This document shows positions 1-50,787 of a stretch of 50,787 nucleotides of DNA, piece after piece. The DNA comes from Iphinoe sp. HA4291-MV1 (lineage in GTDB: Bacteria > Cyanobacteriota > Cyanobacteriia > Cyanobacteriales > Nostocaceae), in NCBI GenBank assembly GCA_019359415.1, contig JAHHHH010000055.1, positions 1 through 50,787 of the forward strand, written 5' to 3'. Under the pieces are notes generated by a model. That model did no database searches. It had not been told where the DNA came from and saw only the letters and a list, made by a program, of their open reading frames with translations. Every line of letters begins with the position of its first letter. Positions within the stretch are counted from its first letter, which is position 1. The translations under genes were made by a program, and so were the position numbers.

Positions 1-145
1 TATCATTGAACGCTTTGTTAATTAGCGTACTATCTAACACATTTCATGCTCAAATTCGATACACCGCTCTATACTTTAGCAAATTAGTCTGTATTCTTAA
101 GCACAAAATTAGATGCGCTTACCCTGGGTGACAAGTTAAGTTATA

Positions 146-961
146 TTAGCGATTAGAGAGATAGCGAACACTGCTACAAAAGTATTCCTGAGCGTTAAAC
201 TCCAAATAATTGCCACTGACTTCCACGCTTATTTCCCGACCATCTTGAGTTATGTGAGTAGTTTCAAAGGTATAAGAGCCTTGTTGCTTAAGTTCTTGAA
301 TACGTGACAGCCAATTACTTGCTGCTGAAAAATTTGGGTCGATATCGTGAACAGTCATGGTGAGCAGTTGTTCGCGGGAGTAGCCTAAAGTACGACAAGC
401 TGCTTCATTTACGTAGACAAATCGGGCATCTGAACTTACAAAAAAGACAGAATCCTTAAATATGTCTAGATAAAACTGGGAAAGCCGCAGTTCTGTCTCT
501 GCTTTTTGCCGTTCGCTAATTTCCTGTTGCAGCTGTTTATTTTGCTCAGTCAGTTGCTTTTGCAGTCTCCGAATAGTTAAGTTATTTTCTACACGAGCAA
601 AAACCTCTTCTTCGCTAAACGGTTTTGTGATATAATCTACTCCACCAACAGCAAAAGCTTTGACTTTGTCGAGAACCTCATCTAAAGCGCTAATAAAAAT
701 CACCGGAATATCGCGAGTCAGAGAAGAAGCTTTCAGGCGTTGGCAAACTTCATAACCGTTCATGTCTGGCATCATGATGTCGAGCAAAATCAGGTCAGGT
801 GGGGCAGCTTCCGCTGTCTTTAAAGCTGTTTGCCCGTTAATCACTCTGCGAACTTCATACCCCAACTGAGTCAGCATGGCAGATAAAAGTCGCAGATTGT
901 CCGGTGTATCATCAACAACTAAAATGTTTGCTTTAGGCTGCTGAGCTTGATTTTCATTCAT
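146..961 (-). CDS. Response regulator with C-terminal PAS domain, possibly truncated
   Basis: A 271-residue cytoplasmic signalling protein. Residues 12-125 form a receiver domain with acidic pair D17/D18 and phospho-acceptor D61 in LILLDIMMP. A short coiled coil (about 130-160) leads to a PAS domain (about 160-265). The start overlaps the stop of the upstream histidine kinase by ATGA (958-961), so the two are translationally coupled and the kinase is the likely phosphodonor. The protein stops right after the PAS ending SVRYLSNR. In related cyanobacterial proteins this point (D-I-T/S-x-R-K) continues into another PAS or a kinase domain, so this may be the front of a hybrid protein that lost its kinase. 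Receiver and PAS are clear; the output is unknown. Confidence 0.9.
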   Translation of the reverse strand: MNENQAQQPKANILVVDDTPDNLRLLSAMLTQLGYEVRRVINGQTALKTAEAAPPDLILLDIMMPDMNGYEVCQRLKASSLTRDIPVIFISALDEVLDKVKAFAVGGVDYITKPFSEEEVFARVENNLTIRRLQKQLTEQNKQLQQEISERQKAETELRLSQFYLDIFKDSVFFVSSDARFVYVNEAACRTLGYSREQLLTMTVHDIDPNFSAASNWLSRIQELKQQGSYTFETTHITQDGREISVEVSGNYLEFNAQEYFCSSVRYLSNR

Positions 962-3465
962 TCTGAATCTGGTTGAGTTAAATCGATGATCTTATCAATG
1001 CGAAAATTATTGACTAAATCAGCCAGTACATTTGCCAAGAGGGCTGATTCCTCTGGAATCTGCTCTAGCAGGCTAAAAATCTCCTTCTCATCGGTGCATA
1101 GAGCCGCTTGATGTAGCTGTGCTACCCACTCAGCAGGCATAATATTTAAGCTTTCATGATTCAGCACGTAGTTTTCGGCTTTTTCTGCTTGCGAACTGCT
1201 AGGCGTTGATGATTGATTGCTATCTGCATAGACATAACGCACCCCTAGATAGTGAGCCATTTTTTCCAAGATAACTTCCTCTCGGAAGGGCTTGCGTACA
1301 AAGTCATCGCAACCCGCAGATAAAACAACAGCTCGCTCCTCATCAAAAGCACTAGCGGTGAGAGCAATGATAATGGTAGCTTGTCCCCTGAGATGAGATT
1401 TTATCTGTTTAGTAGCTTCATACCCATCCATAACTGGCATCCGCATATCCATCAGAATCAGATGAGGTTCCCAGGTTTCCCACAGAGTGATTCCTTCTTG
1501 ACCATTTTCGGCTTCTCGTACCTCAAAGCCAAGCGTCGCCAGCATCTTGACCAAAAGTAGACGATTTTCCCATTTGTCTTCCACTATCAAGATACGATAC
1601 TTTGGTTGGTGAGGTTCTAGAGCAATGACCCGTCGCTTTTGCTGTTGAGTTTGAGTCTCAGCTCCTTCTGCTAAGCTAAATTGAATATCGAAAGAAAAAA
1701 TCGTTCCTTGACCTAAAGTACTGTTAACAGTGATATCCCCTCCCATCAGGTGTACAAATTGTTGACTAATAGTTAAACCCAAACCAGTTCCTTGCTGAGA
1801 TTTCCGACCTGTTTCTGTTTGAATAAAGGGTTTAAATAACCTTTCCATCTCAGCGGGTGCTATGCCAGAACCACTATCTTCAACCTCAAAGTGAAGGAAA
1901 GAATATGGCTGAAGGCTATGATTTGAAGTCTGGGAATTTTGTCTTGATGTTTCTTGCTGCTGTAGTTTAGTTTCTTCCTTCTTCCTAACTCGCAAAGCAA
2001 CACCGCCTTCTTGGGTAAATTTGATGGCGTTACCAAGGAGGTTAATCAAGACTTGACGTAATTTACTTTCGTCTGTTCGCACATATTTGGGAATTTCAGG
2101 GGTGCGCTCAACTATCAACTGTAAGCCCTTAGAGTCTGCTTTGAGTTGGAACATCTCTTCGAGGGAGTCAAGCAGATGGTATAAATCAAAATTATTTTCA
2201 TTTAATGTTGTTCTGCCTGCCTCAATTTTCGACATTGACAATACGTCATTAATTAAGGTCAACAAGTGCTCGCCACTGCGACTAATAATTTCCAAATGTT
2301 CCATCTGTAAAGGATTCAAAGAGCGATCGCGAGTCATCAGTTGAGTGAAGCCGAGAATCGCGTTAAGAGGAGTGCGGAGTTCGTGACTCATGTTAGCCAG
2401 AAATTCGCTTTTAGCACGATTTGCCGCCTCAGCTTCCTGAGCTTTTTGTTCCAATCTACGGCTATAATTCTCTAACTGCTCGCGAGAAATTTTCAACTGT
2501 TTCGTCAGCCACAACACTCCAATCAGTAGAAATCCGGCTGACACCGATCCCACTAGCATAATCGTCCCTGCCAATCGGTGAGCTGGCGCAAACGCTTCTT
2601 CCTGTTCCATTTCTACCATGAGGGCAAGGTCTTGGTCATTGAGCCAGCGGTACACTCCAATGACAGGTGCTCCAGTGTAGTTATGATAGAGTCCTTCGCC
2701 ACTGATTCCACTCATTGCTGCATCAATGCCTTTGCTGCTGACACCATCAGGGAAATCTTGTTTATTATCTTCTTTTTTGGAAATAAAGGAGTTTTTAGTC
2801 ACCAAAGAACCAACTAAGTAAGTTTCTCCACTCTTACCTAAACCCGTACGTTCCCGGATAATCTGGTCAATTCGGTATAAGTTTAAATCAGCTAACAGAA
2901 TACCTTGGCGTACCCCAGAAGCGTCACGTAGAGGTGTTGCGAAAGTGACCGATGGCTTACCAGTAACAGGCGAGACATAGAAAATGGGGGCAAAGGAGTC
3001 TCCCTGCTGAATCTGTTCAATATAGGTAATATTGGCTAAAATTTCATATTGACCTTCACGCTGCTTGTCAGTAGATAAAATAATCCGATTGCTGCGGTCA
3101 AGAATGTAAATCTCTCTGAAACTTAGCTGAGTTTTAGCTATATTTCTTAGGAAATCTGAGAGAACTTTATAAGCATTACGATTATTTACATCAGAGTCTT
3201 TAGAATTTAAAAGTATCTTAAGATTTCTTTGTGAGTCAGGAAACTGAGTGATTAAGAGAAAGTCCCGTTGTCGGTCTTCAAACCAACGGGTAATTTCTTG
3301 CTCTTTAAGACTAGCAGCAGCACGAAGTCGCTCAAAAGCAGCCTGTTTCAAAGCATCCCTAGCTCTGACAAAAGCAACTCCCCCCACCACACCAACAGTT
3401 ACCAAGGACAGAAGTAAGAATGAACTAGCAACTTTAGTGGTTAGGTGCTGATTCCAGAACTTCAT
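958..3465 (-). CDS. Membrane hybrid sensor histidine kinase (CACHE-type sensor, HisKA, HATPase, receiver)
   Basis: An 835-residue sensor kinase. TM1 lies at about 10-30. A periplasmic CACHE-like ligand-binding region runs to about 295, where TM2 begins. A coiled coil leads to HisKA with phospho-accepting H361 in NMSHELRTPLN. HATPase_c carries a DSGSGIAP G1-type motif and GTGLGLTIS. A receiver domain follows with acceptor D673 in LILMDMRMP. The C-terminal 90 residues have no recognised domain. It presumably autophosphorylates at H361 and passes phosphate to its own receiver and to the overlapping downstream response regulator. The sensed ligand cannot be read from sequence; CACHE folds usually bind small extracellular metabolites. 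Confidence 0.93.
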   Translation of the reverse strand: MKFWNQHLTTKVASSFLLLSLVTVGVVGGVAFVRARDALKQAAFERLRAAASLKEQEITRWFEDRQRDFLLITQFPDSQRNLKILLNSKDSDVNNRNAYKVLSDFLRNIAKTQLSFREIYILDRSNRIILSTDKQREGQYEILANITYIEQIQQGDSFAPIFYVSPVTGKPSVTFATPLRDASGVRQGILLADLNLYRIDQIIRERTGLGKSGETYLVGSLVTKNSFISKKEDNKQDFPDGVSSKGIDAAMSGISGEGLYHNYTGAPVIGVYRWLNDQDLALMVEMEQEEAFAPAHRLAGTIMLVGSVSAGFLLIGVLWLTKQLKISREQLENYSRRLEQKAQEAEAANRAKSEFLANMSHELRTPLNAILGFTQLMTRDRSLNPLQMEHLEIISRSGEHLLTLINDVLSMSKIEAGRTTLNENNFDLYHLLDSLEEMFQLKADSKGLQLIVERTPEIPKYVRTDESKLRQVLINLLGNAIKFTQEGGVALRVRKKEETKLQQQETSRQNSQTSNHSLQPYSFLHFEVEDSGSGIAPAEMERLFKPFIQTETGRKSQQGTGLGLTISQQFVHLMGGDITVNSTLGQGTIFSFDIQFSLAEGAETQTQQQKRRVIALEPHQPKYRILIVEDKWENRLLLVKMLATLGFEVREAENGQEGITLWETWEPHLILMDMRMPVMDGYEATKQIKSHLRGQATIIIALTASAFDEERAVVLSAGCDDFVRKPFREEVILEKMAHYLGVRYVYADSNQSSTPSSSQAEKAENYVLNHESLNIMPAEWVAQLHQAALCTDEKEIFSLLEQIPEESALLANVLADLVNNFRIDKIIDLTQPDSE

Positions 3466-3570
3466 AGAGTTACAAGTAGTTTCTTTGAAAATAACACTCT
3501 CCTGGCTGAAGCAAGGACCATTCTATGTGTAGAGTCGCGTGGAATCCAAAAGTCAAAGTCAGACAATTTT

Positions 3571-3655
3571 GGATTTTAGATTTTGGATAATGGAATTGAC
3601 CCCAAGGATCAATCCGCTTGCTTGGGAATGAGTGGATTTTAGATAATGGAATTGG
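3571..3655. repeat. Two direct copies of a short intergenic repeat
   Basis: A block reading GGATTTTAGAT...ATAATGGAATTG occurs at 3571-3598 and again, slightly shorter, at 3634-3655, in the gap between the kinase gene and the DUF433 gene. No protein reading is convincing here. Confidence 0.4.
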
Positions 3656-3713
3656 TTCCACAGGATTTATCCGGGGGCTTGTACCATCAAGGAATCATTG
3701 GTCATTTAACATT

Positions 3714-3989
3714 ATGTCTAATACTCTCACTGATATTGGCACTCTCATCGACAGTCATCCTGGAATTCATGGGGGCTGTCCTCTTATTGCTGGAACTGGT
3801 GTAACAGTACGACGAATTGCTATTTGGTATAAACAAGGTCTTAGGGCAGAAGAAATTGCCGCTAGGATTGGGCATTTGACGATAGCACAGGTTTACGCAG
3901 CTTTGACGTATTATCATATCAATCGAGAAGAAATTGATGCTGACATTGCCGAGCAAGAAGCAGAAGCTGACCGTATAGAGCTTGACTAA
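3714..3989 (+). CDS. DUF433 antitoxin-like protein
   Basis: A 91-residue protein of the DUF433 (VapB-like) family. Its conserved core is HPGIHGGCPLIAGTGVTVRRI, followed by a helix-turn-helix-like stretch (LRAEEIAARIGHLTIAQVYAAL). The ATG at 3714 fits family N-termini better than the upstream in-frame ATG at 3618, which would add a non-homologous leader. In cyanobacteria this type is normally followed directly by a DUF5615 PIN-like toxin. Here the matching toxin gene lies 424 bp downstream with a nonsense mutation and an IS remnant in between, so this is now an antitoxin without a working partner. Confidence 0.85.
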   Translation: MSNTLTDIGTLIDSHPGIHGGCPLIAGTGVTVRRIAIWYKQGLRAEEIAARIGHLTIAQVYAALTYYHINREEIDADIAEQEAEADRIELD

Positions 3990-4248
3990 ATAGCCAAATA
4001 CTTTAGTAAACTTTTTCATAATTAGTCAGAAAGAGAAGTTTGACACAGTTGTAGTTTTCTGATACTTTAGTTTAGTGGCTGAAAACCAAAGCCCAAAATC
4101 ATCTGGTTTGTAAACCACAGCTGATTCAAAACTAGCAAGCCTGTAAAAAGGTCGAACGGGAGACCACGATTCGTTAAATTTGCTGAAAATAATGGATGAA
4201 CAATAGCTAAAAGCTTCAAGAAAAATTGCTCCAAGTCAAAAAAAAATA

Positions 4249-4390
4249 GGGTGGGCTACACCCGAATTTACGCTTGTGGACAAGTAGGAGCCGACTCCCT
4301 TGGTAGAAGCAAGAAGCAGACCCTCTGAAGGAAACTTTAGTTGAATGGCTAGCTTTGAACAAGTTTAGTCAAGTTCTGTATAGCAGGCAT
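4249..4390 (+). mobile_element. Remnant of an IS200/IS605-type tnpB right end
   Basis: The reading frame at 4261-4329 encodes the short tail ACGQVGADSLGRSKKQ, which resembles the C-termini of IS605-type TnpB proteins. It is preceded by a GGGTG/CACCC hairpin at 4249-4263. A diverged second copy of the same stretch lies at about 21345-21445, ending with the same AAGTTCTRTATAGCAG motif. No transposase body is left. The remnant separates the DUF433 gene from its toxin partner. Confidence 0.55.
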
Positions 4391-4412
4391 TACATAAGGC
4401 TAGCAGACAGCC

Positions 4413-4781
4413 GTGAGTCAAATTCGCTTGTACATGGACGAGGATTCTGGTGATATTGCATTAGTACTGGCTCTGCAAAATCGTGGTGTAGATGTCATCA
4501 CAACTTTAAGTGTAAACCGATTGAGATATCCTGATGAAGAACAATTAATTTGAGCAAGGTCGCAAGGTCGCGTTTTGTACAGTTCTAACATTCAGGATTT
4601 CTATCGTTTACACACATCTTTTTCGACTCAAGAACAACCTCACTCCGGGATGATTTTAGTACAGCAGCAAAGTTACTCAATCGGAAAACTAATGCGCGGT
4701 ATTTTGAGATTGGTTGCAGCTAAATCAGCAGAGGAAATGGAAAACCAAGTAGAGTTTATTAGCGCTTGGATAGAGGAGTAA
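4413..4781 (+). pseudogene. DUF5615 PIN-like toxin, broken by an in-frame TGA
   Basis: From GTG at 4413 the frame reads SQIRLYMDEDSGDIALVLAL, typical of DUF5615 PIN-like proteins with their N-terminal acidic residues. A TGA at 4551-4553 interrupts it, and the same frame then continues to 4781 (GRVLYSSNIQDFYRLHT ... AAKSAEEMENQ). In relatives the interrupted position is a Trp (LIWATSQG), so a single TGG-to-TGA change explains the stop. No indel is needed. The downstream half could start at TTG 4575 but would lack the first acidic residues. It was probably once the toxin paired with the DUF433 gene upstream. Read-through or sequencing error cannot be excluded. Confidence 0.75.
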
Positions 4782-4846
4782 ATGTCAAAAAAAGTAAAAA
4801 GATTACTTGTTTTGACTGGCTTTTTTTCTGGATACCATATTGTAAA

Positions 4847-6295
4847 CTACTGCCATTGCTCGAATATTTGCTTAATTCGTGCGATCGCTTCATCAGCTGC
4901 TTGCTCTGGAGATATGCCATCTGCAACTATGCGATTGAGGGCTTTACCCCAGACATTTTCCTGCAAAACTACAGTGTATGCAGGGTTTTGGACAATATAA
5001 AATGGGCGTGTTGAACCTTCGATGAGTGTCTTAGAAGCAGTTGAAAGATGTGGATCGGCTGGGTTTGTCCAAAAGGGGTCTTTCCAAACTGGCTTCATGA
5101 CTGGTAAATATCGACCTCCAGCAGATTTGATGTATTTTCCTACTGTTCCTGGTTGAACTAAAAATGTGAGAAAGTCCTTAGCTGTTTTCTGGTGATGAGA
5201 TTCCGTAAACACGATTGCTGCATTAACCGCGACTAAGTAACGCATCGGTTTGCCATTGGGTTTATTTGGATACTCTACAGTGCCAAGTTTGTTACGATAA
5301 GTTTCAGGGTCTTGGCGCACAGCAGCAGGAATCGAAAGAGTGGTATTAGGTGTCATGACCACAGCACGGTTAAGCAAGTTACGATTGTTATCTGGATTTA
5401 ACCAATTGACTGCGTTTGGTGGAACGTAGCCTTGCTGATAAAATTTTGCATACCAATCTAAGCTATTAATAATTCCCTGTCGTACTTTAGGGTCATCAAA
5501 GCGAAGTTGACCCTTGGAGTCTACAATTTGGACATCGTAGGCTTCTAAAATCTGTTCAAATATGTAGTAGGTATCTGCAGCACCAACTGAATAAGGAAAG
5601 CCTAACCCGTAAATCTTTTGTTTTTTATCCTGTTTTTGCTGTGCCTGTAGTTTATCCTGTACTTGTTTCCAAAACTCCCAAAAGGCATCCCAATCTTTCG
5701 GGATATCCTTGTCACTCCGACCGACTTGCTTTAGTATGTCGCGCCAGTAGTGGATGTAAATTGTTAACTGATTAATTGGAACTGCATAGTAACTCCGCTT
5801 TTTATCAACGTTGTTATAAAAATAAACGGCTTCCAGTACAGCACCAGAATAAAGACTTTTGACCGACTCAATGACATCTGAGACATCTGCCAGTTTCCCG
5901 TCCCAAGCAAGACGCGGTATCAGTTCCCTTTCAGCACTGCTACTCATCACGATATCAGGCAGATTGTTCGCCTGAATTGCCCTCTTAGTCTTTTCTGGTA
6001 ATTCATCGTTGGTATACAAAGTCAGCTTAGCTTTTTTACCACTTCGTTGTTCCCAGTTGCTAATGAGCTGCTTGAGCGCTTCATCCTCTTCTAAATTAGA
6101 ACCTTTATCCCACCAAATCTTCAGTACTTTACTATCAGTAGAGGATTCGCTGACTGAGGATATGTTTGATTGAGAGGTGTGAGTGCAAGAAAAGATGATA
6201 AAACTAAGTATGAATGCTATGAGCACAGAGCGACGACTTAACCCCAAGCGACGGTTGTGTCGTAGTTGTTGACTAGCTTTTGTTCTATGTACCAT
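4847..6295 (-). CDS. ABC transporter extracellular solute-binding lipoprotein (sugar type)
   Basis: A 482-residue binding protein of the SBP_bac_1/8 group. The N-terminus is basic, followed by a hydrophobic stretch and a lipobox ending FIIFSC, predicting lipidation at C37. The body has the features of carbohydrate-binding proteins: KIWWDKGSNLEEDEALKQL at the front and LVAVNAAIVF plus TAKDFLTFLVQPGTVGKYI in the second lobe. It would capture a solute, probably a sugar or oligosaccharide, at the outer face of the cytoplasmic membrane. No permease or ATPase gene is adjacent, so it must work with subunits encoded elsewhere. Confidence 0.88.
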   Translation of the reverse strand: MVHRTKASQQLRHNRRLGLSRRSVLIAFILSFIIFSCTHTSQSNISSVSESSTDSKVLKIWWDKGSNLEEDEALKQLISNWEQRSGKKAKLTLYTNDELPEKTKRAIQANNLPDIVMSSSAERELIPRLAWDGKLADVSDVIESVKSLYSGAVLEAVYFYNNVDKKRSYYAVPINQLTIYIHYWRDILKQVGRSDKDIPKDWDAFWEFWKQVQDKLQAQQKQDKKQKIYGLGFPYSVGAADTYYIFEQILEAYDVQIVDSKGQLRFDDPKVRQGIINSLDWYAKFYQQGYVPPNAVNWLNPDNNRNLLNRAVVMTPNTTLSIPAAVRQDPETYRNKLGTVEYPNKPNGKPMRYLVAVNAAIVFTESHHQKTAKDFLTFLVQPGTVGKYIKSAGGRYLPVMKPVWKDPFWTNPADPHLSTASKTLIEGSTRPFYIVQNPAYTVVLQENVWGKALNRIVADGISPEQAADEAIARIKQIFEQWQ

Positions 6296-6325
6296 ATTTA
6301 GAAAAGCTCACTCATATTCAGTGAA

Positions 6326-7699
6326 CTACCCAACACCCATCTGAGTACAGATAGGGTGTGGGCTTCCCAATTCAATGGGGATTGCCTCAATCTTCATTGA
6401 TTTTTTACGTCCTGAAGACTTTGGTCTTACATCCCCTCCAAGGGCAGAAGCGCTAGTTCCTAACGCTCTTACGAGTGTCTCCTCCGGAGAGGCTGCGCCA
6501 ACGCCAGTTACTTCACCTGGGGAGACCCCAAGACCGTACTGGCTCACCAGAATTCGCAAACCTTCATTTCTAATATTTATTGCAGCGTTGATGTCTCTAT
6601 CATGCTGTTTCTGGCAGTGTGGACAATCTACAAACCTTACACCCAATGAATCATAACCATTCTGCAACATTGGAATTGGTAGTAGAGTTTCGCTACAAAG
6701 CTGAGATGATGGGAAAAATCTACCTATTTCTTGATAATTGTGACCAAATCTCTCAGCTTTATATTTGAGCATGGTTTGAAACATTCCCCATCCTTGGTCA
6801 CTGATGGATTTAGCCAAATTAGGGTTTTTAACCATGTTCTTAACTGCTAAATTTTCTACACAAATAACTTGGTTTTCGTATGCTATTTTGCGAGATAGCT
6901 TGTGTAGAAAGTCTTCTCTTACCCTAGCTATTTTGCTAGATATCCTTGCAACTAAACGTTTAGCTTTGCGTCGCTTGTTAGATGTTTTATCTGTCTTTCT
7001 AGCCAGTTTACTTTGTTTACGTTTTTTATTCTTCTCTAACTTAGCTAATTGTTTTTTAGGTAGGTTATATTTTGAGCCTTCCGAAGTTATAGCAAAGTTT
7101 TTCAATCCGAGGTCAACGCCAATTGCATCTCTAACTGCAATTACTGGTTTGTCTTCCTGAGCCACTCCGTTGCGGGGGTTCCCCCCGTTGTCGGAAGTGG
7201 CGTGGTTAAAAAGAATAGACGCATAGTACTTACCATCTGTATTTCTTGATATTGTTACAGTCGTGAATTTTGCGTCAGGCAGTTCTCTGTGAAACACGGC
7301 TTTGACTATCCCCAAACTACCAGGAAATTTAATGACAGAATCCTTGGAAATTAATTTTATATTTTGGGGATACTGAATCGATTGCTTACCATGCTTAGAT
7401 TTGAAATTAGGATATTTAGCACGTCCCTCAAAAAAATTGACAAACGCACTTGAAAGATTGAATGTTACCCGTTGTAGAACCTGGCTATAAGCAAGTCCCA
7501 ACCATTCATATTCTTTTTTCAAACCAGGAAGCAATTTATCCATTGAAGCTTTAGAAAGACCTTTACCCGTTTCTTTATACGCAGTAGTCGTGGCGTTAAG
7601 CATATAATTCCACAGCCATCGAGTATTGCCAAAACATTGAGCCAAGTACGATTCTTGCTCATCCGTGGGATAAATTCTAACTTTGACCGCTCTGTACAT
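6326..7699 (-). CDS. tnpB: IS605/IS1341-type RNA-guided nuclease TnpB, lone copy
   Basis: A 457-residue TnpB with the N-terminal HTH_OrfB region (AVKVRIYPTDEQ) and the split RuvC active site: D196 in IGVDLGLKNFAI, E282 in ICVENLAV and the D367/D369 region in HDRDINAAINI. The zinc ribbon is abnormal: C359-P-H-C362 is present, but the first knuckle has only C335 (SSQLCSETLL). Two segments look like in-frame insertions of GC-rich palindromic repeats: about residues 168-182 (7160-7205) and the tail SPEETLVRALGTSASALGG (about 6440-6500). The tail is longer than usual. No tnpA is adjacent, so transposition would need a helper. Activity is uncertain. Confidence 0.9.
   Translation of the reverse strand: MYRAVKVRIYPTDEQESYLAQCFGNTRWLWNYMLNATTTAYKETGKGLSKASMDKLLPGLKKEYEWLGLAYSQVLQRVTFNLSSAFVNFFEGRAKYPNFKSKHGKQSIQYPQNIKLISKDSVIKFPGSLGIVKAVFHRELPDAKFTTVTISRNTDGKYYASILFNHATSDNGGNPRNGVAQEDKPVIAVRDAIGVDLGLKNFAITSEGSKYNLPKKQLAKLEKNKKRKQSKLARKTDKTSNKRRKAKRLVARISSKIARVREDFLHKLSRKIAYENQVICVENLAVKNMVKNPNLAKSISDQGWGMFQTMLKYKAERFGHNYQEIGRFFPSSQLCSETLLPIPMLQNGYDSLGVRFVDCPHCQKQHDRDINAAINIRNEGLRILVSQYGLGVSPGEVTGVGAASPEETLVRALGTSASALGGDVRPKSSGRKKSMKIEAIPIELGSPHPICTQMGVG
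6329..6362 (-). repeat. Imperfect hairpin at the 3' end of tnpB, candidate IS right end
   Basis: Arms around CCCA.ACCC.ATCTG and CAGAT.GGGT.TGGG enclose a 4-nt loop and overlap the last codons of tnpB. IS200/IS605 elements carry subterminal hairpins at their ends and the guide RNA of TnpB is usually read from this end, so this is a likely right-end signal. The matching left end has not been identified. Confidence 0.5.
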
Positions 7700-7852
7700 G
7701 GTATCGACCTTACCGTATTTATATATTCATGGTAACATATATCTTGATAATAGTGCTATCAAAAAACAAATATTTTGTTCGTTTCCTCCATGTCCTCTTC
7801 CCTCGCTATCGCATTGGTCAGAGGACTGTCGTCAACTCACGAGCAATTCATC

Positions 7853-9475
7853 TCAACACTGACCTGGGTACAGGTACAGTGTGAGCCTTCTTGCTGTTAA
7901 AGGTAAAAGAATAAAGCAATTGCTTCGAGTTCGCTCAGCAGCTTTGCGGTACAAGAAGAAAGTTGTCACCCCCAAACTTAAAGCGATCGCCAATACCAAA
8001 CTGACAGCGCCCAAAAATAATCTTTGGAGTTTGGCAACCTTTTGTTCTTGAACCAGTCGGGCTTCCACTTCCTTTTTACGTTCTGCTTCCAATCTTGTTT
8101 CAACTTCGTGCCTATCAAATTCTTGACTAGCTGCTAAAAACTGATAGTCCAAATCGCTCAAGCTTTTGCCAACTGACCAAGCTTGCGCTTCATGCAAGGC
8201 TTGTCCACGCAATAGCCGTGAAGAGTCACGGCGTTCTGAGGTAACCCAAGCATCCAATGTTTGGGAGTAGGGTCGCAATTTCGCTAATTGTTTTTCTATC
8301 CATGCTTGGTTAAAAATCTCTTGATAAATGCGGTTTTTTACCTTCAGTTGTCCTTGCTGCTTATCCACTAACCCTGATAACAGCAGCTCAATTTGCTCTT
8401 GAGAGTCGTCCGTAGGTACTTCAATCCCTTGTAATATTTGTTGATAGAGTTGCAGTAGCCCACCAGCACGCAGCTCGTTTCTCAGTAGGCGATCGCGAAT
8501 TGTCTTTAAATGCTCTGGCTCATCATTCGCTTCCCAATTTTCAATAACGTGCGTTTGCACCAGTTTTTCTAAAACGAATGATGGAAATTGGTAATAGATA
8601 CTAATAAGATGATAATTAACAATGGGTAAATGGTAATCCAACTTATAGCGACTTTCAGTTTCCTGGCTTCCGGAATCCTGTAAGCCATTGCTCTCGTAGT
8701 TTCTTTCCTGCACTACAATATGACACAGCTTCTGAGTCAGAAACGGCTGACCACCTGTCCATGCCAAGATTTCTTTCAGAGCTGCCATAGGATTAGCCAC
8801 TTTACCCTCTAACCCTGCGGCTAGTGGTTGAATTTCTGATAACTTAAAACCTTGCAGGTTAATAGATCTACCAATATTAAATGGGGTAGAGTTTTGATCT
8901 GCAATTAAATCTGAAGGCGTTGCTACACCGAATAGTGCCCAAGTTAGACGGTTGTATTCTGGATTTTCTGCACGTTGATTATAACAAGACCGAATCAGAG
9001 CAAAAAAATTACCAACTGAGAAATTTAGGCTGATAACACTATCAATTTCATCAATAAAAATAACGATTTTCTCGCTCTTGATTTTGACTAATAAAATATC
9101 TTCAATAAACTGACTCAATCGCTGGAGTGGAGACAAATCTTCTCGCTCACTCCACCAAGTTTTGATATTAACTTCTCCAAAAAGATTGAAACCTCTTAAT
9201 AAATCAACAATCACCCCCTTATACCACTGAGTCGGGGTGATATCTCCGCTACCAATGCGAGTCATGTCAACAGAAGCACATCTGAAACCTGCTTGTTCCA
9301 ATCGATGTCTTGTGCGTAAACGTAAGCTAGACTTGCCCATCTGTCGGGAACTAAACACAAAACAAAACTCTCCCCTCATCAAGGCATCATAGAGTTCAAC
9401 ATCAGCTTGGCGCTCTACATAGCAGGGAGCATCGGTTTTGAGACTACCACCGACTTGATATTCGTACTTGCTCAT
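7853..9475 (-). CDS. AAA_35 (AAA-like) ATPase, C-terminal part lost by apparent frameshift
   Basis: A 540-residue cyanobacterial AAA-like protein. Walker A is [10 protein letters not shown] (residues 42-51) and Walker B is [11 protein letters not shown] winged-helix-like region, a coiled coil and a TM segment (about 488-512) follow. Full-length relatives continue after this TM, usually into WD40 or another repeat sensor. Here the frame ends in an unrelated 27-residue tail. Shifting by one base just after YRKA at about 7950 gives [11 protein letters not shown], which matches the expected continuation SEIEA-type sequence, before a stop. The gene therefore looks like a truncated STAND-like receptor that keeps its NTPase half. 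Confidence 0.8.
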
Positions 9476-9634
9476 AAACTGTCGCGCTAAAAGAAGTGCA
9501 TACTGCTAAGGGCTAGACGACTTGCTATCAGTGGTTTTCTTCATTTTGAAAGGACACTCGTACAAGAAGGGTTAAAGAACTCCCCTCGAAGTGTCCGATG
9601 CGTGAATTTTGTGCTTCAAGTGCAACTGAGACGC

Positions 9635-10357
9635 TTACAGTCCGGCAAACCACTCATAGCCTTGGTCTTCCCAATAGCCCCTAGAGGGTGTTAGATGATT
9701 AACCATTGTAATCCGAGTAACCCACTTACTTTGTTTATAACCTAGTTTGATGGGAGAAGCCAGACGTATAGGTGCACCATTCTCAGCAGACAAGGGTTGA
9801 CCATTTTTTTGATAAGCCATAAGAGTCTGGGGATGGACAGATGAAGCAATATCCCAGCTTTCGTAGTAGCCGTCAGCAGATTTGAAGTAAACAAAGCGGA
9901 CATTCGCTTTGGGTTGAACTAAGGACAATAAGTCTCGTAGTCGCACGCCCCCCCATTGCACGATTGCTGACCAACCCTCAACACAAATGTGACGAATTGT
10001 CATCGAAGTCAGAGGCAGTTTCTGAATATCCTTCATACTTAACTGCATCGGATTGTTAACTTCACCATCAATAGTTAGCCGAAATGTTACCGGGTCAATC
10101 TGGGGAGTGAAGTCAAACGTATTGACCAGCAGGGCATTAGGCTCAATTGCACTGGTGGGAAATTCAGGAACAGGCTTTTGTGGATTCAGTAGTAAAGCTT
10201 CTACACTCTGGTTGAGAGGCTCAAAGGTTTTCCCCACAATATTTTCAAACAGACCGGACGCACAACCGGACATAAGCAAACCTGCTCCAGAAAGTCCAGA
10301 TAACTGGAGTAGTTGACGGCGGTTTAATAGTCGATGAGGACGTTGAATTGGATTCAT
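9635..10357 (-). CDS. Molybdopterin-dependent oxidoreductase (sulfite oxidase / MsrP-like), Tat signal
   Basis: A 240-residue protein of the oxidoreductase molybdopterin-binding family. The N-terminus has a Tat motif NRRQLLQLSG (R13 R14) and a hydrophobic stretch ending in MSGC32, so it is exported folded and may be lipidated. The Mo-pterin thiolate ligand is probably C125 in IRHICVEGWSAIVQWGG, and the C-terminal half has IRLASPIKLGYKQSKWV. It is shorter than E. coli MsrP. It is the last gene of a minus-strand operon, 9 bp after a cytochrome b gene that would supply electrons. The substrate (methionine sulfoxide, sulfite or another oxo compound) cannot be deduced. Confidence 0.85.
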   Translation of the reverse strand: MNPIQRPHRLLNRRQLLQLSGLSGAGLLMSGCASGLFENIVGKTFEPLNQSVEALLLNPQKPVPEFPTSAIEPNALLVNTFDFTPQIDPVTFRLTIDGEVNNPMQLSMKDIQKLPLTSMTIRHICVEGWSAIVQWGGVRLRDLLSLVQPKANVRFVYFKSADGYYESWDIASSVHPQTLMAYQKNGQPLSAENGAPIRLASPIKLGYKQSKWVTRITMVNHLTPSRGYWEDQGYEWFAGL

Positions 10358-10366
10358 GAATTACCT

Positions 10367-10975
10367 CTACCAGAACATGGAGTTGATTAACCGAGAACCT
10401 CCTACCTTAAGTCCTAACAACAAGTGGAAAATCGCAAATATAGCTACCAATGGGATGGTTGCAAAATGAACCACTCGCAGAGCTTGCCAACTACCAAGTA
10501 AGTTAATGATCCAATGGAACTGAGCAGGTTTATACATCCCTATCCCGCTCAGTATGGCAAGCAAAAGAATTGGAATGATAGCAGTGTAGACAAATCGGTG
10601 CCAAGCATATATTTTGCGCTTGGGGTTTTGACCCACTTGCACTGCTTTGAGGTCATTAACACCAACAAATCGACGTTTCCAACGTTGAGTGATAAAAATG
10701 TATAGCCCGTACCAGAGTAAATTCAGTGCAAACAGCCACATAGCAGCAAAATGCCAGTGTCTACCGCCAGCTAGCCACCCTCCCAGCAAAAACAGCGACG
10801 GAAATTGCCAACCTCCCCGCCCACCGAAGACTGGATTAGCATTGTATATTTGTAGCCCACTGGTCATCATTAACAGCAAGCTAATGATGTTAACCCAGTG
10901 AAATATCTTGGCTAAAAGAGCTTGGCTTGGTTGCGATCGAGATCGGGACTTTTTAGAAGGAGTAGACGCATTCAT
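10367..10975 (-). CDS. Membrane cytochrome b (cytochrome b/b6-like) electron donor subunit
   Basis: A 202-residue integral membrane protein with about four TM helices. Candidate haem-b histidines lie at the starts of helices: KIFHWVNIISLLL, GRHWHFAAMWLF, YAWHRFVYTAII and RVVHFATIPLVA...FHLLLGL. It probably carries electrons from quinol to the molybdopterin enzyme encoded 9 bp downstream, similar in role though not clearly in family to MsrQ. A basic, Ser-rich N-terminus precedes the first helix. The gene starts 48 bp after the ccdA-like gene ends. Confidence 0.8.
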   Translation of the reverse strand: MNASTPSKKSRSRSQPSQALLAKIFHWVNIISLLLMMTSGLQIYNANPVFGGRGGWQFPSLFLLGGWLAGGRHWHFAAMWLFALNLLWYGLYIFITQRWKRRFVGVNDLKAVQVGQNPKRKIYAWHRFVYTAIIPILLLAILSGIGMYKPAQFHWIINLLGSWQALRVVHFATIPLVAIFAIFHLLLGLKVGGSRLINSMFW

Positions 10976-11023
10976 AGCGATTTTCTCTCTACAGAGGTCT
11001 ATGATTAAAAATGTATTGTGACT

Positions 11024-11716
11024 TTATAGTGGCAAACGGGGAAAAAATGGGGCTAGCCAAAGTTGTACCTGGACATCCCAACCTAAGAGAATTGCGATCG
11101 CACCAGCCACTACCATGACACCCCCCACTCTTTGCAAAACCATACTGTGAGACCGCAAACTCAGCAGCTTTTGAGCTAAACGGCGACCTCCGTAGGCGAG
11201 TGCAATCAAAGGTAATGCTGCCCCCACACCATAGACTATGAGTAAAACAAAAGCATCTGCAATCTGATGTTTAACTGCTGCCAAAACTAGAATGCTTCCT
11301 AAAACAGGTCCTGCACAGGGCGTCCACAGCAAGCCAAGCTGAGTTCCCAGCCAAAACTCTCCCCTTAATCCCATATGCAAAGGCTTTCTAGTTCCTTTAC
11401 CTACTCTTAAGTAACTGAACAAACGGTAACTCCACTTGGGAAAAACCGCTAGAATCCCCATGAATAAGAGCAGGAAAATCGCTACAGTTCGCAGCCCACT
11501 AGCTAATCCTGTAAACCAGCTCGCCGTCACTCCCAAAAGACTACCTGCTACAGCAAATCCTCCAACCAACCCTGCGGCTAAAGCTACGGGACCATAATGA
11601 TGAGACTGAAGGGAGCGACCGACTAGCACGGGCAGGATAGGTAGAACACAGGGCGAAGCGAGGGTCAAAAATCCACCCAGTAGTGCCAGCCCTGCCGATA
11701 GAGCAGATATAGCCAT
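11024..11716 (-). CDS. CcdA/DsbD-type transmembrane thiol-disulfide reductant carrier
   Basis: A 230-residue protein with about six TM helices. The two redox cysteines of the CcdA family are visible: C23 in LASPCVLPILP and C134 in LLWTPCAGPVLG. Each lies in a proline-flanked motif at the start of a helix. The family moves reducing equivalents from cytoplasmic thioredoxin to exported thiol proteins. Here the obvious recipient is the thioredoxin-like protein encoded 4 bp upstream in the same operon. Confidence 0.88.
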   Translation of the reverse strand: MAISALSAGLALLGGFLTLASPCVLPILPVLVGRSLQSHHYGPVALAAGLVGGFAVAGSLLGVTASWFTGLASGLRTVAIFLLLFMGILAVFPKWSYRLFSYLRVGKGTRKPLHMGLRGEFWLGTQLGLLWTPCAGPVLGSILVLAAVKHQIADAFVLLIVYGVGAALPLIALAYGGRRLAQKLLSLRSHSMVLQRVGGVMVVAGAIAILLGWDVQVQLWLAPFFPRLPL

Positions 11717-11720
11717 TGGC

Positions 11721-12311
11721 TCACCCTAATAACTGACGGATTGTCTGCTCAGTTTTCTCATAAGCTCCTTCCCCTATATGGTCATATTGTATGAACCCCT
11801 GACGGTTTGCCAAAAATAGATGAGGCCAATACTGGTTGTTAAAGGCGTTCCAGGTTTTATAGTCGTTATCTAAGGGAACCGGATAGGTAATTTGGTGTTG
11901 CTTCAACGCTCTTTTGACATTGTTTACGTCCCGCTCGAATGCAAACTCAGGAGTGTGAACCCCAATCACCTTGAGTCCTTGCGCTACAAATTGTCGATGC
12001 CAACGAACAACATAGGGGAGAGTTCGCTGACAATTGATGCACCCAAAAGTCCAGAAATGAATGAGTACAATTTTCCCCTTGAGGTTTTGAGTCGTTAGGG
12101 GAGCAGAATTTAGCCACTGATTTATGCCCTGAAACTCGGGTAAAGCCTTAGTTGAAGGTTGAGCAGCAATAGCATTTAAGGAAGTTGAGCTATCAGTTCT
12201 TCCAAAGGCTAGGTCAAGGATTGTTTCTGCACTTGCTAGCATAGCTCCAATCCCAAAGCAAGATAGCAACTGGCGTCGCCGTAACAAGTTCTTATTCATT
12301 GAAAATTCCAT
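11721..12311 (-). CDS. Exported thioredoxin-fold (TlpA/redoxin) protein
   Basis: A 196-residue thioredoxin-like protein. A possible Tat motif (LLRRRQLLSCFG) and a hydrophobic stretch precede the redoxin domain. Its active site is C91-I-N-C94 in HFWTFGCINCQRTLPY, the form typical of proteins fused to or paired with DsbD/CcdA. The start could be ATG 12311 or the internal ATG at 12299 (MNKNLL). It is the first gene of the redox operon and probably reduces disulfides on the periplasmic side, with CcdA as its electron source. Confidence 0.85.
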   Translation of the reverse strand: MEFSMNKNLLRRRQLLSCFGIGAMLASAETILDLAFGRTDSSTSLNAIAAQPSTKALPEFQGINQWLNSAPLTTQNLKGKIVLIHFWTFGCINCQRTLPYVVRWHRQFVAQGLKVIGVHTPEFAFERDVNNVKRALKQHQITYPVPLDNDYKTWNAFNNQYWPHLFLANRQGFIQYDHIGEGAYEKTEQTIRQLLG

Positions 12312-12491
12312 AGAAGGGGAAGAGGTACTAGTATAAATAAAGACTAGTACCGTTCGGAATTTTGCTGGTATAGTGCTATAATTTCTGGCTGTTGTAGGAT
12401 TTGCATTTTTCTGAAAAGATTTTTTTCAAAAGAAGAATTTCGCGAATCCTAATTTATCAATAAACCACATGAAAGTGGCTATTACGAAACT

Positions 12492-12932
12492 TCACTTACC
12501 TGGCGACATCGAGTCACCCGGTTTGGACATTGAGTCACCCGGTTTGGACATCGAGTCACCCGGTTTGGACATTGAGTCACCCGGTTTGGACATCGAGTCA
12601 CCCGGTTTGGACATCGAGTCACCCGGTTTGGACATCGAGTCACCCGGTTTGGACATTGAGTCACCCGGTTTGGACATTGAGTCACCCGGTTTGGACATCG
12701 AGTCACCAGGTTTCATGGCAGAGGGTTCCAATTTGTGAGTATAGCAATAGTAATTGACGCGATTACCGCCATGGTAATAGCAATGCTGCCCTTTAAGCGG
12801 AGTTTTGCTAAGAGTATAGCCTGGTGGCATGGTTGATTCTGCCTTTAATGCCACTGGTGCAGCGATAATTCCAAGTCCGAAAACTGAAATGCTAACCAAT
12901 ACTTGACTAAAGAGGATTTTGGTGACTTTCAT
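12492..12932 (-). CDS. Secreted protein with ten KPGDSMS heptapeptide repeats
   Basis: A 146-residue protein. A signal peptide of about 30 residues ends near ALKA. The mature N-terminus is short and rich in Tyr, His and Cys (GQHCYYHGGNRVNYYCYTHK) and is followed by ten exact or near-exact copies of KPGDSMS. The repeats come from a 21-bp tandem DNA repeat (12505-12714), which keeps other frames open too. The minus frame is preferred because it alone has a signal peptide and a plausible non-repeat domain. The function is unknown; the repeat region could be a flexible or surface-exposed spacer whose length varies by slippage. Confidence 0.7.
   Translation of the reverse strand: MKVTKILFSQVLVSISVFGLGIIAAPVALKAESTMPPGYTLSKTPLKGQHCYYHGGNRVNYYCYTHKLEPSAMKPGDSMSKPGDSMSKPGDSMSKPGDSMSKPGDSMSKPGDSMSKPGDSMSKPGDSMSKPGDSMSKPGDSMSPGK
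12505..12714. repeat. 21-bp tandem repeat, ten units
   Basis: Ten contiguous 21-bp units (consensus GACATYGAGTCACCCGGTTTG on the plus strand) differ mainly at one position (C/T); the last unit has CCAGG in place of CCCGG. The length is a multiple of three, so unit gain or loss preserves the host gene's frame. Confidence 0.95.
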
Positions 12933-13211
12933 AGGTTATTTTTTACTGTTGTACTGACACTATAAGAGTAATTTCTTAGACCAACATTAAAAACAGATGA
13001 GAAGTTGCCTGAGAAGATGCTGAGAAGTTATTTACCATTAGCTCATGGAGTCTCTTGCACAAATCAGGCGATCTGACTTTTCACGGCATTTTGTGGTTTG
13101 TGCAATTGCATTCAAAACTACCGTTCCGAAGCTTGATTTCTTCATCTATTATTTTTAACCTATCGCCGTAATTCCCCATCCGCCATGCGGTGGGGAGAAT
13201 GTCACTGAGAA

Positions 13212-14651
13212 TTAGCCCAATTGCTCACGGAAATAAAGTCGATATAATTCACAACTTGGTATTGCTTGATTTCCCTCAAGCTTCACCAAACCCATGCTTT
13301 CTAATTTGTAAGCAGTGATTGCTTCTAATTGCACACTTGCTGGACCTGTGACAACCCGTTTGAGTGCTTCTGCCAATTTGGGGTGTTCTTGAAGATTTGC
13401 CAAGTGATGTCGCAAGTGATTGCTATAAATTCCGCCAATGGTAGGAGCTTGTTGCAATAGCTGCTCTAGACTAACTTCTCGTCTTGCCAAGTGATAGAGT
13501 GCGACACGTACGAGAAATGGATGACCACCAATCATAGCAATGAGAGGAGCCAGTTTTTTAGCACCTACCGCACCTTCTGCCCAATCTAAGCCATGACGCA
13601 CTGCCAAATCCTGCACTTGCTCTAAACTAAATTCTGGTAACCGAATCGAGAGACCAACATTGAAAGGAGATTGATTGATATCTAATGGGATATAAGCTTC
13701 AGTCGCATGAACAACGACCAGTCGGAGTTTTTGCCAAATTTCTAGTTCGGCTGCGTCCTCATACCAAGAGCGCAGCAATGGTAAAAAGTCTCCTGAAATG
13801 TCTGGATACTCAAAAATCCGATTCACCTCATCCAAAGCTAAGACGACTGGAGAGTCGATTTGCTGGAGTAAGTACCCCTGGAAGTATAATGTGCAGCTCA
13901 CTTTACTACCAATATCTTCATCCCAATAATCATCCAGTCTTGGCTCTATGTTCAATTGTCGGCTAACAGTGGCACAAAACCATCTTAAGAATTTGTCCAA
14001 GCTTGTAAAAATGGTGCTATCTGCTCGCTGTAAACTTAATAGCACTGTGCGTAAACCAACAAGTCTTGCATGAGCCATAATTCTGTGAAGTAGGGAGGTT
14101 TTGCCCATTTGCCCAGGTGCTCGAATGCGGATTATACTTCCTGGTTTACTGATTTCGACATAAGTACGTTCTTCAATTGGGGTATGCTCGATGTAAAAGA
14201 AAGAATTAAGCGGTACAGGACCACCAGGAGTTTCTAGGAAGTCAGGATTAGGAAGTGTATATTCTCGAACTCCCAGCTCCTTCGTTGCGAAAGGAAACTC
14301 TGAACTCCCCTTAGCCTCAAAAGGAACTTGGGGTTCCCTTTGACCACCTAATTGCTGGTCATGCTTCAGCGCTTCCTTGATATTGTGTCTTTTAAAAATC
14401 TCACTTTCCGCTCGCCGCCTGAGAACTGACCGAAAATTGCTTTTTGTTACCTCCTCCTCTAAAGCTTGTGAAAGTAACCTCCATAACTTAGAACCTACGT
14501 CTTTTACGTAATTGGCGTCATAACCAGCATTTTCTGCTATCTCTTGGTAAGTTTGCCCTTCCCAGGCTTGGCGAAATACTACTTCCTGTAGATTATTTAA
14601 GCGTTGCTCCAGAAATGTATCTAAAATAGCTATTGCTTCTTCAACATTCAT
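13212..14651 (-). CDS. AAA_35 ATPase with N-terminal helix-turn-helix (STAND-like)
   Basis: A 479-residue protein. Residues 1-65 form a helical region with YQEIAENAGYDANYVKDVGSKLW, the HTH-like module seen at the N-terminus of many cyanobacterial NB-ARC and AAA_35 proteins. A linker of about 80 residues follows. The ATPase domain has Walker A RAPGQMGKTSLLHR (K184) and Walker B VVLALDEVNRIFE. It ends with winged-helix-like segments (LLQQAPTIGGIYSNHLRHHL). No C-terminal sensor repeats are present and the length fits this short subclass. Such proteins are associated with signalling or conflict systems; the exact role is unknown. A strong hairpin sits 11 nt before the start codon. Confidence 0.85.
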   Translation of the reverse strand: MNVEEAIAILDTFLEQRLNNLQEVVFRQAWEGQTYQEIAENAGYDANYVKDVGSKLWRLLSQALEEEVTKSNFRSVLRRRAESEIFKRHNIKEALKHDQQLGGQREPQVPFEAKGSSEFPFATKELGVREYTLPNPDFLETPGGPVPLNSFFYIEHTPIEERTYVEISKPGSIIRIRAPGQMGKTSLLHRIMAHARLVGLRTVLLSLQRADSTIFTSLDKFLRWFCATVSRQLNIEPRLDDYWDEDIGSKVSCTLYFQGYLLQQIDSPVVLALDEVNRIFEYPDISGDFLPLLRSWYEDAAELEIWQKLRLVVVHATEAYIPLDINQSPFNVGLSIRLPEFSLEQVQDLAVRHGLDWAEGAVGAKKLAPLIAMIGGHPFLVRVALYHLARREVSLEQLLQQAPTIGGIYSNHLRHHLANLQEHPKLAEALKRVVTGPASVQLEAITAYKLESMGLVKLEGNQAIPSCELYRLYFREQLG

Positions 14652-14662
14652 TTATAAAAAAA

Positions 14663-14694
14663 CGATAAAGTCATATTCAAATATGACTTTATCG
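14663..14694 (-). terminator. 15-bp perfect hairpin followed by a T run on the minus strand
   Basis: Arms CGATAAAGTCATATT and AATATGACTTTATCG pair perfectly with a 2-nt loop and are followed, in the minus direction, by TTTTTTTATAA. It lies after the stop of the monooxygenase gene (14752) and could terminate that transcript. It also sits only 11 nt before the ATG of the AAA_35 gene, leaving no room for a normal leader between terminator and start. Confidence 0.55.
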
Positions 14695-14751
14695 GACTTT
14701 TTCATACTTTTTTAAGTTATTCATTTAAATTTAACAGTAGTGTTATCCCAC

Positions 14752-15051
14752 CTAAGCCAAAAGACTGTAGCGACGGATATCAGGTGCAGTCGCAAGCAAA
14801 CCCTCAAATTTAGCGACTGCTTCTTCAATATGGGCTGTGGCTAAATGAGCATCCAAAGCATCATGAGAAGCCCATTCCTCGACAAAAGTGAAATCTGTTG
14901 GGTCAGACTCATTTTGTAGCAATTCGTACTTTATACAGTCTACTTCTTGCCGAGTTGGTTCAATAATTGCCAACAGTAAAGCTTTAACAGCTTCTACTTT
15001 TTCAGGTAAAGCAACAATCCGGGCAACAACGCGAATAGTTTGATTAGTCAT
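14752..15051 (-). CDS. Putative quinol monooxygenase (ABM domain, YgiN-like)
   Basis: A 99-residue single-domain protein of the antibiotic biosynthesis monooxygenase (ABM) fold. Features are VVARIVALPEKVEAVKALL, TRQEVDCIKYEL, FTFVEEWASHDALDAHLATAHI and a terminal beta strand. Family members are cofactor-free dimers that oxidise quinols or related aromatics. It is a single gene with a hairpin after its stop codon. The substrate is unknown. Confidence 0.88.
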   Translation of the reverse strand: MTNQTIRVVARIVALPEKVEAVKALLLAIIEPTRQEVDCIKYELLQNESDPTDFTFVEEWASHDALDAHLATAHIEEAVAKFEGLLATAPDIRRYSLLA

Positions 15052-15165
15052 TTGTTATGCAAGTAAGTTGTTAATTGCTGATTGTTAATTATTCCATATG
15101 AATTAAGTATAAACTTGACGTAGCGTGTGTTATGCCGAAGGAATCGCGCACCTTCAATTGCCGAT

Positions 15166-15195
15166 GGTGCGTTACGCCTAAAGCGATAACGCACC
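15166..15195. repeat. Interspersed repeat with 9-bp inverted arms
   Basis: GGTGCGTTA and TAACGCACC flank a 12-nt loop inside an 80-bp GC-rich block (15120-15200) of a type scattered through cyanobacterial intergenic DNA. It has no coding signal. Confidence 0.5.
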
Positions 15196-15295
15196 CTACG
15201 ATTTAATTTTATTAACTTCACGGATTTCGACGAAAATTCTTCTGGTTTTTCTCAGGCAGATTTCTGGGCGGGACTTCCCGTCCTTGGTAAAACTA

Positions 15296-15406
15296 ATGAA
15301 TCGTTCACCAAAAGGTCGTTTAGAAATTCTCTATCTTGATGAGGAACTGAGGATTACGCGTGGGGAACGAGGGACAGTTTTAGTCTGTCAGCGATCGCAC
15401 AATTAA
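15296..15406 (+). pseudogene. C-terminal fragment of a PAP/fibrillin gene
   Basis: A 36-codon frame reads RSPKGRLEILYLDEELRIT followed by RGERGTVLVCQR and a stop. This matches the C-terminal strand of plastid-lipid-associated protein (PAP)/fibrillin family members (K-G-x-L-E-I-x-Y-L-D-E-D-L-R-I-x-R-G). No recognisable N-terminal part precedes it in any frame, so it is a decayed fragment. Confidence 0.6.
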
Positions 15407-15452
15407 GAACAAGATCGCACAATTAAGAACAAGATTGCGGAATTGAGAACAA
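15393..15452. repeat. 20-bp tandem repeat, three units
   Basis: Three consecutive 20-bp units (GATCGCACAATTAAGAACAA, the third diverged) begin at the stop codon of the PAP fragment and lie just before the next gene. Confidence 0.85.
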
Positions 15453-15497
15453 GAACGATGTAGTCATAAATAAAATACCGCGCTTACGAGGTAGCAT

Positions 15498-15914
15498 ATG
15501 GAGCCACTCACTGCTGGTGCGATCGCCACTCTTGCTTTCACCAAAGCTTTTGAGAAAACAATCGAGAAATTCACAGAAGCAGCCCTCGCCAAGATGGATG
15601 AGTTGCGCAAAAAGATTTGGGAGAAGTTGCGGGGAAATCCCAAAGCAGAAAAAGCGCTAACTGTGGTTGAACAAGGAAACAAGTCTGAGTTAGAGCGTCT
15701 AGCAGTGTACTTGCAAGATTCTATGGATGATGATCCAGAGTTTGCTGCACAAGTGCAAGCACTTGCTCAAGAGATTAATGCAGGAAAGTTGCAAGACAAC
15801 AGCAACATGACCCAAAATAATTATGACAGCAGCACCGGCTACCAAACGAGAGTTGAAACTGAAAAAGGGACAACAAACATCGGTGGGACTCACACCCATA
15901 ATTACAATACTTGA
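15498..15914 (+). CDS. Small helical protein with an Asn/Thr/Gly-rich tail, unrecognised
   Basis: A 138-residue protein. Residues 1-95 are predicted helical (PLTAGAIATLAFTKAFEKT, then KMDELRKKIWEKLRG and DDPEFAAQVQALAQEI). Residues 100-138 are low-complexity and rich in N, T, G, Y and H, ending GTTNIGGTHTHNYNT. I recall similar cyanobacterial proteins next to NB-ARC/TPR and other conflict-type genes. By eye the tail resembles the short Asn/Gly-rich amyloid signalling motifs found beside NLR-like receptors. That resemblance is inference only. A TPR-gene remnant lies 0.5 kb downstream. Confidence 0.7.
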   Translation: MEPLTAGAIATLAFTKAFEKTIEKFTEAALAKMDELRKKIWEKLRGNPKAEKALTVVEQGNKSELERLAVYLQDSMDDDPEFAAQVQALAQEINAGKLQDNSNMTQNNYDSSTGYQTRVETEKGTTNIGGTHTHNYNT

Positions 15915-16010
15915 CTGCAGTCGCCCGAACGGGAACGGGCAAAGTCAAATCCCCCAAATCATATTTCGTATCCTTCTGAGCCAAGAGATGATAATTTATT
16001 CTCACAAGTT

Positions 16011-16379
16011 TTGAGCGACTCTGAACGAATTTTAAAGCTACGAGTGCATCGAGCTATGTTTGTCAAAAGCATGATTGAATGCTACTTCGTTAATCTAACT
16101 AATCTGTCGCCGAATAGGGCACTAGAAGTAACTCATGTATGGTACGAAGATGAAGAAAAACACTTTATTCCATTGATTCACCCTTCAAGATTATTGCCTG
16201 TGAGATTAGAATTGGAACAATCGTGGGAAACATGGATTGCTGTTGAAAACCTTCCGAGAGCTACACAGAATAATGCATACCAAAATTTTCGTGCAAGGAT
16301 ATCAACGGGTGCTATTTTCAAATCAGAAGCTAATCCTAATGTTCCTCCCTATGGAACAGTACCCGGAGGTCCGATTTAG
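16011..16379 (+). CDS. Conserved-looking hypothetical protein
   Basis: A 122-residue frame from TTG 16011; the internal ATG at 16056 (MFVKSMIECYFVNLTNLS) may be the true start. The sequence is beta-rich: THVWYEDEEKHFIPL, RLLPVRLELEQSWETWIAV, NFRARISTGAIFKSEANP. It ends in a Pro/Gly-rich tail. No domain is recognised. It lies between the Asn-tailed protein and the TPR remnant and may belong to the same former module. No strong ribosome binding site supports either start. Confidence 0.55.
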   Translation: MSDSERILKLRVHRAMFVKSMIECYFVNLTNLSPNRALEVTHVWYEDEEKHFIPLIHPSRLLPVRLELEQSWETWIAVENLPRATQNNAYQNFRARISTGAIFKSEANPNVPPYGTVPGGPI

Positions 16380-16469
16380 AAATTTGATCCAGTAGTGAAG
16401 ATTGCCGCATACCAATTTTGTTATAGCGGACTGTTCAAATGGTTTACGCTTTGTAAGTAACAAATTTAT

Positions 16470-16764
16470 TCAGTACCCTTTGGCAGGACTCTACGATTCC
16501 CAAGGACGGTACACTGAAGCAGAACCACTCTACATCAAAGCTTTGGAACTAAGACAACGCCTGCCCTTAGATGAGCACCCGTCGATCGCCTCCAGTTACA
16601 ACAACTTGGCAGGACTCTACGATTCCCAAGGACGGTACACTGAAGCAGAACCACTCTACATCAAAGCTTTGGAAATTGCTGAACGCAGCTTAGGAGTCAA
16701 TCATCCCAACACAATCATTTTCCGTGAAAATTTGCAATTCTTACGCGACAATCGCCAGTCTTAG
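16470..16764 (+). pseudogene. 3' fragment of a TPR (kinesin-light-chain-like) repeat gene
   Basis: The frame carries two 42-residue TPR_12 units (LAGLYDSQGRYTEAEPLY) and ends FLRDNRQS. Upstream of about 16476 the frame (from 16402) has no TPR character, so the 5' part is missing. The two units share a roughly 70-bp exact DNA repeat spaced 126 bp apart (16480 and 16606). This is probably the remains of the sensor half of a STAND/TPR protein. Confidence 0.7.
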
Positions 16765-16814
16765 TACAGCTTTGCGTAAAATTGTGGCGAATTGAGGGTT
16801 GAAATTTAAACGCA

Positions 16815-17120
16815 TAGGCGCTGAGTCGCAAAGCGACACGCACTCGCGTTCGCCTACCCGCAGGGTAGGGGCGCACCAGGTAAGCGCAGAGAGAAGTTTG
16901 AGCGGAGGTTTCCTCCGTTCGCGTAGCGTCTCCGGAGGAGACTCAAAGCTTGCCCTACAGGCACGCGCAAGGGACGGTGGGGACGCGGAGAATTCGCGCT
17001 CGTATTAATGATATCAAGTCCGGATGATTAGTTGTCATTGCGTTCGCGCAGCGTGCCCAGAGGGCATACGTAATGAAATGAAGCGTTCGCGCAGCATGTC
17101 CCTTTGGGACTCAGCAATCT
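16815..17120. repeat. Cluster of GC-rich palindromic interspersed repeats
   Basis: The gene-free stretch 16765-17207 is filled with variants of GCGTTCGCGCAGCGT followed by small palindromes such as CTCCGGAGGAG and CCCAGAGGG. Related blocks occur at about 18240-18315, 18372-18425, 38078-38128, 46262-46360, 49232-49280 and inside several genes. I see no coding sequence here. Confidence 0.8.
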
Positions 17121-17512
17121 CAGAACCAATGACGAATTATAAGTAATTGAGCGGACATGATATGAAATGCTGTACTTATACTTTGCACGGTCAAAAACTG
17201 AGCTTCTCTAATTAAGCCAAGAACGATACTCACTCAAGCTACTAACCTTGGGTTCAAAGCGCAATCTGTACCCGTACGAAGTATAGTTACCACAGCTAGA
17301 GCGCCAGTCCAGTGTAATGACTTGACGAAAAATGCAGAATATGCATGTGGCATTAACGAAGTTTTGAGACCGAAGTTTAAGGCGATCGCCAAAAACTATC
17401 GCCTCAATATTTAGCTTAAAATTGGTGTTTTGTAATGAGCCACATATTTTCGTTTTTGTCAACATATATTAGTGGACCGGCTCTCTAGTCCAACTGCGCC
17501 AAACGCCCAGCT

Positions 17513-17761
17513 TCAAGCTTTCACCATTTCAGATTTTGCATCAGGCGAGACTCGCTCAAAGTACAATACCATAATCTGATTTGGACGCAAACCAATTGAT
17601 TCATAAGTGCGTCCGTTGCGGTGACTAAACTCAACTTCAAAAGCACTACCACCCGCCAACATCTCGACCACCGTACCAACTTGTCCACGCCACAAATTAT
17701 ATTCGGGAAGGTCTACCGTCAAGGCTACCACATCAAGCAATTTGACTGAATTGGTTGTCAT
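17513..17761 (-). CDS. DUF4926 domain protein
   Basis: An 82-residue protein of the DUF4926 family. The KOW/SH3-like core is LLDVVALTVDLPEYNLWRG, then GQVGTVVEML and FEVEFSHRNGRTYESIGL. The start (ATG 17761) has an upstream AGGTGAG ribosome binding site. It is encoded 19 bp after the DUF6883 gene in the same direction, and the two families are often neighbours. I infer a two-gene unit, possibly toxin-antitoxin-like, with no direct proof. Confidence 0.8.
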   Translation of the reverse strand: MTTNSVKLLDVVALTVDLPEYNLWRGQVGTVVEMLAGGSAFEVEFSHRNGRTYESIGLRPNQIMVLYFERVSPDAKSEMVKA

Positions 17762-17780
17762 CTCATCTCACCTCCAAGTA

Positions 17781-18113
17781 TTACAGAGGATAGCAAGTCG
17801 TTAATCTCGGAATTTCAGAATCATGTTCGATAATCCAGCCACTCCGGATGATTGCACTTCTATCTTGCCATTTCATTTGGAAATCTAAAGTGTAGCGTTG
17901 TCCAAACTCATCCTGTCTTCCCAGTCGAGCCGAATGAGTTTTGACAATTTCTAGAAGAATTTGACGCAATTGTTCAGCATCATCAGCCGTCATACCCAGT
18001 TTCGATGAGAAGAGCCGAGCTTTGTGTTTTCCGTCATCATGCTCTAGATTTAAGCAGTAATCACGCAGTTTACGAATATCAACAACTGCATTCTCTGCAT
18101 TCGGAATCAACAT
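17781..18113 (-). CDS. DUF6883 domain protein
   Basis: A 110-residue protein matching the DUF6883 pattern: an N-terminal AVVDIRKLRDYCLN, then GKHKARLFSSKLGMTADDAEQL and a terminal beta region with RYTLDF.M and IIRSGWII. The family's motif GKHKAR.F is intact. It is the first gene of a pair with DUF4926. Relatives occur fused to or beside secreted toxins, but the biochemical activity is not established, so the role here is open. Confidence 0.78.
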   Translation of the reverse strand: MLIPNAENAVVDIRKLRDYCLNLEHDDGKHKARLFSSKLGMTADDAEQLRQILLEIVKTHSARLGRQDEFGQRYTLDFQMKWQDRSAIIRSGWIIEHDSEIPRLTTCYPL

Positions 18114-18211
18114 TAGAAAAAACAGTAGTCCCTAAAAAGATAATGATGAATTATAGTGTTAAGCTCATCATCTCTTGATTTCTTTCTTCTCGCATTTGAT
18201 GAACGATTTGA

Positions 18212-18467
18212 TCGGGAGCATCCCAAATGTGCAAATTGCCCGCACTTCGCCCTTCGCGCAGCGTCTCCCTTTGGGAGAAGGGGCGACGCCAAAGGCGAAC
18301 GTGCCGCTGCGCTAACAGACACCGAAGTCACTGGCTCACAAACAAAGCCATGCTCCGCAGGCTCTAATTAGTCCGCGCAGGCGGACTTCCCTGCGGGACA
18401 CTGCGCGAACGCCTGTGTAGCCGCGATTTCTAATCGCCAGGTATTTTTGCAAAATTGGGATGCTCCC
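18212..18467. mobile_element. MITE-like element 1 with 13-bp terminal inverted repeats
   Basis: Perfect inverted termini GGGAGCATCCCAA (18212-18224) and TTGGGATGCTCCC (18455-18467) bound a 256-bp non-coding segment filled with palindromic repeats. The longer left end, GGGAGCATCCCAAATGTG, recurs at 24063 and at 50632, the last just upstream of an IS630-type transposase start. Confidence 0.65.
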
Positions 18468-18498
18468 AAACATCCTCTAAGATTTCTGTCCACTGCTA

Positions 18499-18760
18499 TA
18501 ACAATGCAAGCCGATGCATTAACAATGTAACCCGATACATTAACAATGTGAGTCGATACATTAACAATGTAACCCGATACATTAACAATGCAAGCCGATG
18601 CATTAACAATGTAACCCGATACATTAACAATACAAGCCGATGCATTAACAATACAAGCCGATACATTAACAATGCGAGTCGATGCATTAACAATGTAACC
18701 CGATACATTAACAATGCAAGCCGATGCATTAACAATGCGAGTCGATGCATTAACAATGCA
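18499..18760. repeat. 21-bp tandem repeat array, about 12 units
   Basis: Units of the form ATTAACAATG followed by 11 bp with alternating CGATGC or CGATAC are repeated about 12 times with a few alternative variants (GTAACCC, GCAAGCC, GCGAGTC). Long ORFs through it are artefacts of the 21-bp period. One to one-and-a-half inverted units also follow MITE-like element 2 at 24200-24222. Confidence 0.92.
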
Positions 18761-18959
18761 CCGACTTGCGTTTAGATATACTAAAAACGGCTGATTGCTG
18801 GACTTTTGCCTTTGCAAAGAAAGTTTTGCCTGTTAATCTCTTAGCGATTTTAAAAGTAAAGCTCTAACCCGTTTTTAGTATATAAGTAGATAGGTAGAAA
18901 TAAACAGAACTATGTTAAGAAAGGTAAAAGCCTCTCAAACCCTTACTAATGACTAATGA

Positions 18960-19607
18960 CTAATGACTTTTCTCAGATTCCCAAACACCCACACCTTTAG
19001 CTGCAACCATATAGCGGAAAATATATTCCACTAACTCAATATAATGACGGGCGGTTTTGCAAGAAGATGCCCAAACAGTAACACCGTGATCGCGGATAAG
19101 TAAAGCGCTTAATTGTGGGAGATTTGTTGTAAAGCGCTCTTTAATCTCATCCGCAATGCAGGAAACCTGTGAATGGTTGGCGAAGATAGGCATAGCACAA
19201 TCAGGGTTCTCTTCCCAAACTCCCAACCCTTTGAGCATTTCCAACGGTGGTAAAGGTAAAGTGTCCCCTTTAACAAAGCGAGAAACCAAATTTGCTTCTA
19301 CTGAGTGAACATGGTAGCAACTTGTCGCGTCTGGAAATAGAGTATAAAGAACCTGGTGAATGGCAGTTTCAGCAGAGGGCTTCAAATCGGGCGAAGGTTG
19401 CTCTACCTTGCCACTTGGATAAATACGTACAAAATCACCAACTTCTAGTTCTCCTTTAGACCGACCACTCGCTGTAATCCAGAAGCTACCATCAGGTAAA
19501 CGAACTGAGAGATTTCCTGCAGTCCCCACCATCCATCCTTGTTGGTAAAAGTAACGTGCTGCTGAAATCACTTCCAGACGAGGATCACTTAGCGTTGGAC
19601 TATTCAT
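18960..19607 (-). CDS. mtnB: Methylthioribulose-1-phosphate dehydratase
   Basis: A 215-residue class II aldolase-fold enzyme of the methionine salvage pathway. It dehydrates 5-methylthioribulose-1-phosphate to the diketo compound. Visible features are GTAGNLSVRLPDGSFWITASG, the metal-binding CYHVHSVEAN and the later LLIRDHGVTVW histidine. Length fits the family. It follows mtnD by 11 bp in one transcription unit. No mtnC (enolase-phosphatase) is seen in the window, so that step is encoded elsewhere. Confidence 0.92.
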   Translation of the reverse strand: MNSPTLSDPRLEVISAARYFYQQGWMVGTAGNLSVRLPDGSFWITASGRSKGELEVGDFVRIYPSGKVEQPSPDLKPSAETAIHQVLYTLFPDATSCYHVHSVEANLVSRFVKGDTLPLPPLEMLKGLGVWEENPDCAMPIFANHSQVSCIADEIKERFTTNLPQLSALLIRDHGVTVWASSCKTARHYIELVEYIFRYMVAAKGVGVWESEKSH

Positions 19608-19618
19608 TGTTTCCCCAT

Positions 19619-20176
19619 CTATACTTGAGTGAGCGCCTGACGAGTGCGAATTTCTCGCCCCGTATATTCAGGAGTCCAGCCCTCACTTCCAGTAAAATAC
19701 CGTACTGCTTTAATTCGCCGTGCTGGAGTTAGATAAAACCAGTGTTCGGTTCCCGCAGGCACATTGATGTATTCTTCTGGCTGTACTGTCAGTTCTACTT
19801 GACTACCATCAGGTCGTACAAAACCAAAAATGCCTTCTCCATCAACTATGTAGCGTACTTCATCTTCTGAATGAGTATGGATTTTATCAAATTTTGTCAG
19901 CATTGCATCAAGATTAGGGATACCTGGATGCAGGACAATTAAATCGCGGGTTTGATAGCCTGCTGTTTGTTGCAGTTGCTCAAAATATCGATCCAGAGAT
20001 TTTAAGATTTGTTCTTTTTCTTCTTCGTGAAGGCTGTCTTGTGCTAGCAATTGACGCAACTGTTGACTCTCTCCCACAACCCAGCGATTAAGTTGGATGT
20101 TTAGGGGTGCCAATTCGCGGGAAATATCTTGCAAATCAGTGTATTGTGTCCCATCTTCCATTTGTAGAATTGCCAT
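19619..20176 (-). CDS. mtnD: Acireductone dioxygenase
   Basis: A 185-residue cupin enzyme (ARD family) that oxidises acireductone to the 2-keto acid precursor of methionine. The metal site appears as H-x-H (IHTHSEDEVRYIVDGEG) with a downstream histidine in PAGTEHWFYL. Start and length match the family. It lies 22 bp after lipB and 11 bp before mtnB, all on the minus strand, so the three may be co-transcribed. Confidence 0.93.
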   Translation of the reverse strand: MAILQMEDGTQYTDLQDISRELAPLNIQLNRWVVGESQQLRQLLAQDSLHEEEKEQILKSLDRYFEQLQQTAGYQTRDLIVLHPGIPNLDAMLTKFDKIHTHSEDEVRYIVDGEGIFGFVRPDGSQVELTVQPEEYINVPAGTEHWFYLTPARRIKAVRYFTGSEGWTPEYTGREIRTRQALTQV

Positions 20177-20198
20177 ATCTCACCTCGCGCTAGGATAT

Positions 20199-20891
20199 CT
20201 ATTCTACGGTATCTGTTTTGTTGAACATCTCGCCATCCTTACCAATAACCAGTTCAACCTCAAAAACTTCTGCAAAGCACTTTGCCACATGAGAGCGTAC
20301 CTCTAAGCAAGTGATATCAGGAATCCATTGAGCTAAACTGCCTACGGGTTTATCAGCAATACCGCAGGGTACGATGCGCTCAAATCCTGTCATATCAGGA
20401 CAGACATTTAATGCAAAGCCGTGCATGGTTATCCAACGGCTGACTTTAATACCAATAGCAGCAACTTTACGCCCTTCTAACCAAACACCCGTGAAACCAA
20501 GATTGCGTTCTCCCTGTAATCCGTAAATTTTTAGTGTACGAATTAATACTTCTTCTAAGTGACGTAAATACCAGTGGAGGTCTTTACGATAATGTTGCAA
20601 ATTTAAAATTGGATATCCTACCAGTTGACCAGGACAATGGTATGTGACTTCGCCACCTCGTTCAACTCGATGGACTTCATACATACTTTTGGTATGGTCA
20701 AATTTCAGAAATTCTGAACTAGCTCCTTGCCCTAAAGTGTAGACGGGCGGATGTTCTAGTAAGATTAGCACATCTTCTGTGCCAGGATTTTTGATGCGCT
20801 CAGCGAGGAGAGTGCGCTGCCATATAAGCGCATCTAAGTATGGCATCATTCCTTGGTTATATAGCAAACATCGGCGTTTGTGCAAAGACAT
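20199..20891 (-). CDS. lipB: Octanoyl-[acyl carrier protein]:protein N-octanoyltransferase
   Basis: Transfers octanoate from ACP to lipoyl domains, the first step of protein lipoylation. Visible motifs are [40 protein letters not shown] containing the conserved lysine, and [13 protein letters not shown] containing the catalytic cysteine region. The ATG at 20891 ([14 protein letters not shown]) suits family N-termini better than the upstream in-frame ATG at 20915. This gives 230 residues. Confidence 0.92.
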
Positions 20892-20932
20892 ATTACAAAT
20901 AAGAAAAAAAGTCAACCTGAATAGGGAGCAAA

Positions 20933-21187
20933 ATGTATCTCACATCACTAATAGAAGTCCAAAAATGTCAAGCTATGCAAAGGATTTTAAAGGAAAGTCA
21001 AGGGAATTGGCTTTGCAAAATACAAGATGCTAGTTTTGAATATATAACCTCAATGGAGTTGGGAGGAATTCTCTGCAGTAACCGTCACGCCAAGAAAATA
21101 GTAATGAATGTACTGGCTGATGACCCCGAAACAATAGTTGACATAAAAGACAAGATTAAGAAGTGGAAAAAGACTTGTGTTTTTTAG
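20933..21187 (+). CDS. Small hypothetical protein
   Basis: An 84-residue protein preceded by a good ribosome binding site (GGGAG about 7 nt before ATG 20933). It is mixed alpha/beta with [20 protein letters not shown], a Cys-containing [16 protein letters not shown] and a basic tail. It is not recognised. It is divergent from lipB, with 41 bp between starts, so the promoters may overlap. Confidence 0.5.
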
Positions 21188-21344
21188 AGAAAACAATTAA
21201 GCCTCCTGAAGGAGCTTGAATAAGTAGCAAATTTATTTGCTACACTTACTTAAAGTGAGTCAAAATGGCAAAAACAAGCCGACTAACACCAAATCTCATT
21301 AGAGAATTTTCGAGTGGACGTACTTAGGATCGGCTAGCTCCGAA

Positions 21345-21445
21345 GTTACGCCTGTGGACAAGTAAGAGCCGTCTCTCTTGGTAGAAGCAGGAAGTAGACA
21401 AAGTAGTTGTCATGGATAACTACGGATAAGTTCTATATAGCAGAA
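21345..21445 (+). mobile_element. Second IS605-type right-end remnant
   Basis: The stretch TTACGCCTGTGGACAAGTAAG through AAGTTCTATATAGCAG matches, with scattered changes, the remnant at 4265-4390. No transposase coding sequence adjoins. The rest of 21188-21800 holds no gene; from about 21450 it is probably the long leader of the hibernation factor gene. Confidence 0.5.
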
Positions 21446-21800
21446 AACCTAAGATATCTGCGTGGACATTCAGTTGCTTTTCAACCAATTGGAATCACAG
21501 CAGAAATTCATCTTAGGTAAATATAGGCGAAACGTCGCAACAACTCAGATTCAGTGGGCTTAGAGTCGGCGTCTTACCAGCAAAAAGTCAACAGACGCAA
21601 AGCGGTTTCCTGTTAAGCTGCTACAACTTCTACTGATCGCGTAAAACGTAGTACCCTAACTATGCCCTCCTGGCACACTACGCAAACGGTAGTAAGTCTA
21701 AATCCGTTCACGATTGATTCTAACGGCAGTCATAGACCTTACCGCATCTCCTTTTCATCCAAAACCAAATTCACATAAAACGTTAAGCGGGAGAGTTTAC

Positions 21801-22454
21801 ATGAAGCTTGTCATCCACGGCAAAAATATTGAAATCACCGATGCAATTAGGGATTACGTGCATCAAAAGATTGAAAAGGCGGCAAATCATTATCAAAACA
21901 TCACCAATGAAGTGGATGTCCATCTAAGCGTGGCTCGTAATCCCCGAATTAATCCCAAACAATCGGCTGAAGTCACTATTTATGCCAATGGCAGTGTGAT
22001 CCGTGCTGAGGAGAGTAGCGAGAACCTCTACGCCAGCATAGATCTCGTGGCAGACAAAATCGCCCGTCGGCTGCGTAAATATAAAGAGCGGCGTCAAGAA
22101 AAGAAAACACATGCCCAAACAACAATTGAAGGAGTTGTTCAAGAGTCGGTTGTCACAGATTTAATTGGCGATCGCACTCCCGAATTGCCTGAAGAAGTCG
22201 TTCGTTGTAAATATTTTGCCATGCCTCCTATGACCGTTGCAGACGCTTTAGAACAGCTGCAATTGGTAGGACACGACTTTTATATGTTCCGCAATGTGGA
22301 CACTGGCGAAATCAATGTCATTTACGAACGGAATCACGGCGGTTATGGTGTGATTCAACCACGAAATGGTAATAATCACACCAACGGCAAGAACGGCAAG
22401 ACAGCCAATGGTTATATTCCTATGCCGGAGAAGTCTTTCCAGAATAAAGTGTAG
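21801..22454 (+). CDS. hpf: Long-form ribosome hibernation promoting factor (LrtA)
   Basis: A 217-residue protein. The N-terminal S30AE domain ([20 protein letters not shown]) binds the 30S decoding region. The C-terminal domain ([20 protein letters not shown], then [18 protein letters not shown]) mediates 100S dimerisation in long HPFs. ATG 21801 is chosen over the in-frame upstream start at 21714 because the domain begins exactly there and GGGAG lies 10 nt upstream. Cyanobacterial lrtA is known for light-repressed, leader-dependent expression, and the 350-bp gene-free upstream stretch fits a long 5' leader. Confidence 0.93.
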
Positions 22455-22499
22455 AAGGAACTAAGGTAAGTGGAGCGATCGCTTCACTCACCCTATTAA

Positions 22500-22530
22500 C
22501 AGTTATCAGTTATCTGACAACTGATAACTG
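22500..22530. terminator. 12-bp hairpin between convergent genes
   Basis: CAGTTATCAGTT (22500-22511) and AACTGATAACTG (22519-22530) form a perfect stem with a 7-nt loop, between the convergent hpf and prxQ genes. There is no T run, so it could be a repeat rather than a working terminator. Confidence 0.45.
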
Positions 22531-22532
22531 AT

Positions 22533-22991
22533 TCAAGCTGTTGGCAATTGTTGCAACGTTTTGAATGCTTCTTCAACGTGACCTTTGAAGTTAAACATTG
22601 AGTCAAACACATACCGCACAACTCCTTGGTTATCAATAATATAAGTCACGCGACCAGGAATCAAACCGAAGGCTGCGGTTGCACCGTATTGCTTCCGCAC
22701 TTGATCGCCTTTATCACTTAAAAGGGTAAAAGGCAATTGGTACTTGGCGGCAAATTTCTGGTGAGATTCGGGTGAGTCACCACTCACACCAATCACTTCT
22801 GCTCCAGCTGTTTTGAAAACTTCGTACTGGTCGCGAAAGGCACACGATTGCGCTGTACATCCTGGTGTGTCGTCTTTGGGGTAAAAGTACAGGACAACTG
22901 CTTTGCCACGAAAATCTCTGAGGCTTACAGGTGTCCCGTTCTGGGAGGGCAATGTGAAATCGGGGGCTGTGTCTCCTACTTTGACTGTCAT
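22533..22991 (-). CDS. prxQ: Peroxiredoxin Q / Bcp
   Basis: A 152-residue atypical 2-Cys peroxiredoxin. The peroxidatic cysteine is C45 and the resolving one C50 in [11 protein letters not shown], the spacing of the BCP/PrxQ group. [15 protein letters not shown] and [13 protein letters not shown] are also typical. It reduces hydrogen peroxide and alkyl hydroperoxides at the expense of thioredoxin. Confidence 0.94.
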
Positions 22992-23096
22992 GGGTATTTG
23001 TAGTATTTCTTAATAAAATCTTATTTTAGTCTGTAATGTAGGATGAATACTTCCACCAGCTAACCTTATTTGCCAAACTAGTATTGCGAGACTCAA

Positions 23097-23363
23097 TCAA
23101 GCAGAGTGCGCACGGGCTGTTCGCTCCTGAGCTAGCATTGCTTTTGCAATGACTTCGAGAACTTGCAGTACCTGAACCTGTAAATGTGGGAAATCTTCTA
23201 AGAATTCCGCTAAGCCTGCTTCACCTTCCAGGTAGTCAAAAAAGGTCTGCAATGGAATCCGCGTCCCAACAAAAACTGGAGTTCCACTCATAATCTCACA
23301 GATCAGAGTGAATAATTCGGCGATCGCGCCCTCACCCAAAGACAAGGAGGACAAATGACCCAA
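23097..23363 (-). CDS. DUF433 antitoxin-like protein, atypical N-terminus
   Basis: An 88-residue frame with the DUF433 core EIMSGTPVFVGTRIPLQTFFDYL, an acidic EFLEDFPHLQ segment and a final helix. The first 18 residues (MGHLSSLSLGEG...) do not resemble the family and overlap the start of the divergent Uma2 gene by 9 bp, so the real start may lie downstream or the gene may be decaying. No DUF5615 toxin is next to it. Confidence 0.65.
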   Translation of the reverse strand: MGHLSSLSLGEGAIAELFTLICEIMSGTPVFVGTRIPLQTFFDYLEGEAGLAEFLEDFPHLQVQVLQVLEVIAKAMLAQERTARAHSA

Positions 23364-24041
23364 GCCTTAACCAAACAAGTAACCTTCGATGAATTTATTG
23401 CCTGGTATCCAGAGAAACCGCAACGACGCTATGAACTACATGATGGAGTCATTATTGAAATGCCACCACCTACAGGCGATCATGAAGAGGTAATTGGATT
23501 TTTGGTTGGAGAAATAGTCGCAGAATACCGACGCTTAAATCTTCCTTACTTCATCCCCAAAACCGCGTTCATTAAACCGAACGCCACATCCTCTACTTGG
23601 GGAGACCCCAAGACCGGAGTAGCTCCTGAGGGGAAATCAGCTTATTCACCAGATGTGCTGTTATTAAATCGTCCCAATCTCATAAATGAAGCTCTGTGGA
23701 AAAAACAGTCAACTGTATCGAACGCAGCATCAATTCCCTTAGTTATTGAGGTAGTAAGCACCAACTGGCGTGATGATTATCACAAAAAGCTTGCTGACTA
23801 TGAGGAAATGGGTATCCCTGAGTACTGGATTGTGGATTATGCAGCATTAGGCGGACGGGCGTTTATTGGCAACCCCAAGCAGCCGACTATCTCTGTGTAC
23901 CAGCTGGTTGAAGGTGAGTATCAAGTGACTCAGTTTCGGGGAGATGATGCCTCCGGCAACCCCTCCGGGGAACATATTCAATCACCGACATTCCCAGAAC
24001 TTGTCTTAACCGCCAAGCAAATCTTTCAGCTTGGTAAGTAG
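23355..24041 (+). CDS. Uma2 family (PD-(D/E)XK-like) endonuclease with inserted repeat segments
   Basis: A 228-residue member of the cyanobacteria-rich Uma2 family. Features are FDEFIAWYPEKPQRRYELHDGVII, YSPDVLLLNRP and IPLVIEVVSTNWRDDYHKKL with the E-x-V/S active-site strand, and GIPEYWIVDY. A strong AGGAGG ribosome binding site precedes ATG 23355. Two segments look inserted: SSTWGDPKTGVAPEGK (about residues 77-92) and ASGNPSGEH (about 199-207). Both are encoded by GC-rich palindromic DNA. The first shares a 19-bp exact stretch with tnpB (23598-23616 and 6518-6536). Biological role of the family is unsettled. Confidence 0.85.
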   Translation: MTQALTKQVTFDEFIAWYPEKPQRRYELHDGVIIEMPPPTGDHEEVIGFLVGEIVAEYRRLNLPYFIPKTAFIKPNATSSTWGDPKTGVAPEGKSAYSPDVLLLNRPNLINEALWKKQSTVSNAASIPLVIEVVSTNWRDDYHKKLADYEEMGIPEYWIVDYAALGGRAFIGNPKQPTISVYQLVEGEYQVTQFRGDDASGNPSGEHIQSPTFPELVLTAKQIFQLGK

Positions 24042-24062
24042 AGAATTAATTGCACAATCGAC

Positions 24063-24194
24063 GGGAGCATCCCAAATGTGTAAATTTAAAATTTATTTTA
24101 TTTTGTAGTGCGGGCCGGACAGCCCGCTTGGTAATAAAGTAGGGAGCTTTCCGGCTCCCACTACAGTCTTTTTTGCATGCATTGGAATGCTCCC
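24063..24194. mobile_element. MITE-like element 2
   Basis: Left end GGGAGCATCCCAAATGTG at 24063 and right end TTGGAATGCTCCC at 24182-24194 (12 of 13 matching) bound 132 bp with an internal GC-rich inverted repeat (GTGCGGGCCGG... CCGGCTCCCAC). It fills most of the gap 24042-24301 and carries no coding sequence. A 21-bp-repeat unit like that of the 18.5-kb array follows at 24200. Confidence 0.6.
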
Positions 24195-24301
24195 CAATCG
24201 ACTTGCATTGTTAATGCATCAACCTGCAAAAATTAACCTGTGGAAAATGATTACCTCTACTAGGCAAGCTAGCTTAGAGTTTCTAAAACAAAATTCTCTC
24301 T

Positions 24302-25432
24302 ATGCGTCTGACTTCACTTGATGTTTTTCGCGGCATAACTATTGCAGCCATGATTCTTGTCAACATGGCGAGTGTTGCCGAACCTCATGTCTATCCTCCA
24401 CTACTCCACGCAGATTGGCACGGCTGTACCCCAACTGATTTAGTCTTTCCTTTCTTTCTGTTTATTGTTGGTGTAGCGATGACTTTCTCCTTGTCAAAGT
24501 ACACTGGTGACAACAAACCCACAGCGCCTGTTTACTGGCGTATCTTGCGTCGCGCTGCGATTTTATTTGCATTAGGGTTATTACTCAATGGCTTTTGGAA
24601 TAAAGGTTCCTGGACTTTTGATTTGAGTACTATCCGCATTATGGGAGTGTTGCAACGCATCAGCCTAACATATTTGCTTGCTTCCGTTGCTGTCCTCAAC
24701 CTTCCACGTAAAGGACAATGGATATTGGCAGGGGTGTTACTCATCGGCTACTGGTTAACCATGATGTACGTACCAGTTCCTGGTTATGGCGCTGGAGTGC
24801 TGACGCAAAAGGGGAATTTGGGTGCTTACATAGACCGTTTAATTATTCCTCAAGCACATCTTTATAAGGGCGATGGTTTTAATAATCTAGGAGATCCAGA
24901 AGGACTTTTTAGTACTATTCCCGCTATTGTCAATGTACTGGCTGGCTATTTTGCTGGACAATGGATACGCAATCAGCCAATCAAATCTCGTACAAGCATA
25001 GGTTTAGTATTATTTGGTATTGGTTGCTTAATTATTGGTTGGGCATGGGGCTGGACATTCCCGATTAACAAAAAGCTATGGACGAGTTCTTATGTCATTT
25101 TTACTAGTGGTTGGGCATTATTGTTACTAGCAGCTTGTTACGAAATTATTGAAGTGCGACGGGTACGGCGTTGGGGTAAACCTTTTGAAGTGCTGGGATT
25201 AAATGCCATCTCCCTTTTTGTTGCTTCTGTACTGCTGATTAAAATTTTGGTGAGAACTAAAGTTGGTTCTGGGGAAAATGCTCCCAACACTTATGATTGG
25301 ATTTACCAGAATGTCTTTGCATTTTGGGCTGGTGCGGTGAATGGTTCTTTATTTTTCGCCATTGTTACTGTGTTACTTTGGGTGGCAGTTGCTTATTTGA
25401 TGTATCAGCGACGATGGTTTATCAAAGTTTGA
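24302..25432 (+). CDS. Integral membrane acyltransferase, HGSNAT-like (DUF5009)
   Basis: A 376-residue protein with about ten TM helices. The N-terminus MRLTSLDVFRGITIAAMILVN and the following HADWHGCTPTDLVFPFFLF are the signature of heparan-alpha-glucosaminide N-acetyltransferase-like proteins, with the conserved histidine in the first loop. Family members are thought to transfer acetyl groups across the membrane to sugars. The bacterial substrate is unknown. It is a single gene, 18 bp before a Phd-like antitoxin gene. Confidence 0.88.
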   Translation: MRLTSLDVFRGITIAAMILVNMASVAEPHVYPPLLHADWHGCTPTDLVFPFFLFIVGVAMTFSLSKYTGDNKPTAPVYWRILRRAAILFALGLLLNGFWNKGSWTFDLSTIRIMGVLQRISLTYLLASVAVLNLPRKGQWILAGVLLIGYWLTMMYVPVPGYGAGVLTQKGNLGAYIDRLIIPQAHLYKGDGFNNLGDPEGLFSTIPAIVNVLAGYFAGQWIRNQPIKSRTSIGLVLFGIGCLIIGWAWGWTFPINKKLWTSSYVIFTSGWALLLLAACYEIIEVRRVRRWGKPFEVLGLNAISLFVASVLLIKILVRTKVGSGENAPNTYDWIYQNVFAFWAGAVNGSLFFAIVTVLLWVAVAYLMYQRRWFIKV

Positions 25433-25450
25433 TAGGACTTACGCAAAATT

Positions 25451-25738
25451 ATGATAAGTGGTTTACCGGATAGAATATTCGCCAGAATCAGAAACGCACT
25501 TGCGATACCTGAGTGCTCGACAGCAAGCTATCGTGTTGGACAGCCAGTCATCATTACAAGTAACGGTCAACCCATTGCTGCATTAATCACGTTGGAGAAT
25601 GCTGATCTTGAAACCGTGTCGCTAAGTAGTAATCCTAAATTTATTGAGCTGATTGAGCGATCGCGGGCACGACGACGTGCCGAGGGTGGTATCTCCAGTA
25701 CGGAAATGAGGCGTAGGCTGGGGCTGAGCGAGGTCTAA
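25451..25738 (+). CDS. Phd/YefM-like antitoxin, apparently without a toxin
   Basis: A 95-residue protein. Its middle (GQPVIITSNGQPIAALITLENAD) matches the Phd/YefM DNA-binding half and the end (SRARRRAEGGISSTEMRRRLGL) a typical toxin-neutralising tail. The first 25 residues fit the family poorly and may be altered. No RelE, Doc or PIN gene follows before the convergent chlB, so it is an orphan. Confidence 0.7.
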   Translation: MISGLPDRIFARIRNALAIPECSTASYRVGQPVIITSNGQPIAALITLENADLETVSLSSNPKFIELIERSRARRRAEGGISSTEMRRRLGLSEV

Positions 25739-25805
25739 GAGCGTGTTTATAAATAAAAGATAAGCTACGTGCGTCGATTTAGGGGAGGTACGAAGAGAGT
25801 GCATA

Positions 25806-25832
25806 TAGAGACGTTGCAATGCAACGTCTCTA
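25806..25832. repeat. Perfect 12-bp-arm palindrome
   Basis: AGAGACGTTGCA, one central A, then TGCAACGTCTCT, positioned between the convergent antitoxin and chlB genes. It may act as a terminator for chlB, although it lacks a T run. It resembles a widespread cyanobacterial interspersed palindrome. Confidence 0.6.
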
Positions 25833-25836
25833 CAAA

Positions 25837-27363
25837 CTATGCGCCTACGGATTCTTTCGCAGCGTACATCACTTCCACGGTAATTTGACTGAAATTCCGC
25901 TCGCGAGCAAATTTCTCGGTGTTGCGTTTGACTTTACCGCGCACAAAGCCAGGAATCTTATTCAATTCTGCTTGAGCATCCTTAGTCCATGCCAAATCAG
26001 AATCAGCAGAAATGCCCTTGGTAATGACTTCCTTAGTGTCGTGTCCACCAAAGATTTCCAAGAGATGGTCTTCCATTCCCAAGGTGAAGGAATTGTAAAC
26101 TAAATCTGCAACCTGATTTGTTCCTTCGTAACCCATGAATGGTTTGTAACCAATGGGGAAGTTCTGGATGTGGATGGGTGCAGCAATCACACCGCAAGGG
26201 ATATCCAGACGCTTACCAACGTGGCGTTCCATTTGAGTACCGAAGATAGCAGAGGGTTCGACGCGGGCGATCGCATCTCCAATTGCACCATGATCGTCGG
26301 TAATTAGCACCTCATCGCAGTATTCGCTGACTTGCTCACGGAACCAGTCAGCATCGTACTTGCAGTAAGTTCCAGCCCAAACAACGTGAATGCCCATTTC
26401 CCGTGCCAGAATCTTGGTCATGGCAGCAGCGTGAGTGCTATCACCAAACACAACGGCTTTCTTACCAGTCAAGTTCTGACAGTCAATGGAACGAGAGAAC
26501 CATGCAGCCTGTGATACATACAGGGTTTGCTCGTTGATAAAGTCTTCGTAATCAACATCCGCGCCTTGAGCGTTAATCACCTGCTGAATTTTACGGATGC
26601 AACGAGCATTTTCGACGACACCCATTGGGGTAATATCTATGTATGGCATCCCGAATTCTTCTTCAAGGTAACGAACTGCCATAACACCGAGTTCCCGATA
26701 AGGCGCGAGGTTAAACCAAGCGCGGGGCAGGTTCTTCAACTCGTGAACAGAAGCACCTTCCGGAATCACGGCGTTCACCTCAATACCCAAGTCAGCCATC
26801 AACCGCTTGAGTTCTGTGCAATCGTGCTGGTTATGGAAACCGAGGGTGGAAATACCGATGATGTTGACGGAGGGCTTTTCTGTTTTGCCTTCAGGGAGTT
26901 CGCCTTTCTTGCGTGCTTTCTCGATGTAGTATTGAACGATTTGTTGCAGAGTGCGATCGGCTGCTTGGAGTTCATTAACGCGGTAGTGGTTCACATCCGC
27001 CAGCAGCACATCGGCTTTTGCCTCCAGAGATGCCCTTTCCACAAAGTTTGCTAAGTCTTCTTGCAAAATGCTGGAAGTGCAGGTGGGAGTCAGAACAATC
27101 AAATCTGGCTGTTCTTCTGTGTCTTTGCGGGTGATGTTGTCCACCACTTTTTCTTGTGAGCCGCGTGCCAAAACGTTGCGATCAACGATACTGGCTGTCA
27201 CTGGTGTGAAATTCCTCTCCCGCTCTAGCATAGAGCGCATGACGTTGAAGTAGTCATCACCCAAGGGCGCGTGCATAATGGCATGAACATTTTTAAAAGA
27301 ACTGGCGATCCGCAGAGTACCAATGTGGGCGGGACCTGCATACATCCAGTAAGCCAATTTCAT
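25837..27363 (-). CDS. chlB: Light-independent protochlorophyllide reductase subunit B
   Basis: A 508-residue subunit of the dark-operative protochlorophyllide oxidoreductase (ChlL, ChlN, ChlB), which makes chlorophyllide without light. [20 protein letters not shown] and the aspartate D36 in [11 protein letters not shown], which in this family ligates the 4Fe-4S cluster, are intact, as are [10 protein letters not shown] and [14 protein letters not shown]. Length is normal. A GGGAG ribosome binding site precedes ATG 27363. chlL and chlN are not in the window. The 290-bp upstream gap probably contains the promoter. Confidence 0.97.
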
Positions 27364-27654
27364 GTTTGTGTTCTCCCTTGTTTAAACGAACTATATCTGA
27401 TGAGAGGTAGACTATGAGTGCTTGTTTTTTAAATCGTTTCTGATTTTCTCAGAACTTGTGGTCCCCAAAAAGTGGGGCTGATGGAATTTTAATAGAATTG
27501 CGATCGCTGAAACCTCCTTACTAATTGAGATTGGGCTTCTGACTTAAACAACATTGATGTTGTCAAACTGATACGAATCTTAATTTTTAGGCAAATTTCT
27601 TATAACTAGTGATTTTTGTGATAATACAAGAAATAGCACGCTTGTTTAAGCAAT

Positions 27655-28398
27655 ATGTCAAGTATAATACAACCCAAAAGTAGTGAACAGGCATCCCTCG
27701 GTTCACAAGAGTACTTTGGCGAGCAGTGGAAAGTCTATCAGAAAGTGCTCAATAATAATTACATGGGACACGGCGAGATTTACTGCATACTGCATGAATT
27801 ACTCGTTAGCTACTTTCAAAAACCCTTTAAAATGCTCGACCTTGGGTGTGGCGATGCCAGCTTTACTGCTCAAGTTTTATTAGATACTAATATTGTCTCT
27901 TATCAGGGCGTAGATCTTTCCATACCAGCACTGGAGATTGCTAAACAAAACATGGCAATCATACAGTGCGATACAACTTTTACCCAAGGCAATTTCTCTG
28001 AATTAGTTTCTCAATTGGTGCAAGGTCAGCAGGATAGATTCGATGCTATTCTAATGTCTTTTGCTCTCCACCACCTCCATCTTGAGCAAAAGGATTGTTT
28101 TATTGGTCAGCTTAAGAGCCTCCTTGCATCAGGTGGTATTTTTATTCTCATCGATATTGTTCGTCAAGAAGAAGAAGACCGCGAAAGTTATATTAGACGT
28201 TACCTAGAAGGTATACAGAAACATTGGTCTCTACTTACCCCTCAAGAGTATTCGATGGTTGAAAACCATATGTTATCGAGTGATTTTCCTGAAACTCAAC
28301 AAACTTTACAAGAAATCTCTCAAAAATATAATTTCACTCGGTTTGAATGCCTTTATTGCGATCCGCAGGATACCACACAATTGTTGTGCTTTTACTGA
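27655..28398 (+). CDS. Class I SAM-dependent methyltransferase
   Basis: A 247-residue methyltransferase. Motif I is MLDLGCGDASFTAQVL, motif II the acidic GVDLSIPALE, and motif IV FDAILMSFALHHLHLE. A C-terminal acidic and aromatic part ends in CDPQDTTQLLCFY. The substrate is unknown. It lies between chlB (divergent) and the CRISPR remnant and shows no functional link to either. Confidence 0.88.
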   Translation: MSSIIQPKSSEQASLGSQEYFGEQWKVYQKVLNNNYMGHGEIYCILHELLVSYFQKPFKMLDLGCGDASFTAQVLLDTNIVSYQGVDLSIPALEIAKQNMAIIQCDTTFTQGNFSELVSQLVQGQQDRFDAILMSFALHHLHLEQKDCFIGQLKSLLASGGIFILIDIVRQEEEDRESYIRRYLEGIQKHWSLLTPQEYSMVENHMLSSDFPETQQTLQEISQKYNFTRFECLYCDPQDTTQLLCFY

Positions 28399-28430
28399 TA
28401 AGACGGTGGATCGAATTCGTTTACAAAAAT

Positions 28431-28604
28431 CTTTACTGTCATCCCCTTGCGGGGAAGAGAGATGAGAGATTGATTAAATCAATCATCCAACATCTCACGG
28501 ATTAATGTTTCCGTCTCTGTTTGGAGTCAGTCTGGTAACAGTACTTGACTGTTAGTCAGCATATGACGGATGTTAGTTTCCGTCCCCTTGCGGGGTGTAA
28601 AAAG
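28431..28604 (+). CRISPR. Degenerate three-repeat CRISPR remnant
   Basis: Three related blocks lie about 70 bp apart. Their cores are CCCCTTGCGGGG at 28443, the decayed CTCTGTTTGGAG at 28515 and CCCCTTGCGGGG at 28584, the last two preceded by GTTTCCGT. The spacing suits 36-37-nt repeats with spacers of about 33-35 nt. Similar repeats in opposite orientation lie at 42078-42182, so the two remnants flank the cas operon. The repeats differ too much to be a recently active array. Confidence 0.6.
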
Positions 28605-29057
28605 TTAGCAATCAAGTATCCTTTTAATTTTTTCAAGATTATTGAAGGATTGCGTAACTTCCAATATATTTGTAGTGTAATATATATTCGCATTATCAGG
28701 TAGAGGTGTTTGATCTTTCGGATTTTCTAAATATCTGGCTTTACGACTCTCCCTTTCTAAGTACTGATAAGCTGTACGTAAATTTGGTTTACGTAATCTA
28801 TCGGCAAGATCTTTAACATATTTCCCGCGAGAGCTGTGGGGAGAGGGATGTGGATATTCACTCCTGATATCATACCCTCTAACACCAGCGTAATATTCTA
28901 CCCAATGCAGCGCTGCATAAAAGCACATGGTTACAGCCCAATCTGGATAATCATGCTCAACACTGTGTGCAGCTCGTTCGTTGCTTTCAGCTTGTTCTAG
29001 GTGACGCTCACAAGTCATTTCTGTATCAAAACTTGGGTAGAAGTCATCAATGTACAA
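28605..29057 (-). CDS. HEPN-like all-alpha protein, third gene of a cassette
   Basis: A 150-residue helical protein. DWAVTMCFYAALHWVEYYAG is the kind of long helix found in HEPN domains, and R65-SEYP-H70 fits the R-x4-6-H ribonuclease motif. The end (RTAYQYLERESRKARYL...LEVTQSFNNLEKI) is helical too. It overlaps the upstream gene by 11 bp. The HEPN assignment is by eye. If it is right, this would be an RNase toxin or accessory nuclease, with a neighbour as possible partner. It lies downstream of the type III CRISPR operon on the same strand but with a 400-bp gap before the cassette. Confidence 0.65.
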   Translation of the reverse strand: MYIDDFYPSFDTEMTCERHLEQAESNERAAHSVEHDYPDWAVTMCFYAALHWVEYYAGVRGYDIRSEYPHPSPHSSRGKYVKDLADRLRKPNLRTAYQYLERESRKARYLENPKDQTPLPDNANIYYTTNILEVTQSFNNLEKIKRILDC

Positions 29058-29526
29058 CTTTGAGACGAGAACTTGACCTAGTTTGTTTGCGTACCTCTAC
29101 AAGTTGTCTGTCATGAAAATCAGCAATTACCTTGGCAGTAGTGTCTTGAAGTGGAGAAAGCTTACTTACTACTTCAGCATCAAAATACCACTTTTCACTA
29201 CTATCATCCCGTAACTTCCATTCACATTCAATTACTACATTTTGCAGCTGCTCCCAGGCTTCATAGGATAATTTAGTTTCTGGCTGTAACTCTATTTCAA
29301 AGTCAATATCATGAAGGTTTGGGAACCTTGGGGCTACAGCCCTTACTCTTTTTACATTGTCTAAATTAGCTAATTTCTGTGCCAATTCTTGTATTCTAAT
29401 CACTACATCAGGATTAGCTGAACCATGCAAGCTAACTAAGCGTAAATTTGATGAAGAATCTTTCTTCTCCCAAATCGTATTGGAAAATCGTGAATTATTC
29501 TGTGTAAAGTTCCTGCTTGAAATCAT
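29047..29526 (-). CDS. Unrecognised alpha/beta protein, second gene of the HEPN cassette
   Basis: A 159-residue protein. Its Ser/Asn-rich first 30 residues look disordered. An alpha/beta core follows (DVVIRIQELAQKLANLD, then HDIDFEIELQ and WKLRDDSSEKWYFDAE). It overlaps the first gene by ATGA (29523-29526) and the third by 11 bp, indicating coupled translation. D73-x-D75 recalls the acidic pair of minimal nucleotidyltransferases that pair with HEPN proteins. However, the only Gly-Ser is 38 residues upstream, too far for the normal motif. No family assigned. Confidence 0.6.
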   Translation of the reverse strand: MISSRNFTQNNSRFSNTIWEKKDSSSNLRLVSLHGSANPDVVIRIQELAQKLANLDNVKRVRAVAPRFPNLHDIDFEIELQPETKLSYEAWEQLQNVVIECEWKLRDDSSEKWYFDAEVVSKLSPLQDTTAKVIADFHDRQLVEVRKQTRSSSRLKVVH

Positions 29527-29747
29527 TCCTCTTCCTTTAAAAATTCATTTAGATGGTTTCTCAAAAAGGCAGCGTGTTGTCGAGTAAATGCAAAATTTAT
29601 CGGATTTGCTGTTAATGCTGATTCTTGTTCACCATCTGTGAATGGGCTTTCTGACAGCATTCCTGCTATTAAAATTCGCTGTTCTTCATCGACTGCTACA
29701 CGTACACCAGTGACTAAGTACACTTTGCCATTACTTTGCTCACTCAT
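29523..29747 (-). CDS. Unrecognised small protein, first gene of the HEPN cassette
   Basis: A 74-residue protein from ATG 29747 (MSEQSNGKVYLVTGVRVAVDE). The longer frame from 29837 would add a leader that lies in the probable promoter. A beta-rich first half (LVTGVRV, RILIAGMLSE) is followed by a helix (RQHAAFLRNHLNEFLKEEE). It overlaps the next gene by ATGA. Its position and size suggest an adaptor or antitoxin role, which is inference only. Confidence 0.6.
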   Translation of the reverse strand: MSEQSNGKVYLVTGVRVAVDEEQRILIAGMLSESPFTDGEQESALTANPINFAFTRQHAAFLRNHLNEFLKEEE

Positions 29748-29903
29748 ACATTGCTCTTGATTTTCCTTTTGTCTGTGAACTGGAGAGCAAAAATGCTGTA
29801 GGTAGGCAATGCCGAATTGCAATTTGCTATCTCCCACATTGTATGATAGCCCTACTTCGAGTAGGGCTTACCCATACTCTAAACAACTTCTACAATTAGC
29901 AAA

Positions 29904-30077
29904 CTACGTTTTTAGAATGGACGTAGCTTTGAAAATTTGGGCTATAGGCGGAGTAGCAGGAAGTTTAGGTGTTACTTGAAACTGAGTAACAGAACTATAT
30001 TGTTTTTGAAACGATTGACAGTGCGTCGATGCTGAATACGAGTCTAGTACTGCAAAGTTTGACCTTGATTCATTCAT
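29904..30077 (-). CDS. Possible 57-residue peptide upstream of the HEPN cassette
   Basis: An open frame from ATG 30077 to TAG 29904 encodes MNESRSNFAVLDSY... ending AQIFKATSILKT, rich in Ser, Gln and Thr. An AAAGGA ribosome binding site sits about 10 nt before the ATG. It lies in the otherwise gene-free stretch 29748-30153, between the CRISPR operon and the HEPN cassette. It could be a leader peptide or chance. Confidence 0.35.
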   Translation of the reverse strand: MNESRSNFAVLDSYSASTHCQSFQKQYSSVTQFQVTPKLPATPPIAQIFKATSILKT

Positions 30078-30153
30078 AAAGCATTATTCCTTTGTAATTT
30101 CTACCTTAATTATACTGAAACATAAAGTTTGTTTTAATATACAAGTAAATCTT

Positions 30154-30840
30154 TTATACACATTTAACACTTTTAAGACTCCCGTCTTCCTTGAGAGATA
30201 CAATTTTCACCTGAACCGTCTGTCCTTCCTGAAGAACACTAGCTTTCTTGGGTTCCTTCTCGGTTAGCTTAATTGTCCCCAGAATTTCATAAGTGACCTT
30301 GTTACCATTGATTTTGGTAACTTTTGCCTCTAATATTTGGTCAATGTGAAACTCTTGCGATGGCGCAGAGCGCCCGCTTCCCTTCGGGACACTCCGTGAA
30401 CGCGATCGCACGACTTTGGCAATTTCTGTTTGACGTGTTGACTCTACAGGGGACGGGGTGGTAATTGCAATTTCTCCAATTGGTACACCAGCGTCTTTGT
30501 AGTAACGCATCAGGCGAGATACCCAACCTAAAATTTGCAGAATGGTGTAGGAATCTGCAACACTTTTGAGAGAATTACTACAAGCTTTCTCGATACTGCG
30601 GTAATAATCTGAAGTTCTGCCACTGTGTCCAATTTGTTTACCATGACTTACCAAGGTTTTTAAATACTTGAAAAACTGAGAATTTGCATCTGGTTTGTTA
30701 ACAACAGTACGCAGATAAGCAACTGCTTTCCCCAATTCGTTAACGTCTGTATTTTCTTTTACTAGGGTTTGAGCGATCGCATGAGCAATATCCCACTCTG
30801 CATCTGTCAATAATTCCGAGGAACATTCAACCATAGTCAT
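30154..30840 (-). CDS. CRISPR-operon protein with helical N-part and OB/S1-like tail
   Basis: A 228-residue protein, last gene of the effector operon, starting 2 bp after the upstream RAMP stop. Residues 1-130 are helical (LTDAEWDIAHAIAQTLV, AVAYLRTVVNK, ILQILGWVSRLMRYY). Residues 165-228 look like a small beta-barrel (HIDQILEAKVTKINGNKVTY, then GQTVQVKIVSL), possibly an RNA-binding S1/OB fold. The linker RSRSRSVPKGSGRSAPSQ is encoded by a GC-rich palindromic repeat (about 30361-30410) and appears inserted in frame. No known cas family recognised. Confidence 0.7.
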   Translation of the reverse strand: MTMVECSSELLTDAEWDIAHAIAQTLVKENTDVNELGKAVAYLRTVVNKPDANSQFFKYLKTLVSHGKQIGHSGRTSDYYRSIEKACSNSLKSVADSYTILQILGWVSRLMRYYKDAGVPIGEIAITTPSPVESTRQTEIAKVVRSRSRSVPKGSGRSAPSQEFHIDQILEAKVTKINGNKVTYEILGTIKLTEKEPKKASVLQEGQTVQVKIVSLKEDGSLKSVKCV

Positions 30841-30842
30841 AA

Positions 30843-31907
30843 TTAGTACATTCCTGATGGGGGTTCGCGGTCGGTTGGATAGCGCAGTACGGCTGTGAGT
30901 TCCTCTAGTTGGGGTTTTTGAATCAGGCGCGAGTGTGCCGTTTGAATATTTTTTTGTATAAATTGTTGTAATTTTTCTCCTGTCATCTCGTCAGAATCAT
31001 TGAGATTATAAGACGAGTAGCGCTGTTTCAGGTTTTGTGCTTGTAAGATTTTTTCCACAGTGACTGTCATTGTTCCCATACCAATCGGTTTCCCGCCTCC
31101 CACCTTTAAGGCGATGGGATTTTTGGAGTCTTGTCCTAAGACAATTAACAAAGTTCCTAACTCTTCTGGTAGTAAATTCTTGAAGTGCAACTGGGTTGTG
31201 AAAGTATACTCTCTTGCGGCTTGCTGTACAGGAATGCCAGCATTTTGTCCTTTATCAATTGCCCTGATAGTATGGTAGTAAAACTTCCGACCTGCAACTC
31301 TGCCTTGAATAAAGTATGCGCTGCTTTCATCTGGACGAGGACGATATAAGGAAGGCATAAATCCGGTGGAAAAGCCCATGCTTTCACACTTAGCATCGTT
31401 GAAATCAAGTAATCCTTGCCAATCTAACGCACCAAAAACCCGACTGGCTGGACAAAGTTGTTCTTTGTTGCGACAAGGTAGGCGTTCGGTAGGTATCTGA
31501 CTCCTATACTTGGAGGTAATGACCGCTAGAGTACTGTTGGTAATCGCTTCATAAACAGACCGGATGCAGCCTTTGAGAGAACTGCCACCAATTGTAAGCT
31601 TTTGGTTAACACCTTGTATCATTGTTTTAATGAGGGGAATGCGACTGCCAATGTCACTACCCATGACAACTACACCTGTGGAGACGTGGAGAGATGTCTG
31701 CACTTTTAGGGTAAGATATAAAGTACCGTGTAGGCGATCGCTCAAATATTTATGATGTCCAACAGGACGCTGTAGGTTAGGACGTTCCTTGGGAAAGGAG
31801 ACGAATGCATAAGGTTTTGGTGCAAGTTCAGGATTTGATGAACTAGCACTGCTAGGACGGTTAGGTCTGTTTGGTTGTTGAGGTCGTTGCGGACGATTTC
31901 CAGTCAT
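30843..31907 (-). CDS. Type III CRISPR RAMP protein (Cas7-like), 354 residues
   Basis: A RAMP-superfamily subunit of the effector backbone. After a Pro/Arg/Asn-rich N-terminal 50 residues it shows the Cas7 strand YLTLKVQTSLHVSTG, the loop VMGSDIGSRIPLIK with D85, then GGSSLKGCIRSVYE and CPASRVFGA. Near the end comes the glycine loop GGGKPIGMGTM. D85 sits where the target-cleaving aspartate of Csm3 lies, an inference from alignment by eye. Its ATG overlaps the Csx19-like gene stop by ATGA (31904-31907). Confidence 0.85.
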   Translation of the reverse strand: MTGNRPQRPQQPNRPNRPSSASSSNPELAPKPYAFVSFPKERPNLQRPVGHHKYLSDRLHGTLYLTLKVQTSLHVSTGVVVMGSDIGSRIPLIKTMIQGVNQKLTIGGSSLKGCIRSVYEAITNSTLAVITSKYRSQIPTERLPCRNKEQLCPASRVFGALDWQGLLDFNDAKCESMGFSTGFMPSLYRPRPDESSAYFIQGRVAGRKFYYHTIRAIDKGQNAGIPVQQAAREYTFTTQLHFKNLLPEELGTLLIVLGQDSKNPIALKVGGGKPIGMGTMTVTVEKILQAQNLKQRYSSYNLNDSDEMTGEKLQQFIQKNIQTAHSRLIQKPQLEELTAVLRYPTDREPPSGMY

Positions 31908-32452
31908 GGTTGCGTTACCTCCACAGTAAGGGCGATAAATTGCACAGTTGAGGTTTGATTATCAATAAAATAACGTTGAGCTAATTTTGGCTTATTGTTT
32001 TTTTCTTCCTTAATTTCTTCTTCTTGAAGTCGAATATCTAAGCTGTCGGGAAAAATGAGTTTTTTGGGAAAACGAGTTGTATCCGGACGATATCCATAAG
32101 CGGGATATGCATAAGGAGGATTATTAGGGTTTATCCGCCAAGGTTCTTTTTCTTCTTTGTTAATTGTTTCTTTGACTGGGATAAACTCATCATGGTTGTC
32201 AGCAATTGTGAGCAGCAACACTTCATAAGTATTTTGGCGCTTGTGCTTCCACCGCAGTTCAGATTTATGATTAAACATTTGTCCCTCAATCATGGGAAAG
32301 TCATCATTTATGGGTGGTTTTTCTAAAATTCCACTGACTTTATGAGTCCAACGTAAGAAATAATAGCTAGGTTCACTTATGAATTTTGGAATGAATTCTA
32401 GCAGTTGAGGTACTGATAAAAGTTCTTTTTTATAACCAACAAAAGGTTTCAT
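31904..32452 (-). CDS. csx19: Csx19-like type III-D CRISPR protein
   Basis: A 182-residue protein from ATG 32452, which overlaps the upstream RAMP stop by ATGA. The pattern YYFLRWTHKVSGILEKP, GQMFNHKSELRWKHKRQNTYEVLLLT and a terminal VQFIALTVEV strand resembles Csx19. Csx19 is a small subunit specific to type III-D complexes. A Lys/Glu-rich stretch (LQEEEIKEEKNNK) precedes the last strands. Identification is from memory of the family's F-x-x-x-x-E-L-R-W/L pattern and the operon context, so moderately sure. Confidence 0.65.
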   Translation of the reverse strand: MKPFVGYKKELLSVPQLLEFIPKFISEPSYYFLRWTHKVSGILEKPPINDDFPMIEGQMFNHKSELRWKHKRQNTYEVLLLTIADNHDEFIPVKETINKEEKEPWRINPNNPPYAYPAYGYRPDTTRFPKKLIFPDSLDIRLQEEEIKEEKNNKPKLAQRYFIDNQTSTVQFIALTVEVTQP

Positions 32453-33462
32453 TTTGCCCCCACCAGTAAACGACTCCAAGATTTGACAGAACGCTCAAAC
32501 AAATCTTTGACTGTACCTTCTCGCCAGGTGAGTTGCACTCCAAAACCCAAATCCATTTCTTGGGCTGCAGCTGGTGTATCTTGATGATCTTGTGTGGGAA
32601 AGCCATATAATTGTGCTTCTTGAGGTTCTAAAAATTCTCCTGCACCTAAGAGGAAAGTCTTAGACCATTTTTTCTCACTACCCAAAGCACAAATTTGTTG
32701 TTTATCTTCCGATAAAATACATCCAGGATATTGGACGACAGCTTGATTTAACTTCAACTGTACCGTACCCAAACCGCGAGATTTAGCAAAACCCAAGCCA
32801 AACCAACCATCATCTAAATCTCGCAACACTAAACCAATTAAACCTAACTGTGCAAGAGTAAAGTTTTTTAAATGAATTTTAGTATGGAATTCGCCAGCAG
32901 TGCAAACTTGATAGTTGAATGGACCCACTGCGACAGAACCAAATACCCGGTCAATTGCTACCCCGTTGCGTTCTTCAATTTTTAGAGGTTGAGATTTATC
33001 AGGATAAGCATCTTCTATTCTGACTCGGCTGGCGATGGAAGTATTGCCAAACATTTGGGAGATAAAGCATGATTGTTTATATAATTCTGCCCCTGGATGA
33101 GGATGTCGCTCCTCTAACTTCTTCTTTTTTTCACGGTTTTTCCAATCTTCAAGATAAAAATTCGGATTATTCTGTTTGTCTCTTTCGTCTAATAGATTAC
33201 TAGACCAAAGTTTTTGAGTATTTTCTGGTGGACGTTTTTCACTCCCTATAGTTCTAACAATTCGTTCTGCATGAGCGCGGATTGCTCCTTTTAAACTGCT
33301 TCCCGGTAAATATATAGAACGTCCTCCAGCATGATAAGTTTCCACAAATTCCATATCCGGCTTAGTTGGATCTGCACCTTCTTTACCAGATTTGATGAGA
33401 ATTGGACCATCAGGAATGAGAGTTATATCAATCGTGCAGTTATTAACAAATCTTTTATGCAT
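32449..33462 (-). CDS. Type III CRISPR RAMP protein (Csm3/Cas7-like), 337 residues
   Basis: Cas7-family backbone subunit: a first strand IDITLIPDGPILIKSG, an acidic loop GADPTKPDM with D31 and D36, then GRSIYLPGSSLKGAIRAHAERI. C-terminal to these are SQMFGNTSIASRVRIEDAY, ERNGVAIDR and the Gly-rich FAKSRGLGTVQL. It likely contacts crRNA and, through an acidic loop residue, cuts target RNA. The C-terminal 90 residues after the core are unusual for a plain Csm3. 30 bp separate it from the nuclease-like gene upstream. Confidence 0.88.
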   Translation of the reverse strand: MHKRFVNNCTIDITLIPDGPILIKSGKEGADPTKPDMEFVETYHAGGRSIYLPGSSLKGAIRAHAERIVRTIGSEKRPPENTQKLWSSNLLDERDKQNNPNFYLEDWKNREKKKKLEERHPHPGAELYKQSCFISQMFGNTSIASRVRIEDAYPDKSQPLKIEERNGVAIDRVFGSVAVGPFNYQVCTAGEFHTKIHLKNFTLAQLGLIGLVLRDLDDGWFGLGFAKSRGLGTVQLKLNQAVVQYPGCILSEDKQQICALGSEKKWSKTFLLGAGEFLEPQEAQLYGFPTQDHQDTPAAAQEMDLGFGVQLTWREGTVKDLFERSVKSWSRLLVGAK

Positions 33463-33492
33463 GACTAAATTTAGTTGGTAAGATCTGGAATA

Positions 33493-34113
33493 TTAAGCAG
33501 CTACCAGATTGTTGAGCTGCAATTCACACTGTTGAAAGACATAATTGACGACAGCAAAGAGTTTATCTATTTCTTGAATTGTGTAAAACGTGATGTTTCT
33601 CGTAAACACTTGTGCTTCTAGCTTCCCAAATTGCCAACGGTCACCATTAGACACAATTCCAAATATAGTTATTTTAAATTCGTCATTAAGCCGCTGTGCT
33701 GCTATCATTTCTGCTAAACATTGTGCCCATCCAGTTTCAAAGTTATCTTGCTTGGCTTCTACCAATATGAAGTATGGTTTGTCAAAAACAACTTTTCCTA
33801 AAGGAGAACGTTTCGCTAAAATATACTCAGGAAATCCTGATAATTTTTCGTCGTAGTTGAGTGAGTGATGACTCCATAAAATGAACTTACTACGGTAGCA
33901 TTTCCAAATCTCTTTGAGGACCGGATAAATCAGATTTTCACAAATAGCAAACTCTGAACTATCAACTACACCATCCCGCATCATGGTTTCTAAATCTTCC
34001 CGGAAGTAATCAGGGATATTAAATTCAACTTCCCCTACGAAATTAGCTTCGGTGTAGATAACTTGAAATGCTTTGAGAACTTCACCAATAGTTTTGTAAC
34101 TGCTGAAAGACAT
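33493..34113 (-). CDS. PD-(D/E)XK nuclease-like protein embedded in the CRISPR operon
   Basis: A 206-residue protein of a family I recall as common in cyanobacteria. The restriction-endonuclease-like core is FPEYILAKRSPLG (P95 E96), then KPYFILVEAKQDNFETGWAQCLAEMIAAQ with E119-A-K121, giving P-E...E-x-K and a conserved helix after it. It starts 2 bp after the stop of the Csm3-like gene upstream and ends 30 bp before the next RAMP, in the same orientation, so it is co-transcribed with the effector. It is not a standard type III subunit. It could be an accessory nuclease or a passenger. Confidence 0.75.
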   Translation of the reverse strand: MSFSSYKTIGEVLKAFQVIYTEANFVGEVEFNIPDYFREDLETMMRDGVVDSSEFAICENLIYPVLKEIWKCYRSKFILWSHHSLNYDEKLSGFPEYILAKRSPLGKVVFDKPYFILVEAKQDNFETGWAQCLAEMIAAQRLNDEFKITIFGIVSNGDRWQFGKLEAQVFTRNITFYTIQEIDKLFAVVNYVFQQCELQLNNLVAA

Positions 34114-34115
34114 AT

Positions 34116-35018
34116 TTACCTCTTCGCTTCAGTGTTCTTTTTATGAGATGCTTTACTCTCAAGATGTTCAATTAACTTTTGTACCCAATCGTCTTTAAAA
34201 TCCCGTGCATCTTCATAAGCACTCTTATCTCCCATAACCAATTTTTTGAGATAATCTAGTAATAACTGCGGTTGGTCTTCGGGATAGTCAAACCAAAGCA
34301 TATCGTTAATGTCCAGTTTAACAACACCCAATCCGCGTGATCGCCCACCACCCAAAGGTACCTGTTCTGTTTCAAACTGGTGCAAACCAATCATCAACAA
34401 TCCTAATTCCCATTCTTCAGCATTTTCTACCACAGCCTGAAAGTCAAACTGTGTCCCAGCAGGAACGACTTGGAAATCATACAGTTTACCGTCTGCGGCG
34501 GTTTCTGTATCTCGATCAATGGCGACACCATCTCTTTCTTGGTATTGTCCAAACCAGGTGTCAGGTACTATGGTTAAATCGCGGACTTGAAATTTACTGG
34601 CTAACCAGGGAGAACCAAAAAGATGAGAAATTAAGTCAGTTTCATCGATAATCTTTTTTGTCAGTAGTTCATCTCTTTTCGCGTTGCGTTCCTTCTCTGG
34701 ATACTGCTTAAGTTTTTCTTCGACTTCTTCTTTGATACCATTTTTACCATTGAGACGTTCGTTTGTGATTGACCATTCTGCTTCGATAGCAGGATTAGCA
34801 GCAAAACTTGGGTTGATACCACGGAGGAAACTTTCTAAGCGCGATCGCATTGCGCCTTTGAAGCTAGAACCTGGTATTAATGGTCTACCTAAAGCGTCTT
34901 TGATGACAGGTAAATCAGAACCAATTGGTTCGGTGGAACGTCCTGCACTAATACGTAATGCTGTTATTGTAGTTAGTGTGCCTGTGATTGTTAGGCGGTT
35001 TTTAAAAATGTCAAACAT
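34116..35018 (-). CDS. Type III CRISPR Csm3/Cas7-like RAMP protein, 300 residues
   Basis: The most typical Csm3-like subunit here. It has LTITGTLTTITALRISAGR, D35 in IGSDLPVIKDALGRPLIPG, GSSFKGAMRSRL, LISHLFGSPWLASKFQVRDL, ERDGVAIDRDTETA and the glycine loop PLGGGRSRGLGVVKL. D35 matches the aspartate of Csm3 that cleaves target RNA at 6-nt steps. A Lys/Glu-rich helix insertion occupies about residues 85-125. The gene lies 10 bp after the CARF gene stop. Confidence 0.9.
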   Translation of the reverse strand: MFDIFKNRLTITGTLTTITALRISAGRSTEPIGSDLPVIKDALGRPLIPGSSFKGAMRSRLESFLRGINPSFAANPAIEAEWSITNERLNGKNGIKEEVEEKLKQYPEKERNAKRDELLTKKIIDETDLISHLFGSPWLASKFQVRDLTIVPDTWFGQYQERDGVAIDRDTETAADGKLYDFQVVPAGTQFDFQAVVENAEEWELGLLMIGLHQFETEQVPLGGGRSRGLGVVKLDINDMLWFDYPEDQPQLLLDYLKKLVMGDKSAYEDARDFKDDWVQKLIEHLESKASHKKNTEAKR

Positions 35019-35028
35019 AGCTCACTTC

Positions 35029-36180
35029 TTATTTGGAATATTTTTCTCTTAAATGAATAGCGATAGTGTTAGCTTCAGCGAAATTTCTACCCGTAGTTTC
35101 AATACATAAGCCAAGTCCTTTATCTGTCCATGTGAGAACAAATTCTATAATCCCATTAGGTTTGACTCGACGAATAGGATTTTTATGTTTTGGATTAAAT
35201 GGGAGGGAATTTATTACCTTCTTGACATATGGAGAACGACAAATTTTATCTGCAAAAGCTTGCAATTCATCTTTACCGTGGTCATCTCTCAGATTAATTT
35301 CTTTCTTTTTAGCTTCACTTGTATCTTGGGGAATTAGTGAGAGTAGAGTAGTTTCTTGCTTTGCAAATTCCAAGCGCGAACGTTCGTTAAATAAAACACC
35401 CATTTCTGAAAGAGTTATATAAGATATGTCATCTATCAATTCGTGAACTATGAGTGACCTTATATAATCTCCATCAAGAAGTTGGTTAATTTCTGATTTC
35501 GTAATTTTTTCTGAAAGAATTTCTTCAATTTCTGCTTTCGGTACTGTTTGTTCAGTCTCTAAAAACTCAAATAATGGGTAGTGATTCAACCAAAAACCAA
35601 GGTCGAGAGCAACAGGCTGTGGTGGTAGTTCAATTACTTCAGAAAATTTTTCAAACAAGTAATAAACTGGAATTCCTAAAGCTTGTCCAATCATCCCAGC
35701 AAATGATATTTGTGCCTTGTAGCCACCCGTAGCATTAATCGCAATCTGTTCAGAAGAAAATTTTCTAGCTTCAGTACTGATTTCGCGGACAAGACTTTTT
35801 AGACCTTCTTGCTTAAATGATTTTACATCATCGTCTCGTAGTCCTTGCAGTACATGACATATAACGTTTTTAAACTGTAATGGATTACGGTAATTATTAT
35901 AATACAATTTCAATATTTCACCAGTTTGTTTACCATCTTCTGTATCAGAAACCAAAAATATCAATCTTTCAAAGGAAGATAAAAATCCTTTTTCACATAT
36001 TCTGGCAATAGAATTAATTTCTGCACCACATATACGATGAGTATTTACTTTCTCTAAAAGTAGTAACGTTAGCTTCTGCCAGTTTTTTTCTTCAAAAGCT
36101 TGCTTGAGCGCCTCTTCATCAGTAAATTTCAAATTACTAAAAATGCTTGTGCCCACTGTACAAATCAGAGTATTTCTCAT
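35029..36180 (-). CDS. CARF-domain CRISPR effector (APE2256-like), non-HEPN C-terminus
   Basis: A 383-residue protein from ATG 36180 (MRNTLICTVGTSIFSNL); the frame upstream to 36231 is not family-like. Residues 1-200 form a CARF Rossmann domain (CTVGTSIF, LIFLVSDTEDGKQTGE, AINATGGYKAQISFAGMIGQA) of the TIGR02619/APE2256 type, which binds the cyclic oligoadenylate made by Cas10. A winged-helix-like part follows (EIEEILSEKITKSEINQLL). The last 95 residues contain GIIEFVLTWTDKGLGLCIET and TTGRNFAEANTIAIHL, with no R-x4-6-H. The size and layout recall CARF-RelE mRNA interferases (Cami1). This is inference. Confidence 0.8.
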   Translation of the reverse strand: MRNTLICTVGTSIFSNLKFTDEEALKQAFEEKNWQKLTLLLLEKVNTHRICGAEINSIARICEKGFLSSFERLIFLVSDTEDGKQTGEILKLYYNNYRNPLQFKNVICHVLQGLRDDDVKSFKQEGLKSLVREISTEARKFSSEQIAINATGGYKAQISFAGMIGQALGIPVYYLFEKFSEVIELPPQPVALDLGFWLNHYPLFEFLETEQTVPKAEIEEILSEKITKSEINQLLDGDYIRSLIVHELIDDISYITLSEMGVLFNERSRLEFAKQETTLLSLIPQDTSEAKKKEINLRDDHGKDELQAFADKICRSPYVKKVINSLPFNPKHKNPIRRVKPNGIIEFVLTWTDKGLGLCIETTGRNFAEANTIAIHLREKYSK

Positions 36181-36241
36181 AATGGTATTCCGGAAAATCC
36201 AAAAGTAATTTTTATCTGGTTCTGAAAGCAATATCCTATTA

Positions 36242-36652
36242 TCATGCTACACCGTCGCGCTTGTATTTCAAATGACGCGCACCATAACCTAAATAACGAC
36301 GAATCAATTCTAGCCAAATCGGTTTAAAGTCGGTTTGGGTACACTCAGCAATTATTTGAGCGGTTTTCTTGATATTGCCATCAATATCTTCAATAATTTT
36401 TTCAGCCAGTGATTCTTTACCTCTTCCCCATTTTTTATCCCTACCTACTTGATAACGAATGAAGTTTTTAATTACTTCTGCGCTTTCAGTCGTATCAGAG
36501 ACACGTACCAAGTTACGAAATTGAGATTCTTCTAAGTCTCCATATTTTGCTTTGTCTAAAGCTTCCTGAATCCATATAACTAGCTCATCCTCAACGTGAC
36601 GAATTTCTTTTTGAATTTGTAACTCTGTTTTTGATTCTATAGGTAAACTCAT
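36242..36652 (-). CDS. Cas11-like small subunit of the type III effector
   Basis: A 136-residue helical protein from ATG 36652, overlapping the csx10 stop by ATGA. FRNLVRVSDTTESAEVIKNF, IRYQVGRDKKWGR and RRYLGYGARHLKYK resemble the Csm2/Cmr5-type small subunits and related type III proteins that line the target strand. Identification relies on size, helical character and position between csx10 and the CARF gene. Confidence 0.65.
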   Translation of the reverse strand: MSLPIESKTELQIQKEIRHVEDELVIWIQEALDKAKYGDLEESQFRNLVRVSDTTESAEVIKNFIRYQVGRDKKWGRGKESLAEKIIEDIDGNIKKTAQIIAECTQTDFKPIWLELIRRYLGYGARHLKYKRDGVA

Positions 36653-38028
36653 ACCGCCTCCTCTCGCATGACACGATGAAATGGATTGCAAATTTGGATT
36701 TGACCGAAGCCTTCACAAGTGCGATCGCCTACTCCTTTCCATTCCAATTGCTTTAATTTATCCATCCATAAATCTCGTTGATTTGTACTAAATAAATAGA
36801 CAGCACCTCGATTTGTCACTAATTCTATATCTTTCATTAACCCCCAAGCTGCATTCCAGCCAGAACGATAGTTATAGCTACTGTAAGCTACTTCCAATTT
36901 CAGAAAATCCTCCTGTTCTTCTTTGCGAAGTTGTGAAAATTCATCATCTAATTCCACAGCTTGACATAGCATTTGTGGTGAAATCACTGTAGTGCGTCGC
37001 CAGTTTTCTGTGAGGATAGCATCGGCTTGCAGGTCAAGGGTAAAATAGGTACGTTCTAATAGATTTTTTTCTGGCTTACCAAAGACTGACCAAAGTTTCC
37101 AGCGTTCCTGAAGTTTATTTTGAAATTCAGCGATTCTCGCCTCAACATCTGCTGAAGCATCTTCAATTTCTGCTTTAATTTCAACTTTCCCCAAACCCCG
37201 CGAAGTTGCTCCACCTAAACGAAAGAGATGAAATTTTTGATTGATGAAATTTTCGAGAGACTTGGCTAATTTTGCGTCTTTAACTAGAACTGAACTTCGG
37301 TAAACTACAGGACGCCAGTTTTTAAAAACTGCTTGAGGATTTTCTAAAAATGACTCGTTGAAAACTTCAAGACTGTAGAGGATATCATCCTCAGATGTAG
37401 CGCGTCGGCGGTTAATTCCCACTCTTGTCAGGAAGCGAGTGCTAGTAGAATGACTGCGATATTTATATTTAATTTCACTATCGTTAATTTTCTTGTTAGT
37501 TTTGCTGTAGAAGCCACCAAAAGGTTCAACCCGCGCATCTGTTTTGTCTTCTAGAGATTTTGGATCGCTCGGATCGTAAGGAAAATTATATGCATCTGCG
37601 CAGAAGCGGTCAATCAGAGTATCAAAAACTCCGTTATATTTGGGTTTAAAACCTGGGTTTGTTTTAGAACTAACGGCTGTTGCGGGTAGAACCATGACTT
37701 CATCAGTCACAACCTCGGAAATTAAGTCTGGCTTCTTTTGAGTAAAATTAAACTCATCTGCCATTTTAGCTACGGCTGGATAAGCATTTTGGAAAATGGC
37801 AGGTTCATCACTTAAAAATAGTGCTTCAAAATCACCGCCACCCGTGGCTAAATTTTGTTCTGCTATCCGTGGTGTTTCCTGGTTGGAGAGTTGTAGAATT
37901 TGAGATGCGATCGCTCCTCGAATCACAGAACCGGGAATATGATCTTCAGCTTCACTCACAGAACCAGCTTTTTTAGCTGCGATCGCCAATGGAGACAAAG
38001 TTGTAATCTTCAATTTAATTAGCTTCAT
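36649..38028 (-). CDS. csx10: Type III-D CRISPR RAMP protein Csx10 (Cas5-like)
   Basis: A 459-residue protein with the Csx10 pattern. The N-terminus LIKLKITTLSPLAIAAKKAG is followed by HIPGSVIRGAIASQI, a glycine-containing GGGDFEALFLSDEPAIFQNAYP, and GGATSRGLGKVEIKAE in the middle. The C-terminal SGWNAAWGLMKDIELVTNRGAVYLF and GVGDRTCEGFGQI complete it. It is the Cas5-like subunit that caps the crRNA 5' handle and defines subtype III-D. A 123-bp gap holding a palindromic repeat (38078-38128) separates it from the upstream Cas7 gene. Confidence 0.88.
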   Translation of the reverse strand: MKLIKLKITTLSPLAIAAKKAGSVSEAEDHIPGSVIRGAIASQILQLSNQETPRIAEQNLATGGGDFEALFLSDEPAIFQNAYPAVAKMADEFNFTQKKPDLISEVVTDEVMVLPATAVSSKTNPGFKPKYNGVFDTLIDRFCADAYNFPYDPSDPKSLEDKTDARVEPFGGFYSKTNKKINDSEIKYKYRSHSTSTRFLTRVGINRRRATSEDDILYSLEVFNESFLENPQAVFKNWRPVVYRSSVLVKDAKLAKSLENFINQKFHLFRLGGATSRGLGKVEIKAEIEDASADVEARIAEFQNKLQERWKLWSVFGKPEKNLLERTYFTLDLQADAILTENWRRTTVISPQMLCQAVELDDEFSQLRKEEQEDFLKLEVAYSSYNYRSGWNAAWGLMKDIELVTNRGAVYLFSTNQRDLWMDKLKQLEWKGVGDRTCEGFGQIQICNPFHRVMREEAV

Positions 38029-38151
38029 GACTCATACAGCATTTCATTAATTTGTAACTGATTAAATCTGGCGAGACTCTGCGTTCCTACCCTGCGGGAA
38101 GGCGAAGCGCCTATGCGTGTTCCTCTGCGTTGAAAAAAATTACGAATGTAA

Positions 38152-38871
38152 CTAACACCTGTACTTAGCCTCCGGTAGTAGTTTCTCCCAGAGAGAATCA
38201 TCTTTTGGGAGTGTTTCGAGTTCTTTCCATCTCAACCAACCCAACCCAACAGATTTACTACCACCGAGGGCGTGGATATGTCGCAAGCCTGCTAAAATTA
38301 GTGGTCTGGCGTATTCGGGACAGTCTGGCAGTAGATGAATTTTCCCTGTAAATTCCAATTGACTATTAGCTGGGGAAGTCTCTAGAAAGTAGAGTTTTTT
38401 GTCTTCTGCTATGCGACGACGGCGGTTTATAGTGACACCAGGGCGTAGCACTTCTGGTAAATCCTCTGCTTCTAGATCACAAATCAAGTCATCGACTATA
38501 ATTCGTGATGGCAGTATGGGATTGCCAAATATCTGAGAAATTCGGCAGTGATGACCTTTGTAACCTGTAACTTGGTATGTTTCTCGAAACTGACTTTCGA
38601 CTTGTTCTTCTTTAGGACACAGTGTTTCCGCACCAGGTGATTCAAAAATTTGCCATCCTAATCCCCTAGCCAGCTTTTCGCATTCATGGCGCAGTCTCCC
38701 CTTGAGTTGCGAAGCAGGAATTATTAATTGTCTTCTCGCATTGCGGACAATGGGTTTATCTGCAAGAGAACCATCAGAACCACCTGCGCCGACACATAAC
38801 GCAGTATCAATCACTGCTGTTAAGGAAATTCTTGTGACTTGATTTTCAGGTAAACTCTGCAAGGAAATCAT
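38152..38871 (-). CDS. Type III CRISPR RAMP protein (Cas7-like), 239 residues
   Basis: A compact Cas7-family subunit: RISLTAVIDTALCVGAGGSDG with D33 and D38 before PIVRN, IIPASQLKGRLRHECEKL, CRISQIFGNPILPSRIIVDDL, RPGVTINRRRRIAEDKKLYF and the glycine loop LGGSKSVGLGW. It is the second gene of the operon and overlaps cas10 by ATGA (38868-38871). It is shorter than the other RAMPs here and could occupy one end of the backbone. Confidence 0.88.
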   Translation of the reverse strand: MISLQSLPENQVTRISLTAVIDTALCVGAGGSDGSLADKPIVRNARRQLIIPASQLKGRLRHECEKLARGLGWQIFESPGAETLCPKEEQVESQFRETYQVTGYKGHHCRISQIFGNPILPSRIIVDDLICDLEAEDLPEVLRPGVTINRRRRIAEDKKLYFLETSPANSQLEFTGKIHLLPDCPEYARPLILAGLRHIHALGGSKSVGLGWLRWKELETLPKDDSLWEKLLPEAKYRC

Positions 38872-41141
38872 GATTGCACCGTCTGTTGCTGTGATTCGGA
38901 ACGAGTTGATGGGTTCTGTGCTTTTTCAATGAATGGATATAAATCTACCAACTCTCGCCAGATAGTTTCGTAAGTAACTTTCTCCTCAGCATCTTCTTTG
39001 TCTTCTTTCAAAGACATCCAAGGTGCAAGATTACCATTATTCTTTGGATCTTTCGGCTGACACCATGCTTCTTCAAACTGTTTTTTGAGTAATTCCTGCG
39101 CTTGCTTGTCAGCCAATCGCACTCGGAAGTAGCGATAATTGAGTATCGCTGTCTGTTTACCCCGTTCTAGCAAGCTGCGGATTTGGTAGAGTTGGGACTT
39201 GGGAAACTCTGCTGCTTTTAGTGCTTTAGCAGTTTCCAAAAGTCCGCCCAATTCATGTAAGGTGTAAGGTGCAGCATATAGTTTGAGTTTTTGCTGTCCC
39301 AGTCCAGATTTGGTTAATCCTTGAGAACGGAATTCATTTATATTGGAAGAAATCATTGTGACAGCTTTCATGATCAAGAAATCTACCGTCCCGCCATGAT
39401 ATCCATCTTTTTTTAAGTTTTTTGCGTAGTTTTTGGCAGATTTTAATAGCTGAGTCGTGAGCTTTTCTGCATAGTAAATTGGTGTATCTTCAGCGGTAAT
39501 CAGCACTCCAGTGGACATACTTAATTGACATTGAGATGGTAGTGCTGATTGTGGATGGTAGCGATGATACAATAAGCAACGCTGTGGAATCTGGTAGTTT
39601 TCTAATTTAGCAAGCCTGCTTTCAAACTCTTCGCCGATGGTTTGAGCAATAGCTAGTGCTTTCTCTGCTGGAACAATCAGCATCACATCATCGCCGCCAA
39701 TAGTTAAAATCTCAAAGGGATGAATCCAGCAGCCATTACGATTTTCATTATCTTTATCAGTCAAATTCTTGAGTTGATGGGGGCGTAGATGTTGTACTAA
39801 TGCTTTATAAACTGACTGTTCAGTAGCGCTAAAAATATCTTTACTAAATTGCTGATATTCTTGTGGAGTTTTTATTTTCTGAATGTACCCACCCATATTA
39901 TTACCATCAGCATAAATATAGGCAACAAATCCGTTGGGTGTACTTGCATTGCCAATTTCTCTTACAGAACGTGCTTCTTCAGGCTTTGAAGGTTGAGTAT
40001 AATACTGATTGCCTAATCCATTTTCATCCAAAAACTTCTCAAATTTTTGCACCCAACTGGGAATATAGATTTGTTTAGGCTGCCAATCAAAACCAACTTT
40101 CTCGTACCAACCTTTAGGACTATCATCTCGTTTAGCAATTTGTCCTACAATGCGTTTGCGTGCTAATGCTTCTGAAAACCAAGGTGCATTAGGAAGTCCT
40201 TCAGCTTTCATTACCGCAGAACGTCTATCCCCCTCATCTCTAATTAAATAAGGATGTGTTTCAAACATTGGCGGATAACGACGACTAGGACGTTCGTCTG
40301 CAAAATCATTACCGCAGCGTCGTTGATTGAATAAAGAGGTTAACTCACCAACCAATTCGTTAAAACTTTTACGGTTTTTAAAAGCTTGTTCTGGTTCAGT
40401 TACATCAGGTTGGTCGAAATATGCTTGTATCAGTGGATGTTTTTGATTCTCGATATACTTATCCAACCAGAAAGTTTTGTCAATCTGATGTGGTAGCAAG
40501 CCAAACCTGATTTCTAATAGCTTATATTTAGCACCAACTGCACAGGAATTAGCTGTTAAAGTTTCTTCTGTGTAACGTTTTTCAATAGCATTAGCAAAAT
40601 CATCAACAAAAGCAGTCGGACAAAAAGCTAGAATATTACCACCAGTAGAATAGATAATGAGTTCTGGAATTAAGGCACGTTCTAATTCGGGAAAGTGTTT
40701 TTTCAGCCATAAAGATATTGAAATTGACTTCGGTACATCTTTTTCATATTTACCAAAGAAAGCAGGTAAGTCAACTAAGTTAATTCTATCAAGTAGTGCA
40801 GAAGCACCTCGAATGTCTGGAAGTTTCGCCGCTTCAAAAACATACTGTTTAATCTTAGTCGCACCACCATAAACTAAGCCAATGCGGGTAGTCTGATTCC
40901 ATAATTCAGAATACTTACTCTTTAATTCATCTAGAGTTGCCGGAAAATAATCTTTATCAATTCCTTGTAGTTTTTGAACTTGTTCGACAAGGGGACGCAC
41001 TTCTTCTGGAACATCTTTCCCATCATTTATCGCCTGTCGCATTTGCTTTAAAATAGCTATATCAAACTTGGGTTCTCGCTCGTCTCCCCAAGCCAAACAC
41101 CAGCTAATTGCCGTTATGATGCTGTGTTGAGAATTTGTCAT
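38868..41141 (-). CDS. cas10: Cas10 (Cmr2/Csm1-like) with active-type Palm and no visible HD domain
   Basis: A 757-residue large subunit, first gene of the operon. A Palm cyclase site GGDD (residues 482-485, in ILTIGGDDVMLIVP) should make cyclic oligoadenylates on target binding. YIYADGNNMGGYI is the other Palm-like motif. The N-terminal 100 residues have no H-D pair, so the single-stranded DNase domain seems absent. CDS features of type III-D/B Cas10 include LVYGGATKIKQYVFEAAKLPDIRGASAL-type sequence near residue 100. The long upstream region 41142-41370 has no gene and probably holds the promoter. Confidence 0.92.
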   Translation of the reverse strand: MTNSQHSIITAISWCLAWGDEREPKFDIAILKQMRQAINDGKDVPEEVRPLVEQVQKLQGIDKDYFPATLDELKSKYSELWNQTTRIGLVYGGATKIKQYVFEAAKLPDIRGASALLDRINLVDLPAFFGKYEKDVPKSISISLWLKKHFPELERALIPELIIYSTGGNILAFCPTAFVDDFANAIEKRYTEETLTANSCAVGAKYKLLEIRFGLLPHQIDKTFWLDKYIENQKHPLIQAYFDQPDVTEPEQAFKNRKSFNELVGELTSLFNQRRCGNDFADERPSRRYPPMFETHPYLIRDEGDRRSAVMKAEGLPNAPWFSEALARKRIVGQIAKRDDSPKGWYEKVGFDWQPKQIYIPSWVQKFEKFLDENGLGNQYYTQPSKPEEARSVREIGNASTPNGFVAYIYADGNNMGGYIQKIKTPQEYQQFSKDIFSATEQSVYKALVQHLRPHQLKNLTDKDNENRNGCWIHPFEILTIGGDDVMLIVPAEKALAIAQTIGEEFESRLAKLENYQIPQRCLLYHRYHPQSALPSQCQLSMSTGVLITAEDTPIYYAEKLTTQLLKSAKNYAKNLKKDGYHGGTVDFLIMKAVTMISSNINEFRSQGLTKSGLGQQKLKLYAAPYTLHELGGLLETAKALKAAEFPKSQLYQIRSLLERGKQTAILNYRYFRVRLADKQAQELLKKQFEEAWCQPKDPKNNGNLAPWMSLKEDKEDAEEKVTYETIWRELVDLYPFIEKAQNPSTRSESQQQTVQS

Positions 41142-41370
41142 AATTTACTCTTTAAAAATTTCAGCTATTTCAGTTGAGACATAATACGGGCGTGAGTACA
41201 CTCATAATTCCAAGTAACTTTTTATCGACTGCTATTATGTCATACTGGTGGAATAGGCGTTTTCCACCAGCAGAAAATCCGCTTAGAGTGTTATTCGGCT
41301 TTAGTCTCACTCAGATAATTATTAACAAGTTTTGACTTCAACTAAATCAAAACCCTCTCCTGGAAATCTG

Positions 41371-41790
41371 TCATAACTTTAACCCGGCTTTCCATTTCCA
41401 CTCCAAGCCAAGGCGTTTGCAAACTAGAGCAAAGTCTAGATTCAACTCTAGATTCTTGGATAAAGCTTCAATTAAGCGTGTCAAAACATTCTCAGTTGAT
41501 TTTGCAACTGAGTTAACAGCATAAATCTTATTCATTGAGGAATCCTGGTTTGAGGTGAGGGATTCCTGATTTTGAGGTAGCACTTGTATCGACGCGACTG
41601 GTGGCAAGATAATAAATTCTATGCTTTTAGTCTGCGCTGCTTGTGGAATTTTTGGTATGGTTACCCACTTGAATGACTGTCCGCTCACTTGGAAAAAAGC
41701 GTTGCTCTGATTCTTACAATCTAACGCTAGCCAGGAATTTGGTCTTGTTGAGTGTTTTCCTGGAGTGTTTCCGTAAAAATATACCGTCAT
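41371..41790 (-). CDS. Unrecognised small protein upstream of cas10
   Basis: A 139-residue frame: a beta-rich first half (MTVYFYGNTPGKHSTRPNSW, FIILPPVASIQVLP), a Ser/Asn/Gln-rich linker and a helical end (TRLIEALSKNLELNLDFALV, CKRLGLEWKWK). It is in the same orientation as cas10, 229 bp upstream of it, and follows the 42-kb CRISPR remnant. No family is recognised. It may be an accessory protein of the locus or independent. Confidence 0.5.
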   Translation of the reverse strand: MTVYFYGNTPGKHSTRPNSWLALDCKNQSNAFFQVSGQSFKWVTIPKIPQAAQTKSIEFIILPPVASIQVLPQNQESLTSNQDSSMNKIYAVNSVAKSTENVLTRLIEALSKNLELNLDFALVCKRLGLEWKWKAGLKL

Positions 41791-42077
41791 TGGCTTTCCT
41801 TATTTCTAAAATCGCTAGTCTCACGTATGCTGAATAGTTGCGTCAATTTACTGATTTCATCCGTCTGGCATTTCCATGTCTTTTTCCTTTGAACATTAAT
41901 TTAGATTGTAATAGACAAATTCTGGTTTGTCCGTAATTTATCGTAAGTTTATATACTATGCTTAGAGATTAATCTCAGTATTGAGCAAGTATACTAATCA
42001 GCTTCTTTACAATACTTTTAGCTAGAAGTTGTATCTTGATTCTTAATAAGATAAGCTTTAAAGTGAGAATAGTAGAC

Positions 42078-42182
42078 TACAATTCAGTAACTTCCTCGCA
42101 AGGGGATTGAAACTCGCTGATTCATGTATTATGAATTGTTGAGTCAATTTTCAATACTTCCCCGCAAGGGGACTCAAAAACC
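42078..42182 (-). CRISPR. Two diverged CRISPR repeats with one spacer
   Basis: On the minus strand the blocks GTTTCAATCCCCTTGCGAGG (from 42114 down) and GTTTTTGAGTCCCCTTGCGG (from 42182 down) align over about 37 nt, sharing AAGT and several later bases. They are spaced 68-69 nt apart, leaving a spacer of about 32 nt. Their core is the same as the remnant at 28.4-28.6 kb, in the opposite orientation. The remainder of 41791-42347 shows no gene. Confidence 0.6.
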
Positions 42183-42347
42183 AACGCTGTATCTAATACC
42201 GATGACAAGTACCGTACCAAGTGAGGCGCGATCGCTATTTTACTTAACAGGTGATTTACAAGCGATTACCACTAAAATCATTTTGGAGAGGCTTAGCCTC
42301 TCCAAGAGATTCCCAGGTAAAATGTGAAAACGAAAAAGATTTATCAA

Positions 42348-42890
42348 TCACGCAGAAACCAAACGTCGCAAAGATTCAGAACGACGTTTCGCCGTTCCAT
42401 TATTTGGCTGAATTTTCAAAGCATCTTCATAAGTTTGCAAAGCTTGAGCATTTAATTTTTTCCGCTCGTATGCATGACCAAGATTATTCAGCCCTACCAC
42501 ATAATCGGGTTTTAATTTGAGGGCTTCTTTATACTGACGAATGGCTATGTCATACTGTTCTTGAGCAAAATAAGCATAGCCCAATCCATTGTAAATATAG
42601 GCTAGACCTTCTTCTATTTCCTTGCCATCTTTTCTTTCCTCTTCAGCAGCTTTGATAGCTTTTTGAAAGAGAGTTATCGCCTGAGAAAATAGTTTTTTCT
42701 CAGAATAAATACTGCCTAACTCGTAATATTCTTGAGTTGTACCATTTTCTTTTGTCAGCTTTTTTCGCAACTTCGACATAGAGCTTTCCACTCTACGAGT
42801 TTTGAAGATCTGGCGAAAAATAGCGACAACTGCTATTAAAAGCAGACCGACTAAAATTGACAGATAAATAATTGCTAGATTGCTATCCAT
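42348..42890 (-). CDS. Membrane-anchored TPR protein
   Basis: A 180-residue protein: one N-terminal TM helix (about 6-26, IYLSILVGLLLIAVVAIF), a basic coil, then about three TPR motifs (TTQEYYELGSIYSEKKLFSQ, YNGLGYAYFAQEQYDIAIRQ, LNNLGHAYERKKLNAQALQT). Related cyanobacterial proteins resemble Ycf37 and act in assembly of photosynthetic complexes. That role is a possibility here, not shown by sequence. Confidence 0.85.
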   Translation of the reverse strand: MDSNLAIIYLSILVGLLLIAVVAIFRQIFKTRRVESSMSKLRKKLTKENGTTQEYYELGSIYSEKKLFSQAITLFQKAIKAAEEERKDGKEIEEGLAYIYNGLGYAYFAQEQYDIAIRQYKEALKLKPDYVVGLNNLGHAYERKKLNAQALQTYEDALKIQPNNGTAKRRSESLRRLVSA

Positions 42891-43006
42891 TGTCTTTAGT
42901 AAAAGTTTCTTCTTATCTATATATCAGCTGAGAGGGAACAATGAAAATTATGAATTAATAATTATAAAAAACTTAATTTATCATTCATAACTTAGAAGTT
43001 CCTAAT

Positions 43007-43828
43007 TTAGCGTAATCCCCAATATGTAGCGCGTTGCTTAAGCCAACCAGAATTAATATAACGGGCAATGGCTTCGTTAATCCGCCTTCGTAATTCATCG
43101 TACTGCAATCCCTTGGGCATAACCACAGATAACGGTTGGGTTGATAGCTTGGTTGGCAGTAGCTGATACTGAGGATACTGTTGCACCCAACCGCTAAGAA
43201 CGCTAGCATCTGCGGCAAAGGCATCTGCTGCATTGTTTTCTAGCAGCGCGAAGGCTGCTTGATAAGAATCTACTCCCACTAACTCGGCATTTGGTAAATA
43301 ATAGCGCACGTCGGCAATGGTACTGGAATTTTTGAGGACGGTAATTTTCCGTTTTGCCAAATCGCTCAACTGTTGCAATAAAGTATCTTTTGTAACTAAT
43401 ACAGTGCCATCAAAGTAGTAAGGAACACTGAAGCTTACCAAGCGAGAACGTGAGGCAGTTGCTGTGACTCTTGCGATCGCGATATCAACTTTATTATCTA
43501 AAACTGCAGATAAGCGATCGCGATTGGCAACGGGTTGTAATTTCACCGCATCTGCTTTGCCTAGTAAGTCTACTGCCAATGCCTTTGCTAAATCGATTTC
43601 TAAGCCTTGTAAATTGCCGTTTACATCTCTAAATCCTAACGGACGCAAGTTATCTTTGACGGCTATTTTTATGTAGCCCCGCCGTTGAATTTCGGGCATT
43701 TCTGCGGCAGATACTGATAATTGTGTATCTGCTATGACAAAAGAAAAAGTCAAGAGGAACAAAATGGTAGCGGATATGAGCAGATGTAACGGACAAGCTG
43801 CTTTCCATCTGTTACATCCGTTATCCAT
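43007..43828 (-). CDS. Periplasmic amino-acid-type ABC substrate-binding protein (SBP_bac_3)
   Basis: A 273-residue protein with a hydrophobic signal peptide (about 12-40, ISATILFLLTFSFVIADT). The family-3 binding-protein features are IKIAVKDNLRPLGFRDVNGN, LQGLEIDLAKALAVDLLG, RDRLSAVLDNKVDIAIARVTAT, FSVPYYFDGTVLV and ADAFAADASVLSGW. It probably binds a polar amino acid for an ABC importer encoded elsewhere. It is a monocistronic minus-strand gene 26 bp before rplT's stop. Confidence 0.9.
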   Translation of the reverse strand: MDNGCNRWKAACPLHLLISATILFLLTFSFVIADTQLSVSAAEMPEIQRRGYIKIAVKDNLRPLGFRDVNGNLQGLEIDLAKALAVDLLGKADAVKLQPVANRDRLSAVLDNKVDIAIARVTATASRSRLVSFSVPYYFDGTVLVTKDTLLQQLSDLAKRKITVLKNSSTIADVRYYLPNAELVGVDSYQAAFALLENNAADAFAADASVLSGWVQQYPQYQLLPTKLSTQPLSVVMPKGLQYDELRRRINEAIARYINSGWLKQRATYWGLR

Positions 43829-43854
43829 TTGTTTTCACCTTTATTTTTCCACCT

Positions 43855-44211
43855 TTATCCTTGAGATTGGCTTGCCAATTCAGCGACTTTGCTAAAGCTT
43901 GCTGGATCGAGGACTGCCAATTGTGCCAACATTTTGCGGTTGAGTTGGACATCGACTTTTTTCAAATTCCCTATCAACTGGCTGTAACTCAAGCCATGTT
44001 GTCGTGCAGCAGCGTTGATGCGGGTGATCCAGAGGCGGCGGAAATCGCGTTTACGTTTTTTGCGATCGCGATAGGCATTCCGCAACGCCTTCATGACTCT
44101 TTGATTTGCGGTTCTAAACAAAGTTGAGTGGGAACCGCGAAAACCTTTCGCTAGCTTGAGAATTTTTTTGCGGCGTTTGCGAGCAACATTACCGCGTTTT
44201 ACCCGTGTCAT
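43855..44211 (-). CDS. rplT: Ribosomal protein bL20
   Basis: A 118-residue basic protein beginning [20 protein letters not shown], with [20 protein letters not shown] and [21 protein letters not shown], all typical of L20, an early 50S assembly protein. Length is normal. It follows rpmI by 22 bp. L20 represses its own operon in other bacteria through a leader or intergenic RNA structure, which could apply here. Confidence 0.98.
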
Positions 44212-44233
44212 ATCGTCTTAGTTCCTTAACAAA

Positions 44234-44431
44234 TTACAAATAAGGGAGCATGAGGCGCACGTTTTCTTCATCGCGCTCATTGACAACTACCATTTTCGAC
44301 AGGCTACGTTTCCTAGTGGAGGATTTGTGCTGTAGTATGTGGTTTTTGAAAGCTTTGCGACGTACGATTTTGCCGCTACCTGTGGCGCGGAATCTCTTTG
44401 CCGCTGCTTTACGAGTTTTGAGTTTAGGCAT
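44234..44431 (-). CDS. rpmI: Ribosomal protein bL35
   Basis: A 65-residue basic protein starting [21 protein letters not shown] and ending [12 protein letters not shown]. It is the first gene of the rpmI-rplT pair; infC is not upstream, as is usual in cyanobacteria. The gene-free 402-bp stretch upstream (44432-44833) includes the likely promoter and no other coding sequence. Confidence 0.98.
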
Positions 44432-44833
44432 GAGCTGGCTTTAATTCGACACAATCTATGATTATAAACTAAGAATTTTGCAACGAACCGCACCAGGTGC
44501 TGGGAAAGCAGAGAAATTTTTTGAAGAAGAACAAGAGAACGTAGAACGAGAGAATTCCCCACAAATGAAATTGGGGAGCCAGTCGTACAGAACTTATACC
44601 GATATTAACCTACGTGTTTCTCAAAAATTGCTGTTAGCGTAGCGGGGCAAAGCCCGTTCTGACTACTGAGTTGCTGAGTTCTTTCTTCGGTAACAAAATC
44701 ATATAATAGCGGGATACTTCCATCATTTCAAATATCTGAGCGCCCAAGGGGCGCGATTACACGCCCGCAACGAATGAAAGAAACACCTCTTTCCCTTCTT
44801 CCCTGTTAAGAGTTCCCTGTGTTTCTTGAAAGT

Positions 44834-45937
44834 TTAGTTGGAAGCCCTTTGTTCAAACAATCCTAACTGTACCGCCTGTTGATTATTATCAGCATTTTCT
44901 GATTCGATGGGTGGTAAGTCTGCTGGAGGTTCAACAACCAAGGGAGCATTTTCTTCAAATCTCAATTTCGAGCCTTTGATGTAGTCTTCATCAATCTCAA
45001 AAGCTAACCAACGTCTTTGTAAGGTTTCTGCAACCCGAGCTGTCATATTAGAACCGGCGAAAGGATCTAAGACAATATCGCCTGGTTCCGTACAAAGGTT
45101 GATGACAAATTCTGGTAAGGCTTGAGGGAATCTTGCCGGGTGTGGTTTAAAACCTTCTTCTTTGCACCGCCGTTGATAATAATCGTTAGAAGCGGTATTC
45201 GAGGCGGAAATCACATTTACAGGTTGGATGAAATCTTCAAATAAAATTCCTTCTAAAAGAGTCGGTTGCCCTATTTCTTCTTTGTTTGTGCTGCAACATC
45301 CATCAATAATATTGGGGGGAATAGCCCCTCCTCTGTCGTTCCCAAATTTATCGGAAATATCATGACCAGATGGTCTAACTTTAGGCTTGTATCCATTCTT
45401 AAGAAGATTTTTCATCGCATCGCTATAAGGCTTCAAAACTCTTCTATTATTAGCTTTAGGATGAGGTTCTTTTGACAACCACCAAACTGTATTTACCGAA
45501 TCTTTGACTCTTTCCCTGCGAACTGTCACCCATTCAGCTGGAGTGGGAAGTTTGGCTGGATTATACCAATATAATTCTTGTGCCAGATAAAACCCAAGTC
45601 CGCCTTTTTCTTTTGCTTTGCACAGAGCAACAACCAGTTCAAAGTGGTAGAGAGAACGAACTGGCATCCCCTTAATCCAACTGCCACCAATATCAATAAC
45701 CAGTGAGCCTGTTGGTTTGAGAATACGGTAAAATTGTGCTGCAAAATCTTTAAACCATTCCACATATTCATCAGCATCAACGTTTCCATATTCTTTTTTA
45801 CGAACTAGTGCGAATGGTGGAGACGTGCAAATCAGGTCGATACTTTCGCTATCGATAAGAGCCATTAATTCCAGGCTGTTTCCCAAATAAGCCGCACCAA
45901 ATTTTGTTTCGTAGTAAGGGTTACACTGAAGTCTCAT
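44834..45937 (-). CDS. N4-cytosine-type DNA methyltransferase, M.PvuII-like, no partner nuclease
   Basis: A 367-residue beta-class methyltransferase. The catalytic motif is TSPPFALVRKKEYGN (SPPF indicates N4-methylcytosine). VIDIGGSWIKGMPVRSLYHF, YWYNPAKLPTPAEW, VRPSGHDIS and HPARFPQALPEF follow, and the SAM site DPFAGSNMT lies near the C-terminus, where the permuted order of this class puts it. Several of these blocks match M.PvuII as I remember it, so CAGCTG is a reasonable guess for the target. No restriction gene adjoins, so it is probably a solitary methylase. Confidence 0.88.
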   Translation of the reverse strand: MRLQCNPYYETKFGAAYLGNSLELMALIDSESIDLICTSPPFALVRKKEYGNVDADEYVEWFKDFAAQFYRILKPTGSLVIDIGGSWIKGMPVRSLYHFELVVALCKAKEKGGLGFYLAQELYWYNPAKLPTPAEWVTVRRERVKDSVNTVWWLSKEPHPKANNRRVLKPYSDAMKNLLKNGYKPKVRPSGHDISDKFGNDRGGAIPPNIIDGCCSTNKEEIGQPTLLEGILFEDFIQPVNVISASNTASNDYYQRRCKEEGFKPHPARFPQALPEFVINLCTEPGDIVLDPFAGSNMTARVAETLQRRWLAFEIDEDYIKGSKLRFEENAPLVVEPPADLPPIESENADNNQQAVQLGLFEQRASN

Positions 45938-46261
45938 ATCAACTTGTTTAGTACTCTTGTACTCTTAACGAAGACAGTATTATCCATAAAAGCATAAGTT
46001 TTCCAACTGTTAGCTATTTTTCTATCAATTTGTTGGCTGAGTAGGGCAACGCGCTAAGTATCTGCGTTAGTCTTAGTGCACTAAATCTAATCAGAATCTT
46101 TAAGTATGAGTAAGTTTCTGCTCAAGATAGAGCCAATTTCACAAAAGTTCATTCTTTAGGAGGAAGTAGTAGCTAATAATACTAATCTAATTTATAGCTA
46201 GTAGTACTAATCTATAGCAATCCTAAATCATTTGTAAAATTCTCTCTTCTCTCTTTTCTTG

Positions 46262-46360
46262 GCGCTCTTCTCCTGGCGGAGACGCTGCTTTGTAAGTCCT
46301 GCGGACAGGCTTGCGCCAACGCCTCTGGCGTCGCCCTTTGGGCGAAGGCGTCTTGGCGGT
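46262..46360. repeat. GC-rich palindromic interspersed repeats
   Basis: Tandem small palindromes (CTCCTGGCGGAGACGC, GTCCTGCGGACAGGC, GCCTCTGGCGTCGCCCTTTG) fill part of the gene-free stretch 45938-46419. The rest of that stretch is AT-rich leader for the csbD-like gene. Confidence 0.75.
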
Positions 46361-46419
46361 TGATAATTTTTACAACTCAAATAGGACTGCTATACTTTAA
46401 GTAAGCAAGGAGAAATTCT

Positions 46420-46623
46420 GTGAGTTTAGAAGACCGCATCAAAGCAACTGCTAAGAACATTGAAGGCAAAATTCAAGAAGTTGTAGGTGATATCACTGGC
46501 AATACACAAGATCAAGTGGAAGGCAAAGCAAAGCAAGGTGAGGCTCAGGGTCGTCACGTTGTTGAAAACGTAAAAGATAAAATTGAAGATGTAAAAAATC
46601 AAGTCAAGAAAGCGCTTGAATAA
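46420..46623 (+). CDS. CsbD family stress protein
   Basis: A 67-residue hydrophilic helical protein with GTG start 46420 and a strong AAGGAG ribosome binding site (46407-46412). NIEGKIQEVVGDITGNTQDQ, then VEGKAKQGEAQG, are the CsbD signature. Such proteins accumulate under general or osmotic stress; their activity is unknown. It precedes a small membrane peptide and a PRC-barrel protein on the same strand, possibly a stress-related group. Confidence 0.92.
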   Translation: MSLEDRIKATAKNIEGKIQEVVGDITGNTQDQVEGKAKQGEAQGRHVVENVKDKIEDVKNQVKKALE

Positions 46624-46678
46624 TAGCTTGACTAATAAAATACTCGGCTAGCAAAGAATAGAATCTGACAGTGTTCCA

Positions 46679-46746
46679 GCCATCACCTACTGCCTGAATC
46701 CTTCTGCTCATAATTGATCAGGCTTGCGCTACGGATTGGTGATGGC
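46679..46746 (+). other. Nested inverted repeats in the 46.6-46.9 kb gap, possible structured leader
   Basis: GCCATCACC (46679) pairs with GGTGATGGC (46738), and inside it GCCTGA pairs with TCAGGC. A second stem, CAACCAC with GTGGTTG, follows near 46780-46825 before TCTTTTAT. The gap 46624-46942 contains no other feature. These could be terminators of the csbD-like gene or RNA structure in the next gene's leader. Confidence 0.35.
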
Positions 46747-46942
46747 AAAACCCATTATTGTCTGAAAGATACACTCTCAACCACGAACGCATCATGTTCG
46801 GTGAGATATATTGTGGTTGGTCTTTTATACACATCATCCGATGCTTTGAGTCGGCTAAATTAGAGTTCTCATAACTCACAAGAGTGTTTCTTCTCGTGGA
46901 TAGTCATCCTGTCACCTGATTTCGGAGCAAAGGAGCAATGTC

Positions 46943-47152
46943 ATGCCAAGACTAGTCGGTCGGCGATCTAACGATAGTTTGTATGTGCTATCTGTCTTTG
47001 TTGTTGCGATCGCGGTAGGAGGAGTACTTCAGTACTCTGGTGTCATTAATATCCAGAACTTGGTTGAGCAGACGAAAGTCAAGTTTAACAAGAGTAGCCT
47101 GCCTCCCGATTTTGGTATTGCTCATCCACATAATGAACGGATAGGTGCTTAG
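46943..47152 (+). CDS. Small single-TM membrane peptide
   Basis: A 69-residue protein with AAAGGAG upstream. It has a basic N-terminus (MPRLVGRRSN), one TM helix (SLYVLSVFVVAIAVGGVLQY) and a polar tail. No family is recognised. It ends 10 bp before the start of the PRC-barrel gene, so the two are probably co-translated. Confidence 0.7.
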   Translation: MPRLVGRRSNDSLYVLSVFVVAIAVGGVLQYSGVINIQNLVEQTKVKFNKSSLPPDFGIAHPHNERIGA

Positions 47153-47162
47153 AGGTTCAAAG

Positions 47163-48989
47163 ATGCGTAGAGGAAGCGATTTACTCGGTAAAGTTGTTGT
47201 GACCTATGACACCGGGGAACAAATTGAGCGGATTCAAGATTTAATTTTTGATCAAGATAGCCATCAGCTTCTCGGACTCGTTGTGGATGATGGAGGGTTA
47301 TTTCGCGCTACCCGCGTCATTCCATTCAACAATCTACAGGCGATCGGTCCAAATGCAGTCGTTGTACCATCCCAAACAGCGGTTGTGAAGGTTAGAACTG
47401 TGCCTGAGATCAGAGCGATCGTAAAGCGCAATAATGTGCTCAGGGGAACCCGGATTTTGACAGTCAATGGGCGCGACCTAGGTACTATGGTTGACCTTTA
47501 CTTTGACGAGCAGACAGGCTCTGTTGAGGGCTACGAAGTCTCCGGCGGTTTGTTTGCCGATGCCTACTCTGGTCGCTCCTTCGTTCCTGCTCCTCAAACC
47601 CTGAAAATTGGTGAGGATGTCGCATTCGTACCAATAGAAACAGCCGAATTGATGCAGGAGCAAGTTGGCGGTATTCGGGGGGCTGTTCAGGCAGCTGGTG
47701 ACACGTTCCAGGTTACAACTGCTTTGGCAGGTAGGAAGCTTCAGGAAGCGACTCAAACTGCAACAGAAAGGTTGCAAGAAACAACAGATGCTGTTAGTAA
47801 GCGACTACAAGATGTTAATCAGGCAACTGTTGCCTCCATTACTAATACGATAGTTGATCCGGCTGCACAGAAAGCGTTCGTGATTGGTAAAGTTGTAGTT
47901 CAGGATGTAGTTGCTCCGGATGGAACACTATTGGTTGTGCAGGGACAGCCAGTTACCTTGTTGGTTGCAGAAGAAGCTGAGCGCCTTGGTGTGCTTGATC
48001 AACTTTACCGGGCAACAGGAGGTCGTGTTGTGGCGGAGTTAAACCGCAAGATACAAGAAACAGCCAACACAACCAACGTACAATTCCAGGAAATTGTAGA
48101 CGTTACCAGCGAAAGGTTGCAACAGACAGCTGGCGTTGCTAATGAAAGACTGCGAGAAATGACCCGTAGTGCTGCTGCTAGATTAACAAATGCAGTGGTT
48201 GATCCAGAAGAGCAAAAGGCGCTTGTCATTGACAGAGTGGTTGATTATGATGTCATTGCCCTAGATGGAACGTTGATCATTGCTCAAGGTCAGTTAGTCA
48301 CGCTAGAGATTGCCGATCAAGCTGAACGTCAGGGTGTGCTTGACCAACTCTTTCGGTCGGCTGGAGGCAGCTTAACAGCCGAGTTGAGCAACTCAGCAAA
48401 CAGCTTCCTTGCCAGTCATGTGGTTGAACAAGCATTAGGTCGGCGGGTACATCGTATCGTTCAAACTAATGAAGCATTGGTCGTAGCTGCGCCAGGACAA
48501 ATTGTGACGCCACAAGTCATTGAGCGAGCGCGGGCTTATCGCCAGGAGCAGGCTTTACTCAATGCTGTTGGTTTGACCTCAACTGAAGCAGCTTATTCCA
48601 ATGCTAACAGAACGTTTGCAGACACGGGTGAGCTCGTCTTGGATGGTGTCATTCAAATGCGGGAGAATGCAAATACTTTGTTGGTAGTGCTCAGAGAAAG
48701 GTTTGAACATTTACGTAACCAGGCAGTTCAGCTACTGGAAGAACGACGGATGAAGCAAGCCTTGGGACGTCCAGTGAACCGAATTATCCTTGATCGGGAG
48801 GACAACATTATTCTGAGTCCTGGTGATATCATCACCCATCGTGCGATCGCACTTGCTCGTCAAGCTGATGTTCTTGATATCCTGTTTAGCTCTGTATGGA
48901 AGACTCCAGAACTTCCAGCTACCGTACTACTGGACTCATCAGCAAAGACTACAGTGAAAGATACAAGCTCGGTGGTATTGTCGAATTAA
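47163..48989 (+). CDS. PRC-barrel protein with duplicated C-terminal repeats
   Basis: A 608-residue protein from ATG 47163. Two PRC-barrel domains open it (MRRGSDLLGKVVVTYDTG and VLRGTRILTVNGRDLGTMVD). Amphipathic helical stretches of LQE.TQTA.ERLQETT character follow, alternating with two copies of a block containing AFVIGKVVVQDVVAPDGTLL or ALVIDRVVDYDVIALDGTLI. Two later copies of an LGRRVHRIV / LGRPVNRII block close it. PRC-barrels occur in photosynthetic reaction-centre H subunits and RNA-processing proteins. The repeats suggest a scaffold or surface role. The true start may also be 47145 (6 residues longer). Confidence 0.85.
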   Translation: MRRGSDLLGKVVVTYDTGEQIERIQDLIFDQDSHQLLGLVVDDGGLFRATRVIPFNNLQAIGPNAVVVPSQTAVVKVRTVPEIRAIVKRNNVLRGTRILTVNGRDLGTMVDLYFDEQTGSVEGYEVSGGLFADAYSGRSFVPAPQTLKIGEDVAFVPIETAELMQEQVGGIRGAVQAAGDTFQVTTALAGRKLQEATQTATERLQETTDAVSKRLQDVNQATVASITNTIVDPAAQKAFVIGKVVVQDVVAPDGTLLVVQGQPVTLLVAEEAERLGVLDQLYRATGGRVVAELNRKIQETANTTNVQFQEIVDVTSERLQQTAGVANERLREMTRSAAARLTNAVVDPEEQKALVIDRVVDYDVIALDGTLIIAQGQLVTLEIADQAERQGVLDQLFRSAGGSLTAELSNSANSFLASHVVEQALGRRVHRIVQTNEALVVAAPGQIVTPQVIERARAYRQEQALLNAVGLTSTEAAYSNANRTFADTGELVLDGVIQMRENANTLLVVLRERFEHLRNQAVQLLEERRMKQALGRPVNRIILDREDNIILSPGDIITHRAIALARQADVLDILFSSVWKTPELPATVLLDSSAKTTVKDTSSVVLSN

Positions 48990-49090
48990 CTTTCTTGTTC
49001 GGCGTCAATTAATTGAGCTATTTGGTTATAGCGACGCCGAACTAGCAACCACTGATTCAACCGCCTGTTTAGTAGCCGCGCCGATAATTT

Positions 49091-49241
49091 TCATAAGGGC
49101 AGTGCAGGAAGTTCGGCATTAAAACCTTTATTTTTTATGAGTGAATAAGCAAGAATTTCGGTATCTGCTGTAACGAGAGAGAAATCATAGATCCTTGCAG
49201 TAGCAACAATCAATCTATCAGCAGGATCTTTGTGGAGCCTG
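49091..49241 (-). pseudogene. C-terminal fragment of a VapC-type PIN toxin
   Basis: On the minus strand the frame reads LHKDPADRLIVATARIYDFS, then LVTADTEILAYS and a stop at 49091. This is the end of a PIN-domain toxin with its terminal aspartates. Upstream of 49241 the frame enters a GC-rich palindromic repeat (to about 49280) and no PIN N-terminus is found. The gene was therefore truncated, perhaps at a repeat insertion. No VapB gene adjoins. Confidence 0.7.
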
Positions 49242-49337
49242 CGGGAACGCCCGTCGCCTCTGTCGGGAAAGCCATCATTCGCGCTAGCTCCCCAACCTAC
49301 ATAATTTTATGTTTTTTGCGCTAAGGCACTTAAGCGT

Positions 49338-49412
49338 AATAAAATGTCCCGCCGTCAAACCCAGATCCTCTACACCAACCCGTTAACTTAATACACGGCG
49401 GGACATTTTATT
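49338..49412. repeat. 75-bp element with perfect 18-bp inverted ends
   Basis: AATAAAATGTCCCGCCGT (49338-49355) and ACGGCGGGACATTTTATT (49395-49412) flank a 39-nt centre. The right end is followed by a T-rich run. It may be a tiny MITE or a long-looped terminator for the convergent genes. Confidence 0.7.
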
Positions 49413-49475
49413 TTTTGGATCTCCCTAACTGAAGTGTATTGGTTTATAGACGAAATCGCGGCTGCAAGAGAAGGT

Positions 49476-50324
49476 TTAATTTTTAAGCGTCCCGCTGATT
49501 TTGGGATCTAGAACGAGTTCCGAACCGGATTCGTTGACATGATATGTCCAAGATTGTCTGCCAACTTGCACAACTACTTCCCAGCCTTTAATGGGTTTGT
49601 ATTCTTTGGTGCAAACTTCGCCAAATTTGAATTCGCAGGAATTACCAAAGGTTTTGGGTGTGACTTTGGTAATTTTTAAGTCAGCAGCCGGTATTCTGGA
49701 ACGCTTGGAGGCGTCGCGCAAAATCGTATTTTCGATTTCTTTTGGCAGTGCGGTTGGTTGTGATGTACCCACCTTTGGATCTAAAACAATTTGTGAGCCA
49801 GATTCGTTGACGTGATAAGTCCAAGAATCATCTTGCACGCGAACAACCACTTCCCAACCTTTAATGGGGTTAAATTCCCGTGTACAAACTTCTCCAAATT
49901 TGAAGATGCAGGGATTGCTAAAGGTTTTTGCTGTCGCTTGGGTAATCTGCAACTCACGGATTGGTACGCCAGAACGTTTGGAAGCATTGCGCAGAATTGC
50001 ATTTGCTATGCGTCTTGGCAGAACGTTTGAGATCTGGGTTGTCTTTTGAGATATTCGAATTGTTTGCTTGCCATTTACCTGTCTCTGCTCAACGGTAGAA
50101 GTTTGTTCAACGGTAGAAGTTTGTTCAACGTCAGAAATCTGTTCAACACTAGAAATCTGTTTAACGCTAGAAGTCTGTTCAACGCTAGAAGCAGCAGCAG
50201 AATTGTTTCCAACTCCTCCCAGTCCACTTGATAACAGGCTCGTTAACGTTAAAGTCAACAAAATTCCTTTAGGAGACTTGAGTGTTTTGTTGAGTGCAGG
50301 ATATAGTTTGTTTATGTCTTTCAT
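49476..50324 (-). CDS. Secreted protein with two repeated Cys-paired domains
   Basis: A 282-residue protein. A signal-like hydrophobic stretch lies at about 20-45 (GILLTLTLTSLLSSGLGGVG). Six degenerate hexapeptides of SVEQTS/SVKQIS type follow (residues about 46-85). Then come two roughly 75-residue copies of one domain: A/TILR(N/D)ASKRS, LQIT/LKIT, a Cys pair 9-10 residues apart (CIFKFGEVC, CEFKFGEVC), and GWEVVVRVQDDSWTYHVNES. The Cys pairs probably form a disulfide in the periplasm or outside. I recall this domain from cyanobacterial secreted proteins without a known function. Confidence 0.8.
   Translation of the reverse strand: MKDINKLYPALNKTLKSPKGILLTLTLTSLLSSGLGGVGNNSAAASSVEQTSSVKQISSVEQISDVEQTSTVEQTSTVEQRQVNGKQTIRISQKTTQISNVLPRRIANAILRNASKRSGVPIRELQITQATAKTFSNPCIFKFGEVCTREFNPIKGWEVVVRVQDDSWTYHVNESGSQIVLDPKVGTSQPTALPKEIENTILRDASKRSRIPAADLKITKVTPKTFGNSCEFKFGEVCTKEYKPIKGWEVVVQVGRQSWTYHVNESGSELVLDPKISGTLKN
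50088..50190. repeat. 18-bp tandem repeat inside the secreted-protein gene
   Basis: About six units of TTCAACGSTAGAAGTTTG type encode the SVEQTS hexapeptides. Because the period is a multiple of three, unit changes keep the frame. Confidence 0.85.
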
Positions 50325-50631
50325 TAGGACACCTTAAAGATTGAATAAATTGAATAAGTTAGGTTGCGACTAGGGGCTATGCCCTTAGCGCAGCTTTTGC
50401 ATATTTTGGTTTTGCTCTAGGACTAGAGACTACAAACTCAAATCTAAAAGTTTCGGCTCATGTGCCGGTTTTGTTTGTGTCTTCTGCTCCATAAAATCTA
50501 CTCAAAACAACAGAGGTTGCTCAAAGCTCTTATTTAGCACGGTTAAAGCCAGTTGCCAACTAATAACGCCTACGTTGGATAACAAGGTGATTACCAAATG
50601 TGAGAGATGCTTTCACCCCGCGCCGGAGAAA

Positions 50632-50656
50632 GGGAGCATCCCAAATGTGTAAATTT
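50632..50656 (+). repeat. Third copy of the MITE-like terminal sequence
   Basis: GGGAGCATCCCAAATGTG followed by TAAATTT matches the left ends of elements at 18212 and 24063. It lies 100 bp before an IS630-type transposase start, so it may be the left terminus of the autonomous IS. The rest of the gap 50325-50731 holds a palindromic repeat at about 50373-50400 and no gene. Confidence 0.65.
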
Positions 50657-50731
50657 ATTTTATAGCGGTTCTCAGTTGAGTGAAATACAGTATGGGAGAA
50701 TCTGAATATATCAATAACCAAGTACTTCACT

Positions 50732-50787
50732 ATGAAAGCTTACTCCACGGATCTACGCCAAAAAATAATTGATGCATACAACAATAA
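50732..50787 (+). CDS. IS630-type transposase, 5' end only (runs off the window)
   Basis: The ATG at 50732 opens MKAYSTDLRQKIIDAYNN, the standard N-terminal helix-turn-helix start of IS630-family transposases. Only 18 codons are inside the window. The upstream GGGAGCATCCC terminal-like sequence supports an insertion sequence starting near 50632. Confidence 0.75.
   Translation, partial: MKAYSTDLRQKIIDAYNN

Follow-up and report, generated by a model that had tools for sequence, protein, structure and literature searches.

The type III-D1 effector operon of Iphinoe sp. HA4291-MV1 is bracketed by CRISPR repeat remnants, and we consider it quite probable that the effector is coupled to guides from these flanks that silence a linked, probably toxic, gene at the mRNA level. 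With slightly more reserve, we think it likely that this is the first type III toxin-guard: III-D1 systems in several cyanobacterial genera would carry Cas10-off guides that silence linked toxins through first-codon "landing pads", with an own-leader guide in addition in this genome. The arrangement suggests that the cell would be poisoned if the CRISPR system were lost or blocked. Support for the guide reading includes a repeat core found only at the operon borders, conserved spacers, targets in leaders, and mismatches with a period of six. The window is the whole stretch of DNA analysed, 50,787 nucleotides long.

The III-D1 effector operon

The operon is a real, intact and standard subtype III-D1 effector. 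Eleven minus-strand genes, with the identities given them in a preliminary description made from the sequence, span 30154-41141:

38868..41141, minus: cas10, III-D, GGDD cyclase motif (PADLOC Cas10; alignment of 12)
38152..38871, minus: cas7a, candidate catalytic Asp38 (profile match)
36649..38028, minus: csx10 (cas5) (TIGR02674)
36242..36652, minus: cas11, ATG start (PADLOC Csm2/III-D small subunit, 203 bits)
35029..36180, minus: CARF protein (CARF7-DUF2103 type), exchangeable slot (437 bits)
34116..35018, minus: cas7b, candidate catalytic Asp35 (alignment)
33493..34113, minus: PD-(D/E)XK nuclease-like protein (PDLC01472, 160 bits)
32449..33462, minus: cas7c (profile match and alignment)
31904..32452, minus: csx19 (131 bits)
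30843..31907, minus: cas7, C-terminal TIGR03986/Cas7-insertion type, short (below the TIGR03986 cut-off)
30154..30840, minus: csx21 (288 bits)

All eleven frames are open, and the ATGA overlaps proposed at 31904, 32449, 36649 and 38868 can be read directly in the sequence; better starts are the ATGs at 36180 (CARF), 36652 (Cas11) and 32452 (Csx19). The type III-D assignment of the preliminary description is supported by profile matches (PADLOC, and TIGR02674 for Csx10), whereas its view that the combination and order of genes differ from those of familiar III-D loci is refuted for close Csx10 relatives. Ten proteins match III-D or ancillary profiles and Cas10 a general one, as expected of an ordinary III-D1 locus: the signature gene csx10 is present (417.6 bits against a cut-off of 177.3), with an unfused cas10, cas11, several cas7 and csx19 in III-D order. 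Among close Csx10 relatives the core order Cas10-Cas7-Csx10-Cas11-Cas7-Cas7-Csx19-Cas7(insertion type)-Csx21 is identical in 43 of 43 loci (41 distinct; loci of the stronger Csx10 matches, counting genes present), so that a novel gene order is rejected. According to PMC11026444, a corresponding order is preserved in the fused III-Dv complex. The CARF, PD-(D/E)XK and Csx21 genes are common in the fetched Csx10 loci.

The Cas10 GGDD motif is intact and invariant in the alignment of 12, and no HD motif was seen in Cas10 by eye; an HD is found in 3% of III-D loci, by the figure in PMC11229360. Asp38 of cas7a is likewise invariant in 12 and aligned to an Asp of Csm3, Asp35 of cas7b aligns with the catalytic D33 of III-Dv Cas7-2x, and E119-A-K121 of the PD-(D/E)XK-like protein is invariant in 11. 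The CARF protein is related to the 8phb/8phj (named Cami1) and Sis0811 entries; its model is poor (pLDDT 49), and its matches are to CARF and winged-helix domains.

What is Csx21? The preliminary description called it unknown, with an OB-like tail, a label that falls since named PADLOC profiles exist; the name itself was not found in a literature search. A structure model and a fold comparison predict a Cas11-like helical domain followed by an S1/OB domain, and the protein may be a Cas11-like subunit with an added S1 domain. Profile comparison failed as proof of a Cas11 identity, the hhalign probability being below 1% and that of an unrelated control higher, 12%. A Foldseek search with the model found nothing at an E-value of 0.001 or lower, and the top rows were S1/OB or ribosomal proteins.

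As had been said of the locus, Cas1 and Cas6 Pfam matches are absent from its contig, which is the whole window; Cas1 or Cas6 is variably present beside the operon among relatives. A genome-wide search, which the preliminary description had proposed, finds Cas6 on contigs C127 (twice) and C64. No spacer of the arrays on C93, C33 and C21 matched the window with four or fewer substitutions. The genome also carries I-B and I-D genes, and an array in trans, which is not attributed to the effector, lies at C122:22129-22804.

Degenerate repeats at the operon flanks

With at most 2 mismatches allowed, the III-D repeat core occurs just four times in the window (0.19 expected), and these copies form two degenerate mini-arrays, one on each side of the operon. 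The flanks, the remarkable part of the locus, had gone without mention, and the span 28605-41141 given earlier to the operon also includes three undescribed genes, u1-u3.

28432..28460, minus: ectopic repeat R3 (approximate bounds)
28469..28506, minus: second spacer sp2, conserved in family A
28507..28537, minus: degenerate middle repeat (approximate bounds)
28538..28575, minus: guide sp1
28576..28608, minus: ectopic repeat R1, downstream mini-array
28605..29018, minus: u3, HEPN-like protein (Pfam HEPN)
29047..29526, minus: u2, conserved protein of unknown family
29523..29747, minus: u1, conserved small protein
29904..30077, minus: u0, 57-aa leader ORF of the u-cassette, carries the guide target
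30016..30053, minus: target of downstream guide sp1, 18/24 at guide nt 12-35
41371..41790, minus: 139-aa ORF between the upstream guide target and cas10
41813..41850, minus: candidate target of the upstream guide, 19/24 at nt 12-35
42091..42179, plus: upstream mini-array, two degenerate repeats (guide 42114-42151)

The core of these repeats is the one found in arrays that adjoin III-D operons and differs from that of the CTCCCTATTAGGGATTGAAAC arrays. An Rfam search returned CRISPR repeat families at sub-threshold level only. ACGGAAAC is the handle expected at the start of a crRNA-like RNA from a mini-array, and a Sigma70-like promoter was seen by eye before several mini-arrays. Targets were searched for the sp2 spacers and none was found; the window's sp2 has none in the window.

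In the window alone the match of sp1 to its target is modest (shuffle p 0.005; loci L022 and L044 gave 0.015 and 0.04); the case is comparative. Genome-wide, only the sp1 target site and the spacer itself lie within 3 mismatches of the pattern. The HEPN assignment of u3 is weak: Pfam HEPN is matched by 4 of 7 family members (best 3.9e-5), the window member scoring 0.013, below the cut-off. On the other side, the candidate target of the upstream guide lies 23-60 nt before the 139-aa ORF, upstream of cas10, with flipped positions 12, 18 and 24 mismatched; it comes from one genome, and the ORF has no PADLOC match.

Pairing of guides and targets among relatives

The downstream spacer recurs across genera as related, conserved forms in two main families; 14/16 discovery loci and 11/13 loci from new genomes (one of the 11 a tie) have a site complementary to it directly 3' of csx21. 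The site usually lies within the opening codons of a toxin gene (YoeB, HigB or Gp49-type) or of a small leader ORF; Pfam recognised toxin families in six loci. A scan of the entire locus on both strands that assumed no periodicity put the best site at the leader for 14 of 15 mini-arrays, and local alignment returned the same leader sites. Locus L058, kept out of both analyses, was negative when scored separately, which gives the discovery total of 16. No leader target was found for the downstream repeats of L025 (the same contig as L107), L058 and L097, or for the 13-repeat array of L029. Both guide and target persist in L046 and L099, but no toxin pair was recognised there.

Pairing covers guide nt ~11-36. 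Positions 12, 18, 24 and 30 are mismatched in 39 of 56 discovery cases, the remaining positions of nt 12-35 in 26/280, and the new set repeats this (35/44 against 22/220); no other six-base phase has an excess. The 25 positives comprise 21 distinct guides and 24 distinct pairs, with mismatches at 70/96 flipped positions against 47/480 elsewhere. In five loci sharing one identical guide, the target varies at positions 12, 15, 18, 24 and 30. Codon wobble was rejected as the cause of the period, because positions 15, 21, 27 and 33 share the codon position yet are rarely mismatched (11/56 and 5/44). One scoring omitted the sixth positions and is thus circular for periodicity, for which the evidence is taken from the local alignment, the assumption-free scan and the new-genome scan. 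Since related loci are not independent, Fisher p-values overstate the case.

Guide nt 1-10 are mostly, though not entirely, unpaired: about a third match (49/140 discovery, 36/110 new), chiefly at nt 3-7. In a type III-B complex every sixth base is excluded from pairing, the seed is 3', and the first seven nt activate Cas10, according to PMC8376896. Judged from the sequences, the pairing geometry corresponds to a type III complex binding RNA with Cas10 left inactive, and the mostly unpaired 5' end and targets inside ORFs favour RNA rather than promoter-DNA targeting.

A proposed mechanism and its alternatives

We infer that the guides are expressed, as crRNA-like RNAs from the degenerate ectopic repeats at the operon flanks, and loaded onto a III-D1 complex of Cas10, Csx10, Cas11, four Cas7, Csx19 and possibly Csx21. 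The downstream guide is antisense to the start of the coding sequence of the adjacent cassette, which in some species is a toxin-antitoxin toxin with an N-terminal extension and here is u0-u1-u2-u3, and the loaded effector would bind the cassette mRNA and probably cut it via Cas7. As guide nt 1-10 are mostly unpaired, Cas10 should stay off, so that silencing would proceed without immune alarm. Were the effector lost or inhibited, the presumably toxic cassette would be expressed and the cell arrested, amounting to addiction or to an anti-anti-CRISPR safeguard. In the same way, the upstream guide may lower expression from the leader of the cas10 operon.

Might the guides instead work with a type I effector (I-D or I-B, both present in trans) and repress transcription at the DNA, as CreTA, CrePA and CreR do? 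Six-base periodicity is common to type I effectors too, which likewise ignore every sixth base, and the genome has genes of both I-D and I-B. We nevertheless hold this to be improbable: the fixed 5' seed that type I requires, as described in PMC8376896, is mostly unpaired here, the mini-arrays are linked to III-D1 and share the repeat core of arrays that adjoin III-D operons, the guide is antisense to the sense strand of the gene in 25 of 25 positives, and all but one of the 14 discovery targets (13) fall within an ORF.

An ordinary III-D1 operon flanked by dead array remnants, its spacer conservation and complementarity accidental, was already disfavoured and is very improbable. Decayed arrays do leave short degenerate repeats, and several relatives have full arrays upstream; against this, the spacers are conserved across genera, and 25 loci have targets in the same place with period-six mismatches. 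Ordinary spacers rarely match like this: 4 of 313 array spacers (18 loci) reached at least 17/20 non-flipped matches. On the other hand, one ordinary array spacer reached 23/24 somewhere in its own locus. Least credible of all is that the elements are antisense RNAs working independently of Cas proteins, or structured ends of the operon that arose from repeats. By eye, repeats and spacers can form hairpins, and guide-target duplex energies (-24 to -42 kcal/mol) lie below 300 shuffles in 14 of 14, a result that is no independent test because the sites were picked by match; plain antisense, however, gives no cause for six-base mismatches in register with the 5' handle.

Relation to known guide modules

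We read the module, a guide-loaded III-D1 effector silencing its neighbour, as a type III version of the CreTA, CrePA and CreR modules, whose guides belong to type I and V systems. In December 2025 a review (PMC12737573) described CreTA as clarified for type I-B only and asked about such guards in other CRISPR types and about other toxins; the present loci are a concrete type III case for the guard question raised there. If our reading is true, an alarm-raising RNA-targeting effector can be used for quiet silencing, the Cas10-activating guide end being left largely unpaired; toxin-antitoxin pairs beside III-D operons would be explained; and natural guides would be at hand for measuring the pairing that type III tolerates in the cell.

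The effector itself resembles the III-D1/III-Dv complexes (Saccharolobus 8bmw, Synechocystis 8s9t) in gene set, in III-Dv order, in Csx19 as in III-Dv, and in three Cas7 with a candidate catalytic Asp. It differs in having genes unfused relative to III-Dv, CARF and PD-(D/E)XK genes inserted, and Csx21.

With CreTA of type I-B, as described in PMC9458426 and PMC12737573, the loci share one or two degenerate ectopic repeats adjoining the effector operon, a crRNA-like guide, and partial complementarity of the spacer to a linked gene (14/16 and 11/13 loci), the toxin gene in CreTA. In CreTA, however, the toxin is an RNA and its promoter DNA is blocked by Cascade, whereas here the predicted target is the message of a protein gene and the effector is III-D. 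CrePA is similar in that a protein toxin is held under a crRNA-like antitoxin, with a proposed anti-CRISPR response; CreP is typically KilA-N and repressed at the promoter (both as given in PMC12737573), while the cassettes here are YoeB, HigB, Gp49-type or HEPN-like and would be silenced through the message. The upstream guide, with its candidate match to the 5' region ahead of the effector operon, recalls the autoregulating CreR of type I and V-A systems, from which it differs in being of type III, in being seen at one locus only, and in having a target complementary to the sense strand.

The III-D operon and its relatives

The eleven minus-strand genes that the preliminary description took for a III-D effector operon do form an intact one. 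A PADLOC profile search bears out the proposed gene set, recognizing Cas10, four Cas7 proteins of the Csm3 type, Cas5_IIId/Csx10, a III-D Csm2 (Cas11), Csx19, a CARF7-DUF2103 protein, PD_DExK and Csx21. Csx10 exceeds the NCBIfam cut-off, Cas10 retains GGDD, Asp35 of Cas7b aligns to the catalytic D33 of III-Dv Cas7-2x, and all four ATGA overlaps are present in the sequence. Cas1 and Cas6 are, as had been stated, missing from this contig: a Pfam search of the whole genome matched them on other contigs only. C127 has III-A genes with Cas6 and one further Cas6, C64 has I-D genes and Cas6d, and C93 has I-B genes with Cas4-Cas1.

The suggestion of an unusual gene order did not survive comparison. 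Among 243 sampled genomes of the order, 35 were above the Csx10 cut-off, and the 30 strongest besides the window's genome were taken, weaker or partial matches being left out; a further 13 loci came from scanning genome contigs. Counting the genes present, core order is identical in 43/43 Csx10 loci (41 distinct, as L022 equals L037 and L027 equals L048), and the operon is ordinary. L036 is without Csx21, L043 is truncated where its contig stops, and both L016 and L028 show decay. The core order also corresponds to that of the fused III-Dv complex, in which, according to passages of its authors' paper, III-D1 organization is maintained (PMC11026444).

In its structure model Csx21 (window 30154-30840), present in 42/43 Csx10 loci, combines a Cas11-like helical domain with an S1/OB domain. 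In the slot between cas11 and cas7b (window 35029-36180), CARF families are exchanged between close relatives with sharp breakpoints, as in a plug-in effector socket (for example, L018 11818-13134 versus L019 11814-12965). In L020, L025, L027, L028 and L035 the usual cas11 is replaced by a second, diverged allele, about 30-38% identical, accompanied in four of the five by a CARF-HEPN slot gene. L016 (9507-12027, Brasilonema bromeliae) has the most similar Csx10; its Cas10 is decayed, and the start of its Cas11 runs into the tail of a CARF-HEPN gene.

Mini-arrays at the operon borders

The sequence TCCCCTTGCGGGGA, core of a repeat found in arrays adjoining III-D operons, occurs four times in the window against 0.19 expected, each time at an operon border.

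Features of the window
28442 and 28583: repeat cores, downstream border
28538-28575 (-): downstream guide sp1
30016..30053 (-): leader/u0 site
30154-41141 (-): III-D effector operon
41813-41850: best site of the upstream guide
42093 and 42159: repeat cores, upstream border

Relatives carry one or two such repeats, their crRNA orientation matching the operon sense, 0.6-1.9 kb past Csx21 (2.7 kb in L059). The inter-repeat sequence is conserved, as family A (seven loci plus divergent L054) and family B (five plus divergent L017), and by eye a TTGACT...TATTAT-like promoter lies 60-100 nt before several mini-arrays. The genome also has many trans arrays, on C122 (22129-22804), C33, C35, C39, C111, C21 and C93; the C122 repeat is close to those adjoining III-D operons in relatives, and that array may supply the window's effector. 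In the window, two tandem repeat tracts of 21-bp period lie at 12463-12755 and 18457-18813.

Guide-target complementarity

The first-repeat spacer has its complement on the sense strand, 100-281 nt past Csx21 (938 in L059). Local alignment without a periodic assumption and a two-strand scan of the whole locus gave the same sites in 14/15 loci, with shuffle p values for the alignment of 0.000 to 0.04; at the tandem site of L017 the scan favours the other copy. The exception is L025 (alignment p 0.065), with no leader site. L058, at first left out as an ordinary short array, proved to have no leader match, making 14/16 overall; the 13-repeat array of L029 likewise has none. A second near-equal site lies 33 nt away in L017, L021 and L031 and 36 nt away in L047. 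Searched genome-wide with up to three mismatches, the window guide pattern finds only the guide itself and the u0 site.

Mismatches recur every sixth nucleotide. Over guide nt 12-35 they number 39/56 at positions divisible by six (12, 18, 24, 30) versus 26/280 elsewhere; no other phase is enriched in this stretch, and leave-one-phase-out scoring gives summed best scores of 268 for the true phase versus 233-242 for the others. At nt 1-10, 49/140 cells match, above chance mainly at nt 3-7.

Replication drew on 28 further III-D genomes, 22 with Csx21 and 13 with downstream repeat cores. The site is present in 11/13, at 116-231 nt (L091 being a tie), and absent in L097 and in L107, whose contig is that of L025; mismatches are 35/44 at the flipped positions versus 22/220 elsewhere. 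No sampled exact 120-mer is common to the new positives and the earlier loci. As a negative control, the flank after the second repeat never had its best site at the leader in the replication loci. Among the 25 positives 21 guides and 24 guide-target pairs are distinct (70/96 versus 47/480 mismatches), and five loci with one identical guide vary in target at 12, 15, 18, 24 and 30. Because loci share ancestry, Fisher p-values near 1e-20 should not be read at face value. In 18 loci with 313 ordinary spacers, four of these spacers reach 17/20 non-flipped matches; 24/28 first-repeat spacers do so (L058 counted, L107 omitted as a duplicate). One of the four ordinary spacers, belonging to an array of at least four repeats, has a 23/24 match elsewhere in its locus.

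The window's second, plus-strand mini-array has its best site (19/24) 23-60 nt ahead of the ORF preceding cas10, with mismatches at flipped positions 12, 18 and 24 and also at 17 and 29; seen once, it is a candidate CreR-like element.

Targets and cassettes

In 13/14 positive discovery loci an ORF contains the target, which is 21-115 nt past an ATG. In L021, L027, L031, L045, L047 and L049 it falls in an N-terminal extension of a toxin ORF (in the six toxins scanned with Pfam, those of L017, L021, L027, L031, L045 and L049, toxin domains start at residues 48-65); in L017 it is in a separate small ORF ahead of YoeB, and in the remainder in small ORF u0, at about codons 9-22. Most mini-array loci have a same-strand cassette between Csx21 and the mini-array.

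Cassette contents, loci and basis
YoeB with Phd/YefM: L017, L049 (Pfam)
YoeB: L045 (Pfam)
Gp49/HigB-type toxin: L021, L031 (Pfam)
HigB-like toxin: L027 (Pfam)
Similar pairs: L047, L087, L089, L106, L108 (by inspection)
u1-u2-u3, u3 HEPN-like: seven discovery loci with the window
u1-u2-u3: 6/11 new positives (tblastn)

No toxin pair was recognized in L046 and L099. From its weak HEPN match we infer that u3 may be a toxin. A u2 search matched 12 of the 243 genomes; seven of the eight strongest matches adjoin III-D, and the other, with an in-frame stop, adjoins Cas6, Csx1 and Cas7-like matches. L061 (6699-7416) and L062 (4775-5471) have distant u2-u3 pairs, with III-D query proteins unmatched in the stretch examined, which suggests a free-standing HEPN-like two-gene module. 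L046 (17786-18451) retains guide and target (22/24), the ATG ahead of the target is followed directly by a stop, and the toxin-antitoxin pair is absent between Csx21 and the guide; perhaps it is a disarmed module.

Comparison with known systems

What might such guides do? In passages of a study with type III-B data, both type III and type I complexes leave every sixth guide base unpaired; type III binding starts from a 3' seed and cOA requires the first seven bases, and the seed of type I is fixed at the 5' end (PMC8376896). The guides here pair over 11-36, mismatch at 12/18/24/30, are antisense to a gene and derive from III-D-type repeats, traits one would expect of a guide for holding a III-D complex on mRNA without Cas10 triggering. 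Passages of PMC9458426 and PMC12737573 on CreTA and CrePA describe no type III case. The present arrangement parallels both of these modules, which are promoter-directed, and by analogy its purpose might be addiction or anti-anti-CRISPR.
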